From contig DASQAT010000046.1 of assembly GCA_035635555.1 (NCBI GenBank), positions 384,075 through 423,612 on the forward strand: a stretch of DNA of 39,538 nt, given 5' to 3'. This document shows, in pieces, positions 1 through 39,538 of the stretch (the stretch's first letter is position 1; each line of letters begins with the position of its first letter). Both the position numbers and the translations under genes were made by a program. This stretch comes from Candidatus Dormiibacterota bacterium (GTDB lineage: Bacteria > Acidobacteriota > Polarisedimenticolia > Gp22-AA2). The notes below the pieces were generated by a model. The model was not told where the DNA came from. It ran no database searches and saw nothing but the letters and a program-made list of their open reading frames with translations.

Positions 1-1
1 A

Positions 2-505
2 CTGGCCCTGGGGGGGCGCGGTCTGCTCTTCCTCGGCACCTCGGGAGCCGGCAAGAGCACCACGGCACGTCTGTGGAAGGAGCGCGGCGGCGTCACGATC
101 CTTTCGGATGATCGGATCGTCATACGAGCCGAAGGGGACGGCTACCGCATCTACGGCACTCCGTGGCACGGCGACGCGGGGTGGGAGACCCCCGCTTCGG
201 CGCGCCTGGACGCGGTGTACATCCTCGATCAGGCGCCGCGCAACCGCATCCTGGAGATCAAGCCCTCCACCGCCGTGGCCCAGATGATGGTGCGCGCCTT
301 CCCCGCGATGTGGGACCAGAAAGGTCTCGAGTTCGCCGTGCGCTTCCTGGCGCGGCTGTCCGAAAGCGTGCCGGTGAGACGCCTGCAGTTCCTCCCCGAT
401 CGAACGGCGGTCGACTGCGTCCTGTCATCCCTGGATGAGGGGGATGCGACGGCACGGGGCAGGGCTCTGATCGAGGGACCCGCCCGCACGAGGGGCGACG
501 AATGA
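2..505 (+). CDS. HPr-kinase-like P-loop protein, 5' truncated
   Basis: The reading frame enters from the left edge, so only the last 167 residues are visible. They begin just before a Walker A motif, GTSGAGKST (visible residues 12-20), followed by a SDDR segment like the post-P-loop strand of HPr kinase/phosphorylase (HprK). The rest matches the short HprK-like proteins that sit beside EPS or RiPP genes, rather than full HprK with its N-terminal domain. The substrate is unknown. A role in carbon catabolite control is not supported, since no HPr or PTS gene is nearby. It ends in an ATGA overlap with the response regulator and opens the visible part of the EPS operon. Family call is good; function is open. 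Confidence 0.75.
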   Translation: MALGGRGLLFLGTSGAGKSTTARLWKERGGVTILSDDRIVIRAEGDGYRIYGTPWHGDAGWETPASARLDAVYILDQAPRNRILEIKPSTAVAQMMVRAFPAMWDQKGLEFAVRFLARLSESVPVRRLQFLPDRTAVDCVLSSLDEGDATARGRALIEGPARTRGDE

Positions 506-939
506 CCCAGATCCTGGTGGTGGACGACGAGCTCGCCATCCGCGAAGTGCTGATCGAGTTCCTGTCGGAGCACGGCTACGAGGCCGAAGGAGCCGAAGAC
601 GGTCAGGAGGCGCTCGAGATGGCGAAGCGTCTCAAGCCCCAGGTCATCCTGCTGGACATCGCCATGCCGGGGATGAACGGCATCGAAACGCTCAAGCGCC
701 TCCGCCAGGCGTCGATCGGGGCGGCCGTCATCATGATCAGCGGACACGCCGATCAGGATCAGGCCCTCATGGCCCTCGATCTGGGCGCCTTCGACTTCAT
801 CCAGAAGCCGCTCGACTTCCGCTATCTCGAGCGGACTCTCCTCGCCAAGATCGTGACCCTCGAGCCGCACGACGAGGGTCGCACGTCCAAGGAGGCCGAT
901 GGTGAGCGCAGACGGAACACCGGACAGAGGAACCGCTAA
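502..939 (+). CDS. Single-domain response regulator (CheY/Spo0F-like)
   Basis: A receiver domain fills residues 2-118: acidic pair D8/D9, phospho-acceptor D52 in LLDIAMPG, S80 at the switch position and K102 in the QKP motif. All residues needed for phosphorylation are present. The last 25 residues are polar, with no DNA-binding domain, so it probably acts by protein contact or passes phosphate on. The start overlaps the previous stop (ATGA), and its 3' end overlaps the next gene by 41 bases. No histidine kinase is coded beside it in this operon; CheA in the neighbouring cluster is a possible but unproven partner. Confidence 0.9.
   Translation: MTQILVVDDELAIREVLIEFLSEHGYEAEGAEDGQEALEMAKRLKPQVILLDIAMPGMNGIETLKRLRQASIGAAVIMISGHADQDQALMALDLGAFDFIQKPLDFRYLERTLLAKIVTLEPHDEGRTSKEADGERRRNTGQRNR
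889..895 (+). promoter_or_regulatory. Ribosome binding site for the GspE/HD-GYP fusion
   Basis: AAGGAGG lies three bases before ATG 899 and six before the adjacent GTG 902. It supports a start inside the end of the response regulator gene and therefore the 41-base overlap. Confidence 0.6.
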
Positions 940-3250
940 AGGGTCCCTGCCCCTGCCCGTCCTTCTCGCGGACCGTCAGGACGTGGCGTTCGTGGCGACC
1001 CCGCGGGGAATCGAGAGCCTGCGCATTCCGCGCCGCTACTGGGGTGCGCAGGTCGGCGTCGTGGCGATCCCCGTCAGCGACGAAGAGGTGCGTGGCGCCG
1101 AGCTGCAACCGCCGTCCGACGCCGGCGCCTGGCCGCGCGTCGTCACGCGGTCGGACCTGCTGGCGCCGGCCCTGTCGCGTCTCATGGGAGGAGATCACAC
1201 CGAGCTGAGCCTGCGGCCGGGTCGCGACGGCCTGAGGGCGACGCTCCTCACCGCAGCCGACGAGGAGCAGCCGTATCCCGTGGCCCCCAAAGACGCGCTC
1301 GGGTTTCTCGCGGCGGTGTTCCAGCATGCGCCACGCGGCGTCGTCAAGACCGCCGGTGGGCGCGCGCGCCGGGTCCTGCTGAGCGTGCGACCGGCGGCAA
1401 GGCCGAACGAGTACCGCGTGCGCATCTCCGGAGTCGTCGAGACGGCCCCACCCGCCACCCTGAACGACATCGGCCTCTCGCCCGCCGTCCTGGAGCTGCT
1501 CCTGGAGAGCCTGGAGCGGCGCGCCGGCATCCTCCTGGTCTCGGGCGGACCGGCAACCGGGCGTACGACGACGCTGGATCTGCTGGCGCGCACGCTGTCG
1601 TCGCGCGGACGCACGGGCGGTCGGATCGGTCCGCGCCTCCGGCCGGCCCTTCCCGAACTTCCCTGGCTCGCCGAGACGCCGGGTGATTGGCCGTTCCCCG
1701 AAAGCCTCATGGCCTCCGCCCCGGAGTTCATCCTGGTGGAGCACCTCGAGGGGACGTCCGATCTGGTCCTGGCCGCCCGGCTGGCATCGACCGGCTGTCT
1801 CGTCCTGGCTGGCGCCCCCGCGGCCGATCCGGAGGCCCTGGCGAGGAGCGTCGCACGCGGGCTGGCGGACGGATCGGCCCCCGCGGTTCCCGTCGCCGTC
1901 CTGGGACAGACGATCGTGCGCACACCCTGCCGCGGCTGCCTGCACTGGAGCACGATTCCCGCGGAGCAGGCGCGGCGACTCGGCTTCCATCGCCGTGATG
2001 TGGACGAGTTCGAACGCAAGGGTGGTCTGCCGATCGCACGGGGCGAGGGCTGCGCCGACTGCTCCCGCACCGGCAGCGCCGGCCTCACCGGCGTGCAGGA
2101 GTTCGTCGATCCCGAGGCGGGAACACTGTCGCTTCCGCGTTTGCGGGAGGAAGGCTGGCGCCGGGTGGCGCAGGGCCAGGTCTCGGTCGAGGACGTCATG
2201 ACCCTGCCCGGTGCCCAGCGACCGATGCGGACCCTGAGAGAGATCCAAGTGCACGCCGGGGCGGGACCCGCGTCGACCGAAGATGGACCCCGGGTGCCCG
2301 GCGAGACCCCGCGCGCCGCGGCTTCACGCGACACCTCATCGCGTGGTGTCGGCGGCACGGCCGCCCCGGAGACACCCTCCGAGCCGGCTCTCGCCGAGGC
2401 GCAGGCACTGGCCCAGATTCTCAAGGACAGCCGCTCCGCGCGCCCGGCCGACGGAAAACGCGTCCTGGCGCTCGCCCAGGTGATCGCTGCGCGCTCGGCC
2501 AGGGACGCGCCGCTCTCGTCTCTCCTGGCGCCGGCAGGCGGCTTCCAGCTGGCCAGCCATTCCGTGAACTCCGGGTTCATCGCGTCGCGCATCTGGGCGT
2601 CGCTTGGCAACGCGGAGGACACACGCCTGGTCCTCCTGGCCCTGCTCCACGACGCCGGAATGGTGAAGGCCGGGACCGATCCCGAAGCCGAGATGCCGGC
2701 GGTTTCCTCCGAGGAGTCGGTCGATCCGACCGGTTCCCGCCTCGAGCCTGGAGCGGTCCTGCGATCGCTTGGTGCCGAGGCAGCGGGGATGACGGAGGCC
2801 GTTCGATCGGTGCACCACCTGATCCGATTCGATCTCCCCAGTGTCGAGGAGCGCGCCGGCGCGGACCAGCGCTCCCAGGTGGTGGCGCTCGCCTGCCTGG
2901 TGGAGCTGCACCGCCACGGGGTGGGGAACGGGCTTCCGATCGACCTGCATGACGTGACGTCCCTCGTCATGGAGCAGCACGGGCGCCGCTTCAGCCCCAC
3001 GCTGTTCCGCGCCCTCCTGAAGGCGGTTCCCATCTTCCCCATCGGCTGCCTGGTCGAGCTGTCCAGCGGTGACCTGGCCCGCGTCGTGTCGTTGAACGAG
3101 GACAACCACTTCCGGCCGCGGGTAGAAATCACCGCCTCCGTTTCGGGTGAGGGGCAGGGAGACCGCCGCGTGATCGACCTGGCGCGCGCGCCGTTTCTGC
3201 ACATCCGCCAGCGCGCCTCAGGGACGACGGCGGAGCGGGTGGCGGTGTGA
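899..3250 (+). CDS. Degenerate GspE/PilB-type ATPase fused to degenerate HD-GYP domain
   Basis: 783 residues. The centre (about 185-445) follows the type II secretion/type IV pilus ATPase fold: P-loop GGPATGRTTT (216-225), a Walker-B-like strand ending VEHLEG (280-285), and a four-cysteine zinc site C344/C347/C385/C388 as in GspE and PilB. The invariant Walker A lysine is arginine (R222), and the GspE His-box segment reads LVLAGAPAAD, without its histidine. A poorly conserved linker (about 450-500) leads to an HD-GYP-like domain (545-745) with H554, H584-D585 and H639-H640 but no GYP triad; its end (FPIGCLVELSSGD) is typical of HD-GYP proteins. I infer a regulatory or scaffolding protein, perhaps nucleotide-sensing, for EPS export rather than a pilus motor. 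No other pilus gene is in the window. Confidence 0.8.
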   Translation: MVSADGTPDRGTAKGSLPLPVLLADRQDVAFVATPRGIESLRIPRRYWGAQVGVVAIPVSDEEVRGAELQPPSDAGAWPRVVTRSDLLAPALSRLMGGDHTELSLRPGRDGLRATLLTAADEEQPYPVAPKDALGFLAAVFQHAPRGVVKTAGGRARRVLLSVRPAARPNEYRVRISGVVETAPPATLNDIGLSPAVLELLLESLERRAGILLVSGGPATGRTTTLDLLARTLSSRGRTGGRIGPRLRPALPELPWLAETPGDWPFPESLMASAPEFILVEHLEGTSDLVLAARLASTGCLVLAGAPAADPEALARSVARGLADGSAPAVPVAVLGQTIVRTPCRGCLHWSTIPAEQARRLGFHRRDVDEFERKGGLPIARGEGCADCSRTGSAGLTGVQEFVDPEAGTLSLPRLREEGWRRVAQGQVSVEDVMTLPGAQRPMRTLREIQVHAGAGPASTEDGPRVPGETPRAAASRDTSSRGVGGTAAPETPSEPALAEAQALAQILKDSRSARPADGKRVLALAQVIAARSARDAPLSSLLAPAGGFQLASHSVNSGFIASRIWASLGNAEDTRLVLLALLHDAGMVKAGTDPEAEMPAVSSEESVDPTGSRLEPGAVLRSLGAEAAGMTEAVRSVHHLIRFDLPSVEERAGADQRSQVVALACLVELHRHGVGNGLPIDLHDVTSLVMEQHGRRFSPTLFRALLKAVPIFPIGCLVELSSGDLARVVSLNEDNHFRPRVEITASVSGEGQGDRRVIDLARAPFLHIRQRASGTTAERVAV

Positions 3251-4647
3251 GCGTGGAACGGGACGCTCTTCCGGTTCTCGAGGCCCTCCTTTCGGACGGC
3301 CACGGAATGCTCGTCCCGGTTCGCGGCCGGAGCATGCGCCCGGCGCTCGTCGAGGGGGATGTCGCGGTGGTCGCGCCGTTCCTCGGTCTCCCCCGCCCGG
3401 GACAGCTCGTCCTGGCGCGCTCTGCCGGAAGCGTACTCGTCCTGCACCGCCTGATCGACGTCGAAATGGGAACAGGCCGACGGATCTACAGGCTGCAGGG
3501 GGATGCGGAGAGCGCCCCCGACACGGGCGTCCTGCGCGAGGATCTGCTCGGAAGGGTGATCGCCGTCGAGCGCGACGGCCGCCGCATGCCCATCGACGAC
3601 CCCTCATTCGATACCCCCGCTGCCGCAAGCCGGCGCGCCCTTGTCCGGCGGGGACGCCGGGTCCTGCGCGCGGTGTCGCTGGTCGTGGCGGTCCTGCTGT
3701 GCGCCCTGGGAGTCGTGGCCGCGCAGGAAGGGACCGCCGCCCCGGCGCCGCAGGAGCAGATGATCGCGCCCGCCGCCGATTACCGCTTCGGTCCGGGAGA
3801 CGTGCTCAGCCTGCGGGTCTGGAACGGCCAGAAGATCGACGAGCTGAAGCTGACGGTGCAGACCGACGGCGAGGCGTTCCTGCCGGTCATGGGAATCGGG
3901 TCCATGCAGGTGGCGGGCCGGACGATCGTCGATCTCAAGAAGGACCTCGAGGCGCGCTTCCACACCATCTACAAGGAGACCCACATCGAGCTCTTGATCA
4001 CCAAGTACGCCGGGCATCGCGTCAGCCTGATGGGGGAGGTGAAGACCACCGCGCGGGCCGAGAGCGGCCCCGGGAACTGGGCCCTGGAGGGACCGACGCG
4101 GCTGGTGTCGTTCCTGTCGGCGCACGGCGGTCCGGCCCAGGAGGCCGATGTCATGCGGATCCAGTTCATCCGCCCCACCGGCGAGCGCCGGGAGCTGAAC
4201 CTGTTCCGCGCCGTGTTCCAGGGGGAGGAGACCGATGACCCGTGGCTGTCGAACGGCGATCTGATCTTCATCCCGTCGCTCTCCATGGGCAACCGCAAGG
4301 TGTTCGTCCTGGGTGAGGTCAACCAGCCGGGGGTGGTCAACATCATCGACAAGATGGGCCTGGTCGAGGCGATCTCGCGGGCGGGGGGCTTCACCCAGAA
4401 GGGATACCTCAAGGGGGTGGTCGTTCTGAAGCGGGGCCCGGACGGCCACGCCGCGATCACCCTCGCCAACTTCAAGGAGATGTTCAAGGAAGCGGACATG
4501 AAGGCGGACGTGGCGCTGCAGCCGGGCGACATCGTGTTCGTGCCGCGGCGCGCCATAGTGACCCTGCAGGAGGTGATGTCGATCATCGCGCCGGCGCTCG
4601 GCATCATCGAGTCGATCTACATCATCGACAATTTCAGGAAGAACTGA
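3247..4647 (+). CDS. SipW-like peptidase domain fused to Wza-type polysaccharide export protein
   Basis: 466 residues. Residues 15-112 resemble S26B (SipW/Sec11-type) signal peptidases: serine in GRSMRP (S29), VLHRLI with H67 at the general-base position, and a GD...D stretch (D86, D92). A hydrophobic helix (140-158) ends in a signal-peptide-like AAQ. It is followed by a polysaccharide export domain (177-260, starting YRFGPGDVLSLRVW), two SLBB-type domains (about 265-345 and 352-435) and a C-terminal amphipathic helix (438-462) like the outer-membrane helix of Wza. The frame is open throughout, so the two parts form one polypeptide unless an internal start near the membrane helix is used. A GTGA overlap couples it to the previous gene. 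It should form the outer-membrane EPS channel; the peptidase role is unknown. Confidence 0.85.
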   Translation: MSVERDALPVLEALLSDGHGMLVPVRGRSMRPALVEGDVAVVAPFLGLPRPGQLVLARSAGSVLVLHRLIDVEMGTGRRIYRLQGDAESAPDTGVLREDLLGRVIAVERDGRRMPIDDPSFDTPAAASRRALVRRGRRVLRAVSLVVAVLLCALGVVAAQEGTAAPAPQEQMIAPAADYRFGPGDVLSLRVWNGQKIDELKLTVQTDGEAFLPVMGIGSMQVAGRTIVDLKKDLEARFHTIYKETHIELLITKYAGHRVSLMGEVKTTARAESGPGNWALEGPTRLVSFLSAHGGPAQEADVMRIQFIRPTGERRELNLFRAVFQGEETDDPWLSNGDLIFIPSLSMGNRKVFVLGEVNQPGVVNIIDKMGLVEAISRAGGFTQKGYLKGVVVLKRGPDGHAAITLANFKEMFKEADMKADVALQPGDIVFVPRRAIVTLQEVMSIIAPALGIIESIYIIDNFRKN

Positions 4648-4648
4648 C

Positions 4649-6838
4649 ATGAGCGCCCAGTACGATCTCAACCTTCAGGACTATCTGCGGATCCTGCGCC
4701 GTCGATGGAAGATCGTGGCCGGGTGCTGCCTGGCGCTGGGGCTCCTGACCCTGCTCCTGACGCCACGCGCCGGGTCCGTCTACGAAGCGACGGCGCGCGT
4801 CAAGTGGAGCCGCACGGACAGCGTCACGGGTCTGTTCCTGGAGGCCTTCACCTGGAGCCCCGGGGACGACCTCGCCACGCAGGCGCAGATCATCACCAGC
4901 AGGCCCGTGGCCCTGAAGGCGGCGCAGCGTCTCGGGCGCATCCCGGTCTCCACCACCATCGAGAACGTCCTGGCCGACAAGACGTTATCGGCGGCTCTCG
5001 ATGCCATGCTGGCCAGCTACACGGCCAAGCCGATCGACAACACCAGCCTCATCGAGATCAGGAGCGCCTGCCCTGGACCGGACGAGGCGGTGCAGCTCGT
5101 GAACGCGGTCATGCAGGAATACATCATCGGGCACACGTTCGAGCGCAACCGCCAGGCGATCGAGGCGCGCGAGTTCGTCGAGAGACAGGTCGCCGAAGTC
5201 AGCGCGAAGCTCCGGGCCGCCGAGGAACAGCTCACCCGCTTCAAGGAAGCCAACGTGGGAGCGAGCATGCCCGACGCGAAGGAGATCCAGTACTTCCAGG
5301 ACGAGGCCGCGCACACCGAGGCGCGGCTGGTCGCACTGGAGCACCTGAGCGACCTGCTCGCCCACCCCGGAGATCCGGGCTCTTCGCCCGAACTGCTCCT
5401 GGTCGACCTGCCGGAGGAGGGGCTGGGCGGGTTGCGGCAGGAGCTCGCGAGACTCGAGGACAGCAAGCGACAGCTCCTCGCGTTCATGAAGGACGATGCC
5501 CCCGAAATCCGGTCCATCAAGGACCAGATCGACGTGCTCACCGGCCGGCTGCGGCGCGAGACGACCACCGCCCTCGACCTGATGCGCGGCCGCAAGCGGG
5601 AGCTCACCTCGAAGCTGGCCCGCTTCCCGCGCGCCGAGCAGACGCTGCTCGAGCTGCAGCGCCAGGTCCAGGTGAACGCCGAAGCCTACGAGATGCTGAT
5701 GCGCAAGCATCAGGAGGCCCTGATCAAGGAGGCCGACAAGGTGCAGGAGCTGAGCGTCGTCGAGGAGGCGACGGCCGCCGTCCCGAGACACGCGCCGGGG
5801 AGGCTCCTGCGATCGCTGGTCGGTCTCATCGTCGGTCTGCTCCTCGGGCTGGTGGCGGCCTTCCTGGCGGAGACTCTCGACACCTCGATCGGCAGCATCG
5901 AGGACGTGGAGCAGTACCTCGGCCTGTCGGTGATCGGCGTCGTGCCGCACATCGACCCCGACGCCACGCGACGCGACATCCTGCAGCGCAACCCGGCCCT
6001 GGCCTCCGACCCGAACCTGGAGGGTCTCGGCGCCCTGGTGACGCAGTTCGCGCCGCAGTCGCCCGCGGCCGAGGCCTTCCGCTCGCTGCGCACCAACATC
6101 GAGTTCTCCCGGATCGGCAAGGCGGGCCGCACGTTCCTGTTCACCTCCGCCTCCCCCAGCGAAGGCAAATCCACGACCGTCGCCAACCTGGGAGTCGCGA
6201 TGGCCCAGATGGGAATGAAGACGCTGGTGTGGGATTGCGATTTGAGAAACCCCTCGCTCAGCCGCCTGTTCGGCGTCCCGCGCGAGCCCGGGTTCACGCA
6301 CGTCGTGCTGGGCATGAACCGGCTGGACGACGTCCTGCACCGATTCTCGGAGGTGTTTCTCGGGCGCGTCGACATGCGCTCGATGCTCACCTCCGCGGGT
6401 CTTGAGAATCTCCGGATCCTCACCGCGGGGGCGCTGCCGCCGAACCCCTCCGAGCTCCTGGCGTCTCCCCTGTTCTCCGATTTCATCGTCGAAGTGGCCT
6501 CGAGGTTCGACGTCATCCTCATCGACTCGCCGCCGATTCTCCCCGTGACCGACGCCGTGGTCCTGTCGACGCGTGTGGACGGCGTGATCCTGGTCTACCA
6601 GCTCGGGCGGATCGGCCGGGCCGTCCTGAAGAGGGCCAAGACGCATCTCGACAACGTGCATGCCGCCATCCGCGGGATCGTGCTGAACGATGTCAAGGCG
6701 GAGGTCAGCACCTACACCGCGGAGATGCAGTACATCTACCAGCGCTACGACAAACAGCCGCAGGATGGAGGGGACACGGCGCCCCGCCAGGCTCCCGCTG
6801 GCCGCCCCGAGGCCAAGGCGGCCGGCGGCGAACGGTAG
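4649..6838 (+). CDS. Wzc-type chain-length regulator and tyrosine autokinase (BY-kinase)
   Basis: 729 residues. Wzz-type domain with TM1 (21-38), a long periplasmic coiled coil (about 165-375) and TM2 (about 388-408). The cytoplasmic BY-kinase domain has Walker A SASPSEGKST (500-509), Walker A' LVWDCD (526-531) and Walker B VILID (622-626). A C-terminal tyrosine cluster (Y689, Y695, Y697, Y700) is the expected autophosphorylation site. It controls polymer length and pairs with the Wza-type channel made one base upstream. All catalytic motifs look intact, so this is an active kinase by sequence. No separate low-molecular-weight tyrosine phosphatase is in the window. Confidence 0.93.
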   Translation: MSAQYDLNLQDYLRILRRRWKIVAGCCLALGLLTLLLTPRAGSVYEATARVKWSRTDSVTGLFLEAFTWSPGDDLATQAQIITSRPVALKAAQRLGRIPVSTTIENVLADKTLSAALDAMLASYTAKPIDNTSLIEIRSACPGPDEAVQLVNAVMQEYIIGHTFERNRQAIEAREFVERQVAEVSAKLRAAEEQLTRFKEANVGASMPDAKEIQYFQDEAAHTEARLVALEHLSDLLAHPGDPGSSPELLLVDLPEEGLGGLRQELARLEDSKRQLLAFMKDDAPEIRSIKDQIDVLTGRLRRETTTALDLMRGRKRELTSKLARFPRAEQTLLELQRQVQVNAEAYEMLMRKHQEALIKEADKVQELSVVEEATAAVPRHAPGRLLRSLVGLIVGLLLGLVAAFLAETLDTSIGSIEDVEQYLGLSVIGVVPHIDPDATRRDILQRNPALASDPNLEGLGALVTQFAPQSPAAEAFRSLRTNIEFSRIGKAGRTFLFTSASPSEGKSTTVANLGVAMAQMGMKTLVWDCDLRNPSLSRLFGVPREPGFTHVVLGMNRLDDVLHRFSEVFLGRVDMRSMLTSAGLENLRILTAGALPPNPSELLASPLFSDFIVEVASRFDVILIDSPPILPVTDAVVLSTRVDGVILVYQLGRIGRAVLKRAKTHLDNVHAAIRGIVLNDVKAEVSTYTAEMQYIYQRYDKQPQDGGDTAPRQAPAGRPEAKAAGGER

Positions 6839-6842
6839 CATC

Positions 6843-8225
6843 GTGTCCGCCGCGCCCGGCGCCGTCGGCGCCCTCCCGGCCCGGAAGGCCGCGCTCCTCT
6901 CAGGTCTCCTGGGATCGCTTCTCGTCCTGTCGCTCTGGGTGACCCGCGCTCCCCTCGAGGTGCCGGTCGTCGCGACCGTGGCCGCCGTGCTGTTTCTGGC
7001 GACCCTCCTGCACGCGGAGGCCGGGCTGGTCATCCTCATCGCGTCGATGCTCCTGTCGCCGGAGCTCCCTCTCGGGGGAGCCGGCGGCGGCGGTCTGGAG
7101 GGAAGTCGTTCGGTCATCCTGAGGACCGAGGACCTGGTCCTGCTCCTCGTGGGCTTCGCGTGGGTGGCGCGCATGGCGATCCACAAGGACCTCGGGGCGA
7201 TTCGGCGGACGCGCCTGAACGTCTGCATCTTCGCCTTCTCGGCCTGCTGCCTGCTCTCGACGCTCATCGGTATCGAGACCGGGCGCGTGCGACCTCTCCT
7301 GGGCCTGTGCTTCGTGGCGAAATACGTCGAGTACTTCATCATCTTCTTCATCACCGTGAATTACGTCCGCACGGGGGCGCAGCTCCGCCGGCTTCTCCTG
7401 GCCGTCCTCGTCACCGCGGCGCTGATCGCCGCCTACGCCTGGTGGCAGATCCCCTCGGGGGTCCGCCCGTCGGCCCCCTTCGAAGGACCCGAGGGAGAAC
7501 CCAACACACTGGGCGGCTACCTGGTGCTGGTCTTCAGCGTCGCCTGCGCGCTGGCCCTCACTCTGCCCGGGGAGATGCGCCGTCTCAGGCGCGCCTCCGC
7601 CCTGCTCTCCCTGTTCGTGATCCCGCCTCTCCTGGCGACCCTGTCGCGCAGCTCCTGGATCGGACTGTCGGCGTCGCTTTTCATCCTGGTGTTCCTGAGC
7701 CCGAAGAGACGCACCCTCATCGGCGCCGTCATCGTGGCCTCGACCCTCCTGTTCTTCGTGCATCCGAAGAGCATCGAAGATCGTGTCCTGTACACATTCC
7801 AGGGCGAGGACCCGTCGGCTCAGGCCGGACGGTTGAAGCTCGATCCGTCCTCATCGGCCCGTCTGTCGTCCTGGGGCGACGCGCTGCGAGGCTTCGTGCA
7901 GCACCCGCTGGCCGGGTGGGGCATCACCGGCTACGGATTTCTCGACGCTCAGTATTTCCGCATCCTGGTGGAGCTGGGCGCCCTGGGCCTGCTGGCCTTC
8001 TTCCTCCTTGTCGGCTCGGCCGCCACGAGCTTCCACCGCGCCTACCTGACTCTTCCCGATCCCCTGCACCGCGCCCTCGGACTGGGGATGACCGCGGGAC
8101 TCGCGGGGCTCCTCGGGCATTCGGTCGGGACCAACACGTTCATGCTGATCCGGATCATGGAGCCGTTCTGGCTCTTGACGGGGCTGGTCGTCGCCTCGCT
8201 CTCCTTCGCGTCGGAGACCCCGTGA
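6843..8225 (+). CDS. O-antigen ligase/polymerase (Wzy/WaaL-like) membrane protein
   Basis: 460 residues with about 11 hydrophobic segments and a large extracytoplasmic loop (about 205-365). The segment RLSSWGDALRGFVQHPLAGWG, followed by an invariant-looking ILVELGALGLL helix, is the hallmark of the Wzy_C family. It should polymerise or ligate undecaprenyl-linked repeat units in the periplasm. The GTG start at 6843, four bases after the BY-kinase stop, is preferred: a longer open frame exists upstream but would overlap the Wzc tyrosine tail by about 150 bases. It ends in a GTGA overlap with the flippase. Ligase and polymerase cannot be told apart from sequence; a Wzy role fits the Wzx/Wza/Wzc set. 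Confidence 0.85.
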   Translation: MSAAPGAVGALPARKAALLSGLLGSLLVLSLWVTRAPLEVPVVATVAAVLFLATLLHAEAGLVILIASMLLSPELPLGGAGGGGLEGSRSVILRTEDLVLLLVGFAWVARMAIHKDLGAIRRTRLNVCIFAFSACCLLSTLIGIETGRVRPLLGLCFVAKYVEYFIIFFITVNYVRTGAQLRRLLLAVLVTAALIAAYAWWQIPSGVRPSAPFEGPEGEPNTLGGYLVLVFSVACALALTLPGEMRRLRRASALLSLFVIPPLLATLSRSSWIGLSASLFILVFLSPKRRTLIGAVIVASTLLFFVHPKSIEDRVLYTFQGEDPSAQAGRLKLDPSSSARLSSWGDALRGFVQHPLAGWGITGYGFLDAQYFRILVELGALGLLAFFLLVGSAATSFHRAYLTLPDPLHRALGLGMTAGLAGLLGHSVGTNTFMLIRIMEPFWLLTGLVVASLSFASETP

Positions 8226-9850
8226 CGCCGCCGCGCGTGCCAGACCCTGGGCGCCGGGCGCCGGTCTCCGTCGAGCGGCGCGCCGCCGCGCGCGGAGTCG
8301 CCTGGAGCGGCGTGGAATCTCTGACGTCGGCGCTGGTCGGTCTCGTCCTCACGCCTCTCATCGTGAGCACGTGCGGCCTCGAGGGTCTCGGGATGTGGGC
8401 CGCCTCGTGGTCTCTGGCGCACACCACGAATCTTCTCGACCTGGGTGTCGGCTCCTCCTATACGCGGTTCACCTCCCAGTCGATCGCCCTGTCCGACGTG
8501 GCCAGGCTCAACCGGACGCTGGCCGCGGGGACCGGCTTCCATCTCGCGATCGCGACCGTCGTGGCCTGCCTGGCATTGTTCCTTGGCCCGGCCGCGCTCG
8601 GGATCGTGGCGCCGGCCGGTCCGCTCGCCCCCCATGCCCGGACCGTCTTCGGCTGCACGCTCGGGACCGTTCTCCTGCGCACGACCCTTTCGGCCTACCG
8701 CGGGGTGGTGTCGGGAGCGCAGAGAATCGACGCCCTGGGCCGGATCGGCGCCGCCGCCTCGCTCGTGGAGGGCATGGGGGCGGCCGCTGCGCTTGCCTCG
8801 GGCTGGGGCCTCTCCGGCATGGCGGTCAATTCGCTCCTGGTGGGTGCGGGGGCGTCGCTCGTCGAGGCCCGCCTGGCGCACCGCCTGGTTCCCGGCCTGC
8901 GGGTGGTGCCGTTCCTCTCCGGCCGCGAGGAGTGGCACGACCTCTTTTCGTTCGGACTCAAACTTCAAATCGTCCGAGCCTCCGAGATTCTCACGGCGCA
9001 TGCCCCGCGGCTGATCCTGGCGGCTGGCGCCGGTCTTGCGCCGGCCGGACTCTATGACCTGGGTGCGCGGGTCGCGGGGGTCCTGCAGATCGCCGCTCTG
9101 CCTCTTCCGGTGATCCAGCCGATCGCCGGACGCCTGGCGGCGCTCGGCGATGCCGCACGATTGCGCGCGCTCGTAGAGCGTGCCACGCGCTACGTCGCGC
9201 TCCTGGCGATACCCTGCGCCTCGCTCGTCCTTCTCGATGCCGGGTCGATTCTGAAGGCGTGGACCGGACAGAACGTTCCCCCGGTCGCGGCGTCGACGGC
9301 CCGCCTGCTCGCCCTGACGCTCCTGTGCGGGTTCGTCGCTTCACCTCTGCGTCTGGTCCTGCGCGGCTGTGGCCGGGCGGGACCCGAGGCGCTGGCGGCG
9401 CTCACGGGCTCCCTGCTCAGCGTCGCGCTGGCGATCCTCCTGTCTCCCGCCTGGGGGGCCGTGGGGGTGGCATCGGCGGCCCTGTGCGGCGCGGCCCTGG
9501 CCTCTGTGGTCCTGGCCATCGGGGCGCGCGGAGCGAGCCCCGGTCTTGCAGGGACCGCCCTGCGAAACCTGCCTGGACCGATTCTCGCCTCAGGTGCGGG
9601 ACTGGTCGCGGCGACGATCACGCGTGCGCTCTCGGGGGACCAGGACCTCGTCGCGGCGACGCGGCTCGAGGCGCTGTTCCGGCTTCTCCCGGAAGGGATT
9701 CTGCTCTGCAGCGTGACGATCCTCGTCGCCTTCCTGGCCGGCGCGCTCCTGCGTCAGGACCTCGAGGACCTCGCCGCCGCCCTCCTCCCGGGGCGTCTGC
9801 GGGCCGAGCCGGAGCCGGCGGAAGTCCCGGGACCCAGGGGGGGCGCATGA
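8222..9850 (+). CDS. Wzx-type polysaccharide flippase (MOP superfamily)
   Basis: 542 residues, hydrophobic almost throughout with 12-14 predicted membrane helices. After a 25-residue polar, arginine-rich N-terminus comes the pattern typical of polysaccharide transporters (GVAWSGVESLTSALVGLVL, then the LGVGSSYTRF loop). It should move lipid-linked repeat units across the inner membrane, between the cytoplasmic glycosyltransferases and the polymerase. The GTG start overlaps the previous stop (GTGA); the frame is open further upstream, but that stretch lies inside the ligase gene. The C-terminal 30 residues are polar. Family assignment is firm; the substrate is unknown. Confidence 0.85.
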   Translation: MTPPRVPDPGRRAPVSVERRAAARGVAWSGVESLTSALVGLVLTPLIVSTCGLEGLGMWAASWSLAHTTNLLDLGVGSSYTRFTSQSIALSDVARLNRTLAAGTGFHLAIATVVACLALFLGPAALGIVAPAGPLAPHARTVFGCTLGTVLLRTTLSAYRGVVSGAQRIDALGRIGAAASLVEGMGAAAALASGWGLSGMAVNSLLVGAGASLVEARLAHRLVPGLRVVPFLSGREEWHDLFSFGLKLQIVRASEILTAHAPRLILAAGAGLAPAGLYDLGARVAGVLQIAALPLPVIQPIAGRLAALGDAARLRALVERATRYVALLAIPCASLVLLDAGSILKAWTGQNVPPVAASTARLLALTLLCGFVASPLRLVLRGCGRAGPEALAALTGSLLSVALAILLSPAWGAVGVASAALCGAALASVVLAIGARGASPGLAGTALRNLPGPILASGAGLVAATITRALSGDQDLVAATRLEALFRLLPEGILLCSVTILVAFLAGALLRQDLEDLAAALLPGRLRAEPEPAEVPGPRGGA

Positions 9851-10986
9851 GAGTCATCCTGTCGGGCGCCCTGAACCCCCTCTTCGAGGCGCTTCCCGAG
9901 TACCTGGCGTCGGCCCTCCGCGGGCTGGGGCACACGGTCATCCTGTTCGACCACCGCGCCTTCCTCCTGCCGGGCCGGTTGCGCGCCAGGATTCCGCTCC
10001 TGGACCGGCTGGACCGCAATCGTCTCAACGCGCGTCTGCTCGGGCTCGTCCGCCGCCAGCGCCCCGAGCTCGTGATCGTGAACCAGGGAATGGTCCTCGA
10101 GGGCCGGACGATCGAGGCGATCCGCAGCGAGGGGACGCGTTGCGTCAACTGGTTCTCCGACTTCCCGGCCGAGTTCCATGAAGGGCTCGCGGTCTCCCCG
10201 TGCTACGACGCCTTCTTCCTCGGTTCGTCCTATGCCGCGAGGCGTCATCGTGAAGCCGGGCATCGCAACGCGGTGTGGCTGCCGTTCGGCTGCGATCCCC
10301 GCTCGCATCGACCCGAAGAGCCGGGCGATCGGGCGGACTCGGACCTTTGGTCACGCCGATCATCCGGTGCCGTGAGCCCCGAGGTCGTCTTCGTCGGATC
10401 GCACTACCCCGAGCGCCAGATCCTGCTCCGTTTCCTGCGCGGACTGCCGGTGGGTGTCTGGGGACCGGGCTGGGAGCGCGCGGCGGACGACCCCCATGTG
10501 GCCCCGATGATCCGCGGAGGCGTGCTCCGGCCGTCCACGTGGCGGCTGCTCTACGCGCGCTGCCGCGTGGCCGTGAACATTCACTACGGCTCGTTCGGGC
10601 CGGAGTATGCCTCGGGCGATCTCGCCAACACGCGGGTATTCGAAATCCTCGCCTGCGGCGCCTACCAGGTGGTCGATCGCCAGGGGGACGTCCTGCGGCT
10701 GTTCACCGAAGGACAACACCTGGCGGCGTTCTCATCCGGGGAGGAGCTGCGGGCGCAGGTGGAGAAGGCCCTGCGAGACGACCACCTGCGCGAAAGTGTG
10801 GCTCGCCGCGGGCGCGCCGAGGTCCTCGCCCGGCACACGTACGAGCACCGGGCCCGCAGGCTTCTCAATCCCCAGGCCACGGCCAAGGACGCCGGTCTCG
10901 CGGCCGGTGACGCGGTGGCGAGACCCGCTCCGGAGCGAGGGTCCGGGCCCGAGCCCCGATTCGGGGCCGGGGGGGGGACGAGATGA
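9847..10986 (+). CDS. CgeB-like glycosyltransferase
   Basis: 379 residues. The N-terminal half looks like a Rossmann-type domain (RVILSGALNPLFEALPEYL); the C-terminal half resembles the Glyco_trans_1_2 domain of CgeB-like glycosyltransferases (FVGSHYPERQ, then NTRVFEILACGAYQVVD). The short motif RVFEILACG replaces the EX7E motif of ordinary GT4 enzymes, as usual in this group. The last 30 residues are low-complexity Gly/Pro/Arg, coded by a GC-rich end that includes a run of nine G bases. ATG overlaps the flippase stop (ATGA). A cytoplasmic sugar transferase acting on the lipid-linked repeat is likely; donor and acceptor are unknown. Confidence 0.75.
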   Translation: MRVILSGALNPLFEALPEYLASALRGLGHTVILFDHRAFLLPGRLRARIPLLDRLDRNRLNARLLGLVRRQRPELVIVNQGMVLEGRTIEAIRSEGTRCVNWFSDFPAEFHEGLAVSPCYDAFFLGSSYAARRHREAGHRNAVWLPFGCDPRSHRPEEPGDRADSDLWSRRSSGAVSPEVVFVGSHYPERQILLRFLRGLPVGVWGPGWERAADDPHVAPMIRGGVLRPSTWRLLYARCRVAVNIHYGSFGPEYASGDLANTRVFEILACGAYQVVDRQGDVLRLFTEGQHLAAFSSGEELRAQVEKALRDDHLRESVARRGRAEVLARHTYEHRARRLLNPQATAKDAGLAAGDAVARPAPERGSGPEPRFGAGGGTR

Positions 10987-12095
10987 GTCCGCTCCGGGTC
11001 GTCCACCTCGTCGAGGCTCTCGACACCGGGGGGCTGGAGCACGTCGTCGCCTCGCTGGCGCGGCACGCACGCGAACGTGGCTTCGAGGTCGGGGTCCTGT
11101 GCGCGGTCCGCGCCGGCCACGTGGCGGCCGAGATCGAGGCGGCGGACGTGCGCGTGCGGGTCCTGGGCGCCACCGGCTACCGTCCGCGGGACATCCTGAA
11201 GGCGGCCCACGCTCTCCGCGAGATGGGGCCCGACATCGTCCACTCGCACGGTCATTTCGCCGGGGTCCTGGGACGCGCGGCGGCATGGTGGGCCGGAATT
11301 CCGATCGCCGTCCATCACCTGCACACCATCGATACCACGCTGCGGCGAAGACACCGTCGGCTGGAGAGCCTGCTGGCCGGCGTCACCTGGCGCGTCCTGT
11401 GCTGCTCAAGGGCCGTGGCCGAGCATGCCCGGCACGATCTCGCTGTTCCGTCGTCGCTGCTCCTGATCGTCCCGAACGGCATCGACCCGGCCCCCGCATC
11501 GAGCGAAGGCACGGCCCGGGCGGCCATCGGGCACCCGGCGGCGCCGATCGTCGGGTGTCTCGGTTCTCTTGCACCGCACAAGGGCCAGGCGGTCCTGTTG
11601 CGGTCGCTCGAGCATCTGCCGCCCGATCGACCGCTTCCGACGATCGTCTTCATCGGAGACGGTCCCGATCGCCCCGCGCTGGAGTCGCTCGCGGCGAGTC
11701 TAAGGCGCCGGCCGCGGGTCCTGTTCCTGGGCGAGCGCCGCGACGCGCGTTCTCTTCTGCCGGCGTTCGACCTGCTCGTCGTCCCTTCCATCGCGCGGGA
11801 GGGATTCGGGCTGGCGGCGATCGAGGCGATGGACGCGGGGATCCCGGTGGTGGCGAGCCGCGTCGGCGGTTTGCCCGAGGTCGTGGAGGACGGCAGGACC
11901 GGCGTCCTCGTCCCTCCGGGAGACGCCGCGGCCCTGGCGCGCGCCGTGACCCGGCTCCTCGAGGGGCCGGAGAACCGGCGCTCCCTCGGCGCCGAGGGAC
12001 ACCGGCGCGTCGAGGAGCGCTTCCGCGCCGCGGCGATGGCGCGACGCGTCGAGGACCTGTACGAGGAGGCGATGCATGCGCGCCACGCCGCCTGA
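10983..12095 (+). CDS. GT4-family glycosyltransferase
   Basis: 370 residues, GT-B fold. N-terminal acceptor domain begins VVHLVEALDTGGLEHVV, the usual GT4 signature with a GG loop. The C-terminal donor domain has GCLGSLAPHKGQ and the EX7E motif in EGFGLAAIEAM, followed by VVASRVGGLPEVV, typical of nucleotide-sugar binding. Retaining GT4 transfer of one sugar of the EPS repeat is expected. ATGA overlap with the preceding glycosyltransferase; its 3' end overlaps the next gene by 20 bases. The specific sugar cannot be read from sequence. Confidence 0.88.
   Translation: MSPLRVVHLVEALDTGGLEHVVASLARHARERGFEVGVLCAVRAGHVAAEIEAADVRVRVLGATGYRPRDILKAAHALREMGPDIVHSHGHFAGVLGRAAAWWAGIPIAVHHLHTIDTTLRRRHRRLESLLAGVTWRVLCCSRAVAEHARHDLAVPSSLLLIVPNGIDPAPASSEGTARAAIGHPAAPIVGCLGSLAPHKGQAVLLRSLEHLPPDRPLPTIVFIGDGPDRPALESLAASLRRRPRVLFLGERRDARSLLPAFDLLVVPSIAREGFGLAAIEAMDAGIPVVASRVGGLPEVVEDGRTGVLVPPGDAAALARAVTRLLEGPENRRSLGAEGHRRVEERFRAAAMARRVEDLYEEAMHARHAA
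12063..12069 (+). promoter_or_regulatory. Ribosome binding site deciding the start at 12076
   Basis: GAGGAGG six bases before ATG 12076 supports this start over the in-frame GTG at 12103. Confidence 0.55.
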
Positions 12096-13269
12096 GGCGA
12101 GAGTGGCCTTCCTGAGCGACCGCTCCGACCTGTTCGGTGGCGGTCAGCTGAGCCTCTGCGAGCTGGCGGAGGCTCTGCTCGGCACCTCCGTCCGACCCCT
12201 GGTGGTGGTCCCCGGACCCGGCACTCTGTCCGAGGCGCTGCAACGCTCGGGTGTGGAGTGGACCCCGATCGCTCTGCCCGCATTCGCCAGGGGCGCGGGG
12301 TGGGGGGCGATCGCGACGCTCGTCAGGCTGCGGCGCCTCGTCCTCGGTCGGAGCATCGACCTCCTGCACAGCGATTCGCCCCGTACGGCGCTGTACGGAG
12401 GCTGCGCGGCGCGCCTGTCGGGCCGGCGGCACGTCTTCCACGTGCGCGCCTCGCGCCCATCCTCCGTGCTCGCCGACCGTGTCCTGGTCCGGCTGAGCGA
12501 CCGGATCATCGCGGTGTCGCGCGCCGCGGCCGCGCGCAGCTCGCCAGTGCGCGACTCGCGCAGGACGCGCGTCGTGCCGACCGGTCTGCCCCCCATCGAT
12601 TTCCTGACGCGCCCGCAGGCGCGGATCCGTCTCGACCTGCCCCAGGACGCCTTCGTCTGCGGCGTGGTCGGACGCGTCGAGGAGGACAAGGGGCGTGATG
12701 AGGCCCTCACGGCGTTCGCGGCGGTTCGCCGCGTCGTGCCGGGGGCGCTTCTCGTTTTTCTCGGCCCGGTCGATCCCGGCGACCCCTGGACGCACACGTT
12801 GTCGCTGCGCGCCGCGGCGACCGGCATGTCGGGCGCGGTGCGTCTCGCCGGCGCCCGTCCCGACGGGGCGAGCCTTCTGAGGGGCTTCGACCTGCTCCTT
12901 CATCCTTCGCGTCACGAGGCTCTTCCACGCGCGCTCATCGAGGCCCTGTTCGCCTCGGTGCCGGTCGTGGCGGCCGCGGTCGGGGGGGTGCCGGAGATCA
13001 TCGAGTCCACCCGGAGCGGGCTCCTCGTCCCCCCACGGGACCCGGAGGCCCTCGGCAGGGCGGCCGCGGCGCTGGCGCGCGATCCGGGAGCCAGACAGCG
13101 GCTGGCCGAGGCCGGGCTCGCGCGGGCCCGCGAAGTCTTCGGCATCGAGAGGATGGTCGCGGAGATCCTGGCGGTTTACGAGGAGATCCTTCCTGCGTCC
13201 CCGGCGGCACGGGTGCCCGGCTCGCCCCGCCAAGGACGCGGAGGGCACACGCGGGAGGCGACGCCATGA
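12076..13269 (+). CDS. GT4-family glycosyltransferase
   Basis: 397 residues, GT-B fold. The N-terminus (RVAFLSDRSDLFGGGQLSL) carries the glycine-rich acceptor loop. The donor domain starts VCGVVGRVEEDKG and includes EALPRALIEALF (the EX7E position) followed by VVAAAVGGVPEII. It is one of four GT4 enzymes of the operon and probably adds another residue of the repeat. It begins inside the end of the preceding gene, with a good ribosome binding site, and ends in an ATGA overlap with the methyltransferase. The 25-residue tail is polar and unconserved-looking. Confidence 0.87.
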   Translation: MRATPPEARVAFLSDRSDLFGGGQLSLCELAEALLGTSVRPLVVVPGPGTLSEALQRSGVEWTPIALPAFARGAGWGAIATLVRLRRLVLGRSIDLLHSDSPRTALYGGCAARLSGRRHVFHVRASRPSSVLADRVLVRLSDRIIAVSRAAAARSSPVRDSRRTRVVPTGLPPIDFLTRPQARIRLDLPQDAFVCGVVGRVEEDKGRDEALTAFAAVRRVVPGALLVFLGPVDPGDPWTHTLSLRAAATGMSGAVRLAGARPDGASLLRGFDLLLHPSRHEALPRALIEALFASVPVVAAAVGGVPEIIESTRSGLLVPPRDPEALGRAAAALARDPGARQRLAEAGLARAREVFGIERMVAEILAVYEEILPASPAARVPGSPRQGRGGHTREATP

Positions 13270-14183
13270 ACGAACCGGACGGTCGCGCCGGCGGCGCTCC
13301 GCGCACCGGAGCCGAGGGACGCGACGCACCCCCATCACGGACCCGCGCACACCGCCCGTGCCCCTGCTGCGGCGGTCTCGAGGCCAGGATGTTCGATCGG
13401 TCCTCCCGGGGAGCCGACCAGGAGCACGCGACCGTTCGCTGCTCCGCCTGCGCGCTGGTGTTCGTCGACCCGGTGCCGCCTTGCGCCGTGGACCATGCCT
13501 CGTACGGTGCCGCGTATTACGAGCCCTGGCAGGAGCGGCGGGAGGAACGGGCCCGGATCCGGATGTGGCGCCGGCGTCTGCGTCTGCTCGAGGCGCGCCG
13601 GGGAAGGGGCGCTCTCCTGGACGCGGGATGCGGCGACGGTCTGTTCCTGAAAGTGGCGCGCGACGCCGGCTGGACCGTCGAGGGGATCGAGTTCTCGCCC
13701 GAAGGAGCGCGCCGATCCTCGCAGCGACTCGGCCGTCCCGTGGCGGTGGGTGATCTGGCGGCCGTGTCCGGGCTGAGAGGGCCCTTCGACGTCGTGACAC
13801 TGTGGCACGTGCTGGAGCACCTGGTCTCCCCCACGAACCTGCTGGACGCCGCGAGGGGGCGCCTGCGTGCGGGAGGTCTCCTGGTCGCGGCGGTGCCGAA
13901 CCTCGACAACCTGCCGATGCGCGCCGCCTACCGCGTCGCGCGCGGGCGGCCCCTGCCCCTCTACGAGGAGGGCGCGCGGGAGCCTCACCTCAGTCACTTC
14001 AGCCCGTTCACGCTGCGCGAGGTCCTGCGACGGCGAGGGTTCGAGTCGATCGAGATTCGCGCCGACCTGTGCGCGCTCACCCCTGCGAAGCGGGCGATCG
14101 ACGCAGTCGCCTTCTGCCTCTCGCCGCTCTGCGGGCGGCTCCTGACTGACGCCATCGTCGCATTCGCGCGGAGGCCGCGATGA
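13266..14183 (+). CDS. SAM-dependent methyltransferase with N-terminal zinc-ribbon-like segment
   Basis: 305 residues. Two cysteine pairs near the N-terminus (CPCC at about 36 and CSAC about 30 residues on) form a zinc-ribbon-like segment common in carbohydrate-acting class I methyltransferases. The Rossmann core has motif I LLDAGCGDGLF (near 117-127) and a later VVTLWHVLEHL segment, as in the Methyltransf_23/12 families. It likely methylates a sugar or nucleotide-sugar of the EPS. Both ends overlap their neighbours by four bases (ATGA). The first 30 residues are polar and probably disordered. Specificity is unknown. Confidence 0.85.
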   Translation: MNEPDGRAGGAPRTGAEGRDAPPSRTRAHRPCPCCGGLEARMFDRSSRGADQEHATVRCSACALVFVDPVPPCAVDHASYGAAYYEPWQERREERARIRMWRRRLRLLEARRGRGALLDAGCGDGLFLKVARDAGWTVEGIEFSPEGARRSSQRLGRPVAVGDLAAVSGLRGPFDVVTLWHVLEHLVSPTNLLDAARGRLRAGGLLVAAVPNLDNLPMRAAYRVARGRPLPLYEEGAREPHLSHFSPFTLREVLRRRGFESIEIRADLCALTPAKRAIDAVAFCLSPLCGRLLTDAIVAFARRPR

Positions 14184-15346
14184 TCGATCCCCGCGGGCAC
14201 GTGCGCCTGCAGACGATCCGTCCCCCCGACCGCATGATCGCCGACCGGCTGCGTCGTGCGGCGCGCTCGATCCTCCTCGCGCTCCGCGCACCCGTCCTGC
14301 ATCTCTCCGGTCTCTTCCGTCACCGGGAACGTCGTCCACCGGCCCCGTCGCGCGTCACGCGCCTCTTGGTGCTGCGAACCGACCGGATCGGCGACATGGC
14401 GCTGACCACCCCCGCCCTCACAGACCTGAGAGCGTATTTCCGCAAGGCCGAGATCACGGTCCTCGCGCCCACGGCGCCCATCGAGCTCCTGCGCCAGCAT
14501 CCGGCCGTGGACCATCTGGTTCCGCTGACCGGTTCGCGGCTTCCGGAGGGGCTGGCGGGACGGTTCGACCTGGTGATCGATTTCACGCCGGACGAGCAGC
14601 TGCGCGGCGCTCTCCTGGCCCGCGCGACCCACGCGCATCTGCGCGCGGGATTCCGGGCGGCGGGACGACAGGCCTGCTTCAGCCTGCGCGGTCCGCGCGC
14701 CGAACGACGGCGGCATATCGTCGATCTCAATCGCGCCCTCCTCGACTCGCTCGGTGTTCCCGCGAAGGCGCTCCGGCCGGACCTTTACGTCTCGGCGGAG
14801 GAGCGCGGGGCGGCGCAGGCCCGCCTGGCCTCCCTGGGAGCTGCCTCGCCCCGGGTGGCCGTGCACCCCGGGGCCTTCTATCCCAGCCAGCGCTGGTCGC
14901 CCGAGAGCTTCGCCGCGGTCATCACCGCACTGACCGAGAGGACCGGCGCCGCCTGTATCGTGCTGTGCGGCCCGGGTGAGGAGCACCTGGCGGATCGAAT
15001 CACCGCGGCGACGCCCGACGCCCTCCTGACGTGCGGCATCCCCATCCGCCAGATGATGGCCCTCGTCTCGGCATGCGACCTGTTCGTCGGGAACAACTCG
15101 GGCCCGCTGCACGTCGCGGCCGCTCTGGGTGTGCCGACGGTGTCGGTCATGGGGCCGAGCGATCCGCTCCGCTTCGCTCCGCGGGGCCCCGCCGACCGCG
15201 TGGTGCGCAAAGAGCTCCCCTGCTCCCCCTGCAACCGGGCCCGCTGCTGGCACCATACCTGCCTGCGCGCGATCGAGCCGGAGGAGGTCTGCCGGCAGGC
15301 GGAGGCGGCCCTGCGGATCCGCCTGCCGCGGGAGGAGGTGCTGTGA
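14180..15346 (+). CDS. GT9-family glycosyltransferase (heptosyltransferase-like)
   Basis: 388 residues. After about 55 basic residues the GT9 core starts with LLVLRTDRIGDMALTTPAL, the standard family opening. Donor-site motifs VAVHPGAFYPSQRW and GNNSGPLHVAAALGVPTVSVMGP are intact, and a cysteine-rich end (PCSPCNRARC) is typical of ADP-heptose:LPS heptosyltransferases. It could add heptose to an LPS-like core or to the EPS repeat. It sits in the EPS operon, joined by ATGA upstream and GTGA downstream. The extended basic N-terminus may be a membrane-surface anchor, or the true start may lie further in. Confidence 0.87.
   Translation: MIDPRGHVRLQTIRPPDRMIADRLRRAARSILLALRAPVLHLSGLFRHRERRPPAPSRVTRLLVLRTDRIGDMALTTPALTDLRAYFRKAEITVLAPTAPIELLRQHPAVDHLVPLTGSRLPEGLAGRFDLVIDFTPDEQLRGALLARATHAHLRAGFRAAGRQACFSLRGPRAERRRHIVDLNRALLDSLGVPAKALRPDLYVSAEERGAAQARLASLGAASPRVAVHPGAFYPSQRWSPESFAAVITALTERTGAACIVLCGPGEEHLADRITAATPDALLTCGIPIRQMMALVSACDLFVGNNSGPLHVAAALGVPTVSVMGPSDPLRFAPRGPADRVVRKELPCSPCNRARCWHHTCLRAIEPEEVCRQAEAALRIRLPREEVL
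15331..15340 (+). promoter_or_regulatory. Ribosome binding site deciding the GTG start at 15343
   Basis: A doubled Shine-Dalgarno stretch, GGAGGAGGTG, ends three bases before GTG 15343. It supports the GTGA coupled start over the ATG 24 bases downstream. Confidence 0.6.
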
Positions 15347-16593
15347 ACCCATCTGCACGCCGCAGCATGGCCGTTCCGATTCCAGCCGGAGGCGCCCGGC
15401 GCGTGATCGGCGATCGGCTCCGGCGGCCCCTCCGCGCCGTCCTCCCGGGCCTCTCCATCCTGCACGTGATCACCCGTCTTGATCGCGGCGGCTCGTCCGA
15501 CTGCACCCTGCTCCAGGCGATCGCCGCCGCGCGGCGGGGCCATCGCGTGACGATCGCCTGCGGACCGACGCGCCAATCGAGCCCGCTCCTCGTCGAAGCA
15601 CGACGGCTGGCCGGACTCGAGATCGTCGATGTCCCGCACCTGCGCCGCGACCTGTCTCCCAGGCACGACGTCGGGGCGCTCCTGTTCCTCCTCAGACTCC
15701 TGCGGAACCGACATTTCGATATCGTCCACACTCACACATCGAAGGCGGGCGCGCTCGGCCGCCTCGCCGCGGCCCTGTCCTCGCGTGTCCCGGTCGTCCA
15801 CCAGCCCCACGGTCACCTGTTCTACGGGTACCACGGCCCGATCGGCACCCGCCTGGTGATTCTCGCCGAGCGACTCCTCGCACCCCTGGCGCGGAGGCAC
15901 ATCGTCCTGTCCTGGCGCGGTGCCGAGGAGCACCTCGCGAGGGGCGTCGGGCGCCCCGGCCAGTTCACGGTGGTGCGCTCGGGGATCGACCTGCGGCCGT
16001 TCCGGACGTCGGCGAAAAGGCGCTCGGCGTGCCGGGAGCGCCTCGGGCTGCGTGACGACGAGTTCGCGGTCGGCACGCTCTGCCGTCTCGAGCCGATCAA
16101 AGGGGTGGACGACCTCCTGCAGGGCTTCCTGCTCGCGGCGTCCTCGCGGCCGCGTCTTCGTCTGTTCCTCGCGGGGGACGGTCCGCTGAGGAACGACCTG
16201 CTCGATGCGGCGCGGCGCGCCGGAGCCTCGGCTCGGGTCGCTGTCAGCACGTCCTGGGTGGCGGGGCCCGATTACCTGCCGGCGCTGGACCTGTTCGCGC
16301 TGGTGTCGCGCAACGAGGGGATGGGGCGCGCCCTGGTCGAGGCGATGGCGGCCGGGCTTCCTGTCCTGGCGACCAACGTCGGCGGCATGCCGGAGGTCCT
16401 GGAGGAGGGTCGCGCGGGTCTCCTCATCCCGCCCGGCGATGACGAGGCGATCGCGCGCGCCATCGCGCGGCTGATGGACGACGCGGAGCTGCGCGCGAGC
16501 CTGGCGCGCCGCGCGCGTTCCCGCGCCGTCGTCTTCGGCGCGGGGCGGATGGGGCATGCGCTGCTGCGCGTCTACCGCGAGGTGCTGAGGTGA
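15343..16593 (+). CDS. GT4-family glycosyltransferase
   Basis: 416 residues. About 35 basic residues precede the GT4 core (ILHVITRLDRGGSSD, the GG loop). The donor domain contains VGTLCRLEPIKGVDD and EGMGRALVEAMAAGLPV (EX7E), then TNVGGMPEVLEEG. The acceptor domain has THTSKAGALGRLAA, seen in WcaJ-partner and capsule GT4 enzymes of the Bme6 type. The GTG start fits the strong ribosome binding site and the GTGA overlap with the GT9 gene. It likely adds one sugar to the undecaprenyl-linked intermediate; sugar unknown. Confidence 0.88.
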   Translation: MNPSARRSMAVPIPAGGARRVIGDRLRRPLRAVLPGLSILHVITRLDRGGSSDCTLLQAIAAARRGHRVTIACGPTRQSSPLLVEARRLAGLEIVDVPHLRRDLSPRHDVGALLFLLRLLRNRHFDIVHTHTSKAGALGRLAAALSSRVPVVHQPHGHLFYGYHGPIGTRLVILAERLLAPLARRHIVLSWRGAEEHLARGVGRPGQFTVVRSGIDLRPFRTSAKRRSACRERLGLRDDEFAVGTLCRLEPIKGVDDLLQGFLLAASSRPRLRLFLAGDGPLRNDLLDAARRAGASARVAVSTSWVAGPDYLPALDLFALVSRNEGMGRALVEAMAAGLPVLATNVGGMPEVLEEGRAGLLIPPGDDEAIARAIARLMDDAELRASLARRARSRAVVFGAGRMGHALLRVYREVLR

Positions 16594-18113
16594 GAGGCCG
16601 CATCGACGCCACGGCCCGTCGCTCGTTCCTCGTCCTGGGGATCGCCTGCCTTGCCGGGCCGCCTCCTTCGGCGTCCGTGGCCGCGAACCTGTCGACCGCC
16701 GCCGCTCCGCCCGCCGTGACGGAGATGGTCACAGTGATCCACCTGCACACGACACTCTCCGACGGCGCGGCGGTTCCCGTGGACCTGGCCCGGGCGGCGC
16801 GGACGGCGGGAGTGGACGCTCTCGTGATCACCGATCACTACCTCGAGAAGGTGACCTACGCCCCCTGGCCCATCGGCAACGTGCTCGGGCTCTCCCTGTC
16901 GCGCGCGTCGGTCCTCTCGGGAGGCATCGACCGGTACTTCGAGACATTGTCCGCCGCTGAGAAGCAGGTTCCGGAGGTGCTGCTGCTGCCTGGTCTCGAG
17001 GTGAGCCCGTACGCGCGCTGGACCGGCTCCCTCCTCAAGCGCACCCTGGCTCTCGAAGGCTGGCACCGGCACGTCCTGGTGATCGGCATCGAGGATTCGA
17101 ACGCCCTCCGGGATCTTCCGGTCGCCGCGAACCGCAGAGGGGGGCGGTACGGCCCCTGGTCGCTGCTCTTCGTCCTGCCGGCCGCGGCGCTCGTCTGGTC
17201 GACGGGACGCCTCGCGAAGCCAGGCTACCGCGAGACGCGCATCGGAAAGTTCGTGCTGCGGCGGAGGCGGGCGCCGATCCTCCAGGGACTCCTCGGTGCG
17301 GCCTCGCTCGCCATCTTGGTCGCCGGCTTCCCCTTCCGGGTCGAAAGATGGAGCCCGGTCGGCGTGGACCCCGGCGACGCTCCGTTCCGCTGTCTCGAGG
17401 AGCGCGTGCGCTCGCTGGGTGGGCTGACCTCGTGGGCGCACCCGGAGGCTGCGGCCGACAAGGAGGAGCTGGGCCTGCGCATCGCCACCTCTCCCTACCC
17501 CGAGATGGTCGTGCGGACCGACGCCGACGCCTTCGGGGCCCTGCCGGAAGGGGTCAAGATGCTGCTGCCGCCGGGGGGCCTCTGGGACCGGGCTCTCCTC
17601 GATCACCTGGAGGGGAAGCGCCTGAGCGCCCCGTTCGCCATTGCCGAGATCGACGAGCATCGGGCCACGCAGGACATCGATCTGCGCATCCTGCAGAACG
17701 TGTGCTCCGTACGCGAGCGCACGCACGCCGGTGTGGTCGAAGCGCTGCGCGCGGGACGCTGCTACGCGCGCTGGACTCCGTACGATCGCCCTCCGTTGCG
17801 CCTCGTCGCATGGGAGGCGGCCGCGGGGGCCGGGAGGACGGCGGGCGCGGGGGGCGTTCTGCGCCGGATCGGTCCCCTGACGGTGCGTCTGGCCATTGCC
17901 GGCGGGGACGGTCATGAGGTGACCGCGCGCCTGCTGCGGCGGGGCGAGGTGATCTGGAGTGACCGTATCACGCCCCCATTCGAGAGGATCGTGCCGGACG
18001 AGCCACGGGACCCGACCTACTACCGTCTCGACGTCGAGGGGGCCTATCCCTACAGGCTGATCGGGAACCCGATCTTCGTGGTGGCGGGCGCCGAGCCGAG
18101 GGAGGGGGCATGA
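16590..18113 (+). CDS. Tat-exported membrane PHP-domain metallohydrolase
   Basis: 507 residues. The N-terminus has a twin-arginine motif (ARRSFLVLG) and a hydrophobic stretch. A PHP metal-dependent hydrolase domain starts with IHLHTTLSDG (H51, H53) and ITDH (D82, H83), with further ligand candidates in LLPGLEVSP, GWHRHVLVIG, TSWAHPEA and IDEH. Between the fifth strand and the TSWAHPEA segment, two hydrophobic helices (about 187-203 and 230-246) separated by a basic loop interrupt the domain. The last 100 residues look like a beta-rich accessory domain. It probably cleaves a phosphoester or sugar-phosphate outside the cytoplasm during polymer maturation; substrate unknown. GTGA and ATGA overlaps tie it to both neighbours. 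Confidence 0.75.
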   Translation: MRGRIDATARRSFLVLGIACLAGPPPSASVAANLSTAAAPPAVTEMVTVIHLHTTLSDGAAVPVDLARAARTAGVDALVITDHYLEKVTYAPWPIGNVLGLSLSRASVLSGGIDRYFETLSAAEKQVPEVLLLPGLEVSPYARWTGSLLKRTLALEGWHRHVLVIGIEDSNALRDLPVAANRRGGRYGPWSLLFVLPAAALVWSTGRLAKPGYRETRIGKFVLRRRRAPILQGLLGAASLAILVAGFPFRVERWSPVGVDPGDAPFRCLEERVRSLGGLTSWAHPEAAADKEELGLRIATSPYPEMVVRTDADAFGALPEGVKMLLPPGGLWDRALLDHLEGKRLSAPFAIAEIDEHRATQDIDLRILQNVCSVRERTHAGVVEALRAGRCYARWTPYDRPPLRLVAWEAAAGAGRTAGAGGVLRRIGPLTVRLAIAGGDGHEVTARLLRRGEVIWSDRITPPFERIVPDEPRDPTYYRLDVEGAYPYRLIGNPIFVVAGAEPREGA

Positions 18114-18805
18114 GGCTCGCCGCCCACCAGCCGCAGTACCTGCCGTGGCTCGGTTTCTTCGACAAGATGGACCGCGTCGATCGCTTCGTCCTTCTCGACT
18201 TGGTCCAGTACAAGAAGAACGAATGGCAGAACCGCAACCGCATCCGCACCGCCACAGGCTGGCAGTGGCTGACCGTCCCCGTGCATTACCGCTTCCCGAT
18301 GACGATCCGGGAGGTGGAGATCGACGAGATTGGCTCATGGCGCCGCAAGCACCGCGAGGCGCTCCGAATCCACCACGCGCGCTGTTCGTTCAGGGACACG
18401 GTCCTGCCGGAGATGGACGCCATCTTCGACGAGCCGTATCCGAGCCTGGCGGCGCTCAACCTCAAGGTCATCCGGCTGCTCGCGCGCCTTCTCGGGGTGC
18501 GCACGCCCCTCCTGCTCGCGTCGGAGGTTCCGGGACTGCCCGAAGGCGCCGACGAGCGGCTGATTGCCTTGTGCCGGCATTTCGGCGCCTCCGACTATCT
18601 CGCCGGTCAGGGGGGCGCCGCCTACATGGACATGGCCGCCTATGCCGCGGCCGGCGTGAGAGTGTCGTTCCAGTCGTTCCGGCACCCCGTCTATGCCCAG
18701 GCCTACACGGGGTTCGAGGCCAACCTGTCGGCGATCGACATGATCGTGAATTGCGGACCGGGGAGCCTCGAGCGGATCCGGGAAACGCGCGAGGTCGCGG
18801 CATGA
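18110..18805 (+). CDS. WbqC-like family protein
   Basis: 231 residues. The opening AAHQPQYLPWLGFFDKM and the following LDLVQYKKNEWQNRNRIRT are diagnostic of the WbqC family, often found in O-antigen and capsule loci. The biochemical activity of the family is not firmly established; it is commonly linked to modified amino sugars. Here it lies directly before a PIG-L/LmbE deacetylase and a DegT aminotransferase with 4-base overlaps on both sides, which supports a joint sugar-modification role. No membrane segment or signal peptide is seen. Confidence 0.9.
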   Translation: MRLAAHQPQYLPWLGFFDKMDRVDRFVLLDLVQYKKNEWQNRNRIRTATGWQWLTVPVHYRFPMTIREVEIDEIGSWRRKHREALRIHHARCSFRDTVLPEMDAIFDEPYPSLAALNLKVIRLLARLLGVRTPLLLASEVPGLPEGADERLIALCRHFGASDYLAGQGGAAYMDMAAYAAAGVRVSFQSFRHPVYAQAYTGFEANLSAIDMIVNCGPGSLERIRETREVAA

Positions 18806-19464
18806 ACATCCTCGCCATAGGGGCCCACCCGGACGACATCGAGTTCGGCTGCGGGGGAACGCTCATCAAGTACGCCGGCAAGGGGGCCTCTATCGATCTG
18901 CTCGTGGTCACCGACGGGGCCCGCGGCGGCCGGGCGCGCACGCGGCACGACGAGCAGCTCCGCGCCGCGAAGGTCCTGGGGGTGCGGCGCGTGCACTGGG
19001 GCGGCTACCACGACACGCTACTGCCCTCCGTGCGCCACCTGATCGACTGCATCGAGCGCGTGCTGCGTCGTGTCCGGCCGGACTTCATCTTCGTCAACAA
19101 CCCGGACGACACGCATCAGGACCATCGCGAGGTGGCGCGCGCGGCGGTCTCGGCTACGCGTTACGCACGCAACGTCCTGTTCTACGAGGGGCCGACCACG
19201 GTGAACTTCACGCCCACGGTGTTCATCGACATCGCCGAGGAGATCGAACGCAAGATCGGGGCCCTGCGGCACCACCACAGCCAGGTGATGAAGACCCGCA
19301 TCGAGGGCACGGCCATCTGCGAGATCGCCCAGGCCTCGGCGCACTTCCGCGGGGTGCAGGGGCGAGTGCGATGGGCGGAGGGTTTCGCGCCCCTGCGGCT
19401 GTTCATCAACGTCACGGGAGCCCCGGCGGCTCCGGCCCCGGCGCGCCGGCGGCGGGGCGCATGA
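18802..19464 (+). CDS. PIG-L/LmbE-family N-deacetylase
   Basis: 220 residues. It starts NILAIGAHPDDIEFGCGGT, the AHPDD metal/catalytic motif of LmbE-type zinc deacetylases, and has the second metal segment DTHQDHREV. The family removes N-acetyl groups from GlcNAc-type sugars or related conjugates. In this operon it could expose an amine on a repeat-unit sugar. The ATG at 18802 overlaps the WbqC stop (ATGA), and an ATGA overlap leads into the aminotransferase. The last 12 residues are Pro/Ala/Arg-rich. Confidence 0.9.
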   Translation: MNILAIGAHPDDIEFGCGGTLIKYAGKGASIDLLVVTDGARGGRARTRHDEQLRAAKVLGVRRVHWGGYHDTLLPSVRHLIDCIERVLRRVRPDFIFVNNPDDTHQDHREVARAAVSATRYARNVLFYEGPTTVNFTPTVFIDIAEEIERKIGALRHHHSQVMKTRIEGTAICEIAQASAHFRGVQGRVRWAEGFAPLRLFINVTGAPAAPAPARRRRGA

Positions 19465-20549
19465 GCGGGAGGGTGGTCGCGGCCTTGCGGTCGGACTCGC
19501 CGGTCCGGGTGCCGCATTCCCGCCCATTCCTGGGGCGTGCGGAGGAGGAGGCGGCCCTGCGGGTCCTGCGTTCCGGGAGGCTCGCACCCGGACCTGAGGC
19601 GTCCCGGGGCGGGAGGCTGCTCGCGGACCTTTCCGGTTGCGGCACCGCCGTGCTGCTGTCGTCGGGCACGACCGCGCTGACGCTCGCGCTCCGGGCGCTC
19701 CGGATCGGCGCGGGCCACACGGTGGCGATCCCGAGCTATACCTGCGCGGCGCTCCTGCACGCCGTGCGGGGGGCGGGTGCCGTGCCCCTTCCGTGCGACA
19801 TCGAGTCGGACAGCCTCGCCCTCGACCCCTTGGACATCCTCCGGCGCGCCCCCGGGAGGGCGCGCGCCGCCATCGTCGTCCATCCGTTCGGCGAGCCGGT
19901 GCCGCTGGAGCCGTACAGGGAGCTCGGTATCCTGGTCGTCGAGGACTGCGCGCAGGCCATCGGGGCGCGGGATCGTGGCTCTCCGGTCGGCGCGCGCGGT
20001 GACGCGGCGGTATTCTCCTTCGCCCCGACCAAGGTCCTGACCTGCGGCGGCCCCGGGGGCGGTCTGGCCTCGCCCCGTGCGGCGACCGTGGACGAGGTCC
20101 GCGATCTCGCCGGACATGACGAGAAGGACGACGATCGACAGCGCACCAATGCTCTCATGGGGGACCTGCACGCCTCGGTGGCGGCGGTCCAGATGGAGCG
20201 GCTGACGGAATTCCTGGACCGACGCCGCGCGCTAGCGCGACTCTACGATGAACGACTCCTTCCCCTCGGTCTCGAGCGGCCGGCGTCCTCCGCAGGGACG
20301 GAGCCCGTGGTGTACCGTTACATCCTGCGGGTGCCCGACGCCGGGCGGCTCATCGAATCCCTGGCGAAGTCCGGAATCGTCGCCCGGCACCCGGTGTACC
20401 GGCCACTGCATCGGATGACGCGCGTCGAGGGGACCTTCCCGAACACGGAGCGTGCCCAGCGCACGCTCGTCTCGCTGCCGCTCTATCCCGCCCTCACGGA
20501 CACGGATGCCGAGAAGGTGATCTCGGAGGTGCAACGGTGTCTGTCCTAG
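19461..20549 (+). CDS. DegT/DnrJ/EryC1/StrS sugar aminotransferase
   Basis: 362 residues, PLP-dependent fold type I. Motifs: SSGTTALTLALRAL for cofactor phosphate binding, VEDCAQAIGA with D162 contacting the pyridine ring, and SFAPTKVLTCGGPGG with the Schiff-base lysine K191. The family transfers an amino group to a keto sugar nucleotide. The operon as seen holds no dehydratase to make that keto sugar, so the substrate must come from elsewhere. ATGA overlap upstream; 13-base overlap with the phosphoglycosyltransferase downstream. The family is clear; the sugar is not. Confidence 0.9.
   Translation: MSGRVVAALRSDSPVRVPHSRPFLGRAEEEAALRVLRSGRLAPGPEASRGGRLLADLSGCGTAVLLSSGTTALTLALRALRIGAGHTVAIPSYTCAALLHAVRGAGAVPLPCDIESDSLALDPLDILRRAPGRARAAIVVHPFGEPVPLEPYRELGILVVEDCAQAIGARDRGSPVGARGDAAVFSFAPTKVLTCGGPGGGLASPRAATVDEVRDLAGHDEKDDDRQRTNALMGDLHASVAAVQMERLTEFLDRRRALARLYDERLLPLGLERPASSAGTEPVVYRYILRVPDAGRLIESLAKSGIVARHPVYRPLHRMTRVEGTFPNTERAQRTLVSLPLYPALTDTDAEKVISEVQRCLS
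20525..20530 (+). promoter_or_regulatory. Ribosome binding site for the GTG start at 20537
   Basis: GGAGGT with a six-base spacer to GTG 20537 decides this start within the end of the aminotransferase gene. Confidence 0.6.
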
Positions 20550-21661
20550 CCCTGCTCTCCGTCGGCATCATCCTGCTGGCGCGCCCGCCGTCCGGGAGCC
20601 CCTTCGAATCGGCCTTGCTCGCCTTCCTCGCGGCGTTCGGTCTCACGCCGTTCGTGCGGCTGCTCGCCCTCCGCGGCGGCGCTGTCGATCGACCGGACGC
20701 GCGCAAGAGGCACGCTCGACCGACACCCCGTCTCGGGGGTGTGGCGGTCGTCGCGGCTTTCGTGCTGACCCTGGGGCGGACCGGCGGGGTGGACGGCGAG
20801 ATGATCGCGATCGCCGCCTCGGCGCTGGCCCTGATGCTGGCGGGGGCTATCGACGACACGCGGGGCCTCTCGGCCCGGCTGCGTCTCGTGCTGCAGCTGG
20901 CCTGCGCCCTGATCGTGATCGCCGCCGGTGTGCGGCTCAATCTTCTGCCTGGGACGGCCGGGGCCGTCGGCAATGTCCTGCTCTCGATCGTGTGGATCGT
21001 CGGCATCACGAACGCCTACAACTTCATCGACGGCATGGACGGTCTCGCGGGCTCGCTCGGCGCGCTCATCGCATTCCTCCTGGGGCTGGTGGCGCACGGC
21101 GGCGGCCAGACGGGTCTGGCGACGGCCTGCGCCGCTCTCTGCGGGGCGCTCCTCGGGTTCCTGCCGCACAACCTGCGCCTCGGCGGACCCGCGCGCATCT
21201 TCCTCGGTGACTCGGGAAGCGCCAGCGTCGGATTCCTGCTCGCCGCTCTCGCCATCAAGGAGGACTGGGCCGAGGGGGATCCCCTCGTGTCGCTGGCCAC
21301 GCCGGTGCTCATCTTCAGCGTGCTCATCTACGACATGCTGCAGACGACGATGTCCCGCGTCATGTCGGGGCGGGTGCGCAGCTTTCAGCAGTGGATCGAT
21401 TACGTGGGGCGGGACCACATCCATCATCGCTTCACCGATCTTCTCGGTCATCCGAGGCGGGCCCTCGTCCTGATCCTGAGCCTGGCGCTCGGACTGGGGC
21501 TCTGCGCCCTGGGTCTGCACCGCGGCGACGGCGCCGAAGCGGTCATCTTCCTGGTGCACGGTGCTTTGGTCCTCATGGTGGTCGCCGTCCTGGAGGGGTC
21601 GGCGCGCAGAGCCGGCCCAGGGGGCGGGACGGTCGCGAGCGGCGGCAGGAGGCGGAGATGA
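20537..21661 (+). CDS. WecA/MraY-type polyprenyl-phosphate sugar-1-phosphate transferase
   Basis: 374 residues, about ten membrane helices. Cytoplasmic loops carry the family's catalytic signatures: RKRHARPTPRLGG, the acidic pair in GAIDDT, NAYNFIDGMDG, HNLRLGGPARIFLGDSGS and the histidine motif DHIHHR. It should load a HexNAc-1-phosphate onto undecaprenyl phosphate, the first step of repeat-unit assembly. As the only initiating enzyme in the window it probably starts this EPS. GTG start with a good ribosome binding site; ATGA overlap into the next glycosyltransferase. Confidence 0.92.
   Translation: MSVLALLSVGIILLARPPSGSPFESALLAFLAAFGLTPFVRLLALRGGAVDRPDARKRHARPTPRLGGVAVVAAFVLTLGRTGGVDGEMIAIAASALALMLAGAIDDTRGLSARLRLVLQLACALIVIAAGVRLNLLPGTAGAVGNVLLSIVWIVGITNAYNFIDGMDGLAGSLGALIAFLLGLVAHGGGQTGLATACAALCGALLGFLPHNLRLGGPARIFLGDSGSASVGFLLAALAIKEDWAEGDPLVSLATPVLIFSVLIYDMLQTTMSRVMSGRVRSFQQWIDYVGRDHIHHRFTDLLGHPRRALVLILSLALGLGLCALGLHRGDGAEAVIFLVHGALVLMVVAVLEGSARRAGPGGGTVASGGRRRR
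21647..21652 (+). promoter_or_regulatory. Ribosome binding site for ATG 21658
   Basis: AGGAGG five bases before ATG 21658 fixes this start although the frame is open further upstream. Confidence 0.55.
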
Positions 21662-22845
21662 ACCACCCATTCCTCCTGGCGGTCAACGACTTCCCGCCCC
21701 ACCTGGGTGGCGAGGCGACCCTGTACCATGCACTGGCGCGTTACCTGGGGCGCGACGAGGCGGTCGTGCTGGCGCCGAGCGCTCCGGGGGACGCCGAGAT
21801 CGACGCTGCGCTTCCCGTCGAGGTCGTGCGTCGCTGGCTGCCGCCCCACGGCGGAGCGATCAGCCGGGTCGCGCGCGGTCTTCTCGAGGGACTCCATCTC
21901 GCCCTCCTGCTGGCGCGGCGCCGGTTCGATTACCTGGTGTGCGGTCAGCTCCTGTCGATCGGCGCCCCCCTGAGCCTGCTGGCCCGCGTGTGGCGCCTCC
22001 CCTACGCCGTCTTCGTGCACGGCGCCGATCTGGCCGACTACGCGGAGCGGGCCCCCTGGCGATCCCTGGCCCGTTCGATCCTCTCCGGGGCGCACACCGT
22101 CGTGGTCAACAGCCGTTTCACCGCCTCGCTCGTGGATCGACTGCTCCCCGGCGCCGCCCGACGGATGATCGTGCTTCCCATGGGAGTCGAGCCGGCGCCG
22201 CGGGTGGACGAGACCGCTCTCGCCGAGCTGCGGGCCCGGTACGCCCTGTCGCGCGGCCCCGTGCTGCTGTCGGTGGCGCGCCTCGTGCCGATGAAGGGGC
22301 ACGACGTGGTGATCGAAGCGCTGCCGCGTCTCGCGGCCCGCCATCCGGACATCGTGTACCTGATCGTCGGGCAGGGACCATACCGTCCATTCCTCGAGCG
22401 GCTGGCCCGCGAGCGATGCGTGTCACGGCACGTGCGCTTCGCGGGCGTCGTCCCGAGACAGGAGCTGGCGGCGCACTACGCCGTCGCGACTCTGTTCGTG
22501 CAGCTCAGCCGCGCTACGGGAGAGTACGACGGCCTGGAAGGGTTCGGCCTGACGTTTCTGGAGGCGGCGAGCCTGGGTCTCGCCAGCGTCGCCGGGAGGT
22601 CCGGAGGCGTGCCCGAGGCGATCTCCGAGGGGGAGAGCGGACTCCTGGTCCCGGCGGAGGATAAGGATGCGTTCGCCCAGGCCGTCGATCGGCTCCTCTC
22701 CAATCCGGGCGAATTGCGACGTCTCTCGGAGGGGGCGCGCCGCTGGGCCGCGCTGCACACCTGGGAGTCCACCGCGAAGTGCCTGCGCTCCCTGGGACAC
22801 GATCTGCGCGAGGGGGCCCCGGCCTGCGCGCGGAGGGCCTCCTGA
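21658..22845 (+). CDS. GT4-family glycosyltransferase
   Basis: 395 residues. It starts FLLAVNDFPPHLGGEATL, the GT4 acceptor-loop pattern. The donor domain has VLLSVARLVPMKGHDV, then VGQGPYRPFLE and EGFGLTFLEAASLGL (EX7E), and VAGRSGGVPEAISEG. Close in layout to phosphatidylinositol-mannosyltransferase-like GT4 enzymes (PimB type), but specificity cannot be read. ATGA overlap upstream. The next gene's ATG follows the stop directly, with no gap. Confidence 0.88.
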   Translation: MNHPFLLAVNDFPPHLGGEATLYHALARYLGRDEAVVLAPSAPGDAEIDAALPVEVVRRWLPPHGGAISRVARGLLEGLHLALLLARRRFDYLVCGQLLSIGAPLSLLARVWRLPYAVFVHGADLADYAERAPWRSLARSILSGAHTVVVNSRFTASLVDRLLPGAARRMIVLPMGVEPAPRVDETALAELRARYALSRGPVLLSVARLVPMKGHDVVIEALPRLAARHPDIVYLIVGQGPYRPFLERLARERCVSRHVRFAGVVPRQELAAHYAVATLFVQLSRATGEYDGLEGFGLTFLEAASLGLASVAGRSGGVPEAISEGESGLLVPAEDKDAFAQAVDRLLSNPGELRRLSEGARRWAALHTWESTAKCLRSLGHDLREGAPACARRAS

Positions 22846-24867
22846 ATGTGCGGCCTGGCGGGCATCCTCAGTCTGTCCGGCGCCCCCGTGCGGCACACGG
22901 CGCTGCGCGCCATGACCGAGACGCTCCGTCATCGCGGCCCGGACGAGGGGGCAGTCATCCTGATTGCCGACCGGAGCGACCCGTCGGGAACCCCCGGGCG
23001 CGAGAGGCGCGGCGAAGCGCCGGTCCCCACGAGACTCGGCCTCGGCCACCGGCGCCTCAGGGTGATCGATCTGAGCGGCCGCGCCGCGCAGCCGATGCGC
23101 TCGCAGTCGGGCGCCTGGCTCGTCTACAACGGCGAAATCTACAACGCGTACGAGTTGCGCAGCGAGCTCGAAGCGCGCGGCGCGCGCTTCCGCTCGCACA
23201 GCGATACGGAGGTCGTGCTCGAGGCGCTCGACGCCTGGGGTCTGGAGGCCCTGCCGCGATTCAACGGGATGTTCGCCCTCGCCTACTGGGACCCGCGTGG
23301 GCGACGCCTGATCCTGGCGCGCGATCGTTTCGGCGAGAAGCCCCTGTACTACGCGATCGCCGCGGGGCTCCTGATGTTCGCGTCCGAGCTGGGGGCGCTG
23401 GCTCGAAACGGCGACGTACCGCTCGAGATCGATCCCGAGGCGCTCGAGCTCTATCTCACATTCGGATTCGTCCCGGCCCCCTGGTCCATCTACAGGGGCG
23501 TGCGCAAGCTGCCGCACGCCTCGTACCTCGAGGTGCTGCCGGACGAGGCGCCCAGGGTGGGGCGCTATTATCGGCTGGAGGATCACCGTGGCTCCCGCGT
23601 CCCCGACCATCCGGAGGACGCGGTTCGCGCCACCCTTCTGGAGTCCGTTCGGCGGCGTCTGGAGGCCGACGTGCCGCTCGGCGCCTTCCTGTCCGGAGGA
23701 CTCGATTCGACCGCCGTCGTCGCCTGCATGCGCCTGTCGCGCGGCGCGCCGCCTCTCACCTACTCGATGGGGATCCCGGATCTGCCTTACTTCGACGAAT
23801 CGAGCCGGGCCCGCAGGACCGCCGGAATCTTCTCGACGCTGCATCACGAGGTGCGGGTCGATGCGGCGGCGTTGCGGGCGGAGATCCCGTTCGTGCTCGG
23901 GCGGCTCGACGAGCCGTTCGCCGACTCCTCGGCCCTCGCCTCCTCGATCATCTCCCGGGCCGCGCGTCGCGACCTGACCGTGGCCCTCTCGGGTGACGGG
24001 GGGGACGAGCTGTTCGGCGGATACCGCATGTTCCGCGGCCTGGCGGCTCACAGACTCCTGCGGCGCCTGCCGCCGCGCGCCGCAGCGGCCCTGGCGGCGC
24101 TCCTGTCCCCGCTGCCGGCGCGCCAGGGGGGCGGCACGCCCGGCGTCGTGCGGCAGGCGAGGCGGCTCCTCGAGGGGGCGACGACCGATCTGGCCGCCGC
24201 CCACACCGCCTGGATGTCGGTGTGCGGACGGGGGGCCCGCCGGGCGCTCCGGCCGGCGGTTCCGGACGAGGACCTCGGGGTGTCGCTCCTGGAGGAGCGC
24301 TACCGGAGGTTCGGCGGCGGGCTGGACGCCGCGCTCGCCGTCGAGGTCGACCTGCCCCTGCCCGACGACATGCTGGCCAAGGTGGACCGCACGAGCATGG
24401 CCCACGCTCTGGAGGTCCGGGCACCCTTCCTCGATCCCGCGCTCGTGGAGCTGGCGCTGTCGCTCCCCTCACGGACCCACTTCGGTCTTTTCTCCGGCAA
24501 GCGTCTCCTGCGGCGGGCGATCCGGGACCTGGTTCCGCCCCACGTCCTGCGGGCCCCCAAGCGTGGCTTCGAGGTGCCCGTTGGTGACTGGCTTTCGGGG
24601 CCTCTGCAGCCGCTGTTCAGCGAGATCGTGTCACCCCGCGCGCTCCACGAACTCCCGGGCCTCGATCCCGGCGTCCCCCGGGCCTGGCTCGACGAGCATT
24701 GCGCGCGGGCCCGCGACCACGGGCGGGCCCTCTGGAGCCTGTTCGCGCTCTGCTACTGGATGCAGGGACCCCGCCGCGCGCACTCCGGGGGAGCACGCGA
24801 AGCGGTGCGTCAGGAGAGGGGATGCTCGAGCAGCGCGGCGACCGTCTTGAGCAGCACGGAAGGCTGA
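22846..24867 (+). CDS. asnB: AsnB-type glutamine-dependent amidotransferase (asparagine synthetase family)
   Basis: 673 residues. Cys2 is the Ntn nucleophile of the glutaminase domain (about 2-235), which also has YNGEIYN and SHSDTEV. The synthetase domain has the PP-loop FLSGGLDSTAVVA (about 282-294) and a later SGDGGDELFGGYR segment. A charged insertion (about residues 45-62) is unlike E. coli AsnB. Such genes at the end of EPS loci often amidate sugar acids or surface glycans rather than make free asparagine; that role is inferred from position. The gene follows its neighbour with no spacer. Its last 58 bases overlap the convergent cheY-like gene, and the final 30 residues look unconserved. 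Confidence 0.88.
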   Translation: MCGLAGILSLSGAPVRHTALRAMTETLRHRGPDEGAVILIADRSDPSGTPGRERRGEAPVPTRLGLGHRRLRVIDLSGRAAQPMRSQSGAWLVYNGEIYNAYELRSELEARGARFRSHSDTEVVLEALDAWGLEALPRFNGMFALAYWDPRGRRLILARDRFGEKPLYYAIAAGLLMFASELGALARNGDVPLEIDPEALELYLTFGFVPAPWSIYRGVRKLPHASYLEVLPDEAPRVGRYYRLEDHRGSRVPDHPEDAVRATLLESVRRRLEADVPLGAFLSGGLDSTAVVACMRLSRGAPPLTYSMGIPDLPYFDESSRARRTAGIFSTLHHEVRVDAAALRAEIPFVLGRLDEPFADSSALASSIISRAARRDLTVALSGDGGDELFGGYRMFRGLAAHRLLRRLPPRAAAALAALLSPLPARQGGGTPGVVRQARRLLEGATTDLAAAHTAWMSVCGRGARRALRPAVPDEDLGVSLLEERYRRFGGGLDAALAVEVDLPLPDDMLAKVDRTSMAHALEVRAPFLDPALVELALSLPSRTHFGLFSGKRLLRRAIRDLVPPHVLRAPKRGFEVPVGDWLSGPLQPLFSEIVSPRALHELPGLDPGVPRAWLDEHCARARDHGRALWSLFALCYWMQGPRRAHSGGAREAVRQERGCSSSAATVLSSTEG

Positions 24868-25193
24868 ATCGGTTTCGGGACGTACGCGTTGGCTCCGAGC
24901 GCCAGGCCCCGCTTGCGATCCTCCTCCGCCCCTTCCGTGGTCACGATGACGATCGGGAGCGTCTTCGTGCGCGCGTTGGCGCGGATGAGCGTGACCAGCT
25001 TGAGACCATCCATCATCGGCATGTTGATGTCGGTGATGACCAGGTCGACGCGCTCCGTCGTCAGCTTCTTCAGGGCGTCGACGCCGTCCACCGCTTCGAT
25101 GATCCGACAGTCTTTCAACCGCCGAAGGGAGAACGCCAGGAGCTGCCGCATCGTGGGCGAGTCCTCGACGATGAGAAAGGTCGTGGCGCTCAT
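24810..25193 (-). CDS. CheY-like response regulator
   Basis: 127 residues, a receiver domain only: E10/D11 acidic pair, phospho-acceptor D55 in ITDINMPMMDG, T85/T86 switch position and K107 in the PKP motif. All active-site residues are present. It is the last gene of the chemosensory cluster, five bases after the GAF-protein stop, and probably its phosphorylated output or phosphate sink. Its 3' end runs 58 bases into the convergent asnB gene, so the two transcripts must be complementary there. Confidence 0.92.
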   Translation of the reverse strand: MSATTFLIVEDSPTMRQLLAFSLRRLKDCRIIEAVDGVDALKKLTTERVDLVITDINMPMMDGLKLVTLIRANARTKTLPIVIVTTEGAEEDRKRGLALGANAYVPKPIQPSVLLKTVAALLEHPLS

Positions 25194-25198
25194 CGGTG

Positions 25199-26071
25199 TC
25201 AGGTCCCCTGTGGGGAGGGGGCCGTGAGCAGGTCGAGGAATCCCTGCAGCTCGGACAGCTTCTTCTCCGACCTCTGGTAGAGCTTGGAGCTGAACAGGGC
25301 CGTCGCGGCGTGCCCCGCCAGGAGGGTGAACAGCTCGAAGTCCAGCGGCTCGAAGCGGTCCTTCTGCTGCAGAAGGCGGTAGAGCGCCACCAGCCCGATG
25401 ACGCGCGTGCCGATTTTCAGCGGAATGCAGGCGATCGGGTGCGCGATGTCCACGCCGGCCCGTTCCGGGAGGGGATCGGCGTAGTACGACTGACCCTGGA
25501 AGGCGTCCTTGAGGGGTCCATCCTCGGGCCGCACCTTCTCGGGGACGCTCGTGCCCATCCCCTGGCTGAGCTCGCGGCGCAGACGTCCACCCCTCTCGTC
25601 CACCCAGAAGATCGCGAACCCTTCTGCGCCGATGAGGTTGATCAGGATCTCCCGGACCGTGTCGAGGACCTCGGCGAAGTTCAGGGTGGCGTGCAGCTGG
25701 TACGAGGCGACGTACAGGTTCGCCAGGTGGTTGTTCTGCGCTTCGATCTCCTCATAGCGTGCCGCCACGCTGCGGTTCATCGCCTCGACCTGCCGGAAAC
25801 GGGCCAGGAGATCGTCCCGTTCCTTCTCCAGAGTGTGCAGGCGCTCGGTGAGCTCCTTCACCGACTCGGATGGAGAGGAGGAGGTCTTGCCGCCCGGCTG
25901 ATCGAGCTCGCGCTCGAGACCGGCGACCCGAAATCTCAGACGCTCGTTCTCCCGCAGCAACTCCTCGGTGAAGGCGCGGGCCCGGCTGAACATGTTGCGC
26001 AGTTCTTCGCCGCGCGCCGAGAGGTCGTCGCGCTCCCCGCCCCGGGGGCTCCCTTCCCGGCTCCGGTTCAT
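25199..26071 (-). CDS. Coiled-coil plus GAF-domain signalling protein
   Basis: 290 residues from ATG 26071. Residues 15-135 are charged heptad-like coiled coil, including a Ser-rich break. A GAF domain follows (about 138-275: LNFAEVLDTVREILINLIGAEGFAIFWVD, then IACIPLKIGTRVIGLVALY). There is no kinase, cyclase or DNA-binding domain and no membrane segment. It sits inside the chemosensory operon and probably acts as a cytoplasmic sensor or scaffold. The frame stays open 27 codons upstream, but those residues look non-coding. An internal ATG at residue 27 is an alternative start. A promoter-like sequence lies immediately upstream. Confidence 0.75.
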   Translation of the reverse strand: MNRSREGSPRGGERDDLSARGEELRNMFSRARAFTEELLRENERLRFRVAGLERELDQPGGKTSSSPSESVKELTERLHTLEKERDDLLARFRQVEAMNRSVAARYEEIEAQNNHLANLYVASYQLHATLNFAEVLDTVREILINLIGAEGFAIFWVDERGGRLRRELSQGMGTSVPEKVRPEDGPLKDAFQGQSYYADPLPERAGVDIAHPIACIPLKIGTRVIGLVALYRLLQQKDRFEPLDFELFTLLAGHAATALFSSKLYQRSEKKLSELQGFLDLLTAPSPQGT

Positions 26072-26078
26072 CTCCGCG

Positions 26079-26107
26079 AATATAGGTCCCGCGCGAAGCC
26101 GGTGCAA
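26079..26107 (-). promoter_or_regulatory. Possible promoter giving a leaderless GAF-protein mRNA
   Basis: On the minus strand TTGCAC (26107-26102) and TATATT (26084-26079) are 17 bases apart. The -10 hexamer matches 5 of 6 consensus bases; the -35 only 3 of 6. Only seven bases separate the -10 from ATG 26071, so transcription would start at or very near the A of the start codon. Confidence 0.4.
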
Positions 26108-26165
26108 TCCTGTAACCGCTTCGTTGACAGTGAAATGGCGACGAGCCCGCACCGGGCGGGGGGCG

Positions 26166-26771
26166 TCAGCGCCGGCAGCGGCGGGCCATCTCCAGAGCGA
26201 TCTCCGAGCGTGGCAGGACCAGGTCCGCGAGACCGGCCCTTATCGCCTCGCGCGGCATGCCGAACACGGCGGCGGTCTCCTCCGACTCCGCGATGGTCCG
26301 CCCGCGCCGATCCTTGATGGCGCGCAGCCCCTCGACACCATCCCCCCCCATTCCGGTCATGAGGATGCCCAGGGAGCGCGGGCCGAACAGCTCCGCCGCC
26401 GAGACCATCAGGAGGTCCGCGGAGGGGGCGTAGCGCTCCGCCGGCCCCCGCGGCCTGACGTGGAAGACGATTCCGGGGGGAAGGCGGTCGAGCGTGGTCT
26501 GTCGTCCGCCGGCGGCGATGCAGATCGTGCCCGGCAGGAGGCGGTCCCCGTCCTTCGGCTCGGACACCGGCAGGGGGCAGAGCCGGGCGAGACGCTCCGC
26601 GAACAGGGTGGTGAAGCGTCCCGGCATGTGCTGCGCCACGAGGATGGCTGTGGTGGTGCCGCGCGGCAGGCGCGGCAGGATTTCGAGGAGGGCCGGCGGA
26701 CCGCCGGCGGAGCAGCCGATGACGATCAGATCCGCCGGGCGGGCATCCCCCACGTCCTGCGGCGCGCTCAC
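26166..26771 (-). CDS. cheB: Stand-alone CheB methylesterase/deamidase domain
   Basis: 201 residues covering only the CheB catalytic domain. The catalytic triad is complete: S21 in IGCSAGG, H48 in VAQHMPG and D144 in TGMGGDG. The N-terminal receiver domain of classical CheB is absent, so activity cannot be controlled by direct phosphorylation of this protein. It should remove methyl groups from receptor glutamates, but no receptor and no CheR lie in the window. ATGA-type 4-base overlap with the zinc-ribbon receiver gene upstream. A 94-base gap follows before the GAF gene. Confidence 0.88.
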   Translation of the reverse strand: MSAPQDVGDARPADLIVIGCSAGGPPALLEILPRLPRGTTTAILVAQHMPGRFTTLFAERLARLCPLPVSEPKDGDRLLPGTICIAAGGRQTTLDRLPPGIVFHVRPRGPAERYAPSADLLMVSAAELFGPRSLGILMTGMGGDGVEGLRAIKDRRGRTIAESEETAAVFGMPREAIRAGLADLVLPRSEIALEMARRCRR

Positions 26772-27727
26772 GAGGACGATTCGGCGGACGGGCGGGAGAC
26801 CGCGGCGCGCTCCAGGGTGATCTGCTCCTTCAACGCCTCGGCCAGGACCGCCATCCTGTCGGGCATGCCGGGGAAGCGCCGGCCGATGAGGTCCTTGGCC
26901 TGGATCATTTCTTCGCGGAACGCTTCCGAGAAGCGCCGCTCTTGGACGGCGCGTCTGAATTCCTGGGGATGGTAGATCTTGAGATCGGAGACCATGATCC
27001 GCGCCAGACGGTGGATCTCCGAGCGCGGATCGATCGGTTCGTCCGCCCCGTTGGCCGAGAGCACCCCAACCTCTGTCGTGGAGGGGGTTCCCAGGGGGGA
27101 GGGGCCGGAACCCTCCGTCGCACCGGCACGCCTCCCCGCGGCGGCCGGCGCGGCAGCGACGCCCAGGAGAGTCGCGAGACGCGCCCGCAGCTGGGCCGCG
27201 GGGATCACGTCCTCGAAGTAGTCGTCGGCTCCGTAGAGATTCCCCGGGTGCCGCACGAACCGGTCCGACTTGAACACCGACCCCACCAGGGCCACACGTG
27301 TTCTCTTGAGGTCCGGGCTTCCCTTCACACCCTCGCAGACGGCCACGCCCAGGAGTCGCGTCATGTACACGTTGAGCACCATGAGATCGGGATGGTGCGC
27401 CACCGCGAAGCGGAAGGCCGCCTCACCGTCACCGGTGACCTCCACGCGGCACCCCAGGGACTCCAGGGTCCGTCGCACCAGGTCACGGAACTCGCGAGCC
27501 TCGTCCCCCACCAGGACGAGCGGTGAGGTGCGTCCCGCCCGGCCGGCGGTCTGCTGGGGGCGCGCGGCTGCCGGGGAGGCCTGGGCCGGGGGGCCCGGAC
27601 CGCCGGCGTGGATGTTCTCCTCCGTCGCGAAGACGCGGTTGCAGCCCCCGCAGCGGACACGGCGGGGTGCGGTCCCGCCGTCGGGGATCCGGTAGTTCCG
27701 CGCGCAGCCGGGGCAGACGACGATCAT
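26768..27727 (-). CDS. Zinc-ribbon plus pseudo-receiver protein (FrzS-like layout)
   Basis: 319 residues. N-terminal MJ0042-type zinc ribbon with C5, C8, C26 and C29. After a Pro/Ala linker comes a receiver-like domain (68-187) in which the phospho-acceptor position is asparagine (N118 in VLNVYM), while K152 and the acidic D74/E75 remain. A second variable linker leads to a helical C-terminal region (230-310). The asparagine predicts a phosphorylation-independent, protein-binding receiver, as in the pseudo-receiver of Myxococcus FrzS. ATG 27727 overlaps the cheW stop by four bases; the open frame upstream of it lies within cheW and was not used. Confidence 0.8.
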   Translation of the reverse strand: MIVVCPGCARNYRIPDGGTAPRRVRCGGCNRVFATEENIHAGGPGPPAQASPAAARPQQTAGRAGRTSPLVLVGDEAREFRDLVRRTLESLGCRVEVTGDGEAAFRFAVAHHPDLMVLNVYMTRLLGVAVCEGVKGSPDLKRTRVALVGSVFKSDRFVRHPGNLYGADDYFEDVIPAAQLRARLATLLGVAAAPAAAGRRAGATEGSGPSPLGTPSTTEVGVLSANGADEPIDPRSEIHRLARIMVSDLKIYHPQEFRRAVQERRFSEAFREEMIQAKDLIGRRFPGMPDRMAVLAEALKEQITLERAAVSRPSAESSS

Positions 27728-28116
27728 GACATCCCCCGCAGGAGCGCGGCGATGTCCAGGGGGGCGACCTGATTCGAACGGGGCGCGACCCCCGACACCC
27801 GGTCCACCACCAGCCCGAGCCGATCGTCGGCCGACCGGACGACGATGACCTGCGCCGCCTCTCCGGACGGGCGCGGCGGGAGGGCGAGGCACCGGCGCAG
27901 ATCGAGAAGGGTCACCATCTGTCCTCGCACCGGGATGATTCCCTCCACCGCCGGAGCGGTCCCGGGCACCCGTGTCGGTGCACGATGACGCATGATTTCG
28001 ATGACCGTATCGACCCGCACGGCGAACTCGCGCCCTTCGATCGTGAACAGCAGCACGTGATCGCGGGCGCCATCGCCGGGGACGGCCGCATCGCCATCAG
28101 GCGTCGACGTCGGCAT
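27724..28116 (-). CDS. cheW: CheW-like coupling protein
   Basis: 130 residues, a single CheW domain: HVLLFTIEGREFAVRVDTVIEIM, then VEGIIPVRGQMVTLLDLRRCL and LGLVVDRVSGV, all typical. It should couple CheA to receptors in the signalling array. ATG 28116 lies inside the end of cheA (20-base overlap), and the 3' end overlaps the next gene by four bases. The frame stays open further upstream in cheA, but translation of that part has no CheW-like sequence. Confidence 0.9.
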   Translation of the reverse strand: MPTSTPDGDAAVPGDGARDHVLLFTIEGREFAVRVDTVIEIMRHRAPTRVPGTAPAVEGIIPVRGQMVTLLDLRRCLALPPRPSGEAAQVIVVRSADDRLGLVVDRVSGVAPRSNQVAPLDIAALLRGMS

Positions 28117-30130
28117 TCTGGTCTCCGGACATGAGCGTCTCGGGGTCGAGGACGAGAACGGCGGTCGCGTCCCCGAGGTCCGCGGCCCCGGCGACTCCCG
28201 GCAGGTCCCCGAGGAAGCGACCGATCGGCTTGACCACCACCTCCTGGCGGCGGACGAGACCGTCGACGACGATTCCAAACTTCCGCCCTTCGCCGCCGGC
28301 GACGATTGCGTACCGCCCGAGCGTCGCGCGGTCGGTCGCACCTCCCCCGGCGCCGGACAGGAGGCGGTCCAGCCGCAGGAGGGGCAGCTGTCCGTCCTGC
28401 CGCTCGTACAGGAGACCTCCCTCCGACTCACGCACACGTGTGCCATCCAGCCGCAGGTTTTCGCGGATCGAGGCGATCGGGATGGCGAAGCGTTGATCAC
28501 CCGAGCGCACGATGATCGCGGGCACCAGGGACAGACTGATCGGCACCATGACCGTGAACGTCGTCCCGCGTCCTTCGGCCGATCGCACGACGATCGAGCC
28601 CTTGAGCGCTCTGATCGCCCGGCGGACCACGTCCATGCCGACGCCGCGACCGGACACCGTGCTGACGTGGCTGGCGGTGCTGAACGCGGGACGGAAGATC
28701 ATCTCGTGCGCCTCCTCCCGGCTCATCTCGCGATCCGCGGGCCACAAGCCCCGGGCCGCGGCGGCGGCCTCGATCTCCCGGATCGCGATGCCACGCCCGT
28801 CATCGATGACGTCGATGACCACGGACGGGCCGCGCCGGAAGGCGCTCAGGACGAGTTGCCCGCGTCGGGGCTTCCGTCGACGCTCGCGTTCCTCCGGAGA
28901 TTCGATCCCATGATCGATGGCGTTGACCACGAGATGCATCAGGGGCGTGGCGAGGCCATCCATCACCGACTTGTCGATCTCCGTGTCGGCCCCGAGTGTG
29001 TGGAGGTCGATCTCTTTCCCCGACGCCCGTGCGGCCCGCGCCACGGCGCGGCCGACCTTGCGGAACTCCTGATCGAGCGGGACGAGGCGGGCCTCGATGG
29101 CGCCGCGTTGCAGCGCGCGCAGCCGGGCCAGAACGATCCGCAACAGCGGTCCCATCTGGCGCGTGCTGTGGTCGTCGGGATGCGCCTCGCGCACGGCGGC
29201 GATCTCGCGCTCCAGGGAGGCGAGGGCGATCGACAGTGCGTCGACCTGTGACAGGACCCCGTCCAGACGCGCCACCGGGACCCGGAGCGACTGGGTCGCT
29301 CCACGCCGATCCGCGGCGGCCTCCGTCCCCGGAGCGGATCCGTCCGGCGACGCGGCCTCTCCCGTCGCGGCGGACGACGGACCGGAGACGACGCGGCGAT
29401 CCTCCACGATGGTCCGCGGCAGGTCATCGTCCGAGAGAAGTCTCGGGCTGGCCACGAGGAGATCGAAGGCGATCCTCTCGTCCCGTTCCCCGACGACCGG
29501 CAGCGTGCTGATGAGCTCGCCCACTTCGCCCACGCGCCGCGCGACGTTCTGGAGATCCTCCTCCAGGCTCTGCGGGTCGGGGCGAACGCGCACCAGCGCC
29601 AGGTGGAATCCCTGCGACAGGCACTGTCGGAGGCGTCTCTCCTCGTATTCGGTCAGGGAGGCGCGGATCCTCTCCGGCAGGCCGGTCGTCCCCGGACGAT
29701 CGTCCTGCGGGATGATGATTGCGGCGGCGGCGCGCGCCAGACGGTCGGTCAGCGGACCCAGCCCGGAAAACGCCGCGGATCCGGAGCGCAGGTCGCGCAC
29801 GGCACCGAGCAGCGAGTCGAGCGTGTCGTGCAGAAGGTCGAGGATGGCACCGTCGAGTGATCCGCCCAGGCGCAGACGTGTCAGGAGATCTTCGAGCGCA
29901 TGGGTGAGCGACGCGATCTCCGGAAAGCCCAGGAGCCCCGCGAAGCCCTTGAGCGTATGAGCGCCCCGGAACAGGGTGTTGATCAGATCGAGATGCGGTC
30001 GCCCCGCCTCGAAGACGGCCTCCAGATCGCGTACGGCATCGGAGAGCGCCTCGAGGATCTCGTCCGCCTCGGCGACGAACTCGCGCAGGCTGCGCTCCCT
30101 CTCCGGACGGCCGGACCGCTCGTCAGACAT
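28097..30130 (-). CDS. cheA: CheA-type chemotaxis histidine kinase
   Basis: 677 residues. HPt domain (12-115) with phospho-accepting H58 in GAHTLKG. A P2-like small domain (about 155-240) is followed by a Gly/Ala-rich linker, the dimerisation helices (285-350), and the ATPase domain with the N-box NAIDHG (403-408), DDGRGI (443-448) and GRGVGMD (494-500). A CheW-like domain closes it (about 530-677). All kinase motifs are intact. There is no C-terminal receiver, unlike FrzE. It heads the six-gene chemosensory cluster and should phosphorylate the cheY-like protein and perhaps regulators elsewhere, including the one in the EPS operon. Confidence 0.93.
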   Translation of the reverse strand: MSDERSGRPERERSLREFVAEADEILEALSDAVRDLEAVFEAGRPHLDLINTLFRGAHTLKGFAGLLGFPEIASLTHALEDLLTRLRLGGSLDGAILDLLHDTLDSLLGAVRDLRSGSAAFSGLGPLTDRLARAAAAIIIPQDDRPGTTGLPERIRASLTEYEERRLRQCLSQGFHLALVRVRPDPQSLEEDLQNVARRVGEVGELISTLPVVGERDERIAFDLLVASPRLLSDDDLPRTIVEDRRVVSGPSSAATGEAASPDGSAPGTEAAADRRGATQSLRVPVARLDGVLSQVDALSIALASLEREIAAVREAHPDDHSTRQMGPLLRIVLARLRALQRGAIEARLVPLDQEFRKVGRAVARAARASGKEIDLHTLGADTEIDKSVMDGLATPLMHLVVNAIDHGIESPEERERRRKPRRGQLVLSAFRRGPSVVIDVIDDGRGIAIREIEAAAAARGLWPADREMSREEAHEMIFRPAFSTASHVSTVSGRGVGMDVVRRAIRALKGSIVVRSAEGRGTTFTVMVPISLSLVPAIIVRSGDQRFAIPIASIRENLRLDGTRVRESEGGLLYERQDGQLPLLRLDRLLSGAGGGATDRATLGRYAIVAGGEGRKFGIVVDGLVRRQEVVVKPIGRFLGDLPGVAGAADLGDATAVLVLDPETLMSGDQNADVDA

Positions 30131-30348
30131 GGAAGGCGCTCCGGAGGGAGCGCACCGGGTGTTGGACGTGATGCGTCGTCAGGATCTGTAGCCTCCGCGC
30201 CGCGCACCACGACTGTCATTTCGACGGCGGCGCGCGGGCCGCGGTCGGGTCGTGGACGCAGTACGGGGTAAAATCTAGGCCGGATTAAAAATACGGCCAC
30301 CCGCGAAGCCTGGATGACAGGAATGTAACCGGCCGGGGTGGCGGGACC
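30131..30348. other. Intergenic region between nusB and cheA
   Basis: 218 bases upstream of cheA. An AT-rich patch (30269-30294) stands out from its GC-rich surroundings and may belong to the cheA promoter, but I could not fit a convincing -35/-10 pair at normal spacing. No gene or RNA is seen. Confidence 0.4.
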
Positions 30349-30774
30349 CTACCCGTGCAGGGCGCCGGCGGCCTCGAGCTTCTTGCGCACGGCATCGAGG
30401 ATTCCGTTGGCGAACTGGGAGGAATCCTCTCCGCCGAAGCGCCGAGCGACCTCGATCGCCTCGTCGATCACGACGATGGGAGGCGTTTCCGTCTCGTGGA
30501 GGAACTCGTACACGGCCAGTCTCAGGATGTTCCGGTCGACGATCGCCAGACGCTCCAGACGCCAGTTCTCCAGGTTCTCGGTCAGGATCGCATCGATCTC
30601 CTCCAGGGAGGAGAGGGTGCCGCCGGCCAGCCTGTCGGCGAAGGCGCGCACCTCCGCGACGGCGTCGCGGCCCTCCCAGAACGAGGCCGCGACCTCGGCC
30701 ATCGGGGTTCCCGAGGCCTCGGCCTGGTAGAGCATCTGCAGCGCGAACTCCCTCGCCTTCCGCCGGCTCCCCAT
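30349..30774 (-). CDS. nusB: Transcription antitermination factor NusB
   Basis: 141 residues, the usual NusB length. It starts GSRRKAREFALQMLYQ and contains RLAIVDRNILRLAVYEFL and PPIVVIDEAIEVARRFG, the standard core motifs. It binds boxA RNA with S10 (NusE) in rRNA antitermination complexes. It follows ribH by ten bases, the common bacterial ribH-nusB order, and is presumably cotranscribed with it. ATG 30774 is chosen because the family starts here; the frame upstream runs into ribH. Confidence 0.97.
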   Translation of the reverse strand: MGSRRKAREFALQMLYQAEASGTPMAEVAASFWEGRDAVAEVRAFADRLAGGTLSSLEEIDAILTENLENWRLERLAIVDRNILRLAVYEFLHETETPPIVVIDEAIEVARRFGGEDSSQFANGILDAVRKKLEAAGALHG

Positions 30775-30784
30775 GGCTAGGCTC

Positions 30785-31255
30785 CTACTCCAGGCTGCGG
30801 AACAGGGAGACCATCTCGATGGCCGCCAGGGCGGCATCCCAGCCCTTGTTGCCCCCCTTGGCCCCGGCCCGCTCGATGGCCTGGTGCAGGCTCTCCGTGG
30901 TCAGGACTCCGAACGTTACAGGAAGCCCGGCCTCGAGCGCCACAGAGGCGACGCCGCGCGCCACCTCGGCGCAGACCTGCTCGTAATGCGAGGTCTCACC
31001 CCGGATGACAGACCCGAGGCAGATCACGGCGTCGAATTTGCGCGACAGCGCAAGGCGGCGCGCGGCCACGGGAATCTCGAAGGCGCCCGGGACGCGCACC
31101 ACCGTCATGTCCTTGTCCCCGACACCGTGCCGGCGCAGACAATCGAGCGCCCCTTCCAGGAGGCGCTCCGAGATGAAGTCGTTGAACCGGCTCATCACCA
31201 GGGCGATCCGGAGCCCCTTCCCGTCCAGGTTCCCTTCGACAATGCGCATCGACAC
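30785..31255 (-). CDS. ribH: 6,7-dimethyl-8-ribityllumazine synthase
   Basis: 156 residues. Family motifs: [53 protein letters not shown] and [14 protein letters not shown], with the active-site histidine in the GETSHYE segment. It condenses 3,4-dihydroxy-2-butanone 4-phosphate with the ribitylaminouracil in riboflavin synthesis. Other rib genes are not in the window. A GGAG lies seven bases before GTG 31255; ATG 31249, two codons in, is an equally possible start. No FMN riboswitch is seen in the short leader. Confidence 0.97.
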
Positions 31256-31290
31256 GTATCCGCTCCAGTCGGTATTCCCGCGGTCCAGGG

Positions 31291-31320
31291 ATCGTAGCGG
31301 CCGGCCGCGCGCGCTGTCAA
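31291..31320 (-). promoter_or_regulatory. Sigma70-type promoter of ribH-nusB
   Basis: On the minus strand a perfect -35 TTGACA (31320-31315) is separated by 18 bases from TACGAT (31296-31291, 4 of 6). The predicted start lies about 30 bases before the ribH GTG. Confidence 0.5.
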
Positions 31321-31347
31321 GAACGGAGCCCTGGGAGTGTGTCCGAG

Positions 31348-32109
31348 TCAGGGAACGAGGCAGGGACGGAGGATGCCGGCCCAGGCGGTGGCGAAGACGG
31401 ACTTGAGGACGACGTCGGACAGGAGCAGCACCCCGGCGACGAGGTACCAGGCGCGCCGCGAGCAGGCCGGGGGGACGGGAGGGCGGCCGAGCCTGCGACC
31501 GGCGGCGAACAGCAGCGGTTCCGCCAGGCAGAGACCGATGAGGACGAAGGCGGCCACACGCAGGACCGCCCAGGGCGGCCAGCCGAGCAGCAGCGCGGTT
31601 CCCGGGGCGCCGCCGACCGCGGCCAGCGAGCCGACGTAGAAGGACATGTAGCCGACCAGAATGGCACCGAGCGCTATCCCCAGCAGACCACCGGAGCCGG
31701 CCGACAGCAGGCTGAAGGCCAGAAGGTGCAGGAGGTGTTCCGGCACGAATCGAGCGGGATCGGTCTCGCGCCCGATGCCGCTCTTGATATACGCGAACAT
31801 CTCCTCTCGGTAGGCGGGGCCATTGAGGACCACGCGCTCCATGGAGGCGGGGTCACGGCGGGTGAAGGCGATCACGGAAGCGGACAGCCCGGCGGCCCAG
31901 AGCAGCGCGGCCAGCGCCGCGGCGCCGCGCCGCCCGCGCAGGAGCAGAGCCGCCATCACGGGATAGACCGCCGCGGTGGCGAGGATCGGCAGAAGGGGCG
32001 GTCGCTGGCCGGCCCGGGCCAGGAGCACCACGAGCGGCGCCAGCAGGGCCGGGAGGGCGATCAGGCCGCCCGGCCAGTCCCGGTGGGCGCTGTGAGGGCC
32101 GAGGATCAT
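31348..32109 (-). CDS. Polytopic membrane protein of unknown function
   Basis: 253 residues with about seven hydrophobic segments (for example [16 protein letters not shown] near the N-terminus and [21 protein letters not shown] in the centre). I do not recognise the family, and no catalytic motif stands out. The start ATG 32109 overlaps the stop of the pfkB-type kinase gene by four bases, and it is the last gene of the mtnP transcription unit. Transport related to nucleoside or methylthio-sugar salvage would fit the context, but this is only position-based. Coding is supported by coupling and the consistent membrane pattern. Confidence 0.7.
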
Positions 32110-33032
32110 CGACGGCCGCTGGACGGCCCGTCGACGCTGAGGAAATCGCGCAGCTCCCCGGCCCGGCCGTCGATTTCCGCAGTCGTCAGGGCGCCCAGAC
32201 GCCGGAGGCTGAAATCCTCGACGCAGAAAGACGCGAGGACGCTGCCGTAGATCATCGCCTCGCGCAATCCGCGACCGCCGGTCTCGCCGCTTCTCGCCAG
32301 GTGCCCCATGAACCCGCCCGCGAAGCTGTCCCCGGCCCCGGTGGGGTCGACCGGCCTCTCGACCGGGTACGCAGGGACCGCGAAGTAGCGCCCCTCCGAG
32401 AAGAGCGCAGCGCCGTACTCTCCCCTCTTGATCACGAGAAAGCGCAGGCCGAGCGACAGGAGGCGACGGGCCGCCACGACGGTGTTCAGCTCTCCCGCGA
32501 GAAGACGCGCCTCCGAGTCGTTGATGATGAGTCCGTCCACTTCCACCAGAAGACGCTTCAGGGCCTCGTTCTTTCCTTCGATCCAGAAATTCATCGTGTC
32601 GCACGCGCTCAGGCGCGGCCGCGTCCGGCGCAGGACCTGCGACTGGAGATCCGGGTCGATGTTCCCCAGGAACAGGTTCGGCACATCCGCGTCCTCGGGG
32701 CGCAGCCGGGGCTGAAAGGACTCGAAGACATTGAGGTGGGTGGAGAGAGTCGTGCGCTCGTTCAAGTCGTCGGAGTACTCGCCGGACCACCGGAATGTCC
32801 GGCCTTCCAGGACCTCGATGCCGGACACGTCGATGCGGCGGGAGCGCAGGAGCCCCATCGGGGCCTCGCCGAAGTCCGTTCCGACGACGGCCACCATGCG
32901 CACGTCGGTGAAGTAGGACGCCGCGACGGCGCAGTAGGTCGCGGACCCGCCCAGAACCTCGTCGGCCGCCCCGTATGGAGTCTTCACGGAGTCGAACGCC
33001 ACGGATCCGATCACCAGGAGCGGCACGTTCAC
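32106..33032 (-). CDS. PfkB-family carbohydrate/nucleoside kinase
   Basis: 308 residues. The ribokinase-type N-terminus (LLVIGSVAFDSVKTPYG, then GGSATYCAVAAS) and C-terminal ATP/catalytic motif DPTGAGDSFAGGFMGHLA, with the catalytic aspartate, are intact. Family members phosphorylate sugars or nucleosides such as ribose and adenosine. The gene starts with a GTG that overlaps the mtnP stop (GTGA), so the two are translationally coupled. This suggests it acts on a product of methylthioadenosine or 5'-deoxyadenosine breakdown; that link is inference. A longer upstream frame falls inside mtnP. Confidence 0.9.
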   Translation of the reverse strand: MNVPLLVIGSVAFDSVKTPYGAADEVLGGSATYCAVAASYFTDVRMVAVVGTDFGEAPMGLLRSRRIDVSGIEVLEGRTFRWSGEYSDDLNERTTLSTHLNVFESFQPRLRPEDADVPNLFLGNIDPDLQSQVLRRTRPRLSACDTMNFWIEGKNEALKRLLVEVDGLIINDSEARLLAGELNTVVAARRLLSLGLRFLVIKRGEYGAALFSEGRYFAVPAYPVERPVDPTGAGDSFAGGFMGHLARSGETGGRGLREAMIYGSVLASFCVEDFSLRRLGALTTAEIDGRAGELRDFLSVDGPSSGRR

Positions 33033-33886
33033 TCCAGGTACTTTCCGACCAGAAGACCGAGCCGTTCGCGGGTCTCGCGGGGGATGCGACTTCTCTCGGT
33101 CAGGATGGCGTTCTTGAGGGCGGAGGCGCAGGGACAGGTCCGGTCGGCCGTCAGGCGGCCGGCCAGCCGCGCCAGGATCGCCTGCGCCATCGCGGCGTTG
33201 TCGTTGAGACGGGCGACCACCTCCTCCACCGTGACGGGGGTCTCCTCGGGGCGCCAGCAGTCGTAGTCGGTCACCATGGCGAGCGTCGCGTAGCAGATCT
33301 CCGCCTCGCGAGCCAGCTTCACCTCCTGCGCGTTTGTCATGCCGATGACGTCGGCCTTGAACGAGCGGAACAGGTGCGATTCGGCGCGCGTGGAGAACTG
33401 CGGCCCCTCGATGCACAGGTAGGCGCCGCCCCGGTGGACGCGCGCGCCGCACGCCCCCGCCGTCTCGAAGAGCAGCCCACCCAGGTCGGGGCACACCGGG
33501 TCGGCGAGCGAGACGTGCGCCACCAGACCCGCGCCGAAGAAGGTCGAAGGACGGTGCCGCGTCATGTCGATGAACTGGTCCGGCACGACCACGTCCAGCG
33601 GGTGCATCTCCTCACGCAGGCTGCCGACCGCGCTGATGGACACGATGCGCTCGATCCCCAGCGATTTGAAACCGTAGATGTTCGCACGGAAATTGATCTC
33701 GGAGGGGAGCATCCTGTGCCCGGCGCCGTGGCGCGACAGGAAGGCGACGTCCCGTCCGCCGAGAGTTCCCAGGACGTAGGCACCGCTCGGGTCGCCAAAG
33801 GGCGTGGTGATCGTCTTCTCCTGCCTGTCCTGCAGGCCGGCCATCCGGTACAGACCGCTGCCGCCGATGACTCCGAGCGCATTCAT
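33029..33886 (-). CDS. mtnP: S-methyl-5'-thioadenosine phosphorylase
   Basis: 285 residues. It starts ALGVIGGSGLYRM and has FLSRHGAGH, INFRANIYGFKSLG, ISAVGSLRE and the family segment YLCIEGPQFSTRAES, then GMTNAQEVKLAREAEICYATLAMVTDYDCW, all characteristic of MTA phosphorylase rather than PNP. It splits methylthioadenosine into adenine and methylthioribose 1-phosphate, a methionine and purine salvage step. It leads a three-gene unit with a promoter and a GGAG six bases before the ATG. Confidence 0.95.
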   Translation of the reverse strand: MNALGVIGGSGLYRMAGLQDRQEKTITTPFGDPSGAYVLGTLGGRDVAFLSRHGAGHRMLPSEINFRANIYGFKSLGIERIVSISAVGSLREEMHPLDVVVPDQFIDMTRHRPSTFFGAGLVAHVSLADPVCPDLGGLLFETAGACGARVHRGGAYLCIEGPQFSTRAESHLFRSFKADVIGMTNAQEVKLAREAEICYATLAMVTDYDCWRPEETPVTVEEVVARLNDNAAMAQAILARLAGRLTADRTCPCASALKNAILTERSRIPRETRERLGLLVGKYLE

Positions 33887-33910
33887 GGGAGGCTCCGTGA
33901 AAGGAAGCGA

Positions 33911-33939
33911 ATCCTAACAAGCCCCCCCGCTTCAGTCAA
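33911..33939 (-). promoter_or_regulatory. Sigma70-type promoter of the mtnP unit
   Basis: On the minus strand TTGACT (33939-33934, 5 of 6) and TAGGAT (33916-33911, 4 of 6) are separated by 17 bases. The -35 overlaps the 3' end of the patatin gene, so this unit can be transcribed separately from it. Confidence 0.5.
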
Positions 33940-34783
33940 GCAAACCGGCCCGCAGCGCGGGCTCCGCCCCCAGCCAGGAGCGGATCGTCCCGAGCGCGCG
34001 CTCGACCGCGGCCTCCCCGGCGTCGATGAGCCGGGCGGGGTCATCCGGCCAGGAGATCATCGTTCCGCGGCCGCGCACGTCGGGGCGGAGCACCAGGAGA
34101 CGCTCACCGCACGCCGTCTCGAGGGAACGCCAGTAGTCCCGGCGGGCCTGGCGCAGGCAGACGACGAGCGACAGATCGACAGCGATCACACGGCGGGCGC
34201 AGAGCGGCGGGGCGAAGGCGCGCTCGACCGGCACGGCGGTGAACCAGCCCGCGTCAGCCAGGAACCGCGTCCTTCCGCCGGAGCGGGATACGAGCGGCGG
34301 AAACAGGAGCGGGATCGCCGCGGAAGCCTTGACCGCATCGGAGATGCCGATGCTGGCGGGGAGTCCCGGTCCGCCCACCACGAAAACCTCCTCCCGGGAT
34401 CTGAGGTCGAAGGTCAGGATGCCCAGGCGCCTCACCCCATGGTGCAGCCGCTCGAACGAGGCGCGCTCCAGTCGATCGAGGTAGCCGGGGATCGCCCCGG
34501 CCCGTGCGGATGCGGCGCGGGACAGCCAGGGCACACGCCAGCGCGACAGGGCGAACGCGAAGAGCGACGAGGCGTCGAGCCGGCGCGACGCCTCGAGCAT
34601 CTCGTCCGGATGCATCCCCACGGCCGCGTGCATCGCGGCGACGATGGCGCCGACGCTGCAGCCGACGATGGCCTCGATCGGCACGTTCGCGGCACGCAAT
34701 CGCCTCAGAACGGCGGCATGGGCCACGCCGCGGGCTCCGCCGGCGCCGAGCACCAGGACGATTCCGGAGGCAGGAGGCGCCAC
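33932..34783 (-). CDS. Patatin-like phospholipase/acylhydrolase (RssA type)
   Basis: 283 residues. Oxyanion-hole loop GAGGARG (13-19), nucleophile S43 in GCSVG and catalytic D177 in FLADAGWF form the Ser-Asp dyad; the aspartate motif reads DAG rather than the usual DG[GA]. The protein has no clear signal peptide and is probably cytoplasmic. The substrate may be membrane phospholipid, but short bacterial patatins are poorly characterised. GTG start, 12 bases after the stop of the 104-residue gene, with which it is probably cotranscribed. Confidence 0.88.
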   Translation of the reverse strand: MAPPASGIVLVLGAGGARGVAHAAVLRRLRAANVPIEAIVGCSVGAIVAAMHAAVGMHPDEMLEASRRLDASSLFAFALSRWRVPWLSRAASARAGAIPGYLDRLERASFERLHHGVRRLGILTFDLRSREEVFVVGGPGLPASIGISDAVKASAAIPLLFPPLVSRSGGRTRFLADAGWFTAVPVERAFAPPLCARRVIAVDLSLVVCLRQARRDYWRSLETACGERLLVLRPDVRGRGTMISWPDDPARLIDAGEAAVERALGTIRSWLGAEPALRAGLLD

Positions 34784-34795
34784 GCGGACACGCTC

Positions 34796-35110
34796 CTAGG
34801 CGGGGTCCGGCCGGGTCAGACGGATCAGACAGATCTCCGATTCCCCGCGCGCTCTTCCGAACACTTCCAGAGTGGCGGGGCGCGGCCGCAGGAGAATGAC
34901 GAACGCCGTGCGCCCCCCGCGCTCCTTCCGGGCCGCCGCGATCAGGAGCGGACGGCAGCGTCTCTCCACGACACGGGCTCCCCGGCGGGCCGCGGCCGCG
35001 GTCAGACCGTTCTGACGAAAGAAGTGGTCGCTGACCAGGCGGGTCAGGAGAACCAGGTCCGGGTCCGCGGGCAGGGTGAGGGTCAGGGTGTCCCCTTGTC
35101 GCGCCGTCAC
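34796..35110 (-). CDS. Small conserved-looking protein of unknown function
   Basis: 104 residues from GTG 35110. I do not recognise it. The segment LVLLTRLVSDHFFRQNGLTAAAARRGARVV faintly recalls the first helices of anti-sigma/HATPase_c_2 regulators, but no nucleotide-binding motif follows. Support for coding comes from the promoter upstream, close spacing to the patatin gene and compact amphipathic pattern. A tiny upstream frame (35133-35107) overlaps its start. Confidence 0.55.
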   Translation of the reverse strand: MTARQGDTLTLTLPADPDLVLLTRLVSDHFFRQNGLTAAAARRGARVVERRCRPLLIAAARKERGGRTAFVILLRPRPATLEVFGRARGESEICLIRLTRPDPA

Positions 35111-35133
35111 GAACCGGGTCCCGGGCCGGTCAT
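35107..35133 (-). other. Possible leader peptide (8 codons) coupled to the 104-residue gene
   Basis: ATG 35133 starts MTGPGPGS and stops in a GTGA overlap with GTG 35110. AGGAGA lies four bases upstream (35143-35138), a better ribosome binding site than any seen for the GTG. It may couple translation or slow ribosomes at the Gly-Pro repeat. Confidence 0.3.
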
Positions 35134-35233
35134 CGCGTCTCCTGCCTTCCAGCGCACGCCCTTCACGGCCCCGAAACCTCGCGCTTCCGGGCCGCCCTGG
35201 GCTGTCTTGATGCGGATCGAGTGGAACGACTGC

Positions 35234-35263
35234 AGTTTAGGGATTGCCCGGGGGGGCTGTCAA
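35234..35263 (-). promoter_or_regulatory. Sigma70-type promoter of the 104-residue/patatin unit
   Basis: On the minus strand a perfect TTGACA (35263-35258) is followed after 18 bases by TAAACT (35239-35234, 4 of 6). The predicted leader is about 115 bases long and contains the small upstream frame. Confidence 0.5.
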
Positions 35264-35293
35264 TCTCCCGACTGGCACCCGCCACACGCTTCC

Positions 35294-35322
35294 TTGCAAC
35301 CACGGCACGCGACACCTAAATT
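35294..35322 (+). promoter_or_regulatory. Sigma70-type promoter of the diguanylate cyclase gene
   Basis: TTGCAA (35294-35299) and TAAATT (35317-35322) are 17 bases apart in an unusually AT-rich patch. Transcription would start about 20 bases before GTG 35350. Confidence 0.5.
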
Positions 35323-35349
35323 TGTTCTTTCAGGGACTCAGGGGGACGT

Positions 35350-37167
35350 GTGTCGGTCGCGGGAACACTGGCGGTGGTCGACGAGCTGAGCCGGATGAAG
35401 GAGGACGCGCGCAAGGCGCGCCGGTTCCGGGTGTACGCCTACGCGCTCGGTCTCTGCGCGACGGCGGTCGTCGCCTTGAACGTGGCGCTGGCGCACGAAC
35501 GGATCCGCGAGGATCTCCTGCCGGTCTTCGTCTTCTCGATGTTCATCGGGTTCGCGTGGTACTTCAGCTTCTCCATCTTCCCGCGCGCCAGTCTTTCGAT
35601 CTCCCTCGACATGGCGTACCTGATGACCGCGGTGTGCGTGCTGCCTCAACCCCTGCCGCTCATCGTGGCGTTCGGCGGGGCCGTTCTCGGGTGCCACCTG
35701 CGTGCCCGGGAGTCGCGCCTGCAGAATCCGTTCCTCCAGGTCCTCAGCCTGAACACCGGCGGCCTGGTGATGACCGCGCTGGCCGGACAGTACCTGTCGG
35801 TGCTCCTGGCGAGCAACTGGGACTTCCACCGGCTCAGCTGGGGTACGGTCTATGCCGTGGCAGCGCTGTTTGTCGCGTACAACCTGACGAACGTCGCCAT
35901 CATGGGGGTGGCGATGCTTCTCAAGGGTGAGCCGGTCTGGCCGCATCTGTCGACCTACCTGCGCTACCTCCCCTCTCTCGAAGTGTTCACGATGCCCCTC
36001 ACCCTGGGGCTGGCGCTCCTGTACGCCGCGGCCGGGATCTGGGGATTCGTCCCGTTGGCGGCCACCATCCTGCTCGCCAGCGGGCTCCTGAAGAAACTCA
36101 ACCAGGCTCGCAACGAGCTGAGCGAAGCCAACGAGCAGCTCCAGGATCGCTCGCGCGAGCTGCGCATCCTCAACACGATCGGGCGGGAGATCAGCACGAG
36201 TCTTGATCCTGAGGTCGTCTTCGCTCAGGTGAGCCGGCACGTGCAGCGGATCCTCGATGCCCCCCACCTGTTCCTGTCCCTGTATCACCGCATCCCGCAC
36301 GAGTCCTACGTCGAGTACGCGGCCCGGGACGGCGTCGTCCAGCCGCGCCCGGAACGCGCGCTCGGGCAGGGGTTCACGAGCTGGGTCGTCGAGGCGAAGC
36401 GGCCGCTCCTGGTGCACGATCTCCTGGTGGACCGGGACTCCATCCCGTGTGCCCCGGTGATTCTCGCTACGAGCATCCGCTCGATCATGTCGACCCCCTT
36501 GATCTTCAACGGCGAGACGATCGGCGTCCTGTGCGTCGAGAGCCCGCGCCCGGGGGCCTACAGCGTCGATCACCTGTCGGTGTTCACCACCATCGCGCAG
36601 CAGGCGGCCGTGGCGCTGGAGAACGCGCGCAATTTCCAGATGGCCACGGTCGACCAGCTCACGCGACTCTACCTGCGGGATTTCTTCTTCCGCAAGCTGT
36701 CGGAGGAGCAGGCGCGCGCCCGGCGCTACGGGAGCACCTTCACCGTTCTGATGCTCGACCTGGATTCCTTCAAGGAGATCAACGATCGCATGGGGCACCT
36801 GGCGGGCGATCGCTACCTTCAAAAGGTAGGCGAGGTGATACGCGAGACGATGCGCGCGGCCGACATCCCCTGTCGCTACGGCGGCGAAGAGTTCTGCGTG
36901 CTCCTGCCCGAGACCGACCTGGACGGTGCGACCCGCATCGCCGAGCGCATCCGCACGCGCGTCAGCAATCTCGAGGTGCGCATCGGCGACGGGGTGCTGA
37001 GGGCGACCATCAGCGTCGGCATCGCGGCCTATCCCGCCGACTACCCCGGGACGATTCAGGGGTTTCTGGAAAAGGCCGACCAGGCCCTCTACCTGGCCAA
37101 GCAATCGGGCCGGGATCGGGTCATCAGCACCGCCCTCAAGCCCGATAGGGAGAGCACCCACCGCTGA
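35350..37167 (+). CDS. Membrane GAF-GGDEF diguanylate cyclase
   Basis: 605 residues. N-terminal region with about seven membrane helices (28-245), a short coiled coil (248-272), a GAF domain (275-425) and a GGDEF domain (435-595). The active-site loop is GGEEF (511-515), competent for cyclic di-GMP synthesis. An RxxD inhibitory site (R502-D505) lies exactly five residues before it, so product feedback is expected. No EAL domain. It has its own promoter, divergent from the patatin unit. A GGGGGA precedes GTG 35350 by three bases; later in-frame GTG or ATG codons are possible starts. Confidence 0.92.
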   Translation: MSVAGTLAVVDELSRMKEDARKARRFRVYAYALGLCATAVVALNVALAHERIREDLLPVFVFSMFIGFAWYFSFSIFPRASLSISLDMAYLMTAVCVLPQPLPLIVAFGGAVLGCHLRARESRLQNPFLQVLSLNTGGLVMTALAGQYLSVLLASNWDFHRLSWGTVYAVAALFVAYNLTNVAIMGVAMLLKGEPVWPHLSTYLRYLPSLEVFTMPLTLGLALLYAAAGIWGFVPLAATILLASGLLKKLNQARNELSEANEQLQDRSRELRILNTIGREISTSLDPEVVFAQVSRHVQRILDAPHLFLSLYHRIPHESYVEYAARDGVVQPRPERALGQGFTSWVVEAKRPLLVHDLLVDRDSIPCAPVILATSIRSIMSTPLIFNGETIGVLCVESPRPGAYSVDHLSVFTTIAQQAAVALENARNFQMATVDQLTRLYLRDFFFRKLSEEQARARRYGSTFTVLMLDLDSFKEINDRMGHLAGDRYLQKVGEVIRETMRAADIPCRYGGEEFCVLLPETDLDGATRIAERIRTRVSNLEVRIGDGVLRATISVGIAAYPADYPGTIQGFLEKADQALYLAKQSGRDRVISTALKPDRESTHR

Positions 37168-37176
37168 AGGGTGCTC
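37152..37176. terminator. Hairpin between convergent genes, possible bidirectional terminator
   Basis: GAGCACCC (37152-37159) and GGGTGCTC (37169-37176) form a perfect 8-base stem with a 9-base loop holding the cyclase TGA. The minus-strand gene stops one base further on. No T-run follows on either strand, so termination may be weak. Confidence 0.4.
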
Positions 37177-37500
37177 CTAGTCCCGTCCGGTGAACTCGCG
37201 CACGGTCCGGCCCACGCGCCGCTCGAACTGCTTCGACAGGGACGGCACCGAGCCGTTGTCGTCGTCGAGCAGGAGCTTCTCGATCCGGAGCAGCGGGAAG
37301 AACACGGTCGACAGACTCAGACCCTCGCCTCCTTCGGCCGTCTGCCGTACCCAGTCGTCGAAGGAGTTGAGATCGATACCCTCGATGACCAGACCCGTCG
37401 GGTCGAGAGAGCGTAACACCCCCCAGAAACGTTCACGCGGATTCTGAATGTAGGCGATGACGACCGAGCCGGGACGAAGCGGCGATTCGGTCACGATCAC
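37177..37500 (-). CDS. Small conserved-looking protein, unknown function
   Basis: 107 residues from a GTG that overlaps the scoB stop (GTGA). The first 50 residues ([23 protein letters not shown] and following [12 protein letters not shown]) look like a small beta-barrel, possibly Sm-like; the rest is helical and charged. I do not recognise a named family. Translational coupling and absence of a separate promoter place it in the mutase/CoA-transferase operon. It ends one base from the hairpin shared with the convergent cyclase gene. Confidence 0.65.
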
Positions 37501-38168
37501 GGAGCCCGCATGACGCCGATACCGCGGGGATCGAGGACCAGACGGGCCTCGGTCGCCGCGACGACCGCGTCGACCGTCGCACCCGGGGCGATCTCGCGCA
37601 GGACCAGGGTTCCTTCCTCCACGTCGATCACCGCCTGGTCGGTGATGATCCGGTCCACCACCCGGGGGCCCGTGAGAGGCAGACGGCAGCGCCGCAGAAT
37701 CTTGGCCTCCCCTTCCTTGGTGGTGTGGGTCATCATCACGACCACGCGCTTCGCCCCCGCCACCAGGTCCATGGCCCCGCCCATCCCCTTCACCATCTTT
37801 CCGGGCACCATCCAGTTGGCGAGGTTGCCCTCCTCGTCCACCTCGAGCGCGCCCAGGATCGTCAGGTCGACGTGGCCGCCGCGGACCATCGCGAACGAAT
37901 CGGCGCTCGAGAAGAACGCGGCACCCGGGAGGACGGTGATCGTCTCCTTCCCCGCGTTGATCAGGTCGCCGTCTTCCTTTCCCGGCTCGGGATACGGCCC
38001 CACGCCCAGCACGCCGTTCTCCGACTGGAGAATCACGTCCATCCCCTTTGGGATGTAGTTCGCCACGAGGGTCGGCATGCCGATCCCTAGATTCACGTAA
38101 TAGCCGTCCTTAAGCTCGAGCGCCGCTCGCCGGACGATTCGTTCTCTTTTCGATTCGCTTGGGTCCAT
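37497..38168 (-). CDS. scoB: 3-oxoacid CoA-transferase, subunit B
   Basis: 223 residues. Family motifs: [19 protein letters not shown], the catalytic glutamate in [11 protein letters not shown], and [39 protein letters not shown]. It carries the active-site Glu that forms the acyl-CoA intermediate and works with subunit A to move CoA between succinyl-CoA and a 3-oxoacid such as acetoacetate. The ATG at 38168 lies 59 bases inside the end of scoA. Succinyl-CoA made by the mutase upstream could be the CoA donor. Confidence 0.95.
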
Positions 38169-38826
38169 AGGTCCCCTGAAAAATCCAATCGATGAAGATG
38201 CCCGGGGTCACGACGTGATCGGGATCGATCTTCCCCGGCGGAACCAGCTGCTCCACCTCGGCCAGCGTCACGTCTCCCGCCGTCGCGGCCATCGGATTAA
38301 AGTTCCGCGCCGACATCCGGTAGACGAGGTTTCCCGCCTGGTCGCCCTTCCACGCCTTGACGAACGCGAAATCGCCGCGGATCGGCATCTCGAGCACGTA
38401 CTCGCGGCCCTGGATCACGCGGCTCTCCTTCCCCTCCGCGACCATCGTGCCGACCCCGGTCGGGGTGTAGAAGCCGCCGATGCCGGCGCCCCCGGCCCGG
38501 ACCCGTTCGGCCAGCGTCCCCTGCGGCACCAGCTCCACCTCGAGCTCTCCGTCGAGATATTGCCGCTCGAACGTCTGGTTCTCGCCGACGTAGCTCGAGA
38601 TCATCTTCCGGATCTGGCGGGTCTTGAGGAGGAGGCCCAGGCCCCAGTCGTCGACCCCCGCGTTGTTCGAGACGCAGGTCAAATCCTTCACCCCGGTCTC
38701 CCGGAGCCCGAGGATCAGGTTCTCGGGAATGCCGCACAGTCCAAATCCCCCAAGCACGATCGTCGCGCCGTCCTTGATCCCGGCGCGCTCCAGCGCCTCG
38801 GCCGCGCTCTTCACCACCTTCCTCAT
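38110..38826 (-). CDS. scoA: 3-oxoacid CoA-transferase, subunit A
   Basis: 238 residues. It opens [36 protein letters not shown] and includes [15 protein letters not shown] and [11 protein letters not shown], all typical of ScoA/AtoD. It pairs with subunit B to form the heteromeric enzyme. ATG 38826 overlaps the stop of the B12-subunit gene (ATGA). The 59-base overlap with scoB covers the last residues (after [12 protein letters not shown]), which continue into a basic tail slightly longer than usual. Confidence 0.95.
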
Positions 38827-39260
38827 CGCGTCCGCACGGCGGCGGCGGCCCCGGCCTTGGCGCCGCGCCGCTTGGCCACCCAATCCTTGATGTAATCGAC
38901 GATCGCTCCGGTCGAGGTGCCTGGGCCGAAGAGCTCCCCGACACCCTGCGCCTTCAACGCCGCCATGTCTTCCTTCGAGATGATGCCGCCGCCGGTCAGG
39001 AGCACGTCCGAGATCCCCCGCTCGCGCATCAGCTGATGGACGCGCGGGAAGAGCGTCATGTGCGCGCCCGAGAGGATCGAGAGCGCCACGGCGTCCACGT
39101 CCTCCTGAACGGCCGCCTGCACGATCATCTCGGGAGTCTGGTGGAGGCCCGTGTAGATCACCTCGAAGCCAGCGTCGCGCATGGCGCTCGCGACGACCTT
39201 GGCCCCGCGGTCGTGGCCGTCCAGGCCCGCTTTCCCGACCAGCACGCGGATCTTTCGCAT
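38823..39260 (-). CDS. Methylmalonyl-CoA mutase, B12-binding small subunit
   Basis: 145 residues from ATG 39260. The cobalamin motif DGHDRG (DxHxxG) lies in [20 protein letters not shown] near the N-terminus, followed by the [12 protein letters not shown] and LTGGGI segments of the B12-binding fold. It is a separate polypeptide, as in the split mutases of archaea and several bacterial phyla. It works with the catalytic subunit coded just upstream. A GTG at 39278, two bases after that gene's stop, is an alternative start adding six residues. Confidence 0.93.
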
Positions 39261-39279
39261 GGACTGCTTCGTCTCCACT

Positions 39280-39538
39280 CTAGAAGACCGCCGGCTCTCG
39301 GTAGACGCCGTACGCCTCGCGGAAGACGTCGCTGATCTCGCCGAGCGTGGCGTAGGCCCGGACCGCGTCCAGCACGTACGGCACGAGGTTCTTGCTGCTC
39401 ATGCAGGCGTCGCGGAGCGCTTCCATCGCCCGGGCGTGCGCGGCCGGGTCACGCCGAGCGCGCACGGCCTGGATCCGCTCGATCTGGCGCCGCTCGATCT
39501 CGGGATCGATCTTGAGCACCGGGATGGCGACTTCCTCT
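39280..39538 (-). CDS. Methylmalonyl-CoA mutase large (catalytic) subunit, C-terminal end only
   Basis: The frame runs off the right edge; about 85 residues are visible. They begin [20 protein letters not shown] and end with [28 protein letters not shown], the conserved C-terminus of the catalytic mutase subunit. Order and spacing (two bases to the next possible start) place it upstream of the B12 subunit in the same operon. The catalytic residues lie outside the window. Confidence 0.9.

Follow-up and report, generated by a model that had tools for sequence, protein, structure and literature searches.

HD-GYP domains and secretion ATPases have each been described in combination with the MshEN domain (PMC5013675), and the HD-GYP protein RpfG controls the pilus motors PilT and PilU by protein contacts, independently of GGDEF catalysis (PMC3749722). 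The active site of PmGH has been dissected by mutagenesis: alanine at H189, H221, D222, H250, H276 or H277 essentially abolishes the activity, alanine at D305 markedly reduces it, and alanine at K225 has an impact similar to that of losing a metal ligand, and a further HD-GYP protein, Bd1817, is described as catalytically inactive (PMC4159591). Searches of open-access papers for a fusion of a secretion-type ATPase with an HD-GYP-like domain, or for HD-GYP proteins together with wza or exosortase, turned up no description of such a fusion.

The window, i.e. the whole stretch of 39,538 nucleotides that we analysed, comes from a 4.28 Mb assembly in 59 contigs and contains such a fusion close to its beginning. 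The sequence-only reading had distinguished an ATPase half and an HD half in one open reading frame, and domain-database searches as well as structure prediction agree with this division. The fusion gene comprises the following features:

899-3250, + strand: predicted pseudo-GspE / degenerate HD-GYP fusion, 783 aa (complete open frame, Pfam, family alignment)
947-1144, + strand: N-terminal region, residues 17-82, no family assigned (conserved in most family members; no Pfam match)
1145-1450, + strand: GspE/PilB N2-like domain, residues 83-184 (fold match; dN/dS about 0.1 between close relatives)
1454-2200, + strand: RecA-like core and Cys4 zinc region, residues 186-434, catalytic motifs lost
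1562-1564, + strand: R222 codon at the Walker A lysine position (invariant in 7 genomes, 4 codons)
1928-2062, + strand: four-Cys site C344, C347, C385, C388 (invariant in the alignment)
2261-2488, + strand: variable linker, residues 455-530 (top dN/dS in most pairs; pLDDT mostly <50)
2504-2938, + strand: degenerate HD-GYP domain, residues 536-680 (Pfam HD, Bd1817 structural match, alignment)
2966-3223, + strand: C-terminal module FPIG..VELSSGD..RVV...DNHFRPRVEI, residues 690-775 (54/81 columns invariant)

The Pfam search assigned the protein to T2SSE (PF00437; 1.2e-9, curated cut-off passed, best stretch 186-237) and reported a match to HD at the curated cut-off (2.1e-4, residues 552-598). Among the NCBIfam models, those of GspE, PilB and TfpB match residues 269-403 far under their equivalog cut-offs, and the profile of the fusion family finds the solved PilF and GspE over residues 151-435 (about 1e-11 to 1e-16). 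The model of the N-terminal half (pLDDT 74.9, pTM 0.74), which is biased towards the GspE fold because its alignment includes GspE relatives, matches PilB over residues 83-441 (5tsh_B, Z 24.0, 322 aligned, rmsd 5.4), with PilF and GspE matching the same residues and the PilB/GspE matches ranging over Z 22-24. PilF is still the top Foldseek match of a full-length model of modest quality (pLDDT 61) built from the family only. Pfam, the alignment and the fold match bear out the GspE landmarks noticed from the letters, namely the P-loop region and the four-Cys zinc site.

The catalytic motifs of this half are lost. The Walker A motif reads GGPATGRTTTL (family form GGPATGR[TS], not GxxxxGK[ST]) and the His box AGAPAAD vs STLHTND in the paralogues, with the His lost, and the alignment with canonical paralogues and relatives revealed that the Asp-box acids (ITxEDPVEY) and the catalytic Glu of Walker B (GEIRD changed to EHLEG) have disappeared too. 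The earlier observations of Arg222 in place of the Walker A lysine and of a missing His-box histidine were correct, and to them the Asp-box acids and the Walker B Glu have to be added; the loss of each of these elements is common to all fusion members. R222 is invariant in all 7 fusion genomes and is encoded there by four different codons (CGT, CGC, AGG and CGG), which rules out a sequencing error. Also retained throughout the family are the zinc-site cysteines C344, C347, C385 and C388, together with R341, and an acid at E281 (E or D in all members), which ends the Walker B strand one position earlier than the catalytic Glu. From these motifs we infer that the pseudo-GspE half has lost ATP hydrolysis.

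Residues 17-82 occupy the place of the GspE N1/MshEN domain. This segment gave no Pfam match to MshEN and no match to a relaxed RLGxxL-type motif, and the presence of MshEN at the N-terminus of the fusion was ruled out for lack of the motif. Contig C27 of genome G000 encodes a 743-aa frame with MshEN, a T2SSE ATPase and a C-terminal response-regulator receiver (L045, 976-3204).

The HD half retains part of a metal site. H554, H584, D585, G587 and H639 are invariant in all 7 fusion members, and the HHExxDGxGYP motif with the GYP loop is absent from all of them, in agreement with the initial description of an HD-GYP-like domain that has the HD pair (H584-D585) and no GYP segment. When PmGH residues were mapped onto the fusion via the HD-GYP protein of the same genome, equivalents of H189, H221, D222 and H276 (the last being H639) were found to be kept. 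The family has no His at the position of H250 and a variable residue at H277 (His, H640, in the window protein itself); D305 is replaced by Cys or Ser, and K225, the Lys of HDxGK, by Met or Leu. Among the equivalents of H250, H276, H277 and K225, that of H276 alone is conserved. In structural comparison, the HD part comes closest to Bd1817 (Z 19.0, 206 aligned, rmsd 3.2). The site is more eroded than in the related HD proteins of exopolysaccharide (EPS) loci discussed below, and catalysis by the degenerate HD-GYP half is predicted to be lost.

The fusion was found in 7/8 genomes of the window's family, the remaining genome being 75% complete, and identity to the window protein is 52-78% in the six others. 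No fusion was detected in the other 33 genomes of the class (41 class genomes, with up to 25 candidates scored per genome), nor any further full-length fusion in a 396-genome sample of the phylum with 2 candidates scored per genome, and a peptide-pattern scan of GTDB genome contigs returned only 4 contigs, all of which match in length contigs of genomes already sampled. Among the homologues, none retains the Walker lysine and none lies in a pilus operon: the lysine is missing in 7/7, and 7/7 are located in an EPS operon. The gene is kept by purifying selection, with closest-pair dN/dS values (Nei-Gojobori) of 0.03 for residues 17-82, 0.08 for 83-181, 0.17 for 186-410, 0.29 for the linker, 0.26 for HD and 0.10 for the C-terminal module. 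In most pairs dN/dS peaks in the linker, and of the folded parts the HD region evolves fastest; values of the wider pairs are rough because dS is high there, and those of G004 for residues 17-82 are not meaningful, as the cut falls inside a duplicated stretch. This duplication, internal and partial (residues about 82-254; fusion gene at L021, 5051-7951), may be real or an assembly artefact.

The genes surrounding the fusion in the window are those of an EPS operon:

2-505, + strand: C-terminal part of an HprK-like kinase gene (343 aa including upstream DNA; syntenic in 7/7)
502-939, + strand: stand-alone response-regulator receiver, 145 aa (Pfam Response_reg 1.4e-31; syntenic in 6/7)
3247-4647, + strand: S26/S24 peptidase-like domain fused to Wza (Pfam, NCBIfam)
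4649-6838, + strand: Wzc-type tyrosine kinase / chain-length determinant (Pfam, NCBIfam, synteny)
6690-8225, + strand: Wzy / O-antigen ligase-like protein (Pfam Wzy_C)

Scored as far as each contig reaches, the order NTP_transf_5, radical SAM, HprK-like kinase, receiver, fusion, S26-Wza, Wzc, Wzy is identical in 7/7 genomes, except that the receiver gene is absent from G006 alone. The fusion gene shares 41 bases with the receiver gene upstream of it and 4 bases with the S26-Wza gene downstream; co-transcription and translational coupling of these genes are therefore probable. Further along the window come genes for glycosyltransferases and other EPS functions. Wza and Wzc as neighbours, and the lack of pilus or secretion genes, had been pointed out before; indeed, the Pfam-scanned parts of the window and the 10 kb upstream contain no such genes, and the other T2SSE ATPases of the source genome are encoded on other contigs.

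Several further observations concern these loci. The S26/S24 signal-peptidase-like domain (GRSMRP, HRL) is in frame with Wza in the family loci examined, and in one assembly (G005, L022) the frame is broken within the Wza part. Upstream of the window (L024, 6590-10580), NTP_transf_5, a radical SAM protein and the HprK-like kinase are encoded in a block that is syntenic with the EPS operon, and relatives of these genes occur near S26, HD or Wza genes in distant Acidobacteriota (L153, L159, L193). A chemosensory-like cluster (24810-30130, - strand) encoding a receiver, GAF, CheB, a zinc-ribbon receiver protein and CheA adjoins the EPS genes of the window, and a GAF-GGDEF diguanylate cyclase gene is found at 35350-37167, about 32 kb from the fusion gene.

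HD proteins encoded before wza are found in other Acidobacteriota as well. A single-sequence search identified in G045, a member of another class, a protein that matches the HD half alone, has a TIGR03015-like AAA ATPase (Walker A intact) as its fusion partner and is encoded directly before wza-wzc-wzy; the Wza-type export protein of this locus has an N-terminal FG-GAP repeat region (L035, 4608-6764). A survey, for which the query consisted of the HD domain with the C-terminal module (the alignment of the query includes G045), together with an inspection of loci, revealed receiver-HD proteins immediately preceding wza in G127, G242 and G375 and HD proteins in the same position in G319 and G235. 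The C-terminal module is common to the fusion and to these proteins (G045, G127, G235, G242, G319, G375). From an independent start with Wza, an HD gene was found directly upstream of wza in 5 of the 8 closest non-family genomes; in G277 none was found before the contig end, in G195 the stretch from wza back to the NTP_transf_5 gene upstream contains none, and in G249 the contig ends. TIGR03015-like AAA genes adjoin the HD genes of the EPS-related group in G181, G392, G351, G135 and G340, and in G375 and G235 such a gene is located separately, a short distance upstream of the HD gene. Group members at other loci have a PilZ input (G159) or a cNMP-binding input (G277). In the HD tree, the domains of the window's family (f1) group with the EPS-locus HD proteins and are split from canonical HD-GYPs with a support of 0.97, on a very long branch for which the exact nearest neighbour is unsupported. 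At E 1e-5, the search for a TIGR03015-like AAA was negative in the genomes of family f1; the query gave hits in five control genomes, including the genome from which it had been taken. The P-loop modules of G045 and of family f1 were likely joined to the HD protein independently, since they belong to different P-loop families. An origin of the stand-alone receiver as a split-off receiver of the receiver-HD proteins is unsupported, the nearest receivers among the loci compared being found in other proteins.

We lean, with some reserve, towards the explanation that the fusion, as a peculiarity of this lineage, regulates the EPS operon or acts as its scaffold without catalysis. Among the alternatives, it seems unlikely that the protein forms a ring that responds to nucleotide and does not hydrolyse it, binding ATP, ADP or some other nucleotide via R222 and E281, oligomerising like GspE/PilB and reporting the nucleotide state to the EPS machinery. 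The GxxxxGR loop is invariant, the Walker B strand still ends in a conserved acid and the PilB/GspE core fold is retained, and arginine is at times able to support nucleotide binding; however, nothing is left of the Asp-box acids, the catalytic Glu or the His-box His, and the N-terminus has neither an MshEN-like motif nor a Pfam nucleotide-binding match. Sensing of the nucleotide state, as proposed in the sequence-only reading, is in fact the part of it that found no support, because the ATP site has been dismantled by the loss of several motifs, MshEN is absent and three HD metal ligands are lost. We give even less credit to the idea that the HD domain has remained active as a metal-dependent phosphohydrolase, acting on some substrate with a reduced metal site: H554, H584, D585 and H639 are invariant in 7/7 members, but of the PmGH ligands, H250, H277 and D305 have no equivalent here or one that is not conserved, and in most pairs no other folded part evolves as fast as the HD region.

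A pilus or secretion ATPase that has diverged but still works, placed in the EPS locus by chance, would agree with the T2SSE membership above the Pfam cut-off and with the PilB/GspE fold, yet the ATPase motifs are lost in all members, the EPS synteny holds in 7/7 and pilus/secretion-type ATPases are encoded on other contigs; we regard this explanation as very improbable, an ordinary pilus ATPase being largely ruled out by the motif losses and the EPS synteny. The least credible candidate is a decaying pseudogene, for which one could quote the lost catalytic motifs, the fast evolution of the linker and the HD region and the partial duplication in one draft assembly (G004). Against it, the frame is open in seven genomes at 52-78% identity, dN/dS is well <1 in the folded regions and 54/81 C-terminal columns are invariant, so that the selection signature rules it out.

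To return to a non-catalytic regulator or scaffold, the C-terminal half would descend from the HD-GYP-like group that is encoded directly upstream of wza-wzc-wzy in several Acidobacteriota, and whose HD domain comes with an input module attached, either a receiver or an ExeA/TIGR03015-type AAA ATPase. The window's family has probably swapped this input of a recurring EPS regulator for an N2-RecA-Zn module derived from GspE/PilB, retained as a structural or protein-binding platform without ATP hydrolysis. On the grounds of synteny, a likely mechanism would be that the receiver next to it, or else the HprK-like kinase, changes the state of the fusion, whose HD/C-terminal face would contact an EPS component, e.g. 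Wzc, to permit or block polymer assembly, the control being exerted through contact between proteins instead of nucleotide turnover. Action through protein contacts is most economical because both catalyses are predicted to be lost and the folded parts are under purifying selection. Several points weigh against this account: G006 has no receiver gene, the receiver bears no special similarity to those fused to HD at other EPS loci, the f1 branch of the HD tree is very long and has no supported neighbour, an arginine may at times serve in nucleotide binding, and the Walker B strand retains the acid at E281. The view of a GspE-type ATPase that was put to new use in an EPS operon, with a degenerate HD-GYP domain attached to it, has held, with the operon conserved in 7/7, and gating of polysaccharide export by the fusion is plausible from the synteny; its function is inferred here from the anatomy of the protein and its gene neighbourhood. 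More tentatively, and with doubts outweighing confidence, it could be a new EPS control protein in which a secretion-motor ATPase and an HD-GYP enzyme have both turned into pseudoenzymes within a single chain and replace the receiver/AAA input of related EPS regulators in the phylum, possibly as a dead ring docking on Wzc or the export complex.

If true, nature would have supplied a case in which polysaccharide export took over an ATPase of the type II secretion/pilus type and uses it as a pseudoenzyme. The HD-GYP-like genes before wza in several Acidobacteriota, with lineage-dependent input modules and often imperfect active sites, offer a comparative handle on the switching of EPS assembly in a phylum with many members in soil and few in culture.

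Compared with the GspE/PilB/PilF (T2SSE) ATPases, the fusion has the same N2 domain, RecA-like core and tetracysteine zinc region with the same fold over residues 83-441, but it lacks the Walker A Lys, the Asp-box acids, the Walker B Glu and the His-box His; moreover, no N1/MshEN was found in it, an HD domain is attached and the gene lies in an EPS operon without pilus or secretion genes. The described MshEN-HD-GYP and MshEN-ATPase architectures (PMC5013675) differ from the fusion, which has no MshEN-like motif and combines the ATPase and HD domains in one chain. With HD-GYP proteins and Bd1817 it shares the HD fold, H554, the HD dyad and, of the pair of His that precedes the GYP position, one residue, whereas in contrast to HD-GYP proteins it has neither the GYP segment nor the lysine of HDxGK, and three metal ligands are missing or not conserved. 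RpfG (PMC3749722) provides a precedent for an HD-GYP protein that acts on pilus motors through contacts. The XrtA/PEP-CTERM-associated ATPase TIGR03015 (ExeA-like AAA) is similar in being a P-loop module fused to or located beside an EPS-locus HD protein, although it belongs to a different P-loop family and keeps the Walker A Lys in G045. The EPS-locus HD proteins of other Acidobacteriota differ from the fusion in their input, which is a receiver, a TIGR03015-like AAA ATPase or none identified, and most of them keep a GxGxP-like segment and the D305 equivalent; in common with the fusion, they have wza/wzc immediately downstream, the same C-terminal module and an HD site that is often imperfect.

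Follow-up and report, generated by a model that had tools for sequence, protein, structure and literature searches.

Results

The window, i.e., the whole stretch of 39,538 nucleotides that we analyzed, carries a gene in which an S26B-like peptidase domain is joined to a Wza-like OPX protein (Table 1). Directly upstream lies a RiPP-like cassette comprising genes for an NTP_transf_5 nucleotidyltransferase, a PqqD protein (PF05402, 53.6 bits), a radical SAM/SPASM protein, a precursor peptide, and an HPr-kinase-like protein. The order nucleotidyltransferase-PqqD-radical SAM-(precursor)-HprK-(response regulator)-ATPase/HD-fusion-Wzc-Wzy is conserved as far as the contigs extend.

Table 1. Features of the locus (positions are those of the window)
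Feature	Position	Strand	Basis and remarks
HPr-kinase-like peptide kinase, C-terminal part (gene begins left of window)	2..505	+	Profile matches; GxxGxGKS and DD motif read in the sequence
Single-domain response regulator	502..939	+	PF00072; in place in 5/6 orthologous loci
Degenerate GspE/PilB-like ATPase with tetracysteine motif and C-terminal HD domain	899..3250	+	PF00437, PF01966
Fused S26B-like peptidase and OPX (Wza-like) protein	3247..4647	+	466 aa; ORF calling and fused frame kept in seven genomes
S24/S26-fold peptidase domain, aa 1-118	3247..3600	+	PF00717, alignments, AF2 model, Foldseek/VIA
Fast-evolving basic linker, aa 119-138	3601..3660	+	Net charge +6 ahead of hydrophobic segment; frame always open
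Single hydrophobic segment, aa 139-157	3661..3717	+	Hydropathy; equivalent to the signal region with which unfused OPX relatives begin
OPX part with Poly_export and SLBB domains, Wza-like, aa 175-466	3769..4644	+	PF02563, PF10531, PF22461
Wzc-type polysaccharide co-polymerase/tyrosine autokinase	4649..6838	+	Pfam, NCBIfam
Wzy/O-antigen ligase family protein	6843..8225	+	PF04932
Wzx-type flippase	8312..9850	+	PF13440/PF01554
AsnB-like gene, in EPS part of locus	22846-24867

The fused gene starts with a GTG codon that overlaps the TGA stop codon of the preceding gene, and a GTGA or ATGA start-stop overlap with the upstream gene was present in all six orthologous loci inspected. The single frame, which spans exactly 3247-4647, matched the Pfam domains Peptidase_S24, Poly_export, and SLBB/SLBB_2 and thus contains the domains of both halves, as the preliminary description had claimed for a peptidase and a full Wza-like protein. 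The fusion is found in seven of the eight genomes of its family, which covers four genera of uncultured "gp22" Acidobacteria from soil and groundwater; the genome without the locus (G002) is 75% complete. Because G001, G003, G004, G006, and G007 carry the fused frame unbroken as well, with 59-83% identity along the full length, a chance or frameshift fusion is ruled out. In G005, the peptidase, the linker, and the start of the OPX part are in one frame, and a frameshift follows later within the OPX part. Close relatives with two genes and a stop codon between them, which had been named as evidence against the fusion, were not found in these genomes. The fusion has a single origin (tree support 100/98), and a search for the same two-domain order among 396 Acidobacteriota genomes gave a match over both domains only within this family; beyond it, peptidase and OPX are separate genes. 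We conclude that the fusion is genuine and that two neighboring functions are joined in one protein. Neither S26-OPX fusions nor cassettes combining PqqD, HprK, and a signal peptidase were described in the open-access papers searched.

The peptidase domain matched Peptidase_S24 (PF00717) with 25.8 bits (cut-off 23.3), and residues 19-105 gave weak NCBIfam matches, below the cut-offs, to archaeal signal peptidase I and SipW. At the sequence level, SEC11C/A and TIGR02228 were the best matches; the closest solved sequences are human SEC11C and SEC11A (E 1e-5), and the catalytic motifs align with those of SEC11C. The AF2 model of the domain (pLDDT 88.8) matched SEC11A in Foldseek (E 1.7e-4), LepB (Z 11.2, rmsd 2.7, 99 aligned) and SEC11C (Z 8.9, rmsd 4.5, 107 aligned) in VIA, and also LexA and UmuD, all of which is evidence of the fold and not of activity. 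S29, H67, D86, and D92 are invariant in the six aligned fused orthologues and present in the seventh (G005), while S29, M30, P32, H67, R68, G85, and D86 show no variation even among 12 relatives that are unfused or have another fusion partner and come mostly from other phyla. The earlier assignment of an S26B-like domain with a Ser-His-Asp-Asp set therefore stands. For every pair of orthologues, dN of the domain was well below dS, indicating purifying selection. With the S26B signal peptidases (SEC11, SipW, and archaeal signal peptidase I), the domain shares the fold, the SMxP serine box, an HR pair substituting for the Lys general base, and the GD...D box; it differs from them in lacking an N-terminal transmembrane segment, in having its single transmembrane segment after the domain with charges that predict a cytosolic domain, and in the attached OPX part. 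The domain lacks the Ser-Lys dyad of the S24 self-cleaving repressor peptidases (LexA/UmuD); the invariant His67 occupies the base position.

The OPX part matched Poly_export (PF02563) with 47.2 bits (cut-off 28) and SLBB_2 with 66.6 bits (cut-off 27); NCBIfam Wza-like families matched residues 176-454, and Wza (2j58) matched with E 1.3e-23. Wza_C, the C-terminal outer-membrane helix, had no Pfam match, and the phmmer alignment to Wza stops at residue 344 of the 359-residue chain. Because the OPX half of the full-length AF2 model is of low confidence (mean pLDDT 58), the model was left out of this assessment. Like Wza/OPX proteins of class 1-3 (PMC9603273, PMC9601211), the protein has Poly_export and SLBB domains and is encoded upstream of Wzc/Wzy/Wzx; unlike them, it has a peptidase domain in front, no lipobox, and neither a type 1 nor a type 2 signal peptide at the N-terminus, the signal-like segment being internal at residues 139-157. 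The word "peptidase" is absent from the main text of these two OPX surveys.

The hydrophobic segment is the sole one and lies C-terminal to the peptidase domain; none precedes the domain. It is directly followed by a possible signal peptidase I site of the AAQ type (residues 158-160), and nearly all fused orthologues have a V/T-x-A-type site after the segment. In all seven, the flanks carry charges of +6 to +7 before the helix versus −1 to −3 after it, a bias toward an N-in/C-out orientation. By this charge rule, the peptidase domain is most likely cytosolic; the OPX signal segment would keep it at the EPS translocon. Self-cleavage at AAQ by the fused peptidase, an option raised in the preliminary description, is unlikely, since the site should lie across the membrane from the peptidase; given the predicted topology, cleavage there is more probably the work of host signal peptidase I. 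Cys152 was rejected as a lipoprotein site because a Leu precedes it, leaving no lipobox, and the Cys is missing in G005.

The precursor gene lies 450-641 bases to the left of the window and encodes a conserved peptide of 63 residues. All seven precursors have a YxxPxL leader motif (YETPAL and variants), the leader RVRLVPDEAVLASCK and the C-terminal Ser are invariant in all seven, and codon differences concentrate at the third position (0.19, 0.17, and 0.44 at codon positions 1, 2, and 3). The precursors have no strict small-x-small cut site common to all. YxxPxL is a leader motif in lasso precursors, and kinases related to the HPr-kinase homologue act on precursor peptides (PMC10368454). Here, the kinase motif and the invariant terminal Ser are both present, and phosphorylation of this Ser is only a candidate role. 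The cassette resembles lasso tailoring clusters (B1/PqqD, HprK-like kinase, and nucleotidyltransferase) as well as SynChlorMet/GeoRSP radical SAM cassettes in the PqqD-type RRE, the HPr-kinase homologue with GxxGxGKS...DD, NTP_transf_5, YxxPxL, and the C-terminal Ser. It differs from lasso clusters in its radical SAM/SPASM maturase and in having an S26B peptidase where no B2 protease or lasso cyclase was recognized: in the 13 kb upstream of the window, we recognized neither a B2 transglutaminase-like protease nor an AsnB-like cyclase, and no further peptidase was seen within the cassette. All cassette genes scored below the SynChlorMet/GeoRSP NCBIfam cut-offs.

In other genomes, a related S26B peptidase often stands as a separate gene of similar cassettes. 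It comes after the HprK-like gene, with a precursor of the same type nearby, in other Acidobacteriota and one Planctomycetota genome (G302, G112, G351, G079, G128, G055, G080, and L121), and these unfused relatives have no clear transmembrane segment or signal. In G009, the S26B domain is fused to NTP_transf_5, paralleling the fusion of a nucleotidyltransferase to the B2 leader protease reported for lasso clusters (PMC8498205); in G068, G103, and G080, it is fused to GNAT. In Bacteroides/Phocaeicola, a relative forms one protein with an entire ABC exporter and precedes its membrane domain, a PCAT-like layout. The S26B tree (110 columns, 68 rows) was poorly resolved and did not place the fused domain inside a cassette-type branch, and about half of the phylum's S26B-like matches had no such cassette around them in the stretch inspected.

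Discussion

Peptidase-exporter fusions classically hint at which enzyme cuts the leader and at which place. In PCATs, a C39 peptidase is fused to an ABC exporter of RiPPs. The protein described here likewise begins with a leader-peptidase-like domain that is followed by an export protein; it differs in that the peptidase is a serine S26B rather than a cysteine C39 enzyme and its partner an outer-membrane OPX protein instead of an ABC exporter of the inner membrane. Most likely, it belongs to the already known kind of exporter-tethered peptidases, here with an S26B domain tethered to OPX.

We suggest, with a probability of roughly 0.55, that the fused S26B domain serves the upstream RiPP-like cassette as its leader peptidase, lying in the cytosol and anchored where Wzc and OPX assemble, and couples maturation to export. 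According to this model, the serine peptidase would act on the modified precursor of the cassette, and the C-terminal half would be the OPX protein of the downstream Wzx/Wzy exopolysaccharide system. The OPX signal sequence would have been turned into an internal membrane segment, which would leave the peptidase in the cytosol and anchored at the inner membrane; the precursor would be cut near its conserved VLASCK region at the translocon, and its maturation would thereby be coupled to export. At a later stage, general signal peptidase I may cleave V/T-x-A↓Q and free OPX for the outer membrane. In favor of the model are the fused frame of single origin, the invariant catalytic residues and the fold, the conserved gene order and precursor, the lack of another recognized peptidase in the cassette, the separate S26B genes and partner fusions in other genomes, the charge bias, and the action of related kinases on precursor peptides. 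The S26B tree, the S26B-like matches outside cassettes, the lack of one strict cut site common to the precursors, and the looser adjacency in this family weigh against it. Because the fusion adjoins genes for making a small modified peptide, there may be a physical link between peptide processing and the machinery for polysaccharide export. Among the three options in the preliminary description (processing of a protein cargo, self-cleavage, and sensing of the export state), the first fares best and gains a concrete candidate substrate in the precursor, which had been out of sight to the left of the window; its cleavage is a prediction. We know of no characterized system in which a ribosomal peptide pathway is coupled to a Wzx/Wzy polysaccharide exporter, two functions that this locus links. 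To our knowledge, many radical-SAM peptide clusters have no enzyme assigned to the removal of the leader, and the S26B domain and the precursor provide a testable enzyme-substrate pair.

A possible but rather doubtful alternative is that the fusion is only a polyprotein, a translational convenience in which signal peptidase I cuts V/T-x-A↓Q to yield a membrane-anchored S26B protein and an ordinary periplasmic/outer-membrane OPX protein that do not work together. The nearly universal V/T-x-A-type site, the fast evolution of the linker, and the ordinary N-terminal signal region at the same place in unfused OPX relatives are in line with this scenario; however, it accounts neither for the recurrent fusion or adjacency of this domain to exporters (OPX here, the ABC exporter in Bacteroides) nor for the single frame kept across four genera. 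For the OPX half, the polyprotein scenario is compatible with the leader-peptidase explanation.

We regard as speculative and improbable a peptide-EPS hybrid system. In it, the HPr-kinase homologue would phosphorylate the C-terminal Ser of the radical SAM-modified precursor, and the nucleotidyltransferase would glycosylate that residue; the S26B domain would then trim the peptide where the EPS translocon has its base, and export through OPX would follow, with the peptide either accompanying EPS or bound to it. In pseudomycoidin, a nucleotidyltransferase reportedly glycosylates at the phosphorylated C-terminal Ser.

SEC11C/A have their catalytic domain on the trans side of the membrane, and as they are the closest solved relatives by sequence, the fused domain might be a periplasmic enzyme of the SipW/Sec11 kind that processes an exported protein or OPX itself. 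The lack of a hydrophobic segment before the domain, the strongly positive flank on the peptidase side, and the unfused cassette relatives without a clear transmembrane segment or signal make this quite unlikely. Still less probable is that the domain is now a non-proteolytic tether or sensor linking the peptide cassette to the EPS machine: an association with EPS genes does recur where peptidase and OPX are separate genes (G045, G235/G249/G319, G013, and Sphingobacterium), but none of the four catalytic residues varies, and purifying selection acts on the domain. Least credible is that translation initiates internally, close to the membrane segment, and yields OPX as a second protein, since the in-frame ATG, GTG, or TTG codons at residues 113-118 in several genomes are not conserved among the fused orthologues, G006 has no possible start codon between residues 100 and 141, and the possible starts have no Shine-Dalgarno-like sequence ahead of them of the kind that the precursor gene of the same locus has.

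In the fusion family, the adjacency of the fusion and the cassette is looser than elsewhere because the response regulator and ATPase/HD genes stand between the fusion and the HprK-like gene. An HD-ATPase gene also lies near OPX/Wzc genes in G045, G235, and G319.

A peptidase-OPX fusion that recurs across genera

The preliminary description read one ORF as a peptidase joined to a Wza-like OPX export protein, and this observation is borne out: the fused frame recurs across genera. The ORF begins at a GTG that overlaps the preceding gene's stop codon, and the orthologous starts read overlap likewise (GTGA or ATGA). Pfam places Peptidase_S24 on residues 1-118, with a score above the cut-off, and Poly_export and SLBB matches on residues 175-466; the OPX part aligns with E. 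coli Wza across 288 residues (E 1.3e-23). The window lies in an Acidobacteriota genome (G000, contig C46) whose family has eight genomes in our set. The frame is unbroken end to end in six of them, the window's own included; in G005, peptidase, linker and OPX start share one frame, with a frameshift further on within the OPX part; and the locus is absent from G002, a genome that is 75% complete. The frameshift in G005 comes with a short deletion and reflects assembly error or real decay. In the pairs compared, dN of the peptidase domain was 0.13-0.33 versus dS of 0.65-1.4; the linker evolves fast, yet its frame stays open. In the tree, fused peptidase domains group together in a single clade (support 100/98). 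As the genomes are drafts and the named GTDB relatives are MAGs ('Acidobacteria bacterium isolate gp22' and groundwater/sediment MAGs), the chief safeguard against an artefact is that the fusion recurs in different genera. No further match spanning both domains was found in 396 Acidobacteriota genomes. We conclude that the fusion protein is a new layout assembled from known parts.

Coordinates of the fused ORF, its neighbors and related features in other loci (L numbers)
Feature	Location	Strand	Remarks
Fusion ORF	window 3247-4647	+	466 residues
GspE/PilB-like ATPase with HD domain	window 899-3250		between peptide cassette and EPS genes
Chemosensory-type genes (CheB-like, response regulators, CheA-like)	window 26166-30130	-	judged from translations only
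63-codon precursor-like gene	G000:C46:383433-383624 = L056 12434-12625		450-641 bases left of window
Frameshift and short deletion in OPX part	L062 about 9590-9640		G005
OPX with N-terminal FG-GAP repeats	L174 1605-3749		G045
S26B + NTP_transf_5, one frame	L067 2110-3561		G009
S26B + GNAT acetyltransferase, one frame	L156 4606-5655		G068
NodB/DUF3473 polysaccharide deacetylase then S26B, one frame	L170 about 5340-6300		G029
S26B-ABC exporter fusions	L125 7956-10007; L127 2499-4553; L131 6146-8218		Phocaeicola, Bacteroides

Catalytic type, topology and origin

S29, H67, D86 and D92 had been named correctly. The closest solved relatives of the peptidase domain by sequence are SEC11C and SEC11A, in an alignment covering the Ser, His and GD boxes. 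An AF2 model built on 18 sequences (mean pLDDT 88.8) gave human SEC11A (E 1.7e-4) and SEC11C (2.4e-4) as top Foldseek matches, followed by LexA, lambda repressor, UmuD and LepB; VIA-align Z scores were 11.2 for LepB, 10.4 for LexA and 8.9 for SEC11C. Because His stands where LexA and LepB have the Lys base, we regard the domain as S26B-like.

No membrane helix precedes the peptidase domain; the clearest hydrophobic segment, 139-157, lies C-terminal to it. In all seven orthologues, the 15 residues before this segment carry a net charge of +6 or +7 and the 15 after it -1 to -3. By the positive-inside rule, we infer a cytosolic peptidase and a periplasmic OPX part. The fusion lacks a lipobox; a V/T-x-A or similar site follows the segment, and general signal peptidase I could therefore free the OPX part.

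Among unfused OPX proteins of the phylum, the closest ones (G235, G249, G319, G277, G195, G242 and G127) have an ordinary signal-like N-terminal region in the place of the fusion's membrane segment. Hence, the simplest history is that an S26B gene was joined ahead of an OPX gene, turning the OPX signal sequence into an internal segment. The G045 OPX, the nearest one without the peptidase, is itself fused to N-terminal FG-GAP repeats, which stand in place of the signal-like region; its locus also contains NTase, HprK, PqqD, rSAM, precursor-like, S26B and HD-ATPase genes.

A candidate leader peptidase

To the right of the fusion lie genes for Wzc, Wzy, Wzx and glycosyltransferases. Chemosensory-type genes adjoin this EPS cluster on the opposite strand, and HD-ATPase genes adjoin OPX/Wzc in unfused loci too. 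Left of the window are genes for an NTP_transf_5 nucleotidyltransferase, PqqD, a radical SAM/SPASM protein and an HPr-kinase-like protein that retains the GxxGxGKS...DD motif; the orthologous loci have the same set wherever their contigs reach that far. Between the radical SAM/SPASM and kinase genes, overlapping the kinase start and preceded by a Shine-Dalgarno-like sequence, sits a precursor-like gene encoding MSRNKTRNEAGGRRIYETPALRRVRLVPDEAVLASCKNNATAGPAGPIQKCATNPAVCSHSAS. All seven fusion genomes have it; RVRLVPDEAVLASCK and the terminal Ser do not vary, and where the copies differ, they do so mostly at third codon positions. Similar genes in other Acidobacteriota and one Planctomycetota genome share the leader pattern and mostly the terminal Ser. 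YxxPxL is the leader motif reported for Bradymonadales lasso precursors, and HPr-kinase homologues of lasso clusters phosphorylate precursors, mostly at the C-terminal Ser (PMC10368454); in pseudomycoidin, a nucleotidyltransferase attaches a hexose to the phosphate on that Ser (PMC8498205).

The S26B domain has all its catalytic residues, and no other peptidase was recognised in the cassette; it is therefore the leading candidate for the enzyme that cleaves the leader off the modified peptide. The fusion would keep cleavage at the export site, as in C39-ABC exporters; whereas these join a peptidase to an ABC exporter, the partner here is an OPX protein, and the peptide may therefore mature beneath the EPS translocon. 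The interpretation in the preliminary description is partly supported: protein cargo processing gains a concrete candidate, while self-cleavage at the AAQ site is unlikely given the topology predicted from flanking charges.

S26B domains in other contexts

Other Acidobacteriota families and one Planctomycetota genome have a separate S26B gene after the HPr-kinase-like gene, in PqqD-rSAM-precursor-kinase cassettes (G302, G112, G351, G079, G128, G055, G080 and L121), some without the full set within the stretch read. These unfused proteins have no clear membrane segment. About half of the S26B-like matches lie outside such cassettes, and the S26B tree leaves the position of the fused domain unsettled. 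Elsewhere, the domain is joined to NTP_transf_5 (G009), to GNAT (G068, G103 and G080) and, in Phocaeicola and Bacteroides, to a full ABC exporter; another Bacteroides genome (L122) has peptidase and exporter as separate overlapping genes. S26B also occurs near EPS genes with peptidase and OPX unfused in G045, G235/G249/G319, G013 and Sphingobacterium micropteri; in the last, S26B, PqqD, nucleotidyltransferase-like, ABC exporter and kinase genes run directly into OPX and Wzc. A PqqD gene lies just downstream of the Phocaeicola/Bacteroides fusions, on the other strand.
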